A DNA stretch of 52,494 bases, taken from a virus. How positions within the stretch are numbered: position 1 is the first letter of the stretch; each line of letters starts with the position of its first letter. Location: positions 1-52,494 of IMG/VR virus record IMGVR_UViG_3300032931_000510. One strand, written 5' to 3'. The notes under the pieces are model-generated. The model was given only the letters and a program-made list of their open reading frames with translations, was not told where the DNA came from and did no database searches. Of this stretch, positions 1 to 52,494 are shown one piece after another. The translations under genes and the position numbers were made by a program.

Positions 1-1503
1 ATCACTCTGGGAACGAAGGTTCTTACGCAGGGCTTCGTGAATCACGGTCTTGACGGTGTTGAAGGTGTTGGGATGCTCGGCTTTGGTGATGGTATAATTG
101 AGGTGCTCTGGGGACATATTCTCGGCCATGATCCTGGAAGGCTTTGCTAGTTTCTTGGCTGCGCTGATGATACCTGTTTCCCTGTTGATTTCCTTCCGAA
201 TGTGCTTACTCTGCTCCTGGTCATGATAGGCCTTGGCTGCTGCGCTCTTAGTTTTTTCTTTTTCTTGATAGGAAATATGTGCCATTTTAGAATGAAAGGC
301 CAAGTCAGGAGCCGACTGACTCACCCGCGCTTCTGCACTCCATTTGGCGGCCATGGCATCTGCTGCAAAATCCTGTGCTTCACTGAAATTCTCACCACGG
401 CGAGGTGGTGTCATCGCTTCCCCTGGTTCCTTCACATGGTTATGAGCGGCCACAGCGGAGGGCCAGAGTTTTTCATGGAGCTTATAGGCGGCTTCATGAT
501 GGATATTGTGCCCATGTTTCTTGAGTTCATCAGCAAAGAACTTGGCTTGGGCTTGATCCGCTTTCGTCCCAAAATGCTTGGCCAGATGCACAATATTCGC
601 GGTATGACGATTGGCGTTCTCATTGCTATTATAGGTACGCATAAAGGATTCGTCAAGTTCCATACTTTCCTCCATCTTACTGTAGCCTGGGCGATCCGCC
701 GTCTGACTACGATATAACTGATTGAACAGGGATCGTCGCTTGTGTCCCGCAGGCTGCTTCAAGGCCTGGCGCGCCTTCTCGTCCTTCTCCCATTGTCTAT
801 CGGCTTCGTCGCCGTGGTCCAAATGTTTCAGACCAGGGACACCTTTGGTACCTTCTGCCAATTTCTTAGCGTCGGCATGGGCCTTCTTGTAGGAATAGCC
901 ATACGCATTATGAGCCTTCTTATTCAGTTTCTCGGCCTTACCTGCAAAGACTTTCTTGACCAATGGATCGGTTGAACGATCCGACATACCATAAAATTTG
1001 AGTCCTTGGGAATGCCGCTTGTCGCCGACATGCTTCGCGGTCAAGGCAGAAATTTCATCGAGTTGGGTGCTTTCCTCAAATCGATACGGACCATCATTAT
1101 TCTGTTCATGTTTGCCGTACATACCTGTGGCTGGCATAGGCACCACCTTGATATTCTTCCATTGGGTCATAGGCACACCCTTGGGATGAATGGTACCACC
1201 AACACTCACGGCCTGTTTCATGGCATCAGTTCTATCTTTGGCCAATACTTCCCACCGTTTACCCTCATGATCGATAATCATCCAACTAGATTCTTGAATG
1301 GAGGTCTGTTCAGATGTGGTCACATCATTCGGGGACGCCTTGGCGGCACCGAGATGATAGCGATTCTTGCCTGGACGGACAGGGGTAATATTCAGATGCC
1401 CGGTGTCATGGACATGAATGACCCGATGGACCTGCCCAGCGTGAGGACCGATCTTAGGTACGACATGATCGCCGACCTTATATTGTTCGTTGAGAGTTGC
1501 CAT
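1..1503 (-). CDS. Partial large phage protein of unknown function, KOW-like N-terminus
   Basis: The minus-strand frame is open from the ATG at 1503 to the window edge (501 codons), so the C-terminus is missing. The start is set by an AAGGAG ribosome site 8 bases upstream. Residues about 8-30 (YKVGDHVVPKIGPHAGQVHR) resemble a KOW/SH3-like small beta domain, as found in ribosomal and transcription proteins. The rest is rich in Lys, His and Ala and looks largely helical. I do not recognise the family. It lies 13 bases downstream of the 780-residue fusion and probably shares its late promoter, which points to a late or virion role. LDE-S and IHE-A tripeptides inside it resemble T4 prohead protease sites but are weak evidence alone. 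The open frame is certain; function is unknown. Confidence 0.75.
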   Translation of the reverse strand, partial: MATLNEQYKVGDHVVPKIGPHAGQVHRVIHVHDTGHLNITPVRPGKNRYHLGAAKASPNDVTTSEQTSIQESSWMIIDHEGKRWEVLAKDRTDAMKQAVSVGGTIHPKGVPMTQWKNIKVVPMPATGMYGKHEQNNDGPYRFEESTQLDEISALTAKHVGDKRHSQGLKFYGMSDRSTDPLVKKVFAGKAEKLNKKAHNAYGYSYKKAHADAKKLAEGTKGVPGLKHLDHGDEADRQWEKDEKARQALKQPAGHKRRSLFNQLYRSQTADRPGYSKMEESMELDESFMRTYNSNENANRHTANIVHLAKHFGTKADQAQAKFFADELKKHGHNIHHEAAYKLHEKLWPSAVAAHNHVKEPGEAMTPPRRGENFSEAQDFAADAMAAKWSAEARVSQSAPDLAFHSKMAHISYQEKEKTKSAAAKAYHDQEQSKHIRKEINRETGIISAAKKLAKPSRIMAENMSPEHLNYTITKAEHPNTFNTVKTVIHEALRKNLRSQSD

Positions 1504-1516
1504 TGAGCGGTCTCCT

Positions 1517-3859
1517 TTATGTACGGGTATCTGGTTCATCGAATTCTTCAGCATATTGCGTCGGAATACCGCGGAGGGTATCCATCATTTCCGACAAGGA
1601 CTTCTTGACTGGTGCGACCACAGGTGGCGGTGGTGGAGCCAAATGGAGCTTGGCCGCTTCAAATTTGCGAATGTCCTTATTCCATTCTCCATGCTGGTCT
1701 TTTGGGAGGGCATCGCGCTTCTTATACAGGGTATCTAAGTGCATTTGTGTTCCGGTATGACCGAGTTCCTGGGCCTTGTTGAAGGTACTCACCGGTCCCC
1801 CAACAGGAGAGGCTTCTGCGAGGAAGTCTTCAAAGGCTTCGTTGAGTGCCTTCTTCTTTGGTGCTGGGGCCGCTTGGGTCTTCGCGGTCTCGGCATATTT
1901 CTTCTTCTCTTCTGGTGTGGCAGGGGCCTCACGCTGTTGGAGCTTCCCATGCAAGGAGAAATGGGTGACGACCCCACCTTTTCCATACTTTCCAAATCCA
2001 TAATATTCCAATCCCTTGGCCCGTGCTTCCTCAGAGGCCTCAGAATTAGGATCGGGATTCGACTTGACAGGTTTCTTTTTGGCACCTGGGAACTTTGGAG
2101 GCGCATCCTTGACCAGTTTGCTGGCCATCTTCGGTTGATTAATCAGATTCCCCAATGATTTCGCAATCCATTGCTGGGCCGCTGGATGGGCAGGTGGTGC
2201 CTGGGTAAATTTCTTGACGGTCTTATGGAGATCGGTGAGTTGTTTCTCTTTTTCCGCGACGACCTCAGGTGGTGCCGTCTTATGATCTTCGGAATTATCA
2301 TATTCATGATAGTGATCGGTCCCAAACATCTTGGCATAATCGACCCGCTGATCCTGTGACTTCTGCCATTTGGCCGCGCGAATCTTCTCTGGGACCATGC
2401 GGCCGCCACGCTGACCTCGGGCGATATTGCGTTCGGCCGAGACTTTATCGGACGCATGAACAAAGACCAGTTTGGTATCATACCCCTCGTCTTCCAACAT
2501 GCCCTTGAGTTTCTTGATCTTGGTCTTATCATCCCCTGTGGAATTGATAATCATCCCATTCTTCCCATGCAGGGCCAAACGATGACGGAGATCGGTCACC
2601 GACTTGGCGCGGGCCCGCACCGCATCCCGTTGATCCTTTTCGGAATCTGGCATCGTCTTGTCCAGCTTCTTCTTGTCTATCATATATTCCAGGGCCACAT
2701 CTGAATTGATTTCGACCATACCATGACCGTCCAAGGCCTTGTGCATCACAAAGTCTTTACCTGATCCAGGTCCGCCTGCCAGGAAGACCGCCTTGAAGAT
2801 CCCTTGATCGTGGACACCTTCGGTCAACATCTGATAGTCCATCTGATGGTCTTCGTTCACGGTCTGTCCCTTTCGCACATCATGATACAATTCCTTGGCA
2901 TGAGCATGGGAGACCCCAGGCGCCACACCCTTCTTGAATTCATGGAAGTTGCCTGACTTGGCGTGTTCGCGCATCTTGCTGGCTGACATTCCTTCTACTC
3001 CTTTGGCATCGGGGTCCCGGTGACCTGCTGAATGGACTGTGATGCTCTTGAACTTATAGCCATGACCTTCTTTATCGAAGTGTCCGTTATATTTATGAAG
3101 GGAAGCATGGAATTCCTTGACCCGATCTGATCCCACGACCACATGGAGATGCTTGGTGCCGGCTTTATGGAGCAGGGCAGCATGATGAAAAATTGTCGGA
3201 TGTTTGGGGGACGAGGCGGTGACATGCGTACCTGGGAAGGCATGTTTGGCGTGTTTGAGCTTATCGGCCTGGCTCAGGGGATTCTTTTCGGCATCCTGGG
3301 AATGACTCAGCACCACATGATGATCGGCATGATGTTCCTGGGCGACTTCATGGACCTTATGGACGAGTTTGGCGTGGCCCGCGGTCGGCGGATTAATCCG
3401 CCCGAATGTCAAAACACTATGTTTCTCAACGGATTCCGTCAATGATCGAAAGGATTCCACCACAGACTTAGTAAAAGACTTGGGGTACTCTTGGGTCGCC
3501 TTGAGTAATTCGGGAAAGTTTACACTCATCTTATACACCGGGACCTGAGCATAGGGGTCCATGTTCAGGAGCGCGAGATATCGGTGATGCCCGTCCAAAA
3601 TGATATAGTCAGAGGAGATGATAATCGGTTGATCCAGGTCCTTGCGGTCCAGGGTCAGAAAATGTTCGATTTTCGCTTTGTTGAAGTGACCCTGAGAAGG
3701 GGTCAGATGGTTCGCAGGAAGACGGGTCTGGGTGCTGTGAATGTGCTTCTGCTTCGTCATCCAACGCAGATAATCCTGCACATCAGCGGTTTTCACTTGG
3801 GGGAGGGCTGAACGATCTATATTCAGTGAATATTTTGGTATGAACAGTTCAGACAACAT
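1517..3859 (-). CDS. Triple-domain protein: ParB-like, NMN adenylyltransferase-like, P-loop kinase
   Basis: A 780-residue fusion. Residues about 1-115 look like a ParB/sulfiredoxin-like domain, with ILDGHHR at 87-93. Residues about 147-335 form a nucleotidyltransferase domain with TFGRINPPTAGH at 151-162 (HxGH-type motif) and MSASKMR at 291-297 (ISSTxxR-type motif), as in NMN adenylyltransferases. Residues about 350-555 form a P-loop kinase with GGPGSGKD at 362-369, of polynucleotide-kinase/zeta-toxin type. The C-terminal 220 residues are Lys/Pro-rich. The NMNAT-plus-kinase pairing recalls NadR of NAD salvage, but the substrate is inferred. LTE-S (140-143), LTE-G (345-348), LNE-A (672-675) and LAE-A (680-683) match the T4 prohead protease consensus and fall between domains. 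Start: ATG at 3859 with a GAGGGG site; a TATAAATA late promoter lies about 40 bases upstream. Confidence 0.85.
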   Translation of the reverse strand: MLSELFIPKYSLNIDRSALPQVKTADVQDYLRWMTKQKHIHSTQTRLPANHLTPSQGHFNKAKIEHFLTLDRKDLDQPIIISSDYIILDGHHRYLALLNMDPYAQVPVYKMSVNFPELLKATQEYPKSFTKSVVESFRSLTESVEKHSVLTFGRINPPTAGHAKLVHKVHEVAQEHHADHHVVLSHSQDAEKNPLSQADKLKHAKHAFPGTHVTASSPKHPTIFHHAALLHKAGTKHLHVVVGSDRVKEFHASLHKYNGHFDKEGHGYKFKSITVHSAGHRDPDAKGVEGMSASKMREHAKSGNFHEFKKGVAPGVSHAHAKELYHDVRKGQTVNEDHQMDYQMLTEGVHDQGIFKAVFLAGGPGSGKDFVMHKALDGHGMVEINSDVALEYMIDKKKLDKTMPDSEKDQRDAVRARAKSVTDLRHRLALHGKNGMIINSTGDDKTKIKKLKGMLEDEGYDTKLVFVHASDKVSAERNIARGQRGGRMVPEKIRAAKWQKSQDQRVDYAKMFGTDHYHEYDNSEDHKTAPPEVVAEKEKQLTDLHKTVKKFTQAPPAHPAAQQWIAKSLGNLINQPKMASKLVKDAPPKFPGAKKKPVKSNPDPNSEASEEARAKGLEYYGFGKYGKGGVVTHFSLHGKLQQREAPATPEEKKKYAETAKTQAAPAPKKKALNEAFEDFLAEASPVGGPVSTFNKAQELGHTGTQMHLDTLYKKRDALPKDQHGEWNKDIRKFEAAKLHLAPPPPPVVAPVKKSLSEMMDTLRGIPTQYAEEFDEPDTRT

Positions 3860-3900
3860 GAAAACCCCTCTACAGGATCTTGGGAATGGATGTTATCTGT

Positions 3901-3908
3901 TATTTATA
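3901..3908 (-). promoter_or_regulatory. Late promoter, perfect T4 TATAAATA box
   Basis: The minus strand reads TATAAATA, the canonical gp55-dependent T4 late promoter. It overlaps the TAA stop (3904-3906) of the GDPD-like gene and would start transcripts about 36 bases before the ATG of the triple-domain gene at 3859. A gp55 gene is present in this window at 47.6-48.2 kb. Confidence 0.75.
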
Positions 3909-4395
3909 CAATTTCGGTCTTCTCGCTCAGGTATGCCACCAGGGTGCCCACATGATCGGAACAGAGGCCAGATCCCTCATATCCAGCGAGTTCTTCACGA
4001 TAGGAGTCATCCACGGGCTGGTCGCGTTCTGGTATCACATACACAAAGGAATTCCCAGAGGACGGGGCCCCATAGAATCCCAACAAATCGCCCCAGGAGG
4101 TCAGGGCATAGGAATCAGTTTGGTGCCAAAATACATTCAATCCCTGTTCAGCCGCGGCCAGAAGGGCCTCAGGATTGCGGGCCCTGAGCAAGACCGAATT
4201 ACTCGCATACGGGAGCCAATCGAGATGAGGTTTCCATATCGGTTTCCGCTCACCAAACCAGAAACACCCCTCATGATACCAGGCATCCACCATGACATGA
4301 TATCCCAGATGAATCGCCTCATTCAAGTACTCTGGGGTATTTTCCCGTTCGGGCACTCGACCGAAGAGATTGCCTCGATGGGCGATGAGGATCAC
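3904..4395 (-). CDS. Glycerophosphodiester phosphodiesterase-like protein
   Basis: A 163-residue protein beginning IAHRGN with ENTPEYLNEAI a few residues later; this is the N-terminal catalytic signature (HR...E.T) of the GDPD TIM-barrel family. A second conserved His/Asp stretch (VMVDAWYHEG) follows. It is shorter than typical GDPDs (about 230-250 residues), so it is a minimal or divergent member. The family hydrolyses glycerophosphodiesters; here it may act on a lipid- or glycan-linked phosphodiester. The start codon is GTG at 4395 and overlaps the TGA stop of the upstream methyltransferase (GTGA), indicating translational coupling. It is the last gene of the glycan operon. Confidence 0.7.
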   Translation of the reverse strand: MILIAHRGNLFGRVPERENTPEYLNEAIHLGYHVMVDAWYHEGCFWFGERKPIWKPHLDWLPYASNSVLLRARNPEALLAAAEQGLNVFWHQTDSYALTSWGDLLGFYGAPSSGNSFVYVIPERDQPVDDSYREELAGYEGSGLCSDHVGTLVAYLSEKTEIV

Positions 4396-4955
4396 TGTGT
4401 CACCGGCTTCCAGGCAATCATTTTCAAGACGGCTTGGTTTCCTGGCGCAGGATTCCGAGTATCGGACTGACGAAAGGGATTCCTGAATTCATGGAGGACC
4501 AACAAAGTATGGAGCGAGGCGGCATCAAATCCATTGACATGCCCCATCCCGGCCAGTTTGTACTCGTCCACATTCTGAAATCCACCATACAGATAGCTCA
4601 TTGCGTTCCGCCATGGATCAGTATGTTGATTGAGCCAGCCGATGTTTCCGCATTGTTCTTTCCAATCGTTCTTGACAATACGCTCGGCAATCCAGCGCAC
4701 ATCAGGGACCGTGATTTCCAGCAGGCCGCCTGGAGCTAAGATACGAAACACTTCATCCAATACCCGATCCACATCAAAAATGGTGATATGCTCGACCACA
4801 TCGCCCATATACACTTTCGAAAAGGTATGTTCAGCAAAGGGATACGGTGTGATAAGCAAATCGTGGAGACAATTCACATAGGGCCATTCATGGAGGTCCA
4901 TGCGAACGTCGGCATCGGCCTTGGGGTGGGGACCTGAACCAATATCTAGGATCAT
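4392..4955 (-). CDS. SAM-dependent methyltransferase (class I)
   Basis: A 187-residue Rossmann-fold methyltransferase. Motif I is ILDIGSGPHP at residues 2-11, so the protein has almost no N-terminal extension. The post-I acidic segment DVRMDLHEWPY, the motif GDVVEHI and the LAPGGLLEITVPDVRW segment are typical of Methyltransf_11-type enzymes in polysaccharide clusters. It probably methylates a sugar or glycan product of this operon; the acceptor is not visible. The ATG at 4955 overlaps the TGA of the upstream nucleotidyltransferase gene, and its own stop overlaps the next gene. Confidence 0.8.
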   Translation of the reverse strand: MILDIGSGPHPKADADVRMDLHEWPYVNCLHDLLITPYPFAEHTFSKVYMGDVVEHITIFDVDRVLDEVFRILAPGGLLEITVPDVRWIAERIVKNDWKEQCGNIGWLNQHTDPWRNAMSYLYGGFQNVDEYKLAGMGHVNGFDAASLHTLLVLHEFRNPFRQSDTRNPAPGNQAVLKMIAWKPVTQ

Positions 4956-5383
4956 GATAATTCCTTCCAGCGTTTCAAAATTGCCGAGGAGGCATTCACT
5001 TTCTGCGTACCCCCGACACCAAAGACAAATTCACAATTCAGATCATCAAACGCGGCTTCAGCATTATTTAGTGCGGTCCGATCACCCCCGTTGGCCACAA
5101 TCAACGGGTAGTCAGGAAATTCCGCCCGTACCTGACGGAGCAAATCTAAGGCCGTACCATCTCGATCATCAAAGGCCCGGACACCAGAGACCATACGAAG
5201 ATGCTGGACCAAGTAAGACCGTTCATGCCAGGGAAGGAAATAGTTGCCCTTCTTGTTGATCAACCAGGCATCAGAATTCACTCCCACAATGAGGATATCG
5301 CCCAGGAACGAGGCCTCGTTCAGGTATTGGATATGGCCAGCATGGAGCGGATCAAATCCACCTGAGGCAATGACGATCTTCAT
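4952..5383 (-). CDS. Cytidylyltransferase-fold sugar nucleotidyltransferase (RfaE2/TagD-like)
   Basis: A 143-residue single-domain protein with SGGFDPLHAGH at residues 7-17, the HxGH motif of the cytidylyltransferase superfamily, and GVNSDAW and WHERSYLV segments as in HldE C-domains and TagD. Such enzymes transfer AMP or CMP from NTP to a sugar-1-phosphate or glycerol-phosphate. Next to a heptose-kinase-like GHMP kinase (6350-7351) a role in making a nucleotide-activated heptose is plausible, although the classical GDP-heptose enzyme HddC belongs to a different fold. The ISSTxxR-like element is NASSAILKRW near the C-terminus. Overlapping ATGA junctions exist on both sides. Confidence 0.75.
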   Translation of the reverse strand: MKIVIASGGFDPLHAGHIQYLNEASFLGDILIVGVNSDAWLINKKGNYFLPWHERSYLVQHLRMVSGVRAFDDRDGTALDLLRQVRAEFPDYPLIVANGGDRTALNNAEAAFDDLNCEFVFGVGGTQKVNASSAILKRWKELS

Positions 5384-6348
5384 GATGAGTGCCTCTGAAG
5401 ATAATCAAGATAGGCCCAACGGAGTCCATCATATAAGTTCACCTTCGGCTCCCATCCTAGCGCACGAATACGGGAAGAATCCGACAGCTTCGAGAATACG
5501 CCGTCGGGTTTTGTGGTATCAAAGTTAATGCCGAACTTACCGTCAAACCCTACCACACGGGCGATCAGTCTGGCAAAATCCTCGACCGTATGATCTCCCC
5601 CAGATCCCACATTGACCATATTACATCGTGGATCAACGCCTGCCCGAGAATGCCATACAGACTTCTCAGTATTCATCACCAGGAGGCAGGCGTCTGCCAG
5701 ATCGTCACAATAGAGAAATTCTCTCCGAGGACGACCCGTACCCCAGACCGTGACGGTTGACGATCCTGTGATCTTGGCCTCATGGAAGGTCCGAATCATG
5801 CCTGCGGTAATGTGTCCGCCTTCAGGATGATAGTTGTCATTGAGACCATAGAGATTGCAAGGCAGAACGGTCCGATAATCAGTCTTGAATTCCCGATTGT
5901 AGGACTCACACATTTTGATCCCGGCGATTTTCGCAATGGCATACGGTTCATTCGTGGGTTCCAATGGACCCGTCATGAGCGATTCTTCCTTGATCGGCTG
6001 TTGGGCATCAGTGGGATAGATGCAATTAGAACCAAGAAACAGGAGCTTCTTGATACCCGCCGACGCAGCACCATCAATCACATTCGTTTGAATCATGAGA
6101 TTTTCGTAGATGAACTGACCTGGATAGGTGTTATTGGCGAGGACACCGCCCACAAACGCGGCACACAAATACACTTGATCGATGTCGCCTCTGGAGAGGA
6201 ATAATTTGGTTGATTGGGTATCGGTCAAATCCAGTTCTTTATGACTCCGAATCAGGATATCCTGTTCACGCACCCCCGAACGAATTAAGGCCCGTATAAT
6301 AGCGGAACCCACTAATCCGCGGTGTCCTGCCACAAAAATTTTCCCCAT
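5380..6348 (-). CDS. fcl: GDP-L-fucose synthase
   Basis: A 322-residue extended SDR protein. The NADP-binding motif GHRGLVGSAI is at residues 8-17, the catalytic YxxxK appears in PYAIAKIAG (about residues 136-144), and FLGSNCIYP and LPCNLYG...DNYHPEGGH are hallmark segments of GDP-4-keto-6-deoxy-D-mannose 3,5-epimerase/4-reductase. It would convert the Gmd product to GDP-L-fucose, or act on the heptose equivalent. Length matches E. coli Fcl (321). Together with gmd at 10695-11666 the two-step GDP-fucose route is complete. It is separated by one base from the upstream kinase gene. Confidence 0.9.
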   Translation of the reverse strand: MGKIFVAGHRGLVGSAIIRALIRSGVREQDILIRSHKELDLTDTQSTKLFLSRGDIDQVYLCAAFVGGVLANNTYPGQFIYENLMIQTNVIDGAASAGIKKLLFLGSNCIYPTDAQQPIKEESLMTGPLEPTNEPYAIAKIAGIKMCESYNREFKTDYRTVLPCNLYGLNDNYHPEGGHITAGMIRTFHEAKITGSSTVTVWGTGRPRREFLYCDDLADACLLVMNTEKSVWHSRAGVDPRCNMVNVGSGGDHTVEDFARLIARVVGFDGKFGINFDTTKPDGVFSKLSDSSRIRALGWEPKVNLYDGLRWAYLDYLQRHSS

Positions 6349-6349
6349 G

Positions 6350-7351
6350 TTATTTCTCCTGGTCCTGATAGTCGTGATAGATCAATTGGGAACCTAAAAA
6401 CTCAAACGCCACAGGGACATGCTTGAGCTTCAAGGCCTCCTGGACTTGCTGTTGTTTCTCGGGTGGGGTCAAGAACAGAATAAATCCACCTCCGCCTGCG
6501 CCCAGGATCTTTCCCCCGACCGCTCCGGCGTTGATCCCTGCCCGATAGATATCATCAATCTCTGGATTGGTGATGCTCGTGGCGATATCCTTCTTGAGTC
6601 GCCATTGGGTGTTCAACAGAGAGGCAAACTCATGAATGCGATTATACTCCACACCAAATAAGACGGATTCGGCTTCTTTGGTCAGGTCCTGCATTTCCCT
6701 GAGATCCACGGTCTTGTTGAGAATATTTTCGATCTTCTTCTCAGTAATATCAAAGGAATTCCGCAACTTCGTGGTAAAGAATATCTGGACCCAGGATTCC
6801 AATTCCTTGACGACCTCGGCGCGAAGTGGCAAGGGATGACACATAAATTCCGATTGCCCACCAAACTCAATCCGATTGAATCCCCCAAAGGCCGCGGCCA
6901 CTTGATCCTGTGATCCCACCGACTCACCAAGGACTTCTTGTTCCAAGGTAATGGCCAGACGCGCCAATTCTCGCTTGGTCTTTTGTTGATGCTTCAGGGC
7001 AGAAAGACCGTGAATCAACGAAACCGCAAAACTGGAACTGGAACCGATCCCTGTCCGATTCGGTAAATCACCATGATGGGTAATATCGATCCCTGTGTTG
7101 ATCTTCATGTACTTGATCGCCTCACGAATCACAGGCACCTGAATCTGGTTGACCTCTTGGACTTCCTCTCGATCATAGTACCGTATCCGATACTTGTAAT
7201 CAAAGATGTCTGGCAAGGTTCGCAGGACCAAAAATGAATACTTGTTGATGGTCGTCGATAGCACCGCACCCCCATGTTCTCGATACCAGGCGGGATAATC
7301 GGTGCCTCCACCAAAAAAGGAAACCCGATAAGGGGTTCGGATGATTAACAT
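6350..7351 (-). CDS. hddA: GHMP sugar kinase, D-glycero-D-manno-heptose 7-phosphate kinase-like
   Basis: A 333-residue GHMP kinase. PYRVSFFGGGTDYP near residue 6, the ATP-binding GIGSSSSFAVSL loop near residue 100 and a C-terminal GGKILGAGGGGF motif are characteristic of HddA-type heptose kinases; the length also fits. HddA phosphorylates D-glycero-D-manno-heptose 7-phosphate at C1 on the route to GDP-heptose. A fucokinase or other sugar kinase is possible because these families are close. It lies between fcl and a Gmd/Rmd-like gene in the same operon, which supports supply of an unusual deoxy- or heptose sugar to a glycan. Confidence 0.8.
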   Translation of the reverse strand: MLIIRTPYRVSFFGGGTDYPAWYREHGGAVLSTTINKYSFLVLRTLPDIFDYKYRIRYYDREEVQEVNQIQVPVIREAIKYMKINTGIDITHHGDLPNRTGIGSSSSFAVSLIHGLSALKHQQKTKRELARLAITLEQEVLGESVGSQDQVAAAFGGFNRIEFGGQSEFMCHPLPLRAEVVKELESWVQIFFTTKLRNSFDITEKKIENILNKTVDLREMQDLTKEAESVLFGVEYNRIHEFASLLNTQWRLKKDIATSITNPEIDDIYRAGINAGAVGGKILGAGGGGFILFLTPPEKQQQVQEALKLKHVPVAFEFLGSQLIYHDYQDQEK

Positions 7352-7361
7352 TGAGAGGCTC

Positions 7362-8378
7362 CTATCGGGTCAAAAATTGTCCATAATTCAAATCCACTTC
7401 TTCGCGCCAGTAATTCAACAGATCCCGCATGGTCACCAAAAAAGGAATCTCAGGCTTCCATCCGGTATGCGCTTCAAACTTTCTGGTATCAGGCACTTGC
7501 AGATCGGCATCAATGGGACGAAGACGCTCTGCATCTAGCCCCACTCGTATCTGATCTTTCATTGATGAGAAAGAGAGGAGGGTCGTCAGCATGTCCCGAA
7601 TCGTCGCGGTATAGGTGCCTCCAATATTATAATATTGTCCGCCTATGGGATTGACCGTCAGGAGCATGTGATAGGCGCGTACGGCATCACGCACATCAGC
7701 AAAGGTGCGAAGACTCTCAAGATTCCCCACCTTGACCACAGGATCTTTTGTATAGCCCGCTTCGATCATCGCAATTTGTTTGGCAAACGATGATTCCGCA
7801 AACACATCGCCACGGCGAGGTCCGGTATGCGTAAACATCCGAGTGGTCATAATTGTCATACCATACGCTTCCGCATAATACCGTCCAATCAAATCTGTAC
7901 CGACTTTGGAAATCGCATAGGGTGACGCGGGATGAAAGGAACATTCTTCGTTGATTGGGAGCTTCTCCTTGGGAACTCGACCAAAGACCTCTGAGGAGGC
8001 ACAAACATGAATAATCGCGTCAGGCTTATGGTTCCGCAGAGATTCCAATAATCTCAGGGTTCCTTGGATGTTCGTATCTAGTGTATTGATCGGCGCTGTG
8101 AAACTCGTTTGAGGAAAGCTTTGTGCGGCCAGATGAAACACATAATCAGGCTGATGGTGCTTGATCACCCGATCCAGGCTCCCGGCATCAGTCAAATCCC
8201 CGTAGGTCAACTCGACTCGATCTTTTGTATTGATCCGACCTGTGAGATGTGCGATATTCTTGAGGGAATCGGCCCAGCGATACATACCGACGAGATGCCA
8301 ATCAGTGTGTTGTAACAGATAATCCGCTAAATGTGAACCGACCATCCCGGTGATGCCTGTAATCAATGCAATCGTCAT
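7362..8378 (-). CDS. NAD(P)-dependent GDP-sugar dehydratase/reductase (Gmd/Rmd family)
   Basis: A 338-residue extended SDR protein with GITGMVGSHLADYLL at residues 8-22 (GxxGxxG), the active-site segment SPYAISKVGTDL (YxxxK) and FTHTGPRRGDVF, as in GDP-mannose 4,6-dehydratases and GDP-6-deoxy-D-lyxo-4-hexulose reductases (Rmd). A second, more orthodox gmd lies at 10695-11666, so this copy probably acts after it (Rmd step to GDP-D-rhamnose) or on a GDP-heptose. Sequence alone does not decide. The ATG at 8378 overlaps the upstream TGA. Confidence 0.75.
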   Translation of the reverse strand: MTIALITGITGMVGSHLADYLLQHTDWHLVGMYRWADSLKNIAHLTGRINTKDRVELTYGDLTDAGSLDRVIKHHQPDYVFHLAAQSFPQTSFTAPINTLDTNIQGTLRLLESLRNHKPDAIIHVCASSEVFGRVPKEKLPINEECSFHPASPYAISKVGTDLIGRYYAEAYGMTIMTTRMFTHTGPRRGDVFAESSFAKQIAMIEAGYTKDPVVKVGNLESLRTFADVRDAVRAYHMLLTVNPIGGQYYNIGGTYTATIRDMLTTLLSFSSMKDQIRVGLDAERLRPIDADLQVPDTRKFEAHTGWKPEIPFLVTMRDLLNYWREEVDLNYGQFLTR

Positions 8379-9382
8379 GCTAACTCCGCGGCGGTAATCA
8401 TATCCTGTAAACGATTGACATAGGTATGTTTCTCTTTAATGATCGTCATTTGTCGAAGGATCTTGTCTAGGGTGCGGGGATCGTGTCTCATCTCACAGGC
8501 CACATCAAACAGCGCATAGGGATCGGAATGGAATGCCACATCTCCCCCAAAAAATTCATAGGTCGCGGGACAATTCGTTAATCCGAGTTGTCCATAGCTG
8601 ATGTTTTTCATGATACGACATGAGATATACTTATTCGCCAAATGATTGCGAGGTCTGACATCCAAGGCCAAATACGCATTCGTCACCGCCAAACGGATCT
8701 GTGCGATGGGCAACGGGTTCTGCCATGGGGTGTTGTAATAGAATGGCATCGCGTGTTCCACACAGGCCCGAATAAAGGGATCAAACATTTCCCGGTTGTC
8801 CTCACGAATCGTCCCACCAAAAAACGCATGATAGGGCTTCACGGGTATCCGATAGCGATCTTCAACACGAATCTCCTCTGGCATCAAATCTGTCGCCCAC
8901 ATTGAATAGAAGAGGGTCACAGGACCGTCTTGCTGAAGAAAGGAGGTGCCTTGGTTAATCGGCATACAGGCAGACTTGTCGAAGTGATAGGCATAATTTT
9001 TATCTGGTACCCCATCCACGCCCCAGTTACACGCAAAGCGGAAATCAATCAGCTTCCCGACCTTACCAAGATACATGGATGCCCCTGGATTGCCTTCGAC
9101 TGGACCTTTATTACCGAGATAATGAATCAGATAGGCCGAAGTCGGTCTCAGGGGTAATTGATTGGACAGTCCGTTTGCAAACACCAACCATTGCTCAGAG
9201 ATTATCAGGGCATGATCAAAAAATTCGACAGGGAGATGGGGAAGATCCCGATTATCCAACCAATAGGCCGGATACCCAAGATGCGAGGCGGCCCGCATCA
9301 ACGGCTCATGGACAAAGGCATGGGTATGCCCTGAATCGAACTTGGCGCCCCAGATGATGATTTTGTTATATTTTCGGTTCAT
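8375..9382 (-). CDS. Putative glycosyltransferase-like protein of the glycan operon
   Basis: A 335-residue soluble protein with no signal peptide. The N-terminal segment [18 protein letters not shown] and the C-terminal part, with DALFDVACEMRHDPRTL then an INxxH-like helix, recall GT-B glycosyltransferases of the CgeB/YkvP type, where the C-terminal half contains a 'time-limited conduct' of lists of host glycans; only the general layout is recognisable here. The position between two sugar-nucleotide enzymes and a FkbM methyltransferase supports a glycan transfer role. No catalytic residue can be named with confidence. It overlaps the downstream Gmd/Rmd-like gene by 4 bases and the upstream FkbM gene by 17. 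Confidence 0.55.
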   Translation of the reverse strand: MNRKYNKIIIWGAKFDSGHTHAFVHEPLMRAASHLGYPAYWLDNRDLPHLPVEFFDHALIISEQWLVFANGLSNQLPLRPTSAYLIHYLGNKGPVEGNPGASMYLGKVGKLIDFRFACNWGVDGVPDKNYAYHFDKSACMPINQGTSFLQQDGPVTLFYSMWATDLMPEEIRVEDRYRIPVKPYHAFFGGTIREDNREMFDPFIRACVEHAMPFYYNTPWQNPLPIAQIRLAVTNAYLALDVRPRNHLANKYISCRIMKNISYGQLGLTNCPATYEFFGGDVAFHSDPYALFDVACEMRHDPRTLDKILRQMTIIKEKHTYVNRLQDMITAAELA

Positions 9383-10019
9383 CGGCTACCCATCTCCCCC
9401 AACCCCAGACGGTATCCCATTGCATCTGTTCAAGGATATTATATCCTAATGGGGTGAGAAAGTCAACAATATTCTGATAGTGACCATTTTCAATAATCAA
9501 CAGCGGATGATGGGTCATGATGGTATCAATGGCGCCCTCCAAGGCCCGGAGTTCATACCCCTCAACATCGAGTTGAATCACATCCACCGTAGGAAACTGG
9601 AAGGCATCAATCGGAACAATTGGGAGACAGAGATTCTCCACACCGGTATCGATTCGTGCCCCCATACCATTGTCGACCATCGCGCCCATAGAAGGCTTCT
9701 CCCCAACGGCGCATTGCAGTTTGATCACATTCGGGAACTGGACATTATTGACCAAACAATAGAAATGCAGGGGATCAGGTTCAAACACATACACCGTCTT
9801 GAATAATTCCGCATAGCCACACGCATATAATCCAATGTGTCCACCGGCCGAGATGATTGTTCGTCGTTCGGTCGTATGGGTTTCCAGGACTCGTTTGAGA
9901 TTCGGCCAGTCAGGCGTTAGCACACCCCAATGGTCATCATTCACCGGCGTGGTCATCCACGCCGAATTACTAAGAAAGCTCGTCTCGTTTACTATGGCAA
10001 GATTTTTTAGCTCATTCAT
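9366..10019 (-). CDS. FkbM-family methyltransferase
   Basis: A class I SAM methyltransferase of about 217 residues. Motif I region is [20 protein letters not shown], followed by the typical acidic [17 protein letters not shown] and the C-terminal [19 protein letters not shown] segment that defines the FkbM family. The family often O-methylates sugars. I chose ATG at 10019 because it overlaps the TGA of the upstream gene as ATGA, like other junctions in this operon; an ATG 18 bases upstream also exists with a poorly spaced GAGGG. Confidence 0.85.
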
Positions 10020-10684
10020 GATTTGACGATGTACCATCCCTCATTGCTTACAGTCACCACTTTGCTCGGATCGGGGAAGAAGGTCTTCACGGCCTGTTGG
10101 ATGGTCGGGAGGTTCCAATCATGTCCGGCAAAGATTCCGCCCGGCCTGATGTGATCCCAATACAAGGTAAAATCCTTCATGACGCCTTCGAACGAATGAT
10201 CCCCATCTACGAAAATGAAATCCAGCAAAGACGATTGGGTCAAAAATTCTGTGGCAAACTGTTCACTGGTCTGATACCGTAATTGGGCGCGTGTACCATA
10301 GGCCGACAATCGCTGGAGGGCATCACCCTTCATACAGGCCTGGCGTTCCTCACTCATCATGGTCCCGTTCCAATCAATAAATGAGGGATAATGATCGATA
10401 CAATACAGCGTCTCAAGAGACGGCAGTTCTTTGAGGAACAACTCCGCACTAAACCCTAGGCAGGTCCCAATTTCCGCCCCTACAACCGGCGCAATTGACT
10501 TGAGCGGGTCGATCAGCCCTGAAGCTGAGATGTGATTCACGCCCCACTCAATTTGCTTCTGGACCCATTCTACTGGGGGCAAATGATGAAAGGGATCGGT
10601 TGATCCTGGTACCGGTCCTCCGGTGGCGCTATCGACCTCTCGGACAACCCCTCTGACGGTATCAATAATGAATGCTTCTCCCAT
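10016..10684 (-). CDS. Class I SAM-dependent methyltransferase (Methyltransf_24-like)
   Basis: About 222 residues. [15 protein letters not shown] is motif I, IDHYPSF the post-I acidic segment, and [19 protein letters not shown] plus [11 protein letters not shown] are the signature of the Methyltransf_24 family frequent in glycan clusters. It likely methylates a sugar made by the operon. Start: ATG at 10684 has AGGAGA seven bases upstream; a start at 10726 would run into gmd and lacks a better site. It is the second of three methyltransferases in this operon. Confidence 0.8.
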
Positions 10685-10694
10685 AATCAATCTC

Positions 10695-11666
10695 CTATGT
10701 TTTGTAATACCGAAGATCGGACTCAACCATCTCTTCCACTAATTCAGTAAAATCAATCGAATGTTTCCATCCCAATTTCCTATGGGCTTTTGTGGGATCA
10801 CCGAGCAAGACTTCGACTTCTGCTGGACGATAGAACTGGGGGTTCACGGTCACATAATTTATGTAGTTCAGACCCACATACTCAAAGGCCGACTGCACAA
10901 AATCCAAGACCGAATGTTTCAATCCTGTGGCAATGACATAATCATCGGGGGTCTCTTGTTGGAGCATGAGCCACATGGCCCGAACATATTCTTTGGCGTG
11001 CCCCCAATCACGGAGGGCATTGAGATTACCTAGGGACAGTTCTGTGGCTTGCCCCAATGAAATCTGGGCGACGGTCGAACTAATCTTTCGGGTCACAAAC
11101 TCAAATCCGCGGCGAGGAGACTCATGGTTATAGAGAATACCAGTGGAACAATGGAGTCCATACGCTTCCCGATAGTTGCGAGTCAAATCAAATCCTGCCA
11201 CCTTGGAGATCCCATAGGACGAACGAGGATGAAATCGGGTGCTTTCATCCTGGGGCATGGCTTCGACTTTCCCAAACATCTCGCTTGATCCAGCAAAATA
11301 AAATCGAGTACGGGGAGACGCATCCTTCAAGGCAGAGAGGACATGATGGGTGCCACCAATGTTCGTTTGGAGTGTGGAGAATTCATCTTCAAACGAATAG
11401 GAGACAAAGCTTTGTGCGGCCAGATGGTAACACTCGTCTGGTTGTAATTTGGTAAAGACTCGATAAATGCTCGGATAGCTTTCCAAGGAGGCCGCATGAA
11501 GATGGAGACGATCTTTGAACTCCAGCAAGCGGTGCATCCGATGGCTCGGGTCTTCGATGGCCACACGGCGGACAATACCATGGACTTCATACCCCTTTTC
11601 CAGGAGTAATTCTGCCAGATACGATCCATCCTGTCCGGTAATCCCGGTGATTAGTGCTGTTTTCAT
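10695..11666 (-). CDS. gmd: GDP-mannose 4,6-dehydratase
   Basis: A 323-residue protein with the textbook Gmd features: [23 protein letters not shown] at the N-terminus, [24 protein letters not shown], the active-site [10 protein letters not shown] (YxxxK), the [14 protein letters not shown] loop and [17 protein letters not shown]. It converts GDP-D-mannose to GDP-4-keto-6-deoxy-D-mannose using bound NADP, the committed step to GDP-fucose or GDP-rhamnose. It overlaps the upstream glycosyltransferase by 4 bases (ATGA). Length is close to the family norm of 330-370. Confidence 0.93.
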
Positions 11667-12640
11667 GGTTGTACCAATCGAAGGATATCATCCACACATT
11701 GTTGGCTGGTATGATTACCGATGGTATAGGACTCGGCATGATCCAGCGTGAGATCAGAGACGCCTTTGAATTGTCGCATATAGGCGATCAGTTCTTCTTC
11801 CCATCGATAAGTGAATCCATACTCCTGCATTGTTTCGGCGCCTGCCATGAGATAGGCCGCCCAGGGTGTGCGATTCAACATGGCTTCCAACAGCACGATA
11901 CCAAATCCCTCTGAGGTCGAGTGCATGATATACAAATCTGCGTCCTGAATGCCGGACAAGACTTCCCGACGATCTGGCATCATCAGGACCTTGATCTGGT
12001 CCGTGGGTCCAATCACCGGAGCAGACTGCCAACAATCGTATCCCGTCAGGACTAAGGTCACATCCTTTCGATCCGCCTTTCGGAACGCCTCAACTAAACG
12101 GACCATATTTTTATTGGGCCAATAACCACCACAAGAAATAAACATATACTCGGTTGTGATCCCATAACGAGTCCGAAAATCCCCTTTGGGTTTCTCAGAG
12201 ACCGAATCATTCAAATTGATCCCATAACGGTATTGGATACACTTCGCTTCCACCCCATACTTCTTCACATGTCTCCAATCCGCCATGGTGGAGGCCCCGA
12301 TATATCGCGCATTCTGGAGGGCTTTCACGCAGGTCGGAGAATTCGACGGAAGAATCAACAGATACAGGATGGGCGACGGAATATTCGGCGCATGTTCCAA
12401 GACAAAGTTTTGCACATTGACATCGCCGCCGTGGACAATGACCAGATCCCACGGATGGAGGAGGAGTTCTGGGTTTTCCGTGACATGCACCCCATTCAGA
12501 TCCCCTTGGTGTTGACCTGCAAAGACCCAGGTGTCTACGCCGCGGCGAACCATTTCCTCGGCCATGTTCTTGACATTGTTCTCAGATCCGCCTGGATAGG
12601 GGGCATACCGATGCACGACAAACAGTATTCTAATTGCCAT
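11663..12640 (-). CDS. Family 4 (GT-B) glycosyltransferase
   Basis: About 325 residues. The N-terminus RILFVVHRYAPYPGGSENNV is the glycine-rich entry of GT4 enzymes, and MHSTSEGFGIVLLEAMLNRTPW in the C-terminal third is the EX7E nucleotide-sugar-binding motif of the family. FISCGGYWPNKNMVRLVEAF marks the start of the second Rossmann domain. It is cytoplasmic and likely uses a GDP-sugar made by this operon. ATG at 12640 is preferred over 12652 because it sits closer to the preceding stop, but the ribosome site is weak for both. Confidence 0.88.
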   Translation of the reverse strand: MAIRILFVVHRYAPYPGGSENNVKNMAEEMVRRGVDTWVFAGQHQGDLNGVHVTENPELLLHPWDLVIVHGGDVNVQNFVLEHAPNIPSPILYLLILPSNSPTCVKALQNARYIGASTMADWRHVKKYGVEAKCIQYRYGINLNDSVSEKPKGDFRTRYGITTEYMFISCGGYWPNKNMVRLVEAFRKADRKDVTLVLTGYDCWQSAPVIGPTDQIKVLMMPDRREVLSGIQDADLYIMHSTSEGFGIVLLEAMLNRTPWAAYLMAGAETMQEYGFTYRWEEELIAYMRQFKGVSDLTLDHAESYTIGNHTSQQCVDDILRLVQP

Positions 12641-13508
12641 ACTTGGCCTCATATATCGCCTTCAGGGCAGGCACACGATCATACTGATGGACCAAATAAT
12701 GTGGGGTACCGTGGGAGGTACAGACTTGATCGTTCAACACAATGGGAGCAGGTTCCAAGAGGGACGGCCGATAGACTTCTATTTTATGAGGGTCCATTGT
12801 GGTACCAAGTTGTGCGGCCCATCCATCTTCTGATGTGGCACCATAGAAATGGCGATGATAGGCGTCAGTGTTCAAGAGGATATTCAAGGCCGCTTGATCG
12901 GGTCCGCCGCCTCCAGGTTGATGATGTTGGGTCCCATTGGACAACAAATAGATTGACAGGAATAGTCCCAGGGCCGTCTCGAATTTTGCGGCAAACGATC
13001 CGCAATTATAGATAGGGGAATCCAACAAGGTTTGAGCCACAGGGGCACCAAACGAGGAGATCAGATTATTCACACCCCATTCTTCATCCCGATAGTGCAT
13101 CGATTCACTGGCCGCCACGACAGAAGGGGATTCACCTTGATTATCCCACTGATCGAAATACGCTGAGGGATTGCGCTGAAAGACCACATCCTTGACATCG
13201 GTGGCAATGACATACCGAATATCCTTCTTCATCGCAGGAGACAGTTGGCGGAGGAAGATCCAATAATGCAGGAAGCGATTCACTACAATAGACAATGAAG
13301 GATCGGCCGTAAAGGTACCAAACCCGTCCACATTCAATCCACCAAGAAGAAAGCCTCGGCGCGACAGTTCGGCAGAGGTCTCCTTGTCGATGTTGTAACA
13401 CACCAACATCTTATAGCCGTCGAACCCCGATTGCTCTAAGGAATTGGCCCACAGTTTGATTTGATCGAAGTTGTAGTTGCTGATTGCCCCAATTACTAGG
13501 TCTTTCAT
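12630..13508 (-). CDS. Putative nucleotide-diphospho-sugar glycosyltransferase (GT-A-like)
   Basis: A 292-residue protein, first gene of the glycan operon. YVIATDVKDVVFQRNP near residue 104 has the layout of the metal-binding DxD motif of GT-A enzymes, and YNCGSFAAKFETAL and GGGGPDQAALNILL follow as in GT8/GT34/GT77-like families (acceptor loop and conserved D-Q). No membrane segment is seen. Late promoter GATAAATA lies about 29-35 bases upstream, so the whole 13.5-3.9 kb operon should be expressed late. Confidence 0.7.
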   Translation of the reverse strand: MKDLVIGAISNYNFDQIKLWANSLEQSGFDGYKMLVCYNIDKETSAELSRRGFLLGGLNVDGFGTFTADPSLSIVVNRFLHYWIFLRQLSPAMKKDIRYVIATDVKDVVFQRNPSAYFDQWDNQGESPSVVAASESMHYRDEEWGVNNLISSFGAPVAQTLLDSPIYNCGSFAAKFETALGLFLSIYLLSNGTQHHQPGGGGPDQAALNILLNTDAYHRHFYGATSEDGWAAQLGTTMDPHKIEVYRPSLLEPAPIVLNDQVCTSHGTPHYLVHQYDRVPALKAIYEAKYGN

Positions 13509-13542
13509 GATTACCTCACAGGTTCATTATGTAACTAACACT

Positions 13543-13550
13543 TATTTATC
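13543..13550 (-). promoter_or_regulatory. Late promoter GATAAATA in front of the glycan operon
   Basis: The minus strand reads GATAAATA, one base from the T4 late consensus. The TAA stop of the ligase-like gene (13546-13548) is embedded in the box. The ATG of the first glycan gene (13508) lies about 30 bases downstream. Confidence 0.65.
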
Positions 13551-14778
13551 CCCAGTTTTTCACCGCATTGAAGTTGGCGCTCGAAAAATTCAAACGATCT
13601 ACCAGCTTCACGACCCCACCTTTCAAGTGGTCCACGGCCACAAAGCCTTCAGGTTTCGTCACGGTCAATCCCCCATCGGCAGAGCGAAGGAAGGTGCCCA
13701 TAGACTTCGCCGTTTCCAATTTTCTGACGATCTGTATTTTAGCATCATTGAGCATTTTTGTCAAGAGAAAAATTTTAACCAGTTCGGCATAGGACGAACG
13801 GTAAAACCGCAACCATTCACTCTTCTCAGTCAGACGCTTATGTTTGGTCGCAGGCAGCTTCGCTTGTAAAATAGATTCATTGGCCTGTTGTTCCACCCAA
13901 CGAGTCAATGCCAGCACATGATCTTTGGCAGTCGGTTGCGCTTTTCCTGCTCGTATCACGGAATTGTTGTACTGCTTGATCTGTCCTAGCAGCGTGGCAT
14001 CCAAGGAAATACGATTCAACACTTTACCATCAATACTCTGAAACACACGGCCCGCCTGGGCTAATAGATCCCCCAGGGCCGTCGATTCCGCTTCGGTAAA
14101 TGTCGCCGTACCTGATTGATCCACAAAGGACGCATCCCGATACCAGACATCAGCCGTATGACGCAGGGCACCGATATCCACTTTGAAAGACGCCTTCATC
14201 GATGCCATCGTGGGACCATGATAGGTCGTATGAAACACCACACCCAACTTGGAGGCGCGGATACGGTCGGCCAAGATCGAGGCACTTGGAATGGCATACA
14301 CAATCGTATTCGGCTGAAAGGTGAGGTACTTCTCTCCGCCGATCACATCCTTTTGGAGATCGCCATGGGTATACAGCATATCGCCTTGAAGGACACCAGT
14401 GATACCGAGTTTGGGTAGATGTTCCAAGGCAATCAGCAGCTTGTTCTGAAGACCTTCGGAGGCATGGTTCTTCTTGATATCCGCCGGGGTATAATTCAAT
14501 TTCGCCTCTTTGGCAAAGACCCCTTTGGTTCCCACAAAGAATCGACCGTTATCGGGATTGAGACCACAAAAAATAGCCGGTGCTCCGTCCCATTTGGTCG
14601 TGATATTGATATGAGATTCCACATGACCTGTCAACATCTTATGGAGAGACAACAGAAAGGTCACGGCCCTCCGAGCACCAGTCACACCGCCATTAAAGAC
14701 TTCATCTTCCAGGTGTTCAAGATGGAGGTTCTTGCCTTCGGCGGATTCTGTGATAAAGGAGGTAAAGGATGTTGTCAT
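13546..14778 (-). CDS. DUF6267-like protein with nucleotidyltransferase KxDG motif and capsid-targeting-like N-terminus
   Basis: A 410-residue protein. TTKWDGAPAIFCG (about residues 61-73) has the KxDG motif I of covalent nucleotidyltransferases (ATP-dependent ligases and capping enzymes), followed by FFVGTKGVFAKEAKLNY and GVLQGDMLYTHGD, which could be motifs III-IV. It resembles a family known from T4-like aquatic phages (DUF6267). The N-terminus SFTSFITESAEG closely resembles the T4 internal-protein leader (FIAEA): ITE-S at 9-12 would be a prohead protease site. Start: ATG at 14778 with AGGAA upstream; the longer frame upstream lacks one. Co-transcribed with the next upstream gene from a late promoter. 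Ligase-like chemistry is inferred from the motif. Confidence 0.8.
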   Translation of the reverse strand: MTTSFTSFITESAEGKNLHLEHLEDEVFNGGVTGARRAVTFLLSLHKMLTGHVESHINITTKWDGAPAIFCGLNPDNGRFFVGTKGVFAKEAKLNYTPADIKKNHASEGLQNKLLIALEHLPKLGITGVLQGDMLYTHGDLQKDVIGGEKYLTFQPNTIVYAIPSASILADRIRASKLGVVFHTTYHGPTMASMKASFKVDIGALRHTADVWYRDASFVDQSGTATFTEAESTALGDLLAQAGRVFQSIDGKVLNRISLDATLLGQIKQYNNSVIRAGKAQPTAKDHVLALTRWVEQQANESILQAKLPATKHKRLTEKSEWLRFYRSSYAELVKIFLLTKMLNDAKIQIVRKLETAKSMGTFLRSADGGLTVTKPEGFVAVDHLKGGVVKLVDRLNFSSANFNAVKNWG

Positions 14779-14791
14779 AGTGGCTTTCCTG

Positions 14792-16036
14792 TTATTTGGC
14801 AATAACAAACTTACCGGATAAATCGGAACGGGAAGTAATATACGAAAACACCAAACGAACAAATTCTGTGCTTTTCTTTTTGTCGCGTTCTAACCAATCC
14901 CTAAAGATAGGAATGACTGGATTCGACACATTGAGCGCACTAGATTCGCTCCTAGCTCTATCATATGCCTCACGATTACGGGTTTTTAGTTGTGTCATAA
15001 CAGGGGTACGAACCAGTTGCTTATGTTTGTCATTTCCCGTCTCATATAGGGTGTTGAATTTCCGGCTAAATGTGGTATTACCATCGGTGATAGACATAAG
15101 ATCAGCAAGAATAGAAGCCGAACCAATCGATCCTTCGCGGGCTTCCTTTCCTGTTTCCACAACCTCAAATTTCATTGCAGCAGTTGACGCATCGTGTCGC
15201 CATTTCAAACGCCGACCTTTATTCGCGGTATCGAAATATATTTCAAACGATCTACTAACCGTTTTCCCATCAGCTTTAGGTTTGACCCATGGCGACCACA
15301 CAACATGCCCGGCATACACATATTCTCTCATGTAGTCGATTTCATGCTTCCGATCAAAATTGACTTTGAGGATTGTGACCTCTTTTTTCGTTGTCTTTTT
15401 AAGCGACAATGGAAGTAATTCCCCTAGATCGATCAAATGACCCACTTCGGAGTTGAGTGTGATGAAATCCAAAGGAAGACTCTGATGTTCCAAGAGAAGG
15501 GTTTTGATTTTTCGTTTCGCCTTTTCAGACGCAAAATAAATGTCGGCAGGACTCCATTTATTAACATCCCCAAATACCAGATGATGTTTCCCACCTGGTA
15601 GTGAGGACGCTTTCTTCTGTGTCTCGTTCGCCAACTTAAATAATTCCTCAACCGATTTCATCACATCTTCATCACCGCGTGTATAGATGAAGTCAGACCA
15701 CTTCGGTTGTTTAATGCGAGTGAACTTACCTGATACATCAGTGATATCACTAATCAACTTCTTTGCGATATTCATCGAAGAGACATACCAATCTAGATTT
15801 TTACTAAAAAACGACTCCAGGTCCCTCAACGTCACCCCAGGAGTTTTTACATGGGTCGAAAATACCGTGGCCAGGGGCATTGATTTTTGAGTCTTTTCCC
15901 ATTCCATCTTAAATGAGGAAAAGGTGGGATAGACCTCAGTATCTAACATTTTCTTGGCACCAGCAGCACCAAGATAATCTGCAAGCGCACAAAATAATGC
16001 TTGGGCACTTTCAGCTAAAGACGTTGGATCAGCCAT
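14792..16036 (-). CDS. Late protein of unknown function, 414 residues, LAE-S near N-terminus
   Basis: I do not recognise the family. The N-terminus ADPTSLAESAQALF contains a prohead-protease-like LAE-S site at residues 7-10. A segment LVFGDVNKWSPADIYFAS (about residue 160) recalls K-W-x-P-x-D-I motifs in some phage nucleases, but this is only a resemblance. The body is Lys-rich and mixed alpha/beta (VTILKVNFDRKHEIDYMREYVY). Start: ATG at 16036 with a strong GGAGGA seven bases upstream; an ATG 12 bases earlier would overlap that site. It is 13 bases upstream of the ligase-like gene and shares its late promoter. Confidence 0.75.
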   Translation of the reverse strand: MADPTSLAESAQALFCALADYLGAAGAKKMLDTEVYPTFSSFKMEWEKTQKSMPLATVFSTHVKTPGVTLRDLESFFSKNLDWYVSSMNIAKKLISDITDVSGKFTRIKQPKWSDFIYTRGDEDVMKSVEELFKLANETQKKASSLPGGKHHLVFGDVNKWSPADIYFASEKAKRKIKTLLLEHQSLPLDFITLNSEVGHLIDLGELLPLSLKKTTKKEVTILKVNFDRKHEIDYMREYVYAGHVVWSPWVKPKADGKTVSRSFEIYFDTANKGRRLKWRHDASTAAMKFEVVETGKEAREGSIGSASILADLMSITDGNTTFSRKFNTLYETGNDKHKQLVRTPVMTQLKTRNREAYDRARSESSALNVSNPVIPIFRDWLERDKKKSTEFVRLVFSYITSRSDLSGKFVIAK

Positions 16037-16053
16037 TATATCCTCCAATTCCT

Positions 16054-16061
16054 TATTTATG
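16054..16061 (-). promoter_or_regulatory. Late promoter CATAAATA
   Basis: The minus strand reads CATAAATA directly after the helicase gene; the helicase TAA stop (16057-16059) lies inside the box. The predicted start site near 16048 gives a 12-base leader that keeps the GGAGGA site of the 414-residue late protein. Confidence 0.65.
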
Positions 16062-17487
16062 TTTTAATTCCGTTGAAGTTCTTGGTCCTTCGGATCATCG
16101 TTTTGTGTGTAGTCGCCGGTTCTCCAGGTCCGGTCAACATACGTTGTTGATTTCCTTCAATGAGTTGTCCCGACCCTTGGATATTGAGTTGGGCATCCTG
16201 GGCCACATCAAACAATTTCATACGGCTTTTGTCCACTCCGATCACAAATCGTTTGTTGATATTGGGATCAGAATACCGATTTTTGAGCTGTTTAATCATA
16301 TATTGCCCCATGAGTTGCAATTCCTCGGTCTCAATGATGGCACACATGAAATCTGCGGTCATGGGGAGACCAAACGACTCAGAGGTATCGGTCAGATCCA
16401 CATCTGAGTTATCGAATCCCTGTCGATTGGTTTGTGTGGCCGATACGACTGGTACTTTGCATTCCACGCTGAGGCCTCGGAGTTCTTCGGCGACACTCTT
16501 AATGTATTGATAAGATGAGACATTGCCTCCGGCCTTGATCCTGGCCGAGGAGCAAATATTCAAATAATCAATGAAAATGATATCCGCTTTGAAGGATCGC
16601 TTCAAGGCCAGTTCGGCCACCAATGCCCGAAAATGGAGGGTCGAGGCTCCGGCAGTGGGATATTCTTTGATAATGAGTTTACCGTGGGTGCGACTTCTGA
16701 GTGCCGCAAACTTTCTGGTATACTCGTCATGACTCATGGCCATGATATCATCCAGGCGCACATTCAAGAGATTGGCATCCACTCGTTTGGCGATCTGTTC
16801 TTCTGCCATTTCCAATGTGATATACAGGACATTTTTGCCGATGGACATGGCCGCCGCTGCCATATGGGCCATGACCAAGGTTTTTCCCACCCCTGTGCCT
16901 GCCAGGAGGATATTCAAGGTCTTTTCCCAAAATCCACCTTTGGTAATCTTATTGAAGAAATCGAGATCAAACGGAATGCGCTTATGGGTCTGATGATAAA
17001 ACTCATACCGATCATCCGATTGTTCTATATAATCGTGACCGACATGGGTATCAAATGTGACGCCTAAGGCCTTAGAGAGGAGATCAGGAATGGAATTCTT
17101 ATTCTTCTTCCCGTCTTTGTTGTCGATGATGGAGACGGCTTCCAGCACCGCGTTATAGATCGCTTTATCCTGACAAAATTTCTCGGTCTGATCCACAAGC
17201 CATGAAACATCTGTGGGATTATCTTTATCTTGAAAACATTGCTTGAGCACCTCGACCCCACCGCGGACCTCGTCTTCCCGCAGGCTCGCCGCTTCGGTCA
17301 GATTGATAACTAAGGCTTCATAGGTTGGTGCATGGTTATACTTCGTGACAAATCGGTTGATTTCCTCAAAGACCAGCCGCTCGGCGCTATCGCCGAAGTA
17401 AGACGCTTGAAGATGGGGCAGGACTTTCCGAAGATAGGGTTCGTTATAGATCAGGTTCTTGAGGAGCGTGAGTTCCAAGCGTATCAT
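16057..17487 (-). CDS. 41: Replicative DNA helicase gp41 (DnaB family)
   Basis: A 476-residue protein, almost the length of T4 gp41 (475). The N-terminal primase-interacting domain spans about 1-150. The RecA-like core has AGTGVGKT at 196-203 (Walker A), FIDYLNICSSARIK near 310 (Walker B) and SATQTNRQG (motif H3/Q), all typical of DnaB-type hexameric helicases. It unwinds DNA ahead of the polymerase and loads the primase. The start overlaps the small gene 17444-17830 by 44 bases; uvsX lies just upstream, the same order as in T4 (uvsX-40-41). Confidence 0.95.
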   Translation of the reverse strand: MIRLELTLLKNLIYNEPYLRKVLPHLQASYFGDSAERLVFEEINRFVTKYNHAPTYEALVINLTEAASLREDEVRGGVEVLKQCFQDKDNPTDVSWLVDQTEKFCQDKAIYNAVLEAVSIIDNKDGKKNKNSIPDLLSKALGVTFDTHVGHDYIEQSDDRYEFYHQTHKRIPFDLDFFNKITKGGFWEKTLNILLAGTGVGKTLVMAHMAAAAMSIGKNVLYITLEMAEEQIAKRVDANLLNVRLDDIMAMSHDEYTRKFAALRSRTHGKLIIKEYPTAGASTLHFRALVAELALKRSFKADIIFIDYLNICSSARIKAGGNVSSYQYIKSVAEELRGLSVECKVPVVSATQTNRQGFDNSDVDLTDTSESFGLPMTADFMCAIIETEELQLMGQYMIKQLKNRYSDPNINKRFVIGVDKSRMKLFDVAQDAQLNIQGSGQLIEGNQQRMLTGPGEPATTHKTMIRRTKNFNGIKT

Positions 17488-17830
17488 TATTCGTGGTGCC
17501 TTCCCGCAATAGAATAGATTCCAAGACCAGACCTGCCACCGTCACAAAGTCACGGTCCACCTTCAAGGCGGCCACATCAAAGTGTGCGGTATCCAGGAAC
17601 GAATACTTGAAGGCGAGTTGTCCCGTCCCTCCATGCTCCGATACCCGGACATTCAAGTAACAATATTCGACACCCCGATAGGCGGTGGTCAACAGCTTGA
17701 CCGTGGAGATAGGCTCTGAGCCATCCCCAATCACATACTCACCGAGGACATAATCGATATGTTCAATCAGCAGCTTACTCGGCGTCTTCGTCCCCATCCA
17801 CCACTGATAGAGTTTTGAGAATAGACCCAT
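17444..17830 (-). CDS. Small conserved protein between uvsX and gp41
   Basis: About 128 residues starting MGLFSKLYQWWMG; the ATG at 17830 is preferred over 17842 because of the typical N-terminus, but both overlap uvsX. A beta-rich middle (YCYLNVRVSEHGGTGQLAFKYSF) is followed by a helix. No catalytic motif is visible. The position between uvsX and 41 equals that of T4 gene 40 (head vertex assembly factor), but I cannot confirm homology. It overlaps uvsX by 56 bases and gp41 by 44, so it is a genuinely overlapping gene or has a shorter true form. Confidence 0.65.
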   Translation of the reverse strand: MGLFSKLYQWWMGTKTPSKLLIEHIDYVLGEYVIGDGSEPISTVKLLTTAYRGVEYCYLNVRVSEHGGTGQLAFKYSFLDTAHFDVAALKVDRDFVTVAGLVLESILLREGTTNNDTLGTHAPQEPDL

Positions 17831-18818
17831 AGGCGACCTCATATTTCTTCTTCATGAATGTGCGAAACTCTGGGTCAACGAGAATACTGTCCCAAAATTC
17901 CTTGGTTAAGGTATCCGCTTCACGGACCTTCTTGGTGTCGCCCTTCTTGAGGTACCATCCCACCAATGGCTTGGTCACATGACCCGATTCCAGTGCGGTA
18001 TCTAAGAGCCCTGAGTATTGCTCGATCCCGCCATTGAAGGTCACCGAAATCGGGATGCGGCTTTTTTCTTTGACAAAACGAGACTTCTCCACATTGATAA
18101 TAAAATTATACCCTTGGAGTTCGGTGCCGTCCTTCTCTTGTTGCCGTCCCATGAACCACACGGTATCGGAATTGTTCATCAGTCCCGTACCACCACCCAT
18201 AATATCCTTGGGATACAGACCAATTTCCTTGTAGGTATGATTGACCACGATCATCGGAATGTCTTTGATCCGCAGATGGATTGTGACCATACGAAACAAC
18301 GACTTCAGGGCCTTGGCGCGAGTCATATCGGCCACAGACTTTCCTTCCAAGGCATCGTCCACTTCTTTCTTGGATGCCAAGGTGCCCAACGAATCGATCA
18401 CGATGATGACATGATCCCCCTTCTTAATGGAGGCGAGTTGGGTCATGATATCATGCTTCAAGACTTCTACATCGGTCACCGGTGTATGGATCACTTTGTC
18501 CATGTCGATCTTGAAGGCTTCAAAATACGATTTGGGTGTGCCAAATTCGGTATCATACAGAAGCACGGCCGCATCGTCATATTTGTTCAGATACGCTTTG
18601 GCCAGGAGTAACGCAAAATTACTTTTGAAATACCGAGAAGGTCCTGCAATCGTCGTGATACCAGGCGCCAGTCCACCGTCCAAACTTCCTGATAAGGCCA
18701 CATTAATCATGGGGACTTCTGTGGTAATCATGTCCTTTTCGTTGAATAACACGGAATCGGACAAGACATCCGTTTCCTTAATCGTTGAGTTCTTTTTCAG
18801 TGTATCTAAAATGCCCAT
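17775..18818 (-). CDS. uvsX: UvsX RecA-like recombinase
   Basis: A 347-residue RecA/RadA-fold protein. Walker A is GPSRYFKSN at 59-67, an unusual P-loop shared with T4 UvsX (GPSKxFKSN). Walker B is HVIIVIDSLGTLAS, and PMIVVNHTYKE and DIMGGGTGLMNNSDTVWF correspond to loop regions. It forms presynaptic filaments on ssDNA and drives recombination-dependent replication with UvsY (50313-50762), gp46/gp47 and UvsW, all in this window. The acidic C-terminus (VDGDEDAE) matches the regulatory tail of such recombinases. Confidence 0.95.
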   Translation of the reverse strand: MGILDTLKKNSTIKETDVLSDSVLFNEKDMITTEVPMINVALSGSLDGGLAPGITTIAGPSRYFKSNFALLLAKAYLNKYDDAAVLLYDTEFGTPKSYFEAFKIDMDKVIHTPVTDVEVLKHDIMTQLASIKKGDHVIIVIDSLGTLASKKEVDDALEGKSVADMTRAKALKSLFRMVTIHLRIKDIPMIVVNHTYKEIGLYPKDIMGGGTGLMNNSDTVWFMGRQQEKDGTELQGYNFIINVEKSRFVKEKSRIPISVTFNGGIEQYSGLLDTALESGHVTKPLVGWYLKKGDTKKVREADTLTKEFWDSILVDPEFRTFMKKKYEVAYGSILKTLSVVDGDEDAE

Positions 18819-18835
18819 TATGTCTCCTGATGAAG

Positions 18836-19186
18836 TTAGAATTTACGGAGGGTCTCGACCAATGCCGCAAAGATATAGTCTTTGGTGCGTTGCTCGCGGG
18901 GCAGTTCACTATAGGCGACCATACAGGGATGTTCTTTCTTGTCGGCATCCTTGATGGGTCCATAGACCCAACCATCCGCTTTCTTGAAGTTATACCAATT
19001 GGTATGACTGGCATCGGGGCTTGAATCGGGATGGGCCAGATGGAAGGTGACCCCATCAAGGGCAGATTGCTTGATATTCGCAGGGACCAGGGACCAAGGT
19101 AATTGAGAGTAATCCCCCTGGGCATGGCAATACGCACGATTGGCTTCATGACACGTTTCGGCAATTTGTTCATAGGTCAGACGCAT
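18836..19186 (-). CDS. RyR-domain protein
   Basis: A protein of about 116 residues whose N-terminus LTYEQIAETCHEANRAYCHAQGD and following W..VPANIKQSALDGVTFHL are the signature of the RyR domain, a module first seen in ryanodine receptors and found in many phages. It may bind modified nucleotides or nucleotide-derived signals, but its role in phages is unsettled. ATG at 19186 has GGAGGA six bases upstream, which decides against the start at 19201. It has its own sigma70-type promoter with a 12-base leader. Confidence 0.85.
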   Translation of the reverse strand: MRLTYEQIAETCHEANRAYCHAQGDYSQLPWSLVPANIKQSALDGVTFHLAHPDSSPDASHTNWYNFKKADGWVYGPIKDADKKEHPCMVAYSELPREQRTKDYIFAALVETLRKF

Positions 19187-19204
19187 AGATCCTCCATTCA
19201 TGAT

Positions 19205-19233
19205 ATCATATCACATTCAGATAAAAAAGTCAA
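19205..19233 (-). promoter_or_regulatory. Sigma70-type promoter of the RyR gene
   Basis: Minus strand: TTGACT (19228-19233), 17-bp spacer ending in TGTGA, TATGAT (19205-19210). The predicted start near 19198 lies 12 bases before the ATG, leaving room for the GGAGGA site. Confidence 0.6.
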
Positions 19234-19451
19234 TGACTATCTTCTGTCACGCTCACAGGCACGATATCGTTGCCACTACCATAACACTTATCCATACCAC
19301 AATACCACTTCCAAAAGTGGGGACCAGGACCTTCAAGTCGGCGACCATAGACCTTCCTGGTACTAGGGTATTCTTCTCCACACCGGATGCAATGGACCAG
19401 ATGGCTTGGAACAATATGGCATCCTGGTATTTCTTCAAAATGTGTTTTCAT
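19230..19451 (-). CDS. Small putative zinc-binding protein
   Basis: About 73 residues starting MKTHFEEIPGCHIVP. Cysteines in HCIRCGEEYP and in WYCGMDKCYG form a CxxC...CxxxxC arrangement typical of a small zinc ribbon, with aromatic residues in between (PHFWKWYCG). No family is named. The ATG at 19451 overlaps the TGA stop of the DNA polymerase gene, so its translation is coupled to gp43. A longer reading inside gp43 has no support. Confidence 0.6.
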   Translation of the reverse strand: MKTHFEEIPGCHIVPSHLVHCIRCGEEYPSTRKVYGRRLEGPGPHFWKWYCGMDKCYGSGNDIVPVSVTEDSH

Positions 19452-22042
19452 GAAAAGAAATCCTCCAAACTCGATTCCACTTCTGGCGTCCAACCGATGA
19501 CCTTCAGCACGATATTGAGCGGATCAAGAAACGACTTATTGAACTGCAACTCATAATCCACACAGGTCTGTAACTGAAATTCCTTAGGGCAGCGCGTCAA
19601 AAACGCCATGACATAGGAGTTAAATGGGTTAGGTTCGCGCAGATAGATATACTTTAATTTATCTCCGTCACGAATCGGCTCATAATGTGCTTCCAATCCA
19701 AGCTGTTCGATGAAATAGTTATAGACAAGGGCACCACGCGCATTGATGGGCGTTCCGCCCTTACAGACCACACCAGGATCATCCTCGATCAATTCCAGGA
19801 TGCCGGTGACTTCCCCTTGACTCTTCTCGGTCCCACTGACCGAACGAGGGAAGGCAATCTCTTCTAGAGGCAAGGCATTGAACTTCGAACGAAAATCCGC
19901 AATGAATGCTTGGAGTTCCTGTTCGGAACCATTCAGAATAATCTTCAAGGCCTCTTTGATTTTTGTTCGACTGGCCGATGGGGTCGAGGATTTGATCGCC
20001 TCAAGACCCGTGATCTTAATCTTTGGTTCGGTATAGCGGACCCCTTCTTCGTCATAGACATTCAAGATATAGCGTTTCTTGGCCGTCCAGATTGCGGTAT
20101 CACACAACGATTCCCGCTTCATCTGCATCTTCTGCCCATAGGCATGCACGTAATCCGACAACGACTGAAACGCAGGATCGATCACCGTGCGCTGAATAAT
20201 CGCACAGGCGCCATCCATCCACTCAATGACCGCGGGAGTTGGAGGATACTCAACTCGTTTGCTGATCTTATTCCAATAGACTTTATCCACCAAGGGACCT
20301 AAATTCAAATAGACCGAATCGGTATCCATAGCCAGAATATAATCCACATCCGTGGTGTTCAGCAGTTTCCTCATGTAGCCATTTAACTTCGATTCGATCC
20401 ACTGGATGCTCAACTGTCCTGCCAGGGTCACACCCTCGGCAATGCGAACATCAAAGAAGCGGAAATATTCATTGCCCATCGCACCGTACGCAGAATTGAG
20501 TGCGACCTTCTTGGCTAATTGAAGAATCTTATATCGAGAAATGAGATAGCTCAACTCTTTCTTCCGAACGGGATCTTTGCAGGTCTCTTTCTCTTTTTGT
20601 GCTTGGATCTGCTTGGTCTTATAGATCACACGACCATCATACATGGTCTGCATAATCTCCGATAAAAATCCCTGTCGATCTGTCCGAAAGAACTGACCAT
20701 TCGGTGTCATGGTACAGCCTTGCAGACCTGACAAATCAAGCGTCTGTTCCAGGAGTTTCGTCACCGTGACCTTTTGCTCTCTGATTGCGGTCATGGAGGG
20801 GGTATAGTCTTGTTCTTCGATCAACATCTCAGGAGACAGATTATACTGCATAATCAAATGGGGATACAAACTATTCAGATCGAATGATCCCACCCAACGA
20901 TGGCGACCCAACTGCGGGACCTTGACAAAGGCGCCCTCATAGGACTTCTCTTTGGTATGTGTCCGTTTCTGTGGGACAATGATGTTTTTCTTGAGGAGAT
21001 GATTATAACAAATGCAATCCCACATACGGACCTGGGTAAACACATCATCAAAATTTGTTTTGTTGTCATACCCCAAGGTGATGGCCATGTCCACCAGTCG
21101 GCTCTTGTCGTTCAGCTTGACGACCAGTTCAACGTCCCGAATGTTATATTCAATGAACTTCTGATAATTTTTGAGATATAACATCTGGAGGGAGTCGTAT
21201 TCATCATAGGACAGCTTGGTCTCGTCCAGTTCGACCGACGCAATATCACCCAGCTTATAACTTTCCTGGGCATGATTGGGGGCATACTTCCGAAACAGTT
21301 GGAGATAATCGAGCGTACAAATACCAACCAGATCCCAGGTAGAGATGTCCTTACCATAGAAGTGTTCGGTCTTATTTTCTAGGATACCCCAAGGCGAGAG
21401 TCGGTTCCCTTCATCAGGATTCCATAAATTCGTGATACGATTCACCAGATACGGAATATCGAAGGTCTTGACATTCCAACCTGTCACGATATCGGGCGGG
21501 GAGTCAGTCCAAAATGTCAAAAATTGTTGGAGCATATGCTCCTCGTTCTGGCACAGATGCCAGCGCACATCACCGCGATGAGGTGTGTACGACCCATATC
21601 CAAACACATGATAATTCACAGAGTTCGAATATTTCACGGTGATCGCGGTCACGGGCTGAGTGGCATGATCTGGATGGGGGAATCCCTCAGCAGAGCCGAC
21701 CTCAATGTCCAGATACGCGACCACCACGTCATCAAGCTTCCATTGGATTTCCTCTTCGGGATGTTCTTCCGCAATGAAGGCATATTCATGGTTGGCCATG
21801 CCATAGGTTTCGAATCCTGCCACCTTCTCATAGCGTTTCTTATGGAGGAACGCTTCATACATCGTCTCAAATTGAATGGGGGCGAGATACTGGCCCTTCA
21901 GATTCGTATATTGGGTGGGAGTAGGGGAGCGAAGATAGGCGGTCGGCTTATACGGGATTTTGAGCCGTACAGGCCGACCATCTTGAATGCCACGATAGAG
22001 CAGATTCGAACCAGACACCGCGACATTTGTGTAATATCTCAT
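19448..22042 (-). CDS. 43: DNA polymerase gp43 (family B, 3'-5' exonuclease proofreading)
   Basis: A protein of 864 residues (T4 gp43: 898). The exonuclease motif AYLDIEVGS puts Asp112 and Glu114 exactly where T4 has them, followed by GWNVKTFDIPY (Exo II) and YNIRDVELV (Exo III). Polymerase motifs: SFDLNSLYPHLIM (A), KVALNSAYGAMGN (B) and LAMDTDSVYLN (C, with the two catalytic Asp). The start is ATG at 22042, where the T4 alignment begins; the 24 codons upstream have no support. A near-consensus sigma70 promoter sits directly upstream and its start site coincides with the ATG, so the mRNA may be leaderless. Confidence 0.97.
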   Translation of the reverse strand: MRYYTNVAVSGSNLLYRGIQDGRPVRLKIPYKPTAYLRSPTPTQYTNLKGQYLAPIQFETMYEAFLHKKRYEKVAGFETYGMANHEYAFIAEEHPEEEIQWKLDDVVVAYLDIEVGSAEGFPHPDHATQPVTAITVKYSNSVNYHVFGYGSYTPHRGDVRWHLCQNEEHMLQQFLTFWTDSPPDIVTGWNVKTFDIPYLVNRITNLWNPDEGNRLSPWGILENKTEHFYGKDISTWDLVGICTLDYLQLFRKYAPNHAQESYKLGDIASVELDETKLSYDEYDSLQMLYLKNYQKFIEYNIRDVELVVKLNDKSRLVDMAITLGYDNKTNFDDVFTQVRMWDCICYNHLLKKNIIVPQKRTHTKEKSYEGAFVKVPQLGRHRWVGSFDLNSLYPHLIMQYNLSPEMLIEEQDYTPSMTAIREQKVTVTKLLEQTLDLSGLQGCTMTPNGQFFRTDRQGFLSEIMQTMYDGRVIYKTKQIQAQKEKETCKDPVRKKELSYLISRYKILQLAKKVALNSAYGAMGNEYFRFFDVRIAEGVTLAGQLSIQWIESKLNGYMRKLLNTTDVDYILAMDTDSVYLNLGPLVDKVYWNKISKRVEYPPTPAVIEWMDGACAIIQRTVIDPAFQSLSDYVHAYGQKMQMKRESLCDTAIWTAKKRYILNVYDEEGVRYTEPKIKITGLEAIKSSTPSASRTKIKEALKIILNGSEQELQAFIADFRSKFNALPLEEIAFPRSVSGTEKSQGEVTGILELIEDDPGVVCKGGTPINARGALVYNYFIEQLGLEAHYEPIRDGDKLKYIYLREPNPFNSYVMAFLTRCPKEFQLQTCVDYELQFNKSFLDPLNIVLKVIGWTPEVESSLEDFFS

Positions 22043-22048
22043 GATGCT

Positions 22049-22077
22049 ATTATAACACAACCGTCGTGAAATGTCAA
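22049..22077 (-). promoter_or_regulatory. Consensus sigma70 promoter of gene 43, leaderless start predicted
   Basis: Minus strand: TTGACA (22072-22077), 17-bp spacer ending GTTGTGT (extended -10-like TGTG), TATAAT (22049-22054): both hexamers are perfect. A start 7 bases after the -10 falls on the A of the ATG at 22042. No ribosome site lies between. Confidence 0.8.
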
Positions 22078-22079
22078 CA

Positions 22080-22445
22080 TTATACGCGATGCAGGCCACC
22101 AGGAATACCACCAAGAGGCGGCGGTATAATCAATCCACTCTCGCTGTAGTTCTGCCGATACGCATTTTCCACTTGCAGCAAGGGAGTCAGGGTATGGAGA
22201 ATCGAGGACGCGGCAAAAGGGACGCCTGCTTCAAATTCGGTGCAAAATTCCAGATAGGGATTGAATCCCAATTGACCCTTTTCTTGTGGGGTTCTTCCAG
22301 GTACAACACCGACCATCACAGGTCGCTTGAGGACGGTCGGGGGCGTTTCGGGAGCGAGTGTGCCGTGACTCCAAGCACTCACCTCAACCAATTCACCTAC
22401 GATGGGGCCCACACCTTGAATCATCAACATCACGATCTTCGACAT
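22080..22445 (-). CDS. Conserved phage protein, possible LSm-like fold
   Basis: A 121-residue protein: KIVMLMIQGVGPIVGELVEV, then VLKRPVMVGVVPG, then GFNPYLEFC and a C-terminal QVENAYRQNYSESG. The layout (strand-rich N-terminus, a 'P..V' strand, an N-P/W-P turn, then E-AYRQ/KAYYK) matches that of 48208-48837, so the two may be distant paralogues of an LSm-like family common in T4-like aquatic phages. This is inference from layout, not from clear identity. It ends 2 bases upstream of the gene 43 promoter. Confidence 0.6.
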   Translation of the reverse strand: MSKIVMLMIQGVGPIVGELVEVSAWSHGTLAPETPPTVLKRPVMVGVVPGRTPQEKGQLGFNPYLEFCTEFEAGVPFAASSILHTLTPLLQVENAYRQNYSESGLIIPPPLGGIPGGLHRV

Positions 22446-22448
22446 AAT

Positions 22449-22808
22449 CTAGTTCTCCTTTTTCATAAATGGGGTTAACTCCGGCGGTGTCCAATCCGCA
22501 GGTTTCAAAATTTTCCCGTCTTCACGACGGCGGACATGCCCTGTACTCGGATCGACTTTCGCCATATTAGATCGCTGGACTTCATTCCATCCACCTTGAC
22601 CATCCCATCCACGCTGAATCATATGTCCGATAATGACATAGATCAGATCAAGGCAGGCATCGAATTCTTCCACTTCATCGTTGGCCTCGACGGCATCAAA
22701 CAATTCAGTGAATTCTTCTTTGATCAATCGATGATAAAAATTATGCTCAGGACGATGGGTATCGAACTGATTGGTCGCCTCTTGAAATGCCAGCACATCC
22801 TTAATCAT
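22449..22808 (-). CDS. MazG/PRA-PH-like all-alpha NTP pyrophosphohydrolase
   Basis: About 119 residues. EEFTELFDA (31-39) and EEFDACLDLIYVIIGHMI (48-65) form the ExxE...ExxD-type metal site of the all-alpha NTP-PPase superfamily, and GWDGQGGWNEVQRSNMAKV is the helix-loop typical of the phosphoribosyl-ATP pyrophosphohydrolase subfamily. It would hydrolyse a nucleoside triphosphate to the monophosphate plus PPi, for example to clean modified dNTPs or lower (p)ppGpp precursors. The ATG at 22808 overlaps the TGA of the endolysin gene; the 67-codon upstream extension has no ribosome site. Confidence 0.85.
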   Translation of the reverse strand: MIKDVLAFQEATNQFDTHRPEHNFYHRLIKEEFTELFDAVEANDEVEEFDACLDLIYVIIGHMIQRGWDGQGGWNEVQRSNMAKVDPSTGHVRRREDGKILKPADWTPPELTPFMKKEN

Positions 22809-23323
22809 GCCACAATGCCTTTCGTATAGATCACTTGACCATGCACACGGGTGGAGGTAAACACTTCTTTCCTCGGTTTCCAGTTTGGATCGACTTGTAC
22901 CAGCGGGGCCGCACACCAACTCACATGCACCCAGCCTGAATTGGGATCGCCTGGGGTATAAAATTCGAGAATGACTTGATCGAAGTCTCCAAGATGACCC
23001 ACACACCATTGCGCCAGGGTCACATTATCTACCCCCTGCACTTCGAAGTCGGCCGCCTGTCCTAGACAATGTTTGCTGATTTTCGTCAGGGTGGTCGTCA
23101 TCGGATTCACGACCATGTTCAGGGCCATCGAACGATAGCCCGAATTCACCGTGACCGCGCCATACACTTTCCGTACAGGCTCTAAGACATATTGACAGAC
23201 CAATCCAAGATTGACCAGATGCTCTGGTGTGGGAGTATTATCCACTCCCATACGAATCGCGGTTCCCGAACGAGTCAGTTCTTTATAGGAAAAATGCGGC
23301 GTCATCATCCGTTGTTCAGCCAT
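22805..23323 (-). CDS. Endolysin, M15A-family peptidase (D-Ala-D-Ala carboxypeptidase-like)
   Basis: About 172 residues. SGYRS at 61-65, H-C-L-G-Q-A-A-D-F at 85-93 and WVHVSW at 131-136 carry the zinc ligands (His85, Asp92, His133) of the Peptidase_M15_3 family. Phage members cleave peptidoglycan cross-links at lysis. No signal peptide is seen, so release would need a holin, not identified in this window unless the 26-residue membrane peptide at 32221 serves. The start at 23323 has a CAGGGGG site; 49 additional upstream codons overlap the next gene and are rejected. Confidence 0.85.
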   Translation of the reverse strand: MAEQRMMTPHFSYKELTRSGTAIRMGVDNTPTPEHLVNLGLVCQYVLEPVRKVYGAVTVNSGYRSMALNMVVNPMTTTLTKISKHCLGQAADFEVQGVDNVTLAQWCVGHLGDFDQVILEFYTPGDPNSGWVHVSWCAAPLVQVDPNWKPRKEVFTSTRVHGQVIYTKGIVA

Positions 23324-23555
23324 GGGGCACCCCCTGTAATTGTTGAATGAGTTGTCGCATAATGATCTGACCCACTTGTTGATTGAATAGTTCCCCATCT
23401 CCATCAGACGCCGATTGGACCGTCTCAAGCCCCAGGGTGACCGTAAACGAGATTTTGGGTACGGACTCATTCACCTGCACATCAGACACCTGAAGTGAGA
23501 TGCCTTGGGCCTGTTGTCCTGGTAACAGTGGAGGCATGTTAGCGATTAGGTCCAT
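23316..23555 (-). CDS. Small hypothetical protein
   Basis: A 79-residue protein starting MDLIANMPPLLPG. The middle (KISFTVTLGLETVQS) is strand-like and the C-terminus (QVGQIIMRQLIQQLQG) helical. No known motif. It overlaps the endolysin start by 8 bases and the next upstream gene by 10, which fits this tightly packed set. Coding use is similar to its neighbours, so it is likely real, but its function is unknown. Confidence 0.55.
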   Translation of the reverse strand: MDLIANMPPLLPGQQAQGISLQVSDVQVNESVPKISFTVTLGLETVQSASDGDGELFNQQVGQIIMRQLIQQLQGVPHG

Positions 23556-24142
23556 AATCCTCGGCGCACCTTCATCAGACGGATCAGTTGAGCTTCGTCC
23601 TCGTCATGGTATCGTTCTTCAATCGCCCCTGCCTTTTCGAGTTCAGCAAAATATTTCGCCTTGAGGCCATCAGCATCATCGCTCCTATCGAACAATTCTT
23701 TGATGCCACAACGAAGATCGCTGACCTGCGACCAAGGGTCCAATCGTGCCGGTCGGTCCACGGTCCACCAGGTATACAAGGCGAGCATTTCTCCTGCATG
23801 ATGCGCTTGACTCGGCGAGTCTTCCAGACCGATGGCCCAGAGCAAATGCTTACATCCACCGACGGCATCCCGCCGGGCATCGTCATACCACGACACAAAC
23901 GGAATATAGCGGCTCCAGCGAGACCAACGGGATTCGTCTGGGTCTCCACACCAACGATCATGTTGGGGCAGTTCCAGTTCCACAAAATCAACAAGAATTT
24001 GAAACACGGCACACAACATGATATGATCCCGATCATGCCACTGCCATCCACGAATGTCTGGATGGCGGATATACAAATGCCGTGGATGATAGACCATCCG
24101 ACAACGAAGGGCATTCCACCAATTTGATATATTAAAATCCAT
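23546..24142 (-). CDS. Conserved hypothetical phage protein
   Basis: About 198 residues from MDFNISNWWNALRC; the ATG at 24142 fits the phage-like N-terminus better than the frame start at 24193. It is Trp-, His- and Asp-rich (RHPDIRGWQWHDRDHIMLCAVFQILVDFVE), similar in character to uncharacterised proteins common in T4-like phages. HDRDHIMLC could bind metal, but no family catalytic pattern is evident. It overlaps the next upstream gene by 11 bases. Confidence 0.6.
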   Translation of the reverse strand: MDFNISNWWNALRCRMVYHPRHLYIRHPDIRGWQWHDRDHIMLCAVFQILVDFVELELPQHDRWCGDPDESRWSRWSRYIPFVSWYDDARRDAVGGCKHLLWAIGLEDSPSQAHHAGEMLALYTWWTVDRPARLDPWSQVSDLRCGIKELFDRSDDADGLKAKYFAELEKAGAIEERYHDEDEAQLIRLMKVRRGLWT

Positions 24143-24455
24143 AATTGTCCTTGGGGTATAAGTGTGAATTACTGGTCCCGGCCGGTCGCGCAAGAAGCTC
24201 CTGCCTCAGTTGCTCGCACATGGCAATCGTTTCATTTCGTCGTAAGGTCATCTCGGCGAGCCGCTGCTTGAGGGCCTGAACGTACAGGTCCATAGGACGG
24301 CTCTCTGCCCCTGTAAGTCCTAATACACGACTAATTGCCTCCAACTCGTTTTGGCATGCCGCCAACTCTGCGGCTTGGTCCACAAACATCTGATAGCGTT
24401 TGCGGTTCATCTCTTCAGGCGAATCTTTCATGGACTTAATGATATCTGGTAACAT
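24132..24455 (-). CDS. Small coiled-coil hypothetical protein
   Basis: A 107-residue protein, mostly helical with heptad-like stretches (AAELAACQNELEAISRVL, then ALKQRLAEMTLRRNETIAM) and a non-helical tail. A coiled-coil oligomer is likely. No recognised family. It starts one base after the stop of the 49-residue ORF, so the two appear co-translated. Confidence 0.55.
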   Translation of the reverse strand: MLPDIIKSMKDSPEEMNRKRYQMFVDQAAELAACQNELEAISRVLGLTGAESRPMDLYVQALKQRLAEMTLRRNETIAMCEQLRQELLARPAGTSNSHLYPKDNYGF

Positions 24456-24456
24456 C

Positions 24457-24606
24457 TCAGTGGACCTTCACCATGGCCGGGGCCGACACGATCAGTTCAT
24501 AGTCTGGATTTGTCGTTAAGAATTCTTGTAATTCAGTCCACGACATTGGTGGGAACTGGACCACGGTTTCTGGATGCTCAATCACACGAACAGCATAAAG
24601 TGGCAT
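24457..24606 (-). CDS. 49-residue conserved-looking small protein
   Basis: A short ORF with AAGGAG five bases before its ATG at 24606. The product starts MPLYAVRVIEHPETV and contains SWTELQEFLTTNPDYELI, a compact beta-alpha layout like the N-terminal part of FmdB-type small proteins, but without their cysteines. It fills the gap between the phosphoesterase and the coiled-coil gene with no spare bases, which supports it being real. Function unknown. Confidence 0.5.
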   Translation of the reverse strand: MPLYAVRVIEHPETVVQFPPMSWTELQEFLTTNPDYELIVSAPAMVKVH

Positions 24607-24614
24607 AGGACTCC

Positions 24615-25268
24615 TTACAGATCAATGACGGTAATCGGATTCGTTGGCCGATAGCTCAGATCACACACCGACACATTGAAGAATCGCGTTCGCACCGTGG
24701 GATGCTGATAGGTGCCATACCCTTCATGGATATGCCCAAACAGATGAACGCGCGGCTGAATCTCCATCACACGGCGGAGTAAGTTCACATCACCCACATG
24801 CGGATCTTCTCCTGGACAAGGTTCTTTGACCAGATCCAAAATGCCTTTAGGTGGCCCATGCGTAATCAACACATCAATCCGTTTGGGGATATTATCCCAC
24901 AGGTCCCTGGAACGATCCCCATTCGGGGGATAATCGAAGGCCCAATCAGACGGATCATGAATCGCCGGAGAGAAAGGCGAACCAAAGAAGGTCAGACCTC
25001 CAAGGCTCACCCGTTCATGGGCCAGATAATGCGCCGGGGCAAATTCCTCTTTGGTCCAGTGACGATCCCCTTCCAAGCATACATCATGATTGCCTGCCAC
25101 GATGATCTTGTGTGTATGGGGTAAGGCCTTGAACCATCGGGCAAACTCACAGACCTGGGGGATGTTGGCCCGCATCGAGAAGTCGCCGACATGAATCAAG
25201 AAGTCACCATCAGGGATGGTCAATTTTTTATGGTACCCGTGGGTATCACTCAGACAAACTAATCTCAT
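24615..25268 (-). CDS. Calcineurin-like metallophosphoesterase
   Basis: A 217-residue protein with the full metallophosphoesterase metal-site series: SDTHGYH near residue 7, HVGDFS, VAGNHDVCL, THGPPKG and LFGHIHEGYG. The size and the order resemble the MPPED1/YkuE-like subfamily acting on phosphomono- or diesters, possibly cyclic nucleotides; the substrate is unknown. It has its own TTGACA/TATACT promoter with a 27-base leader. An AGAAGGA stretch lies 16 bases upstream of the ATG, further than usual. Confidence 0.85.
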   Translation of the reverse strand: MRLVCLSDTHGYHKKLTIPDGDFLIHVGDFSMRANIPQVCEFARWFKALPHTHKIIVAGNHDVCLEGDRHWTKEEFAPAHYLAHERVSLGGLTFFGSPFSPAIHDPSDWAFDYPPNGDRSRDLWDNIPKRIDVLITHGPPKGILDLVKEPCPGEDPHVGDVNLLRRVMEIQPRVHLFGHIHEGYGTYQHPTVRTRFFNVSVCDLSYRPTNPITVIDL

Positions 25269-25301
25269 GGTTGTGTTGTATATCCTTCTCGCATATCAGA
25301 T

Positions 25302-25330
25302 AGTATACTACAATTCCGGAAGATTGTCAA
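25302..25330 (-). promoter_or_regulatory. Sigma70-type promoter of the phosphoesterase gene
   Basis: Minus strand: TTGACA (25325-25330), 17-bp spacer, TATACT (25302-25307); predicted start near 25295, about 27 bases before the ATG at 25268. It sits directly after the stop of the secreted-protein gene. Confidence 0.7.
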
Positions 25331-25338
25331 GAAGTATT

Positions 25339-27495
25339 TTATGGTATGGATATCGGTGCTATCGGTACCCCTATGGTAAATCCCCACCAGTTTTCAGGTA
25401 AATCTGAAGTAAAGGTCAATGTGGTCATGGTACCAGGAAATTGTAGCAGACCGTTGCCTTCAAATCCTGAGACCACGGTACCTAACACCGTGAGTGGTCT
25501 ACCGGTTCCCCAATTTCCGGGTCCGGTCTTGAGGAGCACTACCGGCTGTGTACCAAAATTCAGATTCACGGTGCCTATGCCTCCCAACGAGAGAATCGCC
25601 ATAATCGGATTCGTCACAGGCTGAGCAAAGGTAATCGTATGGGTACCGGGTCCTGTGATACGAATCGCATCCGCCGTCCCTGGTGAGTTGGTCACCACCG
25701 GCGAGACCGTATAGGTCTGTGGAAAATTCTTAAAGAAATTGACTTCGCCCGCCGTGCCGAGTTGTGGCGCAAGAATCGGACCAGTCGAATCAAACACCAA
25801 TGCCGCGCCACTCAACGTCCCGACCACACGAGCCGGCACCAAGGTACTTGAAGTCAGATCGGCCCATGCCACCGTGGGAGCAGGTGGTGGAGGCGGAGGA
25901 GGCGGAGGAGGCGGAGGAGGCGGAGGCGGTGGAATGATCCCGGTCGATGTCGGACCCGGAAAGGTCATCGATACTTCATTGGACGGTCCGCTTTCTCCCG
26001 TCACATTGAAGGCCGTCAGACGAAAAAAGTAGACCGTCGGACCCAAGACCATACCAGAATCAAGGATTTCGTCCATGGTGATCGGATGGGGCACTTCCGT
26101 CAATGGCGTCACAGGATAGACACCTGAGGTGGTGGAACGATAGAGACGATAGCCATCAGTGGGCCCTGTGACATTCGGAATCGGATCGGGATTCTTGTCC
26201 CAGGACAGGGTCGCCGTACCTGTGACGGCCACACTATCCAGGGGCACCACATTCAGGGTCAGATTCACGGTCACTGACGGGACAATCGCGGTGGTGCTCC
26301 GAATCGTCATGGTTCCGGTATAGACGCCATCAGCAAGCCCTGTCGGATTCGCCGTGAGAGATAGGCTAGAAGGGGTCGAGATGACTCCCAGCCATGCGAT
26401 AGGGGTCGGACTCATCGTAACACTCACGCCGCCTAATGTTCCTGTGCCTCCATTCACGATATTCACGATCTGAGATCGGATGGCAGGACCGCCATTCGCC
26501 CCAGTAAACGTGAGGTTGAGGGGATGCACGACCAGTGTCGGGGCTTTGGTCACCGTCAGCGTCACCGGCACGGTCAGATTGGACTGACCTGGAGACGAGA
26601 TCGTGATCGTGGCCTCATAGATCCCTGGTACAAGACCTGTGAGCAACGCCTGCACATTGAACGAACTTCTAAAGGTATCGATACGCACATACGGCACCAC
26701 AGGGGTGGTCGGGACAGGAGTCGGGACAGGAAAGGTGACCACGGCCGTAAAGGTCGAGACCCCCGTGACCAGGACGGTTTGGGGTGCAGGATTGGTGCCG
26801 GTCTGACCAAATTGACGCCCGATGATCGTGACGAGCGCCCGATCTACCGCAAACGGCACAGGGGCCACAGGGGTCGTGACCACATTCAAGGCCACAGGAA
26901 TTCGGGTATCTGGTGCGCCAGGGACCACAAGGAGCAAGGTGCCGGTATAATTCCCCGGTGCCAGGCCAGTTTGGACCACGGCCAATTGGACCGTGTTGAA
27001 TTTCAGCAGGGAGACCTTGAGCCATGTCGGGACTTGACGAATGGACCAACTACTGGTGGTCGTGATGTTCAAGGTTTGGGTCGCCGGGGCGCCAGCATTC
27101 TGTTGGGCCGTGAACGTAAAGGTGGCCGGGCTGACCGTGACGGTCGCTGGTGGTATCACTCCCGCAATTTTGTCTATCGTGATCGTGATGGATTGTTTAT
27201 TCGTAAAGACGAATTGGCAGGCGTTGCCGGTGCAGTTGGGTAGACTCCATTTACTGACCCGTGAACCGACCTCAGGCACGACCGTGAGTGTTGCCGTTCC
27301 CGTGGGTGTTGTACCAGGTAGATACAGGAAGTCTAGGACGCAGGTGGTGCCGCACGATACGCCTGCTGGTGCCGACGTAATGATGCCTTTGCCTGTGCCT
27401 CCTTTACGGACTTCAAGAATGACAGAGGCTTCGGTAGAGATCGAGAAGCCTAATGTACCCAGTAACAAGAGGCCAATGAAGAATAATTTATTCAT
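25339..27495 (-). CDS. Secreted multidomain Ig-like/FN3 protein with polyproline linker
   Basis: About 718 residues. A classical signal peptide, NKLFFIGLLLLGTLGFS then a SxA-type site before SVILEV, directs export. Next come repeated beta-sandwich modules of bacterial Ig/BACON type (about every 90-100 residues, each ending like PVALNV or VPVTLTV), an FN3-like module (TATLSWDKNPDPIPN...YRLYRSTTSG), a linker of 17 prolines encoded at 25882-25932, and a C-terminal beta domain (WADLTSSTLVPARVVG). Such a protein is unusual in a T4-like phage and looks bacterial. The start is ATG at 27495; the ribosome site is poor. Role unknown: host-surface modification or adhesion is possible. Confidence 0.75.
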   Translation of the reverse strand: MNKLFFIGLLLLGTLGFSISTEASVILEVRKGGTGKGIITSAPAGVSCGTTCVLDFLYLPGTTPTGTATLTVVPEVGSRVSKWSLPNCTGNACQFVFTNKQSITITIDKIAGVIPPATVTVSPATFTFTAQQNAGAPATQTLNITTTSSWSIRQVPTWLKVSLLKFNTVQLAVVQTGLAPGNYTGTLLLVVPGAPDTRIPVALNVVTTPVAPVPFAVDRALVTIIGRQFGQTGTNPAPQTVLVTGVSTFTAVVTFPVPTPVPTTPVVPYVRIDTFRSSFNVQALLTGLVPGIYEATITISSPGQSNLTVPVTLTVTKAPTLVVHPLNLTFTGANGGPAIRSQIVNIVNGGTGTLGGVSVTMSPTPIAWLGVISTPSSLSLTANPTGLADGVYTGTMTIRSTTAIVPSVTVNLTLNVVPLDSVAVTGTATLSWDKNPDPIPNVTGPTDGYRLYRSTTSGVYPVTPLTEVPHPITMDEILDSGMVLGPTVYFFRLTAFNVTGESGPSNEVSMTFPGPTSTGIIPPPPPPPPPPPPPPPPPAPTVAWADLTSSTLVPARVVGTLSGAALVFDSTGPILAPQLGTAGEVNFFKNFPQTYTVSPVVTNSPGTADAIRITGPGTHTITFAQPVTNPIMAILSLGGIGTVNLNFGTQPVVLLKTGPGNWGTGRPLTVLGTVVSGFEGNGLLQFPGTMTTLTFTSDLPENWWGFTIGVPIAPISIP
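25882..25932 (-). repeat. Polyproline-coding microsatellite
   Basis: Seventeen consecutive Pro codons made of CCN variants, mostly CCGCCTCCT units of 9 bases, form a rigid linker between the FN3-like and C-terminal domains of the secreted protein. Slipped-strand length change is plausible here. Confidence 0.8.
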
Positions 27496-27684
27496 ACCAG
27501 AGTCCCACAACACTTACCTAGCCATTGAAGGAAGTATTGAATCATTATCCTGTCGCTTCGCGTCAGCTTCACTCCACTCACTATCGTTCGTTTCGTTCAG
27601 CGGCAGGCATTAATTCATTAATCACGACTCAAGGCAGGATGAAAGGTGAATTCAAACCGGATTCATCTAAGACTATCTTCGGAT

Positions 27685-27692
27685 TATTTATA
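27685..27692 (-). promoter_or_regulatory. Late promoter, perfect TATAAATA
   Basis: The minus strand reads TATAAATA in the intergenic region upstream of the secreted-protein gene. It would leave a leader of about 180 bases before the ATG at 27495. Confidence 0.6.
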
Positions 27693-27727
27693 CATGATTT
27701 TTATGCCGAAACGGCTGTTATGGCGCA

Positions 27728-27735
27728 TATTTATG
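27728..27735 (-). promoter_or_regulatory. Second late-promoter-like box, CATAAATA
   Basis: A second ATAAATA element 43 bases upstream of the perfect one, on the same strand and in the same non-coding gap; tandem late promoters would raise expression of the downstream gene. Confidence 0.4.
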
Positions 27736-27808
27736 GTAACACAGGTGTATCTTCTTAATATGATACGCGAAAAAATATTTTAAAACATTTGGTGTTACTC
27801 GTTACTAC

Positions 27809-28216
27809 TTAGACGGTCTTTTTCCCGATGGTATACTTGACGACCAACTGCCATTGAGATTTTTCCCGATGGGGAATGATGCGAATTTGATGGAGGGGTG
27901 CGAAGTTGCCCGCACAGATGGCCGGATTCAGAATGGTGCAGAGATGCCATTCTTCCAAGAGACGGGCAATGGCATTGCGCCGACCTAGATCAGCGAGATC
28001 CAGATTGGTCTCTTTGCCATCCAAGGCGAATAATTCCTTGAAATGAAGAATCGCATACCGTCCTTGTTTGTGGAGAATATGGCAGGATTGATAGAGGGTA
28101 AGGTCTTTGGTGGAGGCCACGCCTATACGGGTAAGAGTTTCTCGAATTTTTAAAAAGGCATCAGGATCAGGAAGAGAAATTTCAACTCCAGTTCCTTTGA
28201 AAATATCATACGACAT
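27809..28216 (-). CDS. regA: RegA translational repressor
   Basis: A 135-residue protein (T4 RegA: 122) with a 10-residue N-terminal extension. FLKIRETLTRIGVAS, LYQSCHILHKQGRYAILHFKE, DLADLGRRNAIARLLEEW and the C-terminal WQLVVKYTIGKK match T4 RegA segment by segment. RegA binds the start regions of many early mRNAs and blocks their translation; the clamp and clamp-loader mRNAs are classic targets in T4. Position next to 62-44-45 is the T4 order, though an HNH gene now separates regA from 62. Start: ATG at 28216, overlapping the HNH stop by 11 bases. Confidence 0.95.
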   Translation of the reverse strand: MSYDIFKGTGVEISLPDPDAFLKIRETLTRIGVASTKDLTLYQSCHILHKQGRYAILHFKELFALDGKETNLDLADLGRRNAIARLLEEWHLCTILNPAICAGNFAPLHQIRIIPHREKSQWQLVVKYTIGKKTV

Positions 28217-28802
28217 AAGAGCACCTATATCCCTTATGTTGGTATTCTTTTCCTCTGGCGACTTGTATCATTCTTCCTTGGTTGAGTGAATATTCTCGAC
28301 AAAATTGGCTCATATTTGTAATGATAGAGGAATTTCCGGTTGGAAATATGATTCTGAACTGTTTAGATGTCGCAATCGCATGATTTATGTTATGTTCTTC
28401 TGTTCTTGGTGGTTTTCTTTTTCCCTTTAGTCCCTTTGATATTTTTTCTTTATGTTCTTTTGAGTGGGGACCATATTTCTTGCCAAGCTTGGCTAAGGAT
28501 AAATTTTGACAATGTGACTTACTCTTTATCCTACCTTTATTAGTTTCTCCTCCTTTTTTGGCTGATTCGGAAACAGCCTCTTCGTGCCCGACAATTCCAG
28601 ACAAAGCCAACCAAGCTAAGCGGTCTTGCCATCGACCGAATCGTTCGTAAAGTTGTTTGTGTGCGAGCGAGTGTTGTTCCACTGTCAAGTGGATTATGTT
28701 CGAATCGTCGTCTGAGCCGCCGGCGTGCCTAGGAAGAATGTGGTGTTTATGTAGGGGGGTAGAGGGTAATTGGGTTTGCATCGGTACAGTCACTTTCTTC
28801 AT
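28206..28802 (-). CDS. HNH homing endonuclease between regA and gene 62
   Basis: A 198-residue free-standing homing endonuclease. LHKHHILPRHAGGSDDDSNIIHL is an HNH motif near residue 17, followed by EEAVSESAKKGGETNKG-type NUMOD repeats (SKEHKEKISKGLKGKRK) and a C-terminal DNA-binding module ending YQHKGYRC. The same N- and C-terminal elements occur in the HNH gene at 51394-51897, so they are paralogues. It separates regA and 62, which are adjacent in T4, and carries a late promoter in front, as many T4 homing genes do. The ribosome site is weak. Confidence 0.9.
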   Translation of the reverse strand: MKKVTVPMQTQLPSTPLHKHHILPRHAGGSDDDSNIIHLTVEQHSLAHKQLYERFGRWQDRLAWLALSGIVGHEEAVSESAKKGGETNKGRIKSKSHCQNLSLAKLGKKYGPHSKEHKEKISKGLKGKRKPPRTEEHNINHAIATSKQFRIIFPTGNSSIITNMSQFCREYSLNQGRMIQVARGKEYQHKGYRCSYVV

Positions 28803-28821
28803 AAAAAGTCACGATACCATG

Positions 28822-28829
28822 TATTTATC
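28822..28829 (-). promoter_or_regulatory. Late promoter GATAAATA of the HNH gene
   Basis: Minus strand GATAAATA; the TAA stop of gene 62 (28825-28827) is inside the box. The predicted start is about 14 bases before the HNH ATG. Confidence 0.6.
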
Positions 28830-29226
28830 CTTTGGGGTTTTTTGCGACACCTCCGGTATCACAGAATTGCATGATCGACAGGAGAGCATCAGGAGAGAGG
28901 ATGGCCATGGCGTCTTTGGCCTTGAGCGGGGAATACCCAAACACCTTTTGGATATTGGTCAGGGTCGCATGGACCTCAGGCTTGACGGACTTGATAAACG
29001 GTCGTTTGGTGCGCCGAATCGTCTGAAACAGATAATCATGCTGCATCCGTGGTTCCAGATGATACCGTTGATTCATATCCTGGACAAACGAGAGGCAATC
29101 GTAGTGGTAGGACATGGCCTTATTCATCAGGAACGGGATATACGACTTTTCGTTCGTGGCATCCTGCTCCATCAGATTGACTTTGGTGCTCTGGATGCTT
29201 TTGACAAAATCAAAGGGGTTACCCAT
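28825..29226 (-). CDS. 62: Sliding-clamp loader small subunit gp62
   Basis: A 133-residue protein beginning GNPFDFVKSIQSTK, with YIPFLMNKAMSYHYDCLSFVQDMNQRYHLEPRMQHDYLF and RPFIKSVKPEV. This is the short gp62 form of T4-like aquatic phages; T4 gp62 is longer (187). With gp44 it forms the loader that places gp45 on primer-template. ATG at 29226 has GGAGA upstream; the GIY-YIG gene overlaps this start by 8 bases, showing that a homing gene inserted between 44 and 62. Confidence 0.9.
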   Translation of the reverse strand: MGNPFDFVKSIQSTKVNLMEQDATNEKSYIPFLMNKAMSYHYDCLSFVQDMNQRYHLEPRMQHDYLFQTIRRTKRPFIKSVKPEVHATLTNIQKVFGYSPLKAKDAMAILSPDALLSIMQFCDTGGVAKNPKG

Positions 29227-29782
29227 CAATTTTCTCCATGATTCTATATCCTTTATTTCTATAAAATAACTTTGTTATTGGAGAAATTCTTGTCATATTA
29301 CCAATATCAAGGCCATGAATTTTACAATAGTTATATAAACTGATAATAACGTCTATATTTCCTTGTGGATTCAATATTCTCCATCGTTTGGCAGCATTAA
29401 GATTCCCTCTTTTACCTAAACTTTGATGGTGTCTCGCCGTCATTGATAGTGTTCTACCAGAAAGCTTTCTGCTAATCTTCCCTCTTATTTCCGGGGTTCT
29501 TTCTCTGGAAACATGATCCCAACCACCATCACCACCATTCTTCATATTATAGGAATGTGGCCCTAAAGTCACCAATTGTTTTTCTTTGGTAAACATCTCT
29601 TCAGAGGAAGAGGCTTCAACCAAAATGTCTTTTTTGAAATTTTCTGCCCCATATTTCTTGACGGCTCGTTTGATAAGCTTACCTGAGCCCATGTATCCAT
29701 CGTCTTTATTCTGGGTCTTGTGGCAACCGATGTAAGTCTTGCCGTTCAGAACATTTGTAATTTGATATACAAGATAATACAT
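29219..29782 (-). CDS. GIY-YIG homing endonuclease between genes 44 and 62
   Basis: A protein of about 187 residues from MYYLVYQITNVLNGKTYIGCHKT: YQI/V-YIG motif near residue 6-19, then LIKRAVKKYGAENF and FTKEKQLV (catalytic Glu region) as in T4 Seg proteins. NUMOD-like repeats (GKISRKLSGRTLSMTARHHQSLGKRG) and a helix-turn-helix tail (NCKIHG..GNMTR) follow. It starts one base after gp44 stops and overlaps the start of gp62, so it is precisely inserted. Its codon use is more AT-rich than the flanking genes, which supports recent arrival. Confidence 0.9.
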   Translation of the reverse strand: MYYLVYQITNVLNGKTYIGCHKTQNKDDGYMGSGKLIKRAVKKYGAENFKKDILVEASSSEEMFTKEKQLVTLGPHSYNMKNGGDGGWDHVSRERTPEIRGKISRKLSGRTLSMTARHHQSLGKRGNLNAAKRWRILNPQGNIDVIISLYNYCKIHGLDIGNMTRISPITKLFYRNKGYRIMEKIDG

Positions 29783-29783
29783 G

Positions 29784-30740
29784 CTATAGAAATTCACAAC
29801 TGACCATCAATTCTGTCAAGGCCGCCATCAGACAAATCTCTTGATCGGCCGAGAACGAATGCTTATACTGATAATCGGCAATCAACAGCACCGCTTGGGG
29901 TATCGACGCAGGTTTCAGAATGACATACAAGGAATCATACAGCTTTCGATAGAAGGTGATCGGATCAATATCGGTGGAGGCGACCCAGGATCTCAAGGCC
30001 CCAAAATCTTTGGACTTCAGATGCGTCACGGCTTCCTGGATGGCGATATCGCCGATCTGTGCCAGGATGCCAGTATCGATCTTCCCAAATTGAGCATACC
30101 GTTGCAATTCATTTAAGACGCGCCGAAAGTCGGGGAAATGCTTCTTCAACAGTTCGGCAATGACTGCCGGCTCATGTTCGACCTTCTCGGTCTTGAGGAT
30201 GGTAATGACCCGCTTGAAGAATGATTTGGCCATGGCTTCTTTTTCAGAAGTCTTGAGCGCAAAATCAATCACCGCACACCGAGAATGGAGCGGCTCAATG
30301 ATGCGATGCTTGAAGTTGGCCGTGAAGATGAACGAACAATGCCCAGAAAATTCCTCAATGGCATTACGCAGGGCCGGCTGGATGGAGTTAGGATTCAGAT
30401 AATCCGCTTCATCCAGGATGATGACTTTTCGCCCACCTGAGAGGGACATGGCCGAGGCATACTGCTTGATCTTGGTCCGAAACACATCAATACCCGATTC
30501 GTCGGAACTGTTGATGACCATGTAATCCAGACCGATCTCTTTACACATCGCTTTGGCAATCGTGGTCTTCCCGACCCCGGCACCGCCTGCCAATAAGAGA
30601 TTAGGGATCTGCTTCTGATTCACGTATTCTTGAAACGGAACTTTGAGACGTTCTGGTAGAATACAGTCGGCCACCGTCTGGGGTCGATACTTTTCGACCC
30701 AGAGAAGATGGGACATATCCGCACTGTCAAAATTTGTCAT
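29784..30740 (-). CDS. 44: Sliding-clamp loader large subunit gp44 (AAA+ ATPase)
   Basis: A 318-residue protein (T4 gp44: 319). WVEKYRPQTV opens the clamp-loader family; AGGAGVGKTT at 51-60 is Walker A, VIILDEADYLN at 106-116 Walker B, FIFTANFKHR sensor 1 and LHSRC at 151-155 the SRC motif with the arginine finger. It hydrolyses ATP with gp62 to open and load gp45. ATG at 30740 follows an AAGGGGA site; longer frames upstream lack one. Confidence 0.96.
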   Translation of the reverse strand: MTNFDSADMSHLLWVEKYRPQTVADCILPERLKVPFQEYVNQKQIPNLLLAGGAGVGKTTIAKAMCKEIGLDYMVINSSDESGIDVFRTKIKQYASAMSLSGGRKVIILDEADYLNPNSIQPALRNAIEEFSGHCSFIFTANFKHRIIEPLHSRCAVIDFALKTSEKEAMAKSFFKRVITILKTEKVEHEPAVIAELLKKHFPDFRRVLNELQRYAQFGKIDTGILAQIGDIAIQEAVTHLKSKDFGALRSWVASTDIDPITFYRKLYDSLYVILKPASIPQAVLLIADYQYKHSFSADQEICLMAALTELMVSCEFL

Positions 30741-30829
30741 ATTTTCCCCTTGAATACGAGTCACTTAGATGATGCTTTTGGGTGATTCCATAGAGAACAT
30801 CGCGTTGTCCAACAGAACCGTTCCTAGGC

Positions 30830-31504
30830 CTATTTTGACCGTTTGGACCCTGTTTCCAGCGACATCCAATACTGGATCTTCTTGGTGGTATGTTGGAAGT
30901 GTGCAATGCCCTTCAAGGAAATCGTGACCGTATAGTCACCAGGGATCAGGCGCCAGTTCTCGGCCTTGAATAAGGCTTTGGAAGCCGGGGCCACCGTCTC
31001 GGTCAAGCGGCGTGACGCATAGCTGGCCGAATCGTTGCTGGAATCCAAGACATCTAAGGAGAGGTGTCCGTCCTTGGAGATCAAGGCGATCTGTGGGGAT
31101 TGGAGCACCGATCCTGTTTTCTGGGCCCAGAGGAGATCCTTTTCGGTCAGGGCGATCACATAATCATTGGTCGGCAGGGCGATGTTGCGCTCAAAGGGAT
31201 TTTTGATGAGTTGAGCATCACAGCACCGATAGACGAGATTGGTCTTGAGGTCTTGACTGGTAATGCGAATCTCTGTGGTCGTGATATCCAGATTGGACTG
31301 TGCATCCAGGGACAGCACCGACAAGAAATTACCCAGATCATAGAGGGCGAATTCGACCGGGATCGATTCGTCGATGGTGGCCTCGACTAGGATGGTTTTG
31401 GACTCATTGACCGTTCGAATGACATTCCCTGGTTTCAAGAACATTTGGGTATTCAGTCCCGCAAAGCTTTTCAAGATTTGAAGGGTGGTATCAGAAAATT
31501 GCAC
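30830..31504 (-). CDS. 45: Sliding clamp gp45
   Basis: About 224 residues (T4 gp45: 228) with the two-domain clamp layout; VQFSDTTLQILKSFAGLN at the start, ILVEATIDESIPVEFALYDLGNFLSVLSL and a C-terminal AHFQHTTKKIQYWMSLE. It gives processivity to gp43 and, with gp55, activates late transcription. I chose a GTG start at 31504, preceded by GTGAGGTG seven bases earlier; the frame's 20 upstream codons overlap the promoter. A perfect-spacing sigma70 promoter gives a 25-base leader, which would be a candidate RegA target. Confidence 0.92.
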   Translation of the reverse strand: MQFSDTTLQILKSFAGLNTQMFLKPGNVIRTVNESKTILVEATIDESIPVEFALYDLGNFLSVLSLDAQSNLDITTTEIRITSQDLKTNLVYRCCDAQLIKNPFERNIALPTNDYVIALTEKDLLWAQKTGSVLQSPQIALISKDGHLSLDVLDSSNDSASYASRRLTETVAPASKALFKAENWRLIPGDYTVTISLKGIAHFQHTTKKIQYWMSLETGSKRSK

Positions 31505-31535
31505 AGTGCACCTCACGAAGATTAATAATGTATTG

Positions 31536-31564
31536 AGTATAACACAACTAGAGGGAAATGTCAA
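31536..31564 (-). promoter_or_regulatory. Sigma70-type promoter of gene 45
   Basis: Minus strand: TTGACA (31559-31564), 17-bp spacer starting TTTC and ending GTTGTGT, TATACT (31536-31541). The first and last parts of the spacer are the same as in the gene 43 promoter. It overlaps the 3' end of the dNMP kinase gene. Confidence 0.8.
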
Positions 31565-32211
31565 GAGGAGGCTGTGGTACGAAGATGGCCTTCAGGTCCG
31601 CGAAGGTGTGCGACCAGAATCTCGACCCCCTTCGTGAGATCGTCGAGGCTACCATCATTCACTAAGGTAATGTCCATCGGTTGGCCGACCCATGCCGTTT
31701 CTGATGGATGGATACCGAAGGCATCCAAGGCATCTTGATGTTCTTTGGTAGGATCAAGATTGGCAGCACGGGCGACTTCATACCATACAGGTAGTGGTCC
31801 ACGCCGGACATGCACGATCACACCACCTTCTTTATGGATACCCTCCACTTCATTCACAAATCGGCAGTCAGTCACGACCACCTCTCGACCCTGGGCCCGT
31901 TTGAACAAGGAGGCGGTCCAGATATCAGGATGGATGCCGTTACGGCAGGCTTCGGTACCAAGGAGCTGAAGTGCCATGCGAGGAGTAAAAGGTTTACCAA
32001 ATGACTGGGACCAAAATTCATCAAGTTCTTCGCGCCACTCACGGGATTCTTTGGTCGCCCCTTCAAGGAGGGTACGGTCCCAACCAAAGATACTCGCGGC
32101 CGCGTCTTTGAGAGGCGCCGCAAACGAATCCTTCACGAATCCATGCTGGGCTAGGATGTTGCCTACAGTTCCCTTGCCCGCTCCGATCAGACCAACTAAA
32201 CCTATAATCAT
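31561..32211 (-). CDS. 1: Deoxynucleoside monophosphate kinase, gp1-like
   Basis: A 216-residue P-loop kinase: IGLVGLIGAGKGTVG is the P-loop near residue 3-17, followed by DSFAAPLKDAAASIFGWDR, LQLLGTEACRNGIHPDIWTASL and VVVTDCRFVNEVEGI, matching the T4 gp1/dNMP kinase family. It phosphorylates dNMPs to dNDPs for replication; in hypermodifying phages it also accepts modified dCMP. ATG at 32211 follows AGGGGTA. The gene 45 promoter begins within its last codons. Confidence 0.9.
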   Translation of the reverse strand: MIIGLVGLIGAGKGTVGNILAQHGFVKDSFAAPLKDAAASIFGWDRTLLEGATKESREWREELDEFWSQSFGKPFTPRMALQLLGTEACRNGIHPDIWTASLFKRAQGREVVVTDCRFVNEVEGIHKEGGVIVHVRRGPLPVWYEVARAANLDPTKEHQDALDAFGIHPSETAWVGQPMDITLVNDGSLDDLTKGVEILVAHLRGPEGHLRTTASS

Positions 32212-32220
32212 AATGTACCC

Positions 32221-32301
32221 CTAGATGAGACCGAAATACCACAATCCAATGACTACCCAGAGCACCAACCACAGCGCCCAGAGTAGCCAGAAGATCACCA
32301 T
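32221..32301 (-). CDS. 26-residue hydrophobic membrane peptide
   Basis: An ATG at 32301, just after the glycosyltransferase-like gene stop at 32303, opens a 26-codon frame ending TAG, 9 bases before the dNMP kinase. The peptide (MVIFWLLWALWLVLWVVIG then LWYFGLI) has no charged residue and six Trp, and would span a membrane once. The ribosome site (GGGAAG) is moderate. It may be a small holin-like or inner-membrane effector, but this is only inferred. Confidence 0.4.
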   Translation of the reverse strand: MVIFWLLWALWLVLWVVIGLWYFGLI

Positions 32302-32302
32302 A

Positions 32303-33097
32303 TTACAACTTCCCAGTCAACTCCGCTATTCTGGCCATATTCCCAGTGAAAGCATACGTCCCGATGTGCTGACATTGCATCCACGGACACAACCAGATTG
32401 AGACACCAATGCGCCGAGCCCATTGACAAAACGCATAATCTTCTGAGAGATAGCGTTCTGACACCTTATCGATTTCGGTATCGAAGTAGGCGTGAATATA
32501 CCGGGTACCATCAAAGTTCGCTTGTCCGACATGATCGGGACGATACTTCTTTTCGGGATAGGCCTCTGCCCACTTCGGGAATACCGACCGATTGATCAAC
32601 ATATACCCTGTGCCGATTTCCATGACTTCCAATGGTTCAGAGACCTGAAACTGTTGGGTGCCTTTGACCACATTGAACACATAATCTCCCACGACCTTTT
32701 CGAGTTCCGATGCCACGATATCAGGATGGGCTTGGACCGACGCCTTGACGTTGCTCCAATTGATCGCTTTCTTGGGATAGGGCGCCCCAATAATTTCACG
32801 ATCTAAGGCCAACAAGGCCAGCACATCTTGTGGGTTGAAGTGGATATCAGAGTCGATAAAGAGGAGATGGGTAAAATCGGTACGGAGAAATTCATCAACG
32901 AGATAATTACGGGCCCGGGTAATCAGTGACTCGTTGAACAGAAATGAGAATCGGGTTTCGATGCCATAGCGGGTCATCAGACCTTGGAGGTCCAGGACGG
33001 ACTTGGCATACATGCCGTGACACATGCCGCCATAGCATGGTGTGGCAATAAACAACTTTTTCGTCTTCAGCAGATCGAGATTCACTTGAATTTCCAT
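32303..33097 (-). CDS. Glycosyltransferase family 2-like protein
   Basis: A 264-residue GT-A-like protein. FIATPCYGGMCHGMY near the N-terminus, ESLITRARNYLVDEFLRTDFTHLLFIDSDIHFNPQDVL (DSD = DxD motif near residue 84) and IGTGYMLINRSVF define a family frequent in T4-like phages. SEDYAFCQWARRIG would contribute the ED catalytic base. It might glycosylate phage DNA, capsid or host glycans; the acceptor is unknown. ATG at 33097 follows GGGAGGA. Confidence 0.8.
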   Translation of the reverse strand: MEIQVNLDLLKTKKLFIATPCYGGMCHGMYAKSVLDLQGLMTRYGIETRFSFLFNESLITRARNYLVDEFLRTDFTHLLFIDSDIHFNPQDVLALLALDREIIGAPYPKKAINWSNVKASVQAHPDIVASELEKVVGDYVFNVVKGTQQFQVSEPLEVMEIGTGYMLINRSVFPKWAEAYPEKKYRPDHVGQANFDGTRYIHAYFDTEIDKVSERYLSEDYAFCQWARRIGVSIWLCPWMQCQHIGTYAFTGNMARIAELTGKL

Positions 33098-33139
33098 TAC
33101 AACATCCTCCCATAATAAACGGTCATTATCCTCTCTTAC

Positions 33140-33640
33140 TTATAACAGATCAGGCGCCTCCACTTCGATAGCGGAGTAGATGACCCCCGACTCGTTCAAC
33201 ATCTTTTTCGAAAAGTCCGCCATCTCCTGCCAACGACCCTGAGGGTTGGGGTTATGATAACAGACCAAACGGTGAATCCCATGCTGGATCACAGACTTGC
33301 AACACTCAGGACAGACAGGCGGGAACATCATGGTGGGCCACACATAGAGCGTACAACCACGAACAGAACTATTCGCATTAATTAAGGCATTCACTTCGGC
33401 ATGGACCACAAACTTATATTTGGTCTCACGATCCCCATAGCGTTCCGCGGTGTCTTTGACGCCACGAGGAAATCCATTATAGCCCAGGCCTTTGACCGTC
33501 ATGTCAGCATCCACCACGACGGCGCCGACTTTGGTGCTTGGATCTTGGCTCCATTGCGCGACATGCTTGGCCATTTCGAGAAATCGACGATCCCATTTCA
33601 ATTGTCGGATCTGGTTTTTCTTTGTGGTATAGATATCCAT
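33140..33640 (-). CDS. cd: dCMP deaminase
   Basis: About 166 residues. HAEVNALINA (zinc-binding His and catalytic Glu) and PPVCPECCKSVIQHGI (PCxxC-type zinc ligands) plus DPSTKVGAVVVDADMTVKGLGYNGFPRGV define dCMP deaminases. It converts dCMP to dUMP, feeding dTMP synthesis, and is controlled by dCTP/dTTP in homologues. GAGGGGG seven bases before ATG 33640 decides the start. Confidence 0.92.
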   Translation of the reverse strand: MDIYTTKKNQIRQLKWDRRFLEMAKHVAQWSQDPSTKVGAVVVDADMTVKGLGYNGFPRGVKDTAERYGDRETKYKFVVHAEVNALINANSSVRGCTLYVWPTMMFPPVCPECCKSVIQHGIHRLVCYHNPNPQGRWQEMADFSKKMLNESGVIYSAIEVEAPDLL

Positions 33641-33663
33641 CAAGTGCCCCCTCACAACACAAA

Positions 33664-33690
33664 GCGGGCCTACCAGAACGATAGGCCCGC
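33664..33690 (-). terminator. Rho-independent terminator after the HTH gene
   Basis: Perfect 9-bp stem GCGGGCCTA/TAGGCCCGC with a 9-base loop, followed on the minus strand by TTTGTGTTGT. It lies 27 bases after the HTH stop and before the dCMP deaminase start. Confidence 0.75.
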
Positions 33691-33717
33691 CATGCGAATT
33701 AATAGTAAGTGGAGAAC

Positions 33718-33978
33718 TTACCGGGCGGAGATGCTGAGACCCTGGGCCGCCTTGGTCGGCGTACCGAGGCGATACACACCCACCTTGGAACCATCAGCGC
33801 GGCGCTTGGTGTTCAGGTAGATTGGATAGCCATCCTTCCGAAGGCGCCAAATGGTGGCGGTCACATTGGCCGCACCAAAATACTTGGCTGCTTGTGCCAC
33901 AGAGAAGGTATTATACCCCGTCTGCTTCTGCAAAAACGCCAACATCCGATCCTTCACGCCCATCTTACGATCACTCAT
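33718..33978 (-). CDS. Small winged-helix/HTH DNA-binding protein
   Basis: About 86 residues from MSDRKMGVKDRMLAFLQK. TFSVAQAAKYFGAANVTATIWRLRKDGYPIYLNTKR is a winged-helix layout: helix, recognition helix (NVTATIWRLRKDG) and a beta wing. It is a probable transcription regulator, fitting its strong promoter and its own terminator, which make it a monocistronic unit. ATG at 33978 with AAGAGG is preferred; a start at 34062 would give a 28-residue extension and a shorter leader. Confidence 0.75.
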   Translation of the reverse strand: MSDRKMGVKDRMLAFLQKQTGYNTFSVAQAAKYFGAANVTATIWRLRKDGYPIYLNTKRRADGSKVGVYRLGTPTKAAQGLSISAR

Positions 33979-34088
33979 TACAAACCTCTTATAATTATTT
34001 GGGACTCGCTTGAATTGGGGGAGTCCCATCACCCAGATCACTGTTTCCTGATTCATACTCATTCAATCCAGGAGAACTTTATGATGTT

Positions 34089-34117
34089 ATAATAACACAA
34101 TTTCATCTGTTTGTCAA
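34089..34117 (-). promoter_or_regulatory. Sigma70-type promoter of the HTH gene
   Basis: Minus strand: TTGACA (34112-34117), 17-bp spacer ending ATTGTGT, TATTAT (34089-34094). The leader is about 104 bases to ATG 33978, or 20 to the alternative ATG 34062. Confidence 0.7.
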
Positions 34118-34133
34118 GAACTATTTTTCGTGC

Positions 34134-34460
34134 CTACCAGACATCCATTCGGGCATCGGCATTCAAGGCCAGACCACCGATCTCCCAGGCAGGGGTATCG
34201 GCGCTATGACTCATCATACCACGAATGGCATTTTTGAGTAACTTAATCCGTTCCCTCTGTTGATCGGTTTCAATCAGCAGGACATGGGTCATGGCACCCT
34301 GGAACTTGAAGGCATCCAAGATTTCTTTGTGGGGTGCGGTCTCCCAGGAAGGATGCACATTGGTATTGGCATCGGCCACGAGGACGCGCCGCTTCATCTG
34401 CATCAACTCAAATTTGACCTGGTCGAGTTCTGTTTTGAGTTTGGCAATCTCGTCTTCCAT
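34134..34460 (-). CDS. Small coiled-coil hypothetical protein
   Basis: A 108-residue protein with a clear N-terminal coiled coil (EDEIAKLKTELDQVKFELMQMKRRV), then a His/Glu-containing middle and a QQRERIKLLKNAIRGMM helix. No family recognised. It begins one base after the stop of the lysine-rich small gene. Confidence 0.55.
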   Translation of the reverse strand: MEDEIAKLKTELDQVKFELMQMKRRVLVADANTNVHPSWETAPHKEILDAFKFQGAMTHVLLIETDQQRERIKLLKNAIRGMMSHSADTPAWEIGGLALNADARMDVW

Positions 34461-34461
34461 G

Positions 34462-34632
34462 TTAGTACTCTGTCATTCCTGCCGCACCGTCCAGGATTCT
34501 ATTGATATCCGCATACTCAGTGCCATTGAACAAATTATACAATTTATCCATTTCCTCTGAGGACGCATCCACATATTCCACGGATTCAGTCTTCTTCGTG
34601 GTCTTCTTTTTTATCGTCTTATTCTTTTTCAT
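34462..34632 (-). CDS. 56-residue lysine-rich small protein
   Basis: A short frame with an AGAGGAA site six bases before ATG 34632. The first 15 residues are very basic (KKNKTIKKKTTKKT), the rest acidic and helical (EEMDKLYNLFNGTEY, ADINRILDG). This is typical of a small phage protein that could bind nucleic acid or a host enzyme. It overlaps the 3' end of the next upstream gene by 14 bases. Confidence 0.55.
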   Translation of the reverse strand: MKKNKTIKKKTTKKTESVEYVDASSEEMDKLYNLFNGTEYADINRILDGAAGMTEY

Positions 34633-34783
34633 AATCAAATTCCTCTAGTTGATCCACGCGGCCCACATAGCATCGTGCCACATCTTTATTATGTTCACCA
34701 TTCTCCACGGCCCACTTGGCCTCCTCTTTCGATTCAGCAAACACATTATACACGCAGATGCTATTTACCTCAAACTTTTTCAT
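34619..34783 (-). CDS. 54-residue small conserved-looking protein
   Basis: About 54 residues: KKFEVNSICVYNVFAESKEEAKWAVENG..., a compact beta-alpha fold as in small phage proteins related to 'YVxAxxxEEA' families. ATG at 34783 has AAGGAGA, the strongest local site, and excludes the longer frame. It overlaps the MESH1-like stop by 14 bases. Function unknown. Confidence 0.6.
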   Translation of the reverse strand: MKKFEVNSICVYNVFAESKEEAKWAVENGEHNKDVARCYVGRVDQLEEFDYEKE

Positions 34784-35285
34784 GATTCTCCTTCCAGATT
34801 TCATACGCTTCGGCCCACAACTCAGGGTCCCCTTTGCACAAGAACGACAACAGGTCCCGCAGTTCACTTAAAAACACCTTGGCAAATTTAGGATCGTGTT
34901 CGATGATACTCTTGGCATTATCGATCGAATCTGCTAACTTGATTGTCTGGGCTTCAGCAGGGGCCCTGTGTAATCGCTTGCACTCCGAGACTTTACGGAA
35001 TGCTCGATTCCCTGGGACTTCCACTTTGGTCAGCCAGCGCACAAGGTCCAAGACTTCACGGCCGAATTCATGCAGCAAGGTGGCTTCGGACACTTGGGTA
35101 TCCTCTAGGACATCATGCAGCAAGGCCGCACAGATCATGGCTTCGGTGCCGCCATGTTCGCCGACGAGGGTCGCCACCGCCAGGGGATGCACAATATAGG
35201 GCTCATTGGTATACTTGCGAGACTGACCCATGGCACCGTGAGCGGCCGTCGCAAACACCCTGGCTTTTTCAATCAAGTTCATCAT
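34770..35285 (-). CDS. MESH1/SpoT-like HD-domain (p)ppGpp hydrolase
   Basis: A 171-residue single-domain HD hydrolase. His33 (YIVHPLAVA), His57-Asp58 (ALLHDVLEDT), Glu61-Asp62 and Asp119 (KLADSIDNA) match the manganese site and catalytic residues of MESH1 and the SpoT hydrolase domain; the N-terminal AAHGAMGQSRKYTNEPY is also diagnostic. MESH1-type enzymes cleave pyrophosphate from ppGpp, or phosphate from NADPH in animals. In a phage it would counter the host stringent response. The synthetase domain is absent. Confidence 0.85.
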   Translation of the reverse strand: MMNLIEKARVFATAAHGAMGQSRKYTNEPYIVHPLAVATLVGEHGGTEAMICAALLHDVLEDTQVSEATLLHEFGREVLDLVRWLTKVEVPGNRAFRKVSECKRLHRAPAEAQTIKLADSIDNAKSIIEHDPKFAKVFLSELRDLLSFLCKGDPELWAEAYEIWKENHEKV

Positions 35286-35305
35286 ACACTTCCCATCTTG
35301 CGGTC

Positions 35306-36526
35306 TTAAATTGTCGCATCCAGAGGTGATTCCTCTGTCGGCACCGCCGTAGGTGCCGCTGGGACCTCTTCCGGCATGACCGTCGGGTCGATCTTGGTAT
35401 ACATATCTAAGAAGGCCACATTGGTCTCCCGATCAAAGCGGTTCAGGCAATAGCCAATTGCTTTCATCCGATCACCGAAGATCCCATAGGCGCGGGTAAT
35501 ATGGACCAAGCGCCGAGTAGAGATCACTTCATTACAGCCCTGTTCCTCAAAGGTTCGGCGAATCGTCGTGGCCCAGGTGACCAGATACTCCGCGAATTGA
35601 TCGTCGGCACGGCCAGCACTCACCAATTCCTTTCGGACGATCTTGCGCTCCACCGCTTCAGGCGCCCAATCCTGTTCCAAGGTAATCGGGAACCGCTCAA
35701 GAAACGCCTCGTTGAGGATATTCGTAAACATATATCGGCCGTCCTCAGACCCCTTGCCTTTGGTATTCGCGGTTGCAATGACCGTGAAGCCCGCAAACGG
35801 GGTGACCACTTCGTTCTTCTTCTTCAGCAAGAACGGTTTCCCTTCAAGCACTCGCTGAAGGCAGGACAAATTCTGGGCGCCATAATCGATTTCATCGATC
35901 AACAGCACCGCACCATGACGCGCGGCCACCGTGACCGGACCATCACGCCAGACCATCTGATTATCGAGCAACACAAAGTTGCCGAGCAGATCGCTTTCAT
36001 CGGTATCCGGCGTCATAGACACACACACAAATTTCCGTTTGACCTGGGCACAAATCTGTTCGATAGACATCGACTTGCCGTTGCCAGAATGTCCAGTGAT
36101 AAACACCGGATAAAACTCGCCCGATTCGATGATCGAACGGAGATCGTGATAATTCCCAAAGGGAATATAATTGGGATAGGGTTTCGGTACCAGGTTCGAT
36201 GATTCTAGATCGGTCACCAATGACTGAATGCGAGGACCAGACACCACAGACAGCGGCCGCGTGACGGCTTCAACGGTATCCACGGTCGGCTGAGCCTTCG
36301 GCTGAGCCTGCGTCACAGACTTGGCCCCGGCAGCCGTCTTATGAAACGGGTTCTTATACAAACCACGCTTGACTCGGCACTCAGGATCTTTCGTAAACCA
36401 TTGGGGGACCTTGACTGCATTTTGTTCGCACAATGCCGTCAGATCATCCAAGGAAATCGTCGGTTCGACTAATTCGCTTAACAGGGCCACAATTTTATCT
36501 CTAGAACTATTCTTGGTCACTTGCAT
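35306..36526 (-). CDS. cobS: CobS-like MoxR-type AAA+ ATPase
   Basis: A 406-residue AAA+ protein. The N-terminal 100 residues carry a small domain (WFTKDPECRVKRGLYKNPF) and a Pro/Thr-rich linker. Walker A is GHSGNGKS at 145-152, Walker B VLLIDEIDYG at 207-216, and RYMFTNILNEAFLERFP the arginine finger/sensor region of CobS. CobS works with CobT in cobalt insertion, but phage CobS-like proteins likely act as MoxR chaperones; the CobT-like partner is the next upstream gene. ATG at 36526 is very near an AAGGAG site; a GTG two codons later has better spacing. Confidence 0.85.
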   Translation of the reverse strand: MQVTKNSSRDKIVALLSELVEPTISLDDLTALCEQNAVKVPQWFTKDPECRVKRGLYKNPFHKTAAGAKSVTQAQPKAQPTVDTVEAVTRPLSVVSGPRIQSLVTDLESSNLVPKPYPNYIPFGNYHDLRSIIESGEFYPVFITGHSGNGKSMSIEQICAQVKRKFVCVSMTPDTDESDLLGNFVLLDNQMVWRDGPVTVAARHGAVLLIDEIDYGAQNLSCLQRVLEGKPFLLKKKNEVVTPFAGFTVIATANTKGKGSEDGRYMFTNILNEAFLERFPITLEQDWAPEAVERKIVRKELVSAGRADDQFAEYLVTWATTIRRTFEEQGCNEVISTRRLVHITRAYGIFGDRMKAIGYCLNRFDRETNVAFLDMYTKIDPTVMPEEVPAAPTAVPTEESPLDATI

Positions 36527-36562
36527 TCTCCTTGTTTGAAACTCGTCAATCTCTATAGTGTA

Positions 36563-36591
36563 ATTATCGCATAACCCCTCAGAAATGTCAA
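36563..36591 (-). promoter_or_regulatory. Sigma70-type promoter of the CobS-like gene
   Basis: Minus strand: TTGACA (36586-36591), 17-bp spacer starting TTTC, GATAAT (36563-36568); start near 36556, 30-base leader. The shared 18-nt repeat sits exactly 14 bases upstream of the -35 box. Confidence 0.7.
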
Positions 36592-36605
36592 CACAAAAGA
36601 CTCAG

Positions 36606-36623
36606 ATTAGAGGATTATAATGT
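36606..36623 (-). repeat. 18-nt repeat copy A, upstream of the CobS-like promoter
   Basis: Identical to 39019-39036; minus strand ACATTATAATCCTCTAAT. The gap to the -35 box is 14 bases, as in copy B. It could be an operator, an activator site or an additional -10 element (TATAAT). Confidence 0.7.
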
Positions 36624-36647
36624 GCTGACATTTCAAAGAGTTACGCA

Positions 36648-38969
36648 TTATCTCGCAATTTTCTCAATGAACCGCGAGACCAGGATTCGATTGCTATACT
36701 TGGCTTTGCCCTGCTTGATAAACGCTTGCGACAACTTACGGGCCGTCACGGTGCCCTTGATCGTGATCGCGGCATCCTTCACGACCAGCGAGTCTCCATC
36801 AGGCAGCAGATAGAATCGATCATAGCCTGAGGTCCAGCTTTCCAAGAACTTTTCGCTCTTGAGCCGCTTGGCCAAGACCTTTGATTGCAGCATCAATAGT
36901 CTTCGTGCCTCTCGGGTGTGGAATTGCCCGACGGTGCCGGTGGCACCCTTTTCCGGTACATAGTATTGGACAATATCCGACGAGGTGCCACCGATAAAGA
37001 ACCCGTAAATCCCGATCCCACAGGATTTTCTCAAGAGATTCATGAGGCCACAGGTCGTGGCACGATAGCCATCAGAGGCCATCAACATCACTTGGGTGTT
37101 ATCCGCTGGATTGCGAAGATAGACCCGCTCACGGTCACTATTAAAACGAGTTGAGTGATTATCAAGATCAACATAACTCGTGGTATGATTGGCATCGCCA
37201 TCATGCACAATCACCAGATTCACCAGGTCCAATCGTCGGGCCGTCTTGAATTCCTTAATGATCGGCAACATGGCCACCAAGGCTTCATCCAATGGTGTGC
37301 TATCCAACGATTCTTCGGGTAACTCCGTCAAGATATCCTGGTTATACATGTGATTATTGGCATTATTATGATGGGGGTTATATGATGGATACTTGTGATT
37401 GGAATACGCTTCCGCCAAGGCCAATTGATTCATCATCGCCTGTGTGAACTGTTGCCCCTGCATATTCGAATTAATGATCTCCCTCAGGCCCAGGGTACCC
37501 ATCGTCAAGGTACCGGGAATCTTCTCAAACGAATGTGTGGCAGGGAGATATCGGTTATCGCTCTTTCGGTCCGCTACCCCATAGGCAACAAACGGGATAT
37601 TGACCTTCCGGCAAAAGCTTGCCAGAATAAGGATCTGCTCGATGGCACCCTTCATCTGGTTCCGCATCGAACCAGACTTATCTAACAATAACACCAGACC
37701 GTGACTCTTGCCCTGTTGTAAGGTCGTGATCTTCTTGAAAATACTATCCTCGGTCCGAAACAAGCCCAGTTTCGACATATTGATATCGCCCGAGTCTGCC
37801 ACTTTAGCCCGGATGAACTTCTTGGCCGCTTTCTTCATTTCGAATTCTTTGACCATCGTATTGATATACGACTGGTTTTTCTCTTGAAATTGCACCAATA
37901 ATTCATGTGATCGCTGGGTGTTATTGAGCACCCTCGTCAACTTCTCATTGACCACTTTTTGTGAGGTGACCACATTCTTGATATTCACCGTAGGGATATC
38001 AATATAGCGGGTCATGGGCGCATCTTTGGCATTCAACAGATGTTCGTTGGCTCGAAACGCTTCCTCGGTTTTTGCAGAAGGAACAAATTCCTCACTGGAT
38101 TCGCCCCCAGTACCGTCAGCATCTTTCTTACCTTTTTCGTCGCCATCTTCGTCTTCGCCATCTTCGTCGCCGTCCTCGTCGCCATCTTCGTCTTCGCCAT
38201 CTTCGCCATCTTCGCCATCTTCGCCATCTTCGTCTTCGCCATCTTCGTCTTCGCCATCTTCGCCGCCTTCTTCGCCGTCTTCATCTTCGTATTCGTCTCC
38301 GGCCTCTTCTTCGTCGCCCTCTTCTTCGTCGCCCGACAAGCTATCGGACATATCCTGCATCTTTTGCTTTTTATTGTCGCGGTCTTCCTGTTGTTCTTTT
38401 TTCGAGTATTCCCAAATTTTATCAGTGGCATCGAGGACATCGGCCCATGATTCCGCTTTCTCGACCAGCGCCAACAAGGCCCGTTCTTGTGTGTTGAACC
38501 GAATATTCATCGCAAACCCCATTTTGCAATGGAGATTAATACGATCAATAAAAAACAGGGTGGAAGTATCGGTGCCCTTGACTTTGAACAAATCCCGTTC
38601 ATGGAGCGTATTGTACGCCTTGATAAACGGTCTCCGCAAGCCGGGGTACTGTCTCTTGATAAGCTTTTCGATACGGGCATCCTCAACGATATTGAGAAAA
38701 TGCTTATAGGATTGCTGCCGCTTGGTCTGACCCGTGATGGCCGAATGCCATCCAGCAAACGGGGTATTTCTGGCATGGGAAATTTCATGGCCGAGCAACA
38801 TATCGTACATATCGCCATCCATGGCTTCCCATACCGGACAATTCAAGACCCGATTTTTGAGATCAAAGGAGGCGGTACTGAGTTTCGGGTTATGCTCAAC
38901 CCGGATGTTCTCGGTGGCCAGTAATTTTGCGAGGAGTGATTTCGATTCAATCTGTGTGTTATTCATCAT
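36648..38969 (-). CDS. cobT: CobT-like protein: HExxH metallopeptidase-like N-terminus, acidic linker, VWA domain
   Basis: A 773-residue protein. LLGHEISHARNTP puts an HExxH zinc-site motif at 61-65. A very acidic stretch (about residues 210-280, Glu/Asp/Gly repeats) follows, as in CobT. The C-terminal half is a VWA domain with the MIDAS motif LLLDKSGSMR near 429 and VIVHDGDANHTT. CobT pairs with CobS-type AAA+ proteins, and the CobS-like gene is next door with the same regulatory repeat, so the two probably form one MoxR-VWA complex with protein-remodelling activity. The mRNA is predicted to start at the ATG. Confidence 0.85.
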   Translation of the reverse strand: MMNNTQIESKSLLAKLLATENIRVEHNPKLSTASFDLKNRVLNCPVWEAMDGDMYDMLLGHEISHARNTPFAGWHSAITGQTKRQQSYKHFLNIVEDARIEKLIKRQYPGLRRPFIKAYNTLHERDLFKVKGTDTSTLFFIDRINLHCKMGFAMNIRFNTQERALLALVEKAESWADVLDATDKIWEYSKKEQQEDRDNKKQKMQDMSDSLSGDEEEGDEEEAGDEYEDEDGEEGGEDGEDEDGEDEDGEDGEDGEDGEDEDGDEDGDEDGEDEDGDEKGKKDADGTGGESSEEFVPSAKTEEAFRANEHLLNAKDAPMTRYIDIPTVNIKNVVTSQKVVNEKLTRVLNNTQRSHELLVQFQEKNQSYINTMVKEFEMKKAAKKFIRAKVADSGDINMSKLGLFRTEDSIFKKITTLQQGKSHGLVLLLDKSGSMRNQMKGAIEQILILASFCRKVNIPFVAYGVADRKSDNRYLPATHSFEKIPGTLTMGTLGLREIINSNMQGQQFTQAMMNQLALAEAYSNHKYPSYNPHHNNANNHMYNQDILTELPEESLDSTPLDEALVAMLPIIKEFKTARRLDLVNLVIVHDGDANHTTSYVDLDNHSTRFNSDRERVYLRNPADNTQVMLMASDGYRATTCGLMNLLRKSCGIGIYGFFIGGTSSDIVQYYVPEKGATGTVGQFHTREARRLLMLQSKVLAKRLKSEKFLESWTSGYDRFYLLPDGDSLVVKDAAITIKGTVTARKLSQAFIKQGKAKYSNRILVSRFIEKIAR
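38138..38340 (-). repeat. Tandem 9-base units coding an acidic linker
   Basis: Repeated CTTCGCCAT-type units on the plus strand encode the Glu-Asp-Gly linker of the CobT-like protein. The tract is low-complexity and may vary in length. Confidence 0.75.
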
Positions 38970-38975
38970 GGTGTT

Positions 38976-39004
38976 AGAATAACATAGTCGGCAAAATTAG
39001 TCAA
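38976..39004 (-). promoter_or_regulatory. Sigma70-type promoter of the CobT-like gene, leaderless start predicted
   Basis: Minus strand: TTGACT (38999-39004), 17-bp spacer, TATTCT (38976-38981). A start 7 bases downstream coincides with the A of ATG 38969. Copy B of the 18-nt repeat is 14 bases upstream of the -35 box. Confidence 0.65.
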
Positions 39005-39018
39005 TAACAAAATGCAAC

Positions 39019-39036
39019 ATTAGAGGATTATAATGT
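39019..39036 (-). repeat. 18-nt repeat copy B, upstream of the CobT-like promoter
   Basis: Identical to 36606-36623 and at the same 14-base distance from the -35 box. See copy A. Confidence 0.7.
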
Positions 39037-39173
39037 CCAAAACTGAACATCAATAATATCAATGAGTTATGAAATTATAACTGATTTTAGTATTTTTTAT
39101 GGGGGTGTGGGATAGATCCACTTGAGGAGAGATCGACCGTCCTGGACCGTTCTAGGAGGTTCTAGAACATAAT
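39037..39173 (-). other. AT-rich and structured intergenic stretch after the methyltransferase
   Basis: No ORF. A 7-bp stem GTTCTAG/CTAGAAC lies just after the methyltransferase stop, without a T-run, and AGTTAT/ATAACT with a 6-base loop sits at 39065-39082. A weak terminator or processing site is possible. Confidence 0.35.
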
Positions 39174-40772
39174 CTAGACCGGCTTCTGGAAGACATACAG
39201 CGGTTCATATTTGAGGTACAAGCCATTAGACTTGCAAAAGTTACGAGTTTTGGGGATTCCCGTTTCGGTATCGCGCCGATTGCCGCCTGGCATCGATGCC
39301 AAGGCCATCTTATACTTTTTCTTGAATGTGAGACCATACTGAGCAAACAACTGACAGGAATCCGATTCTAGCGGTAGAACCTCACCACTGAATTCAGCAT
39401 CGGCGATATTCCAGACCACATAGCCTCCAGGTCGAAGCCATTGGGCAATCGTCTTGATGGTTTCCTCAAGAAATTCCGTCTTCCATGCCGCATACCCCGT
39501 AAACTTGATACAGGATTGCTCAGGATCTTCTGAATAGCGTTCCTTGGAGAAGTACGGAGGACTGGTAAAGACCAAACTCACCTTCCCTTTGTATTGCTGG
39601 AAGGCGGGATCAAACTGCATCATTTCAGATCCAAGCTGCCAGAACTTGAAGTCATTATGAGGAATCGCCCACAGGCCACTCCGTAGCACATGGGTCCGAT
39701 AGAAATCATATATCTCGTGGTATTTCGTCCGTCCTGGGGTCGTGTTATGGTCGGTATTGGGATCATTACCCAGATAGGTCAGATGCCGAGTATCGTCGGC
39801 CGACAGGGCCCCCACCAAACGACCGCCCCAGCCGCTCGACGGGTCCCAGACGATAATGTTCTCGTCCTTTCGAAAGTCTTTGGTAAAGGTATCATAGATC
39901 CACTTGGCAATCGGTGGGGGAAAATTCACGGCGTACTGACTAAAGGAAATCCGAAAGGACTTGAATCCTACAGGAAACAACTGTTGCCCTTTTTGATAAA
40001 TCCGAATACGATAGGACTCAGACCGTTCCCAATCAATGTTGGTACGACACTGAGACGGAATCAGCTCGCCTAGTGATTCGATCTCTGTCCGAGTGATGGC
40101 CAGTTGTTGGACGGTTTTCAGGGCGTCGTTGTGTCCGGTATAGCCTTGTTCGTCATCAAACGGTCCGAGCCAATAATCCACACCATGATCCCGTTTCCGA
40201 TAATCGTGTTCAAATTGACGAATCCAATCCACCGCTGTCTCGGCCGTGGGATACTGTTCATACTGGACCAGATCATTCGGTTGTGCCGGGACGGAATAGT
40301 GATAAAACGAATCGCGCTTGAAATGTCGTGTGGCATAGGTCACAAACCGATCCAACAATTCATCTTGCACAAAAAAGTCATAGATCGAACGACCTGAACC
40401 GGCATCCTTGGTATAATTGATTCGGGTCTTCAGCATCGTCGGAAAGAATTGATTGACGGCATTCCCCAAACGCGAGGAGATACGAATCACATCGAGTTCA
40501 TTCGTCAGTTCATCCTTCACTAGAATCGTCTTGTTCTTGGTGTCCAGATAGGTGAAATCGTGAAGTTCCTGGAATTGCCTACACAGTTCTTCCATTGGGG
40601 CCCCAGCGACCGGAGGCTGCCCCTCATGATCCCAGAGATGGACCACCAACTTTCGGAGATCAATGATCCACTGACGAAACTCATCGGTCGTCATGACCAA
40701 GACTTGATCGAAGGTGATATTGATCGGTGAGTTGAGGAATTGGGCATTCTTTTCATAGAAATATTGTGTCAT
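39174..40772 (-). CDS. DNA methyltransferase with TSPPY motif
   Basis: A 532-residue protein. The C-terminal half is a class I methylase: IIVWDPSSGWGGRLVGAL (near 325) is motif I, LVFTSPPYFSKERYSEDP (near 407) the catalytic S/TPPY motif IV, and WLRPGGYVVWNIAD motif V-VI. TSPPY is typical of N4-cytosine or N6-adenine DNA methylases of the beta group. The N-terminal 250 residues have no known domain; they may recognise DNA. It would protect phage DNA from host restriction. No restriction partner is adjacent. The start overlaps the SLOG gene stop (ATGA). Confidence 0.8.
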   Translation of the reverse strand: MTQYFYEKNAQFLNSPINITFDQVLVMTTDEFRQWIIDLRKLVVHLWDHEGQPPVAGAPMEELCRQFQELHDFTYLDTKNKTILVKDELTNELDVIRISSRLGNAVNQFFPTMLKTRINYTKDAGSGRSIYDFFVQDELLDRFVTYATRHFKRDSFYHYSVPAQPNDLVQYEQYPTAETAVDWIRQFEHDYRKRDHGVDYWLGPFDDEQGYTGHNDALKTVQQLAITRTEIESLGELIPSQCRTNIDWERSESYRIRIYQKGQQLFPVGFKSFRISFSQYAVNFPPPIAKWIYDTFTKDFRKDENIIVWDPSSGWGGRLVGALSADDTRHLTYLGNDPNTDHNTTPGRTKYHEIYDFYRTHVLRSGLWAIPHNDFKFWQLGSEMMQFDPAFQQYKGKVSLVFTSPPYFSKERYSEDPEQSCIKFTGYAAWKTEFLEETIKTIAQWLRPGGYVVWNIADAEFSGEVLPLESDSCQLFAQYGLTFKKKYKMALASMPGGNRRDTETGIPKTRNFCKSNGLYLKYEPLYVFQKPV

Positions 40773-41170
40773 AGCGGCAATGTCCCTGCGGTGGTTGTGG
40801 TATTGGAATGGTTGAAGTGTTGGATCAGTAGCTTATGTGTCTTGGCGCGTCTGAGCATGTCCTTGGTGCCCTTGGACTGGGCGAGATCATCATGGAAGGC
40901 AAAGACGAGATCCGGTTGACCCTCATCGATCATCTGTTGATTGCGAAGTGGTCCCGCGATTTTTCCATGATCTTCCCAACGGGCGCGATATTCGAGATAG
41001 GGGATCGTGTGAATCTGTGCGACCTGACGGGCACAGGAATCCGCACCCGTGGCACCACCTTCAATAATCATCGAGGGTTGATACCAGAGGAGTATCCGCT
41101 CGATCATCTCAAAGTCGGTCCAGTTTCGATCACCACAGACCAGGATGCGTTTGTGCTTATTAAAAATCAT
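40769..41170 (-). CDS. DUF2493/SLOG-domain protein
   Basis: About 133 residues. RILVCGDRNWTDFEMIERILL and MIIEGGATGADSCARQVAQ are the nucleotide-binding loops of the DUF2493 group of the SLOG superfamily, which senses or processes nucleotide-derived ligands. ARWEDHGKIAGPLRNQQMIDEGQPDLVFAFHDD is the conserved middle. ATG at 41170 is adjacent to a -10 box; the predicted mRNA begins within one base of it. It sits upstream of the methyltransferase in a short operon. Confidence 0.85.
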   Translation of the reverse strand: MIFNKHKRILVCGDRNWTDFEMIERILLWYQPSMIIEGGATGADSCARQVAQIHTIPYLEYRARWEDHGKIAGPLRNQQMIDEGQPDLVFAFHDDLAQSKGTKDMLRRAKTHKLLIQHFNHSNTTTTAGTLPL

Positions 41171-41175
41171 AGGAC

Positions 41176-41204
41176 AGTATAACACAGATCAACAGAAAAG
41201 TCAA
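41176..41204 (-). promoter_or_regulatory. Sigma70-type promoter of the SLOG gene, near-leaderless start
   Basis: Minus strand: TTGACT (41199-41204), 17-bp spacer starting TTTC and ending TGTGT, TATACT (41176-41181). A start at 41169 lies one base inside the ATG (41170). Confidence 0.75.
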
Positions 41205-42037
41205 GAGGCCACATTCCATATCAAGACCGTTTCAGGTCGGTCGTGTGTCTTGTACCACTCAATCATGGGACGCCAGACCTTGGCATCGTAGGTGGGGGCG
41301 GAAGGAAACGGAGGGGCATCACAGGATTTGACGGGGCGATCAAACTTATAGGGGGAACGATGATGGATGGCCCGACCGATTTCCCGTTCTTTCATGGCAT
41401 GACCTACCGAGACCACATGGATTTCTGAATAGGGCCATGCCAGTTGGAGGCCTCGATTCAAGGTACCTGATGATCCGACGGTCCATACATGCTCAGGGGT
41501 AAAGGGAATTTGTCGCCGCGCCACTTTCATGATACTGACCAGCACCGAAGGATGTTCCAGTCCGATAGGTAAGAGGACTCGATTGGTAGGGTTCGCTTGC
41601 TGATATTCACGGGCCCGGGCATTCGTCACATTGAGCATTCCATCCTTGATCCAATGATACTGGGCACCAAGTTCAAGACCTCGTTTTTGATACTCGGTAT
41701 AGTTTTCAGGATCGCGCTTGGCCATAAAGAGATGGACAGACTTTCCATATCGAGAGGCCACGACCGGCAAACTGATCTGAGCATAGCCTGTAGCCGGGCA
41801 GGAACCAAAGACAATCTCCTGTTCGGGCATAGTCCGAATGAGATAATCCACAAACCGTATCTTGGAACCATAACCCAAGAGATCGTCGCGCACAACCTGG
41901 TAGCCCTCATGCTCAATAATTTGAATGGATGGATTCGGGTCCGTCCAGGCAGTGTGTCGCATTTCTTCGAACATATTATCAATCATATTATCAATCATAC
42001 TAAATGGGGGATTCGGGTCAGACCACTGATTATTCAC
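41201..42037 (-). CDS. PLP fold-type II enzyme (ACC deaminase/D-cysteine desulfhydrase-like)
   Basis: About 278 residues from a GTG at 42037. VVRDDLLGYGSKIRFVDYLI has the RDD...G.K.R layout around the PLP-binding lysine of fold-II enzymes such as ACC deaminase, and VWTVGSSGTLNRGLQLAWP resembles the phosphate-binding glycine loop. The N-terminus contains an imperfect duplication (WSDPNPPF and WTDPNPSI, plus MIDN twice), so the true start may be further in, beginning near MIDNMFEEMRH. The gene is adjacent to a GIY-YIG insertion whose 3' end it overlaps by 8 bases. Substrate unknown. Confidence 0.7.
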   Translation of the reverse strand: MNNQWSDPNPPFSMIDNMIDNMFEEMRHTAWTDPNPSIQIIEHEGYQVVRDDLLGYGSKIRFVDYLIRTMPEQEIVFGSCPATGYAQISLPVVASRYGKSVHLFMAKRDPENYTEYQKRGLELGAQYHWIKDGMLNVTNARAREYQQANPTNRVLLPIGLEHPSVLVSIMKVARRQIPFTPEHVWTVGSSGTLNRGLQLAWPYSEIHVVSVGHAMKEREIGRAIHHRSPYKFDRPVKSCDAPPFPSAPTYDAKVWRPMIEWYKTHDRPETVLIWNVAS

Positions 42038-42578
42038 TTTTAAGTAAAACCCACCCTTTGGATTTTCCTTTAATTATTGGTCGCTGTAGACGGAAGGATT
42101 TCAATAATGCTTGATGGTATATGCCATGCTCCTTACAAAATCTGACGATTGATCCAATGATGGAAAATTGATGCCCATTTGGGGATTGGATTAGGAAAGT
42201 TTTTGCGTTATGATTGCTACTCCCTGTATATCTTCCTACCTTGGCGTCCCGCATTTTCTGTCTTGTTTGTTCTGACGGGTTCAATTGACCTATTCCTCCC
42301 GAATTCGAATTATACCCTTTTGGTGCCAAGCTACCATGATGAACGATTAACTCCTTTTCTTTGGTGAAGGCCTCCCCTTCCTCCTCACACTCGAAAATGC
42401 TCTCAATGGTGAATTCGTCCTTGCTGTGTTTCCGTAAAGCATTATGGAAATAAAAATCATACACATTACAACGGGCATCCTTTAGATGTTGTTGCCATCT
42501 CATGAAAAGTGACCTTTTCGTGACTCCTATATACACCTTTGATGAAGGAATGTGGGTGACTTTATATAGGGTATACAT
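42030..42578 (-). CDS. GIY-YIG homing endonuclease between the PLP and oxygenase genes
   Basis: About 182 residues starting MYTLYKVTHIPSSKVYIGVTKRS (GIY-YIG variant), HLKDARCNVYDFYFHNALRKH, EAFTKEKELIVHHGS and a C-terminal NUMOD/HTH part (SEQTRQKMRDAKVGRYTG, IVRFCKEHGI). It is free-standing, overlaps both neighbours and has AT-rich codon use. Unlike the other homing genes it lies between non-core metabolic genes. ATG 42578 is chosen over a GTG codon just upstream. Confidence 0.88.
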   Translation of the reverse strand: MYTLYKVTHIPSSKVYIGVTKRSLFMRWQQHLKDARCNVYDFYFHNALRKHSKDEFTIESIFECEEEGEAFTKEKELIVHHGSLAPKGYNSNSGGIGQLNPSEQTRQKMRDAKVGRYTGSSNHNAKTFLIQSPNGHQFSIIGSIVRFCKEHGIYHQALLKSFRLQRPIIKGKSKGWVLLKSE

Positions 42579-43722
42579 CACTTATCATTTTTTCTAATTT
42601 GGGGGTCACCACAACATCACATACTAAATGGATTCTCTCTTCTGTGCCATGGTTTATCACACGGTGGGGTTTTCTTGTATCTAGTATCCAACATTCTCCG
42701 AACCCGAAGTGATACTCTTCTTGTTCATCGTTTCCGTTCCAGGTACTAAAGAGGACTTTATCGTTTGTTCTTAGAGGGAAGTGCAAGCGGGCGAGGGCGC
42801 CAAGTGTGTTGCCAGCATCCGTATCAACTTGATCCGTGTGGCGATAAATCTCTCCACCACCTGGGGTCACCTTCATTAGTCTGACCCGGTGCACTTCCCC
42901 ATCTAAAAAGGAAAGGAGTTCGCGCACCTCAGGAAATTGTTCATACAAATATGTATCTTGGAGCGCAAACTGCTCATGTTTATGTTCCTCCGCCCACTTA
43001 TCATTCATTTCTGATGGTTTGGTAATAAAACTAGGATCAGGAGAATACCCTCTGAGGCTCAAAGCTGACCATGCCCTGTCTCTGTTATAGTTTGAGTAAT
43101 GGGCAGTATAGTTCAACTTGAGGGAGTCAATCTTCTGAAGAATACCGACAAGTAAGGTGCAGTCCACTGGGCGAATCTTCGCCATGCCGACCAGATCGGC
43201 TATGGAGACTTTGGGATGTTGTCGGGGTCCAAAACTTGATGCAGCCGAGTCCCGAAAGTACACGGCCGTGATTTCAGCAAACGAGGAGACTTTATAGCCT
43301 ATTCTCTTGAATCCATTCTCTTCTGCCAGGGTACAGATATCCTTTTGTCCCGCATAACAGGTGAGCCAGGTGTTCTCTTCGACAAAGACCCAGAGTAGAG
43401 ACCTGAATAAGTCATTCAACCCCTGTGGGGTGGCACAGAGATGGGAAATGGTGCAGTCCCCTTTCATCTTTTCCCCGATCACGGTCTTGCCGTGCATCAC
43501 GATCTTGCTGGGCATCTTCGCACGTTTGGAGACATAGCAGGCGTCGATATGCTGATCGGAACCCCCACGGATGACAGACAACCCACCCAGATGAAGTTGC
43601 TGGGCCACATTGTTCTTTTTGAATTTCCCAAAGGGCGACAGTGCATGGGCATTATAGGGAGCATAGAAGGCCTCAATCTCCTTGAGGAGATCCATCTGAA
43701 CCCCATGTTGCCAGTCTTTCAT
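42562..43722 (-). CDS. GNAT-like domain fused to Fe(II)/2-oxoglutarate dioxygenase-like domain
   Basis: About 386 residues. The N-terminal part (about 1-180) has a GNAT-like layout ending EENGFKRIGYKVSSFAEITAVYF. The C-terminal part resembles aspartyl/asparaginyl beta-hydroxylases: YRHTDQVDTDAG (HxD iron ligands), RLHFPLRTNDKVLF, FGFGECWILDTRKPHRVINHG and ERIHLVCDVVV (third ligand and 2OG Arg). It may hydroxylate a protein or small molecule. ATG 43722 is 4 bases after the deformylase stop; the longer start overlaps the neighbour and lacks a site. Confidence 0.75.
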   Translation of the reverse strand: MKDWQHGVQMDLLKEIEAFYAPYNAHALSPFGKFKKNNVAQQLHLGGLSVIRGGSDQHIDACYVSKRAKMPSKIVMHGKTVIGEKMKGDCTISHLCATPQGLNDLFRSLLWVFVEENTWLTCYAGQKDICTLAEENGFKRIGYKVSSFAEITAVYFRDSAASSFGPRQHPKVSIADLVGMAKIRPVDCTLLVGILQKIDSLKLNYTAHYSNYNRDRAWSALSLRGYSPDPSFITKPSEMNDKWAEEHKHEQFALQDTYLYEQFPEVRELLSFLDGEVHRVRLMKVTPGGGEIYRHTDQVDTDAGNTLGALARLHFPLRTNDKVLFSTWNGNDEQEEYHFGFGECWILDTRKPHRVINHGTEERIHLVCDVVVTPKLEKMISDVYPI

Positions 43723-43726
43723 GATC

Positions 43727-44329
43727 TTAGACTTTCTGTGCCTGCTTGAGTTCCGTGATTCGCGCAATCTTCTTGAGCATCTTATCGCGTTTCTTCTTGG
43801 CCATGCTCAGGGTCAGCGTTCCGACCAGGGAGGTAAAGACAATGCCATTCAGATGATCCAGTTCATGACAGAACACCCGGGCCGTCAGGCCACTGAATCG
43901 CGCCTTCTGTGGGGCACCAAAGATATCATACCATTGGACATCAATCCAATCGGGTCGCGTCACAGGGAGATAGAGATAGGGGAAGGTCAAACACCCTTCG
44001 CGCTCACGATTGGTCGTCTCAGACTTCCCACAAATTTCGGGGTTGATGCAGGCCGTCACGGTCTCGCCGGTCATGACAAACATTCGCAGTTTCAGTCCCA
44101 CCTGATTCGCGGCCAGACCCATACCACCATGCTTGAGCATCGTGGCTTCCATGCGCTTGACGATATCCTTGAGTTGTTCAATCGACAGATTGGAATGCAC
44201 AAAATCGTATTCCGACAACCGATCTGCCAGATGGGGATTTTTATGATTGAAGACAGGCAAGGGCTCATAGGTCTTGATGGTGTTGGTGCCTGTGTTGATG
44301 GTCATGATGGAAGGGGTGGTCGTATCCAT
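43727..44329 (-). CDS. def: Peptide deformylase
   Basis: About 200 residues. The three PDF motifs are present: GMGLAANQVG (motif 1), EGCLTFP (motif 2) and FCHELDHLNG (motif 3, HExxH-like metal site). It removes the formyl group of N-terminal formyl-Met. Phages of photosynthetic and other aquatic bacteria often carry PDF, thought to aid processing of phage or host proteins during infection. ATG 44329 has CGGAGA upstream. No ribosome or translation gene accompanies it here. Confidence 0.92.
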   Translation of the reverse strand: MDTTTPSIMTINTGTNTIKTYEPLPVFNHKNPHLADRLSEYDFVHSNLSIEQLKDIVKRMEATMLKHGGMGLAANQVGLKLRMFVMTGETVTACINPEICGKSETTNREREGCLTFPYLYLPVTRPDWIDVQWYDIFGAPQKARFSGLTARVFCHELDHLNGIVFTSLVGTLTLSMAKKKRDKMLKKIARITELKQAQKV

Positions 44330-44342
44330 AATAAATCTCCGG

Positions 44343-46055
44343 TTAGACGGTCGCGTGGGAAAATCCACTGAGCTTTTTCAGATGAATGATGTGCTTATAT
44401 TTATCAATGAGAATATCTACCCGATGGCTGATAATAAAGACATTGGTGGATTCGAGATTATTAATGATCTTGGACAGTTCATCCACCCCCGCGCCATCCA
44501 AGGAGGAATCGAAAATTTCATCCAGGATCAGGAGATTGGTATTGGCGGAGTTTTTGAGTTTCGCAATGGCCCTCCAGGTGAGTAATAACGCCATATCGAT
44601 CCGTTGTTTTTCACCCTCAGAGAAGGACGCATAGGAGAAGGTATCCCGATGCCGGGATTTGATCGTTTCCTCAAAGGCCTCATTGATCGTAAAGTTCACG
44701 AAAAAATCCATCGCGGCCAAATACTTGTTGACCAGGGTATTGATGATGGGGAGATATTGACGAATGATCTTGGTCTTGATACCTGTATCCTTCAAGAGGA
44801 CAGCGGCCGCTTCATAATAGGATTTCTGCTCGACCAACGATTCCCATTGCGACTTGAGCGCGAGCACCTCGGATTGGAGAAGCTGCAACTTATCCTGTTC
44901 CTTCCCGGTCAATGGGGTCGCCTGTTGAAGGGCCAGGATCTTCTTGTTCAATTCGGTATTAAACCGAAGAATCTCCGTGATGGAGGTATTCCAACCAAAG
45001 CTTTTGTTGTTGTGTTCATGAATCAGGGACACCACATTCGATACCGCTGACAGCTTTTCAATTTCGATACTCAATTTTGTGGTCAGACTTTCCATGGCGG
45101 TATGACAGGCCTGGATTTTCCCTGTCAATGCGGTCTGTTGCTGCCGCTTAAAGGTCTCCTCAAGTGACTGACTGCACATAGGACAGGAATCATTTTTCTG
45201 GAGAAATTGAATATGTTTTTCGTGTTTGGCGACCGTGTTCTCCACTTGCGATTCAATGTGATGGAGTTCCTTCAGACGCTTTTCGACACTAGACTTCTCT
45301 TTGGTCTGAGGTGTCAAGGTATCAATGATCGCATTGGTGTGAGTAATCAATAATTCAAGATTAGCGATAGCCCCTAGGTTCTTGGTCTGCTCCTGCTGAT
45401 ACTGTTGGATCTGGTCTTCGTGATTGGTCATCATGGCCGCCAGATAGGATTGCTGCATCACCACTTTGTCTTTGCCGTTCTCCAGGGACAGCTTGGTGCG
45501 CCCAATCTCTTCTTTATTCCCAGAGAGATGTTCCTTGACGACCTGATTCATCGTGGAGAAAATTTGAATGTCCAAGAGGTCTTCGATCACCGCTCGCCGA
45601 TCCTGTGCAGAGAGTTGCATGAATGGGGTGAAGGAGGCCGATCCCAAGATCACAATCTGGGTAAAGGACTTGAAATTGAATTTGAGGATATACTTTTCGA
45701 GATAATCTTGATAGTCGCGGGTTTCCGCATTCTGATTGAGCAAGGTGCCATCCTTGAAAATTTCAAAGACATTGGGCTTGATACCACGGCGCACCTTATA
45801 CTCGGACCCATCAATGGCAAACTCACATTCGACCAGACAGTCTTTGTTGTTGATTGAGTTGACCAGATTCGGTTTGTTGATCTTCCGAAAGGGGAGACCA
45901 AATATGGCATAACACAGCGCATCCAGAATGGTCGACTTCCCGCTCCCATTGATTCCCACGATCAGGGTGGTTTGATGTACATTCAAGGCCACCTCGGTCC
46001 AGTAATTCCCGGTCGAGAGGAGGTTCTTATAGCGAAGGTGTTTGAAATACAGCAT
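44343..46055 (-). CDS. 46: Recombination endonuclease subunit gp46 (Rad50/SbcC-like)
   Basis: A 570-residue SMC-type protein. Walker A GINGSGKST at 34-42, a central coiled coil with the zinc-hook CPMC at 291-294, then the ABC signature SFSEGEKQRIDMALLL near 475 and Walker B LLILDEIFDSSLD near 505, with FIISHR after. It works with gp47 in DNA-end resection for recombination-dependent replication and host DNA degradation. Its ATG overlaps the gp47 stop. Length is close to T4 gp46 (560). Confidence 0.95.
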   Translation of the reverse strand: MLYFKHLRYKNLLSTGNYWTEVALNVHQTTLIVGINGSGKSTILDALCYAIFGLPFRKINKPNLVNSINNKDCLVECEFAIDGSEYKVRRGIKPNVFEIFKDGTLLNQNAETRDYQDYLEKYILKFNFKSFTQIVILGSASFTPFMQLSAQDRRAVIEDLLDIQIFSTMNQVVKEHLSGNKEEIGRTKLSLENGKDKVVMQQSYLAAMMTNHEDQIQQYQQEQTKNLGAIANLELLITHTNAIIDTLTPQTKEKSSVEKRLKELHHIESQVENTVAKHEKHIQFLQKNDSCPMCSQSLEETFKRQQQTALTGKIQACHTAMESLTTKLSIEIEKLSAVSNVVSLIHEHNNKSFGWNTSITEILRFNTELNKKILALQQATPLTGKEQDKLQLLQSEVLALKSQWESLVEQKSYYEAAAVLLKDTGIKTKIIRQYLPIINTLVNKYLAAMDFFVNFTINEAFEETIKSRHRDTFSYASFSEGEKQRIDMALLLTWRAIAKLKNSANTNLLILDEIFDSSLDGAGVDELSKIINNLESTNVFIISHRVDILIDKYKHIIHLKKLSGFSHATV

Positions 46056-47131
46056 TAGTTCTTCTCAATGGTATGGGCTTCGTTATAGACTTCGCGGAGC
46101 GTGTCAATCAAGCGAGCTTTGTTGAGTGGTGTTTCGAGTGCCTGGACCGTCTTGGTCAGAATGGTAAAGGTATCTTCGGCTTGGTTGACCAGTTCCGTAT
46201 CCTCTTCGACTGGTGTGTCTGTGAAGTCTTCAACGATATTGATATCAATAGGTCCCGCCTTATAGAGCGCATCGATCATGGTCTCAAAGAGATAGGGATT
46301 TGTTTTTTTGAGGACCACCACTTTGATGTAGCTATTCGTACAGCCCGAGAAATCATACTGCTGCCAGAACTGGAAATCCTGGACGGTATCATCATAGGCA
46401 ATCTTATAGAACAGCTTGAGCGGATTTTCAATGTATTCCAGTTTCCTGGTATCCGTATCAAACACATGGAACCCGCGAGGATCGCCGTGATCGGCCCAGG
46501 TCATTTGGTACTGAGCACCCAGATAGAAGACCGTGCCGTCATCAGACTTATGATGGAAGTGTCCGGTGAGGACTTTATCGAATCGATCAAACATCGACCG
46601 CTTCAATCCCTCCATGCAGTAGTTCCCGCGGTCCATTTGAAATCCCGCGATTTCTAGATGGCCGAAGATGATTTGTGCGGGCGTGGTGTTCAGAAAGTGC
46701 TGGACCTCATCGAAATTCGTGGCATTGACCCAGGGTACCAGCGCAATAGGAATACCATCGAAGACCACCGTCTTGGGTCCGGTATAGATGAAGGGTTCAT
46801 TGACGCCATCGAATGAGGTACAGAGATTCTCGATGGCATTGACCTCATTGGTATCTTTGAAATAGATGTCGTGATTGCCGATCAGGATATGGGTATCAAT
46901 ACCCTCTTTCCAGAACCGATTCATGAATCGTTCTTTAAAGTCTTTGGCAATCTTGAAGTTAATGAACTTCCGACGGTCGACCACATCACCCAGATGGACC
47001 ACGGTTTTGATACCATGTTCGGCCAGATAGGGAAAGAACTGTTCTTCCCAAAAACGGAAGATATAATCATTGACCAGGGGGTTGTCACCACGAGCGCCGA
47101 AGTGACTGTCATTAATCAAACCAATTTTCAT
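46055..47131 (-). CDS. 47: Recombination endonuclease subunit gp47 (Mre11/SbcD-like)
   Basis: A 358-residue metallophosphoesterase. NDSHFGARG (residues 7-15), VVHLGDVVDRR, ILIGNHDIYF, IFGHLEIAG and VLTGHFHHKS are the five metal/active-site motifs of the Mre11 family. It is the nuclease partner of gp46; T4 gp47 has 339 residues. It overlaps gp46 by one base and the upstream HNH gene by 4 bases, so the HNH gene was inserted between it and gene 55. Confidence 0.95.
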   Translation of the reverse strand: MKIGLINDSHFGARGDNPLVNDYIFRFWEEQFFPYLAEHGIKTVVHLGDVVDRRKFINFKIAKDFKERFMNRFWKEGIDTHILIGNHDIYFKDTNEVNAIENLCTSFDGVNEPFIYTGPKTVVFDGIPIALVPWVNATNFDEVQHFLNTTPAQIIFGHLEIAGFQMDRGNYCMEGLKRSMFDRFDKVLTGHFHHKSDDGTVFYLGAQYQMTWADHGDPRGFHVFDTDTRKLEYIENPLKLFYKIAYDDTVQDFQFWQQYDFSGCTNSYIKVVVLKKTNPYLFETMIDALYKAGPIDINIVEDFTDTPVEEDTELVNQAEDTFTILTKTVQALETPLNKARLIDTLREVYNEAHTIEKN

Positions 47132-47571
47132 ATCCGCCCGCCTTTTTTTCTATTATCTGTCATTGTTAGAATTTGTAAATTATGTTCATGATGGTGACCG
47201 CCTCTACAGATAGGAATAATATGATCTACCTCATGTTGGATTCCGGTATCTTGTGTCAACCGCCTGGCCTCTTGGTAAATCTGTAGTATTGATTGTGTAT
47301 TTGCTGTAGTTGGTGTTTGTTGATGGATCTTGGCTCGCCGACCGCTTTGGTAAGCTGCCTGGTAATCTCTAACACGGATTCTTTGTTGTTGAACTTTTTC
47401 GGGAAATTTCCCTCTCCACTTTTTGGTGGCATTCACCCTAGATTGGAGGGTAGATGGATCGAATTGTCTTTTTCTTGACCTTTTTCTGGTACATACTACA
47501 CAAAGATCGCAAGAGATATATTTCTCTGTGCTGCCGCACGATTTGCATGGGCATCCGGGGTAAGTTTTCAT
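47128..47571 (-). CDS. HNH homing endonuclease between genes 47 and 55
   Basis: A 147-residue protein with an N-terminal zinc module (CPCKSCGSTEKY and CDLCVVC, CxxC pairs) and a C-terminal HNH motif (HEVDHIIPICRGGHHHEHNLQIL). It differs from the HNH genes at 28.2 and 51.4 kb. It carries its own TTGACA/TATAGT promoter inside the end of gene 55, leaving a 2-base leader. It breaks up the T4-like 47-55 neighbourhood. Confidence 0.88.
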   Translation of the reverse strand: MKTYPGCPCKSCGSTEKYISCDLCVVCTRKRSRKRQFDPSTLQSRVNATKKWRGKFPEKVQQQRIRVRDYQAAYQSGRRAKIHQQTPTTANTQSILQIYQEARRLTQDTGIQHEVDHIIPICRGGHHHEHNLQILTMTDNRKKGGRI

Positions 47572-47579
47572 AATCTCTT

Positions 47580-47608
47580 ACTATACACTATTCTAGGAAC
47601 ATTGTCAA
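47580..47608 (-). promoter_or_regulatory. Sigma70-type promoter of the HNH gene near 47.6 kb
   Basis: Minus strand: TTGACA (47603-47608), 17-bp spacer, TATAGT (47580-47585). It overlaps the last codons of gene 55 and would start about 2 bases before ATG 47571. Confidence 0.65.
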
Positions 47609-48190
47609 GTGATTTTTTATGCGTGAGTTCGACTTCGGTTCTTTTTTGGCAAGCTTCCTTCTGGTAGCCGCTTTGGTCGATTCATCCCGCTTCTTTTGGT
47701 CCTGGGTGAACTCAAAGGCATGGATAAATTCTTGGATATTCTCATAGAGGTTATCTTTTGATCCCGATGAGGTCCCTTCTTCGTGTTGTGGGGCAATCAC
47801 GGACTTTCCCCCTTGCAGTTGGAATTCCATGGCCTTGTACTTCACATAGAGATGCTTTTTCTCTCGATTGATGCGACGAAGAAAGGCAAAATAGATAATC
47901 TGGGTAAAGTAGGAGAAGGGATTCTTTGATTCGGCCGCATCGAAATTGCCCACATACTGGCAGCAATTCTCGACCGCATCGGCGACCATATCCTCCCGAA
48001 AGGTATAGGACGCAAAATTCGGCTTACGGACCAAACGATCCGCGATCTTGAGAAACGCCTCTCCCACCGCATCAGGGAGCCGAGGGAGAGGTTGCCTTCG
48101 GGCTTTGGCCTCCTTCAAGGCCAACTGATAGGCCATCAGATTTTTGAAGAGGTCCTCATTGGAGACATAATGTGTTCGGTTGGATGCCAT
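47588..48190 (-). CDS. 55: Late-transcription sigma factor gp55
   Basis: A 200-residue protein (T4 gp55: 185). KIADRLVRKPNFASYTFREDMVADAVENCCQYVGNFDAAESKNPFSYFTQIIYFAFLRRINREKKH is the sigma-region-2-like core that reads the late TATAAATA box. It joins host RNA polymerase; the clamp gp45 activates it. This protein should serve the late boxes listed in this window. The C-terminus is Lys-rich and ends HLTMFLE, where the clamp-binding peptide of T4 gp55 lies. ATG 48190 follows AAGGA at a longer spacing. Confidence 0.93.
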   Translation of the reverse strand: MASNRTHYVSNEDLFKNLMAYQLALKEAKARRQPLPRLPDAVGEAFLKIADRLVRKPNFASYTFREDMVADAVENCCQYVGNFDAAESKNPFSYFTQIIYFAFLRRINREKKHLYVKYKAMEFQLQGGKSVIAPQHEEGTSSGSKDNLYENIQEFIHAFEFTQDQKKRDESTKAATRRKLAKKEPKSNSRIKNHLTMFLE

Positions 48191-48207
48191 AATATAGTGG
48201 TCCTTGA

Positions 48208-48837
48208 TTAGTGAAAGGTGAGGGGTCCTTCGTCTTCTGATGGGCGGTCCATGCCCTGTTCGGTCATATACATTTCTAGATCGTGTAATTGCTGCAAGAT
48301 ATGGCTCAGACGATTAATTTCAACATCGGCCGCATTGAGGACCTCGTCGTGTTGGTGTTGCCCCGGCGCCTTCTTGCTGTCGATCTGGGTCTGTTCTTGC
48401 TCGATTAACCGCGCGGCATCAATAGAGGCTACCGCGATACCGCGTCTGATATTTTTATCTTCCTTCATGATATTGACCTGAATGAGGTCCACGGTCTTCT
48501 TGTAGTAGGCCTTGAGTTCGTGTTTGGGTTCCATGACCGTGATGATATGCCCAACTTTAATCGTGACCTCATGGGCGTCCAGGAGTTCATCAGGCAACCA
48601 TTGAATGATACCGATGGCCATCTCGGTCGCTGGTCTCAGAGGGGTGACCCGATGCAGAATCAATTTGAGCGGGCACGACAACGTAATTTCGTCAGTCGGC
48701 TTCATCTCGTCCGTGGGTTCATCGCGCAGCACACAGAGAATATCTTCACCCGTGACCAGACGGACCAATTTAATACAATCGATCTCAGGTGGAAGTTCGG
48801 TGGGTCGTGGGGATTGTTCAGCCGCGTCTTCTGTCAT
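48208..48837 (-). CDS. Conserved phage protein, possible LSm-like fold
   Basis: A 209-residue protein. The first half (CIKLVRLVTGEDILCVLRD, then ITLSCPLKLILHRV, then GIIQWLPDEL, then HIITVMEPKHELKAYYKK) has the strand order of an LSm-like family present in T4-like aquatic phages, also suspected at 22080-22445. The second half is an acidic helical tail (QQLHDLEMYMTEQGM). AAGGAG sits before ATG 48837. Located between UvsW and gp55; role unknown, perhaps RNA-related. Confidence 0.65.
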   Translation of the reverse strand: MTEDAAEQSPRPTELPPEIDCIKLVRLVTGEDILCVLRDEPTDEMKPTDEITLSCPLKLILHRVTPLRPATEMAIGIIQWLPDELLDAHEVTIKVGHIITVMEPKHELKAYYKKTVDLIQVNIMKEDKNIRRGIAVASIDAARLIEQEQTQIDSKKAPGQHQHDEVLNAADVEINRLSHILQQLHDLEMYMTEQGMDRPSEDEGPLTFH

Positions 48838-48849
48838 GATACTCCTTTC

Positions 48850-50313
48850 TTAGGGAAGATCAATAGGAAACAACTTATAGGAAAACTGTTCGGCATTATA
48901 GATGTCCACCCGCTTCATGAAATGCTTCAGGGTGAAATTGGTATGCCGCCCGCTTCGAAGATCATCCACGATATCATAGAGCGTCATCGTCTCTTTGTCC
49001 TCGGTTCGACGAAGACCACGACCAATGGATTGTAACACCCGAATCACAGATTTCGAGGGAGAGGAGAAGATCACATTATGAAGACGAGGTATATTTATGC
49101 CTGTGGAGAATGTCCCATAGGAGGCGATCACCAAGGCATTCTCTTCCTGTGCCACAATCTCACGAATCTTCTCCCGTTCCTCGGTCTCGGTACCACCAAA
49201 GACAAAAAAGACCTTCCGACCTGAGTCAGAGGCCGCCTTCAATCCCGTAAAGAGGAATTCCCCATGTCGGGCCACAAACTGAAACAGGACCAGGGTATTG
49301 CCTTTGAGTGATAAGGCCAGATTGGTGACCACGCGCATCCGCGCCGCATGATCCAGAATGAATTTCATTTCATCAGGATACTCCAACTTGGCGGCCGCTT
49401 TGGCGTCTTCTTTTGAATACTTGAGGACCAGACATTTGATCGTCAGGGACGAGATATGTTTGGCATCCATCAACGCTTTAGTGGTCGTCGCCCGATAGAT
49501 CGTACCAAACAGACCTTCCAGCACGATGGCATGCGTCTTGGTCCCGTCTAAGGTGCCCGTACAACCGATGCGATACCGGGCCCGCTGGGTCGATTCCATA
49601 ATCAGCTTGAGGGATTTCGACTTATACTGATGGCATTCGTCACCCAGCACCGCACCAAATTGGAGAAAATAGGATGGGGGCAGGGTATAGATGGATTGCC
49701 ATGTACTAATAGTCAGAAACTTATCGGTGTGTTTGGCATGACCCTCGTATTGTCGATGCACAAAGGCATCAGGGCTCCATCCATAGGATTCAAAGTCTTT
49801 ATAGAGTTGTTCGACCAAATTGGTCGTGGGGACGATCAGCAGCACCTTCTGGACCTCATGGACCATGAGATAGCGCACAATGAGATAGAGAATGAGGCTT
49901 TTCCCTGAGGCCGTGGGGGAGACAATGAGTTGGCGCTGGTATTGAATCGCCCGGGCGAAGGCTTCCAGTTGATAGGACCGAGGTGCATGAGGTAAGCAGA
50001 GACTCTGGGCAAAGGCCAGGGCGTCCTCCGTGTTGAAGGCCTCTACCTTCAGCAGGATGGGATCACAGGCGCAGAGATAGTCTCGTTCCTCACAAAAGCG
50101 TTGGATATAAGGCAGGAGACCACGATAGAGCAACGAATGGACGCGCTTATAGAGGCGGATCTTGCCATCCCACAGCTTTTGTTTATACAAGGGAGTGAAC
50201 CGGCAGCCAGGTACTTCAAAGGTAAAGTGTTCTGCCAGTTCTTCAATGATCCCCGGTTCCCCTGATAGGGTCACATAGACTTCATCATAGGGCGCGACAT
50301 ACAGATCCGCCAT
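48850..50313 (-). CDS. uvsW: UvsW helicase (SF2)
   Basis: About 487 residues. An N-terminal small domain (KLWDGKIRLYKRVHSLLYRGLLPY) is followed by VSPTASGKSL at 131-140 (Walker A), GDECHQYKSKSL (motif II, DECH), GCTGTLDGTK (motif III) and SIGRGLRRTEDK (motif VI). It remodels replication forks and R-loops and switches origin to recombination-dependent replication in T4. ATG 50313 overlaps the uvsY stop (ATGA). T4 also has uvsY and uvsW as neighbours. Confidence 0.95.
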   Translation of the reverse strand: MADLYVAPYDEVYVTLSGEPGIIEELAEHFTFEVPGCRFTPLYKQKLWDGKIRLYKRVHSLLYRGLLPYIQRFCEERDYLCACDPILLKVEAFNTEDALAFAQSLCLPHAPRSYQLEAFARAIQYQRQLIVSPTASGKSLILYLIVRYLMVHEVQKVLLIVPTTNLVEQLYKDFESYGWSPDAFVHRQYEGHAKHTDKFLTISTWQSIYTLPPSYFLQFGAVLGDECHQYKSKSLKLIMESTQRARYRIGCTGTLDGTKTHAIVLEGLFGTIYRATTTKALMDAKHISSLTIKCLVLKYSKEDAKAAAKLEYPDEMKFILDHAARMRVVTNLALSLKGNTLVLFQFVARHGEFLFTGLKAASDSGRKVFFVFGGTETEEREKIREIVAQEENALVIASYGTFSTGINIPRLHNVIFSSPSKSVIRVLQSIGRGLRRTEDKETMTLYDIVDDLRSGRHTNFTLKHFMKRVDIYNAEQFSYKLFPIDLP

Positions 50314-50762
50314 CACGCACCCCTCATGAATTTTTCCCAACCACAATATTCCTTGGCTTCCCAGGTGCGATTATTCAAGGCCTTGAGGATCGCGGTGGCC
50401 ACTTCGACCATTTCCTCACAGATATCCTGTTGGGCCCTGAAGGCTTGGATATCCGCATCGGCTTCCATATAGGTATGGATATCCGCTTTCAGCACAAACG
50501 GAAAGGGCGTCCATCCCCGTTGGGCCAACGCCGCCTGGTCCATTTTACCGTTGTAATATTCCCACTTCACCTTCTTGAGACGGGCCAGCTTGCGTTCCCA
50601 GGCTTTAGCTTGGAGTCGATACTCTGTGAGAATGCGAAGATATTTGGCATGCAGGGCCCCGATCCCCGCGAGGACACCAGACGGATCAAGCTTATCAAAG
50701 ACGGCATCCTCTTTCCAGAGTTCATGGAGTTGAATGACGGTATTCGCAGACAGATCGCCCAT
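50313..50762 (-). CDS. uvsY: UvsY recombination mediator
   Basis: A 149-residue protein matching the T4 UvsY layout (137): KWEYYNGKMDQAALAQRGWTPFPFVLKADIHTYMEADADIQAF corresponds to the LDYYSG...VLSADKDVLKVD segment, and CEEMVEVATAILKALNNRTWEAK to the C-terminal helix. UvsY loads UvsX onto gp32-coated ssDNA. Start: ATG 50762 after GAGGAGAGG; the frame start at 50807 overlaps the promoter. It has its own promoter with a 30-base leader and is followed by uvsW in the same operon. Confidence 0.9.
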   Translation of the reverse strand: MGDLSANTVIQLHELWKEDAVFDKLDPSGVLAGIGALHAKYLRILTEYRLQAKAWERKLARLKKVKWEYYNGKMDQAALAQRGWTPFPFVLKADIHTYMEADADIQAFRAQQDICEEMVEVATAILKALNNRTWEAKEYCGWEKFMRGA

Positions 50763-50798
50763 AACAGACACCTCTCCTCTTGAGTGAGACCTAGTGAC

Positions 50799-50827
50799 AG
50801 TATACACGATATTGGGGGCGTTGTCAA
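50799..50827 (-). promoter_or_regulatory. Sigma70-type promoter of uvsY-uvsW
   Basis: Minus strand: TTGACA (50822-50827), 17-bp spacer, TATACT (50799-50804); start near 50792 and a 30-base leader with GAGGAGAGG. Confidence 0.75.
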
Positions 50828-50836
50828 GGAGATTCG

Positions 50837-51370
50837 TTAGCGGATCACGGTGACATTATAATAATCGAAACGGAATGTGGCATCGGCCGTCATGACCTCG
50901 GCGGGACCGCCTGTGGTAGAGAATTGAATGGAACTGAGGGACGTAGGAAAACAATTGACGAATTTGACTCGAAAGTTGGGATTTTGATTCGAATCTAGGA
51001 TCACCAGACCGGCATCGGAATATTGTGGCATGATCTTCTTCACATGAGAAGGCGTCATGGTACCCAGACGGGCATATTCGGCAAATTCTACCGGAAAGGT
51101 CATGGCCCGCATCCAATCATGGATTTCTAGCCAGGATTTGAGGTCTTCATCGACCATGAAGGTGATGGCCAAGGCATCATACTGCAATTTATCCCCAGGC
51201 ACAAACAAATCAATAAAGGGGGTCTGTCGGATACCTTCTCCCATCGAGAGACCAGGAAGAGGGACGCCTTGTGTAAAATACTGCACATTGGGAATTCGCA
51301 CAAAGGACAAGACGAATTTATTGGCATGGAGGAGACTGGTATTGGTCGGCACGGTCGGGGTATGGGGCAT
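50837..51370 (-). CDS. Tail-tube-fold structural protein (T4 gp19-like)
   Basis: About 177 residues. NKFVLSFVRIPNVQYFTQGVPLPGLSMGEG, then TPFIDLFVPGDKLQYDALAITFMVDEDLKSWLEIHDWM, is the signature of the phage_T4_gp19 tail-tube family, which also includes paralogues at the tube or baseplate ends. A tail structural role is likely; whether it is the major tube protein is open, because it lies next to gp23 rather than gp18. ATG 51370 is preferred, since AAGGA sits 8 bases upstream of it but only 2 from the ATG at 51376. A GATAAATA late promoter is 19 bases upstream. Confidence 0.75.
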   Translation of the reverse strand: MPHTPTVPTNTSLLHANKFVLSFVRIPNVQYFTQGVPLPGLSMGEGIRQTPFIDLFVPGDKLQYDALAITFMVDEDLKSWLEIHDWMRAMTFPVEFAEYARLGTMTPSHVKKIMPQYSDAGLVILDSNQNPNFRVKFVNCFPTSLSSIQFSTTGGPAEVMTADATFRFDYYNVTVIR

Positions 51371-51393
51371 AAGCATGTTCCTTTCGTATATCT

Positions 51394-51897
51394 CTATTTA
51401 TCACAAATTTTCTTGCAGCGATAGCCTTTATGCTGTATATGAGTCCCCTTCGCCACCTGCACCATATTGGTCTGTTGGAGACCATGTTGTCTGGAGTATT
51501 CACAGAGATTTGAAATAACTTCTTTGGTGCCTGAGGGTGTTGTGATTTCCCATTTGCTTGCTTTTTTCTGAGCCATCAGATTTCTGGATTCTTGGTTCAT
51601 TGATATTCCGCGCATGGTACCAGCTTTACCATAACGAGGATTACCAGCACCTTTCATGCGTTCTGACATATTGCGCTTCCATTGTTCTGATTTGGGAGCT
51701 TTTTGAGCGAGTTTCGTGGCCTCTTCGCAGGTTATTTGTTTGGTGAGGCCTTTCCAAGCCACTTCATCTTGCCAATGGCCATGAGCCTCGAATAAAAGGC
51801 GATGCCGTTCAGCATGTTCTTCGATAGTGATAGATTCGATATTTAAAGGATCATCCGATCCTCCCATATGTTTAGGAATGATGTGGTGTTTGTGCAT
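51394..51897 (-). CDS. HNH homing endonuclease between gp23 and the tail-tube-like gene
   Basis: A 167-residue protein with HKHHIIPKHMGGSDDPLNIESITIEEH (HNH) at residue 2-28, EEATKLAQKAPKSEQW and GNPRYGKAGTMRG NUMOD repeats, and a C-terminal MVQVAKGTHIQHKGYRC. It is a paralogue of the HNH gene at 28206-28802. It sits just after the gp23 terminator. GAGGC lies 8 bases before ATG 51897. Confidence 0.9.
   Translation of the reverse strand: MHKHHIIPKHMGGSDDPLNIESITIEEHAERHRLLFEAHGHWQDEVAWKGLTKQITCEEATKLAQKAPKSEQWKRNMSERMKGAGNPRYGKAGTMRGISMNQESRNLMAQKKASKWEITTPSGTKEVISNLCEYSRQHGLQQTNMVQVAKGTHIQHKGYRCKKICDK
51395..51402 (-). promoter_or_regulatory. Late promoter GATAAATA of the tail-tube-like gene
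   Basis: Minus strand GATAAATA; the TAG stop of the HNH gene (51394-51396) overlaps its end. The predicted start is about 19 bases before ATG 51370. Confidence 0.65.
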
Positions 51898-51913
51898 TTA
51901 AGATAGCCTCTAG

Positions 51914-51944
51914 TAAAAGAAGGGGGTTCCGAAGAACCCCCTTC
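51914..51944 (-). terminator. Strong terminator after the major capsid gene, UUCG tetraloop
   Basis: On the minus strand a perfect 11-bp stem GAAGGGGGTTC/GAACCCCCTTC closes a UUCG loop and is followed by TTTTAC. It lies 25 bases after the gp23 stop and prevents read-through into the HNH gene. Confidence 0.85.
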
Positions 51945-51969
51945 AATGAATCATAGATTCGTTCAATGA

Positions 51970-52494
51970 TTACGCGATATTAGCTACCTTAAACGCCCTG
52001 TAATAGGTGTTGGTCTTGGCATTGATCACGCCACTGCCTTGGGTCAGACCTTCGGCGAATGGGTTGGCGACCAAACCATAGCGGGTCTTAAACCCGATCT
52101 TTGGCTGGAAGCTGCCTGTATCAATTGCGCGGACCATCTGGAGAGGCACATATGGACAGTAGAAGAGTCCGGCATCATAGGCATTGGTGCCCTTGTAGCC
52201 GATGACTGCGAATTCTGCTGTGGATGTGGTTGGGAAGTAAGGGTCAATGTAGACCTTCACGCGACCAAACAACGTACCTGCATAGGTGTTGCCTGTGTCA
52301 TCGACGAGCAAGTTGACTTCCTGCTTGAGACCACTATTGTAGTCCAAGATCCCTGCCATGGCGAATGCGGAGGCCACGTCCGAAGACACGATCAACACAT
52401 TGCCCTTGCCGCGACGAGTCTGCTTGGAGATTTGGTTGGCTTCGCGTTCGATTTGGAACGCCAATCCCTTGATCTTTTCCACCATCCAACGACC
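51970..52494 (-). CDS. 23: Major capsid protein gp23, C-terminal part
   Basis: The minus-strand frame is open to the window edge (174 codons). The segments KIKGLAFQIEREANQISKQTRRGKGN, VIGYKGTNAYDAGLFYCPYVPLQMVRAIDTGSFQPKIGFKTRYGLVANPFAEG are close to the C-terminal third of T4 gp23. gp23 forms hexamers of the head and is cut by prohead protease gp21 near its N-terminus, which is outside the window. The N-terminal two-thirds are missing. A strong terminator follows. Confidence 0.95.
   Translation of the reverse strand, partial: GRWMVEKIKGLAFQIEREANQISKQTRRGKGNVLIVSSDVASAFAMAGILDYNSGLKQEVNLLVDDTGNTYAGTLFGRVKVYIDPYFPTTSTAEFAVIGYKGTNAYDAGLFYCPYVPLQMVRAIDTGSFQPKIGFKTRYGLVANPFAEGLTQGSGVINAKTNTYYRAFKVANIA

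What the first reader, a model, noticed from the sequence alone, without database searches (positions are those of the whole stretch)
1517..3859. ParB-like, nucleotidyltransferase and kinase in one protein with cleavage-like sites at the joints
LTE-S at 140-143 lies between the ParB-like and NMNAT-like domains, and LTE-G at 345-348 between the NMNAT-like and kinase domains. If cut there by the prohead protease, one polyprotein would give separate enzymes. NMNAT plus kinase is the NadR-type salvage combination; a ParB-like DNA-binding or nuclease domain attached to it is unusual. It could provide NAD salvage or nucleotide modification at the start of infection.
Basis: partly seen in the sequence, partly recalled or inferred. 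Interest (0 to 1): 0.78.

Follow-up and report, generated by a model that had tools for sequence, protein, structure and literature searches.

The report
Cut-apart enzyme cargo of a phage
A T4-like virus of bacteria appears to make several enzymes as one long protein that keeps, at the joints, the address-and-cut tags which single-enzyme relatives carry at their front ends, so that it can be loaded into the virus head, cut into pieces there and injected into the next host.

Summary
Window 1517-3859(-) is a 780-aa ORF with a ParB-like, a HIGH-type adenylyltransferase and a zeta/PNK-type kinase module. LTE-S (140-143) and LTE-G (345-348) sit in the low-confidence linkers of the predicted structure, and a third pair (LNE-A 672, LAE-A 680) precedes a C-terminal module. 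The strongest evidence lies outside the window. In other T4-like phages the same modules are separate ORFs that begin with these motifs as a T4-type capsid-targeting sequence (MKSFLELVEE-, MKSFEQILSEG-). Unrelated enzymes share the tag; most control families do not. In S-CREM2, proteins with the sharpest form of the tag are all virion proteins. The standalone adenylyltransferase was found in virions of S-SM1, S-SZBM1, S-SCSM1 and S-CREM2. Relatives with this fusion encode gp21, and their capsid proteins carry the same [LM]xE-[AST] site. The best reading is a cargo polyprotein cut by the prohead protease; NAD metabolism is likely but unproven. Caveats: site 1 is lost in 2 of 8 orthologues, the window protein has no N-terminal tag of its own, and no virion data exist for a fused form. 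The closest published concepts are T4 internal proteins and polyvalent proteins; this combines them.

The parts
1517..3859 (-). 780-aa ORF, proposed head-cargo polyprotein; SD-like gaggggttttc just before the ATG
   Evidence: full-length orthologues L001-L004, L181-L184
3467..3859 (-). Module 1, ParB-like domain (aa 1-131), motif DGHHR
   Evidence: phrog_2859; relatives match ParBc_2/ParB_N; low-confidence model
3431..3442 (-). Site 1, LTE|S (aa 140-143), within VESFRSLTES, aligned with the N-terminus MKSFLELVEE of standalone nucleotidyltransferases
2861..3424 (-). Module 2, HIGH-superfamily adenylyltransferase (aa 146-333); PPTAGH and SASKMR motifs
   Evidence: AlphaFold pLDDT 92; best PDB matches NadD; TIGR01526 in 35/56 members
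2849..2860 (-). Secondary site VNE|D (aa 334-337) at the C-terminal edge of module 2; LHE/LKE/VKE/LNE at this place in relatives
2816..2827 (-). Site 2, LTE|G (aa 345-348), within MDYQMLTEG; standalone kinases begin MKSFEQILSEG or MIPFILKEG
2147..2806 (-). Module 3, P-loop kinase (aa 352-571), zeta-toxin/PNK/adenylate-kinase fold; Walker A AGGPGSGK, LID RGQRGGRMVP
   Evidence: Pfam Zeta_toxin and AAA_33; Foldseek Pnkp and adenylate kinase
1931..2041 (-). Small conserved domain GLEYYGFGKYGKGGVVTHFSLHGKL (aa 607-643)
   Evidence: pLDDT about 80-90; the same domain follows the N-terminal tag in virion proteins S-CREM2 gp14 and S-SM1 gp190
1811..1846 (-). Site 3, LNE|A and LAE|A (aa 672-683) in NEAFEDFLAEA, the closest match to the T4 targeting pattern
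1640..1786 (-). Module 4, C-terminal helical segment (aa 692-740)
1..1554 (-). Downstream ORF (open at contig end, at least 518 aa) with further xE[AGS] sites, possible second cargo polyprotein
13546..14862 (-). DUF6267 protein of the same conserved block, start MTTSFTSFITES: N-terminal targeting-like tag on a separate gene
   Evidence: 59% of nonredundant relatives carry the tag

Best explanation
A head-cargo polyprotein. Step 1 (shown by comparison): modules that are separate genes in other T4-like phages, each with an N-terminal tag of T4 capsid-targeting type ([FY]xx[FYLIM][LIVM]xE), are fused here in one ORF and keep the tag as a linker at the joint. Step 2 (inferred): the protein is taken into the prohead core by these tags. 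Step 3 (inferred from motif identity): the prohead protease gp21 cuts after LTE/LNE/LAE when it matures the capsid protein, giving about 16.5 kDa ParB-like, 23 kDa adenylyltransferase, 36-37 kDa kinase and 11 kDa C-terminal pieces. Step 4 (inferred): the pieces are ejected with the DNA and act at once in the host. For the enzyme pair, rebuilding or changing a nicotinamide-type dinucleotide pool is my leading guess (about 0.35-0.4), nucleic-acid end repair second.
For: Standalone nucleotidyltransferases begin MKSFLELVEE / MKFREFLEEQ / MLSFKQFVTEA, and fused ones have VESFRSLTES or MESFRALTEA at the same place. Standalone kinases begin MKSFEQILSEG and fused ones have FEELLxEG. Among 34 nonredundant fusions retrieved by the nucleotidyltransferase alone, 33 have [LI]xE and 23 have [LI]xE[AGSN] in the linker; background for [LI]xE[AGSN] is 1.2%. 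The linker grows from a few to over 100 residues while the flanking motifs stay. Tags occur in unrelated cargo families (DUF6267 59%, HAD-like 80%, nucleotidyltransferase/kinase 44%) and in no member of most control families; internal-Met background 0.34%. S-CREM2: T4-type tag against virion detection among non-structural proteins, Fisher p 0.004 (4 of 6 tagged proteins detected); the sharper pattern gives 5/5 tagged in virions and 0/167 undetected proteins tagged, but was chosen post hoc. The adenylyltransferase was in virions of S-SM1 (PMC3037559), S-SZBM1 (PMC9146016), S-SCSM1 (PMC9602691) and S-CREM2 (PMC10665884); the three I read begin MKKFSAFLNEA, MRFRQFIIEA, MKNFSSFLTEA. Four relatives with the fusion encode gp21 and gp23, and capsid proteins have a conserved [LM]xE-[AST] site at about residue 50. 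T4 gp21 cuts after L/I-x-E; the tag was mapped to residues 4, 7, 8 and 10 of IPIII (PMC9026906).
Against: The window protein has no tag at its own N-terminus, and I found no report of an internal targeting sequence working. Site 1 is lost in 2 of 8 orthologues (L182, L183), and P1' is H, D or E at some joints. DUF6267-nucleotidyltransferase fusions mostly lack the motif. Virion evidence is for standalone forms, and its authors allow for co-purification. gp21 and gp23 lie outside this contig. [LI]xE is a short motif. The S-CREM2 test has few tagged proteins and two tagged but undetected ones.
Confidence: 0.7

Rival explanations
1. Uncut polyvalent protein: it is packaged (or made in the cell) and works as one multidomain chain; the LxE sites are relics of the former N-termini.
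For: Polyvalent proteins are commonly injected multidomain chains (PMC5512222). Site 1 is lost in 2 of 8 orthologues, and some joints have H, D or E at P1'.
Against: The kinase-joint motif stays in 33 of 34 proteins while the linker around it changes in sequence and length. Exposed [LI]xE sites inside a prohead should meet gp21. Sites lie in predicted disordered linkers.
Confidence: 0.17
2. Ordinary intracellular metabolic fusion (NadR-like NAD salvage) made during infection, not virion cargo.
For: Adenylyltransferase plus P-loop kinase is the NadR order. NAD-type adenylyltransferases are the best profile and fold matches. Phages do carry NadR and NadM (PMC9503650).
Against: The kinase is not the NadR kinase family. 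The standalone homologue was found in virions of four phages. The shared tag occurs on unrelated proteins.
Confidence: 0.1
3. The modules are translated separately from internal starts, and the motif is simply an old gene start.
For: An ATG (M340) lies five codons before LTE-G, and a GTG pair (V133/V134) before site 1.
Against: No clear ribosome-binding site precedes either internal codon, while the ORF start has gagggg. The frame is open throughout in eight distinct orthologues.
Confidence: 0.03

Closest known systems
T4 internal head proteins IPI, IPII, IPIII and Alt with capsid-targeting sequence and gp21 processing
   Same: [FY]xx[FYLIM][LIVM]xE tag pattern, cut after L/I-x-E, T4-type head genes in fusion-bearing relatives
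   Different: There one tag at the N-terminus of one protein; here several internal tags between enzyme modules and none at the N-terminus
Polyvalent proteins (Iyer et al. 2017, PMC5512222), including DdrB-like ParB proteins
   Same: Shuffled multidomain proteins of phages, with ParB-like and zeta-like kinase domains, predicted to be packaged and injected
   Different: Published ones are thought to be released by embedded peptidases; here no peptidase domain was found and the head's own maturation protease would cut in trans. Cyanobacterial lineages were reported poor in polyvalent proteins
Cyanophage cytidylyltransferase/NMNAT-like virion protein (T4-GC190)
   Same: Homologous adenylyltransferase domain, same conserved gene neighbourhood, found in purified virions, N-terminal tag
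   Different: Usually a separate gene; not previously linked to a targeting tag in the papers I could search
NadR (NMN adenylyltransferase plus ribosylnicotinamide kinase)
   Same: HIGH-type adenylyltransferase followed by P-loop kinase
   Different: Kinase of a different family; a proposed cleavage site separates the two

Membership tests
T4 capsid-targeted internal proteins | N-terminal ~10-aa targeting sequence, hydrophobic/aromatic at 4 and 7, LxE end | tested here: not met
   Window N-terminus MLSELFIPKYSL has none; the pattern is met internally (FEDFLAEA) and at N-termini of standalone homologues
T4 capsid-targeted internal proteins | gp21 cleavage after L/I-x-E | not testable with these tools
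   Motif present four times; cutting needs protein data
T4 capsid-targeted internal proteins | Present in virion heads | not tested
   Only standalone homologues were seen in virions (PMC3037559, PMC9146016, PMC9602691, PMC10665884)
Polyvalent proteins | Two or more unrelated effector-type domains in one chain of a mobile element, shuffled between relatives | tested here: met
   ParB-like + nucleotidyltransferase + kinase; partners swapped in other loci
Polyvalent proteins | Embedded peptidase for release (common, not universal) | tested here: not met
   No peptidase domain by Pfam
NadR | NMN adenylyltransferase domain of NadR type | tested here: inconclusive
   35/56 homologues match TIGR01526 (best 2e-6), window protein itself does not at E 0.05; NadD best by fold, TM about 0.5-0.6
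NadR | NadR-family ribosylnicotinamide kinase domain | tested here: not met
   Kinase matches Zeta_toxin, AAA_33 and CPT, no NadR-kinase family
Zeta-toxin/AAA_33 P-loop kinases | Pfam gathering score | tested here: met
   46.1 bits against 22.3; 45.3 against 27
ParB/sulfiredoxin superfamily | Profile match of the family | tested here: met
   Relatives match ParBc_2 (23/38) and ParB_N (6/38), best E 7e-5; window sequence alone gives no hit
ddrB-ParB (PF18763) | Profile match | tested here: inconclusive
   1 of 38 members, E 0.019

The most novel reading that the evidence does not exclude
Marine T4-like phages run a modular injection system: unrelated enzymes acquire a portable T4-type targeting-and-cutting tag, and where they fuse, the tag becomes an internal cleavage site, so that the capsid maturation protease releases a set of separate enzymes inside the head before injection.
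Probability: 0.55. Interest if true: 0.85.

Novelty: new variant of a known kind. Interest (0 to 1): 0.74.

Why it matters
It would give a sequence rule for finding proteins that T4-like phages inject, a largely unknown set, and would explain why the cyanophage cytidylyltransferase and other enzymes turn up in virions. It suggests a bacterial-virus parallel to polyproteins in which the head's maturation protease, not an embedded one, releases the parts. The tag is already used in T4 to load foreign proteins; tandem internal tags could let several enzymes be loaded from one gene. The claim can be checked quickly in existing mass-spectrometry data.

Tried and rejected
Chance motifs: rejected by recurrence at module starts and by background rates. 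Internal translation starts: no clear ribosome-binding sites. NadR membership: kinase family not met. Assembly artefact: the same architecture occurs in independent contigs. PDB sequence searches gave little: nothing convincing for the ParB-like domain and only partial CoaD matches for the adenylyltransferase. Foldseek with the full-length model put ATP sulfurylase/APS-kinase chains on top, but rmsd about 20 shows only that two folds occur in the same order. The first kinase-joint count (25/26) was partly biased, because one retrieval pattern contained E[GH][VL][HY]D; I recounted on loci retrieved by the nucleotidyltransferase alone. Near DNA search found no close relative of the window. The downstream ORF and two C-terminal pieces gave no PHROG family.

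Full report
WHAT IS THERE. The window is a 52,494-base virus fragment with T4-type genes. The ORF at 1517-3859(-) is 780 aa. It holds a ParB-like module (1-131), a HIGH-type nucleotidyltransferase (146-333), a P-loop kinase (352-571), a small conserved domain (607-643) and a C-terminal helical segment (692-740). Evidence. Strict sites [LI]xE[AGS] are LTE-S 140, LTE-G 345, LNE-A 672 and LAE-A 680.

DO THE SITES MATCH THE JOINTS? Yes. The AlphaFold model (28-sequence alignment, mean pLDDT 69.6) has low-confidence segments 132-143, 338-351, 662-677 and 680-700, and each site lies in one of them. These 63 residues are about 8% of the chain and hold all four sites. The nucleotidyltransferase alone models at pLDDT 92, its first strand beginning a few residues after the first proposed cut. 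The ParB-like module is modelled poorly (pLDDT mostly 25-67).

THE KEY COMPARISON. In other T4-like phages the modules are separate ORFs. HTVC008M has a separate kinase starting MIPFILKEGLYDPGIF and Melnitz a separate nucleotidyltransferase starting MKKFSEIIEARGDTAVFTFGRFNPP. Across 80+80 IMG/VR loci, standalone nucleotidyltransferases start MKSFLELVEE, MKFREFLEEQ, MLSFKQFVTEA and similar, and standalone kinases start MKSFEQILSEG, MKQFKQIIQEG. The window has VESFRSLTES and MDYQMLTEG at exactly these places. Some standalone ParB-like proteins also begin MKKFKNFVAEL. So the fusion kept what had been N-terminal tags.

The tag has the shape of the T4 capsid-targeting sequence. A review read here states that gp21 cuts after L/I-x-E and that, in IPIII, residues 4 and 7 serve targeting and residues 8 and 10 processing (PMC9026906).

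IS IT MORE THAN CHANCE OR PLAIN HOMOLOGY? (a) In a survey of 1594 ORFs from these loci, the tag marks unrelated families: DUF6267 59%, nucleotidyltransferase/kinase 44%, a 287-aa family 43%, a HAD-like family 80%, an adenylate-kinase-like family 38%. Most sugar-nucleotide, helicase, tail and other families have 0%. After internal methionines the pattern occurs at 0.34%. (b) Among 34 nonredundant nucleotidyltransferase-kinase fusions found by the nucleotidyltransferase only, 33 have [LI]xE in the linker and 23 have [LI]xE[AGSN]; the latter's background is 1.2%. (c) In the ParB-type fusions the linker before the kinase varies from a few to over 100 residues, with a CxxC...CxC insert shared by L003 and L184, but an xE site stays on both sides. 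(d) The kinase keeps its tag when joined to a different HIGH-type nucleotidyltransferase (L092, L100), and DLP_6 has an independent fusion with LTE-A at its joint.

LINK TO THE VIRION. The adenylyltransferase family was detected in purified virions of S-SM1 (T4-GC190; PMC3037559), S-SCSM1 (PMC9602691), S-SZBM1 (PMC9146016) and S-CREM2 (PMC10665884). The three I could read begin MKKFSAFLNEA, MRFRQFIIEA and MKNFSSFLTEA. In S-CREM2, using all 219 annotated proteins and the published list of 52 virion proteins, the T4-type pattern in the first 14 residues is found in 6 non-structural proteins, 4 of them in virions (Fisher p 0.004). The sharper FxxF-type pattern gives 5 tagged proteins, all in virions, and none among the 167 undetected proteins; that pattern was chosen after seeing the data. 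The tagged ones include a SAM hydrolase, an APH-like kinase and the cytidylyltransferase; the Cas9-annotated protein has the tag at residue 19. The authors of these proteomes note possible co-purification.

LINK TO THE PROTEASE. gp21 and gp23 lie outside the contig. Nine of twelve related records encode Peptidase_S77 and ten encode Gp23, including the four with the ParB-type fusion, G001, G002, G003 and G010. Their capsid proteins have a conserved site near residue 50: MLHE-AAP, MMNE-AAP, MLSE-TA, MLNE-SAP. S-SZBM1 and S-CREM2 have LTE-A there. This is the same kind of site as at the joints. That the capsid protein is cut there is inferred from T4.

WHAT DO THE PIECES DO? The nucleotidyltransferase keeps a TxGH-type and an SxSxxxR-type motif. 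Its best profile matches are NAD-type adenylyltransferases (TIGR01526 in 35 of 56 members), and 12 of its 15 best solved folds are NadD enzymes (TM about 0.5-0.6). The kinase is closest to zeta toxin, bacterial polynucleotide kinase and adenylate kinases. HIGH-type transferases plus P-loop kinases often serve cofactor synthesis (my knowledge), so I favour a nicotinamide-dinucleotide role, perhaps against NAD-depleting defence, at about 0.35-0.4. This is inference. The ParB-like module resembles predicted NTP-regulated nucleases of packaged polyvalent proteins (PMC5512222); its homologues in other phages include proteins annotated as DarB-like antirestriction and structural proteins.

WHAT SPEAKS AGAINST. 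The window protein lacks a tag at its own N-terminus. Site 1 is lost in L182 and L183; L003 and L004 have LTE-H before the kinase; the third site is LxE-[AGS] in only 3 of 8. DUF6267-nucleotidyltransferase fusions mostly lack a site. No fused form has been looked for in virions.

COMPARISON WITH THE KNOWN. It works like T4 internal proteins and like polyvalent proteins, but it fails the letter of the first (no N-terminal tag) and lacks the embedded peptidase often found in the second. Literature searches found no report of cargo polyproteins cut by a prohead protease in T4-like phages, nor of targeting tags in cyanophages; most subscription papers and all bioRxiv preprints were not searchable. 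I therefore call it a new variant of a known kind.

Noticed in passing
window 1931-2041; L172 10579-12846(-); L277 2276-3439: A small domain GLxYYGFGRYGxxGxVTHxSxxGKL occurs in the polyprotein and directly after the N-terminal tag in two virion-detected proteins (S-CREM2 gp14, S-SM1 gp190); perhaps a shared packaging domain.
   Followed up: partly
window 1-1554 (-): Downstream ORF, open at the contig end, has several xE[AGS] sites between low-similarity segments; candidate second cargo polyprotein.
   Followed up: partly
window 3904-13508 (-): Island of sugar-nucleotide and glycosyltransferase-type genes lies between DUF6267 and the polyprotein, where HTVC008M, DLP_6, Melnitz and C48C1 have a single short ORF.
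   Followed up: no
L003 linker (aa about 390-432 of its protein), L184 linker: A CxxC...CxC zinc-ribbon-like insert sits between the two LxE sites of the nucleotidyltransferase-kinase linker in two relatives.
   Followed up: partly
L092:5323-7899, L100:5320-7611: The same kinase is fused to a different HIGH-type nucleotidyltransferase (GGFQPFHAGH), also with an N-terminal tag.
   Followed up: partly
L172 7704-10313 (-): S-CREM2 protein annotated as Cas9 nuclease, detected in virions, has a targeting-like tag LRFASFMAEAA at residue 19; its start codon may be misplaced.
   Followed up: no
L133:670-1251, L032:3080-3766: Adenylate-kinase-like and HAD-like enzymes with N-terminal targeting-like tags (MVQTFVNFLKEA, MKSFLEFLAEA): further candidate injected enzymes.
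   Followed up: no
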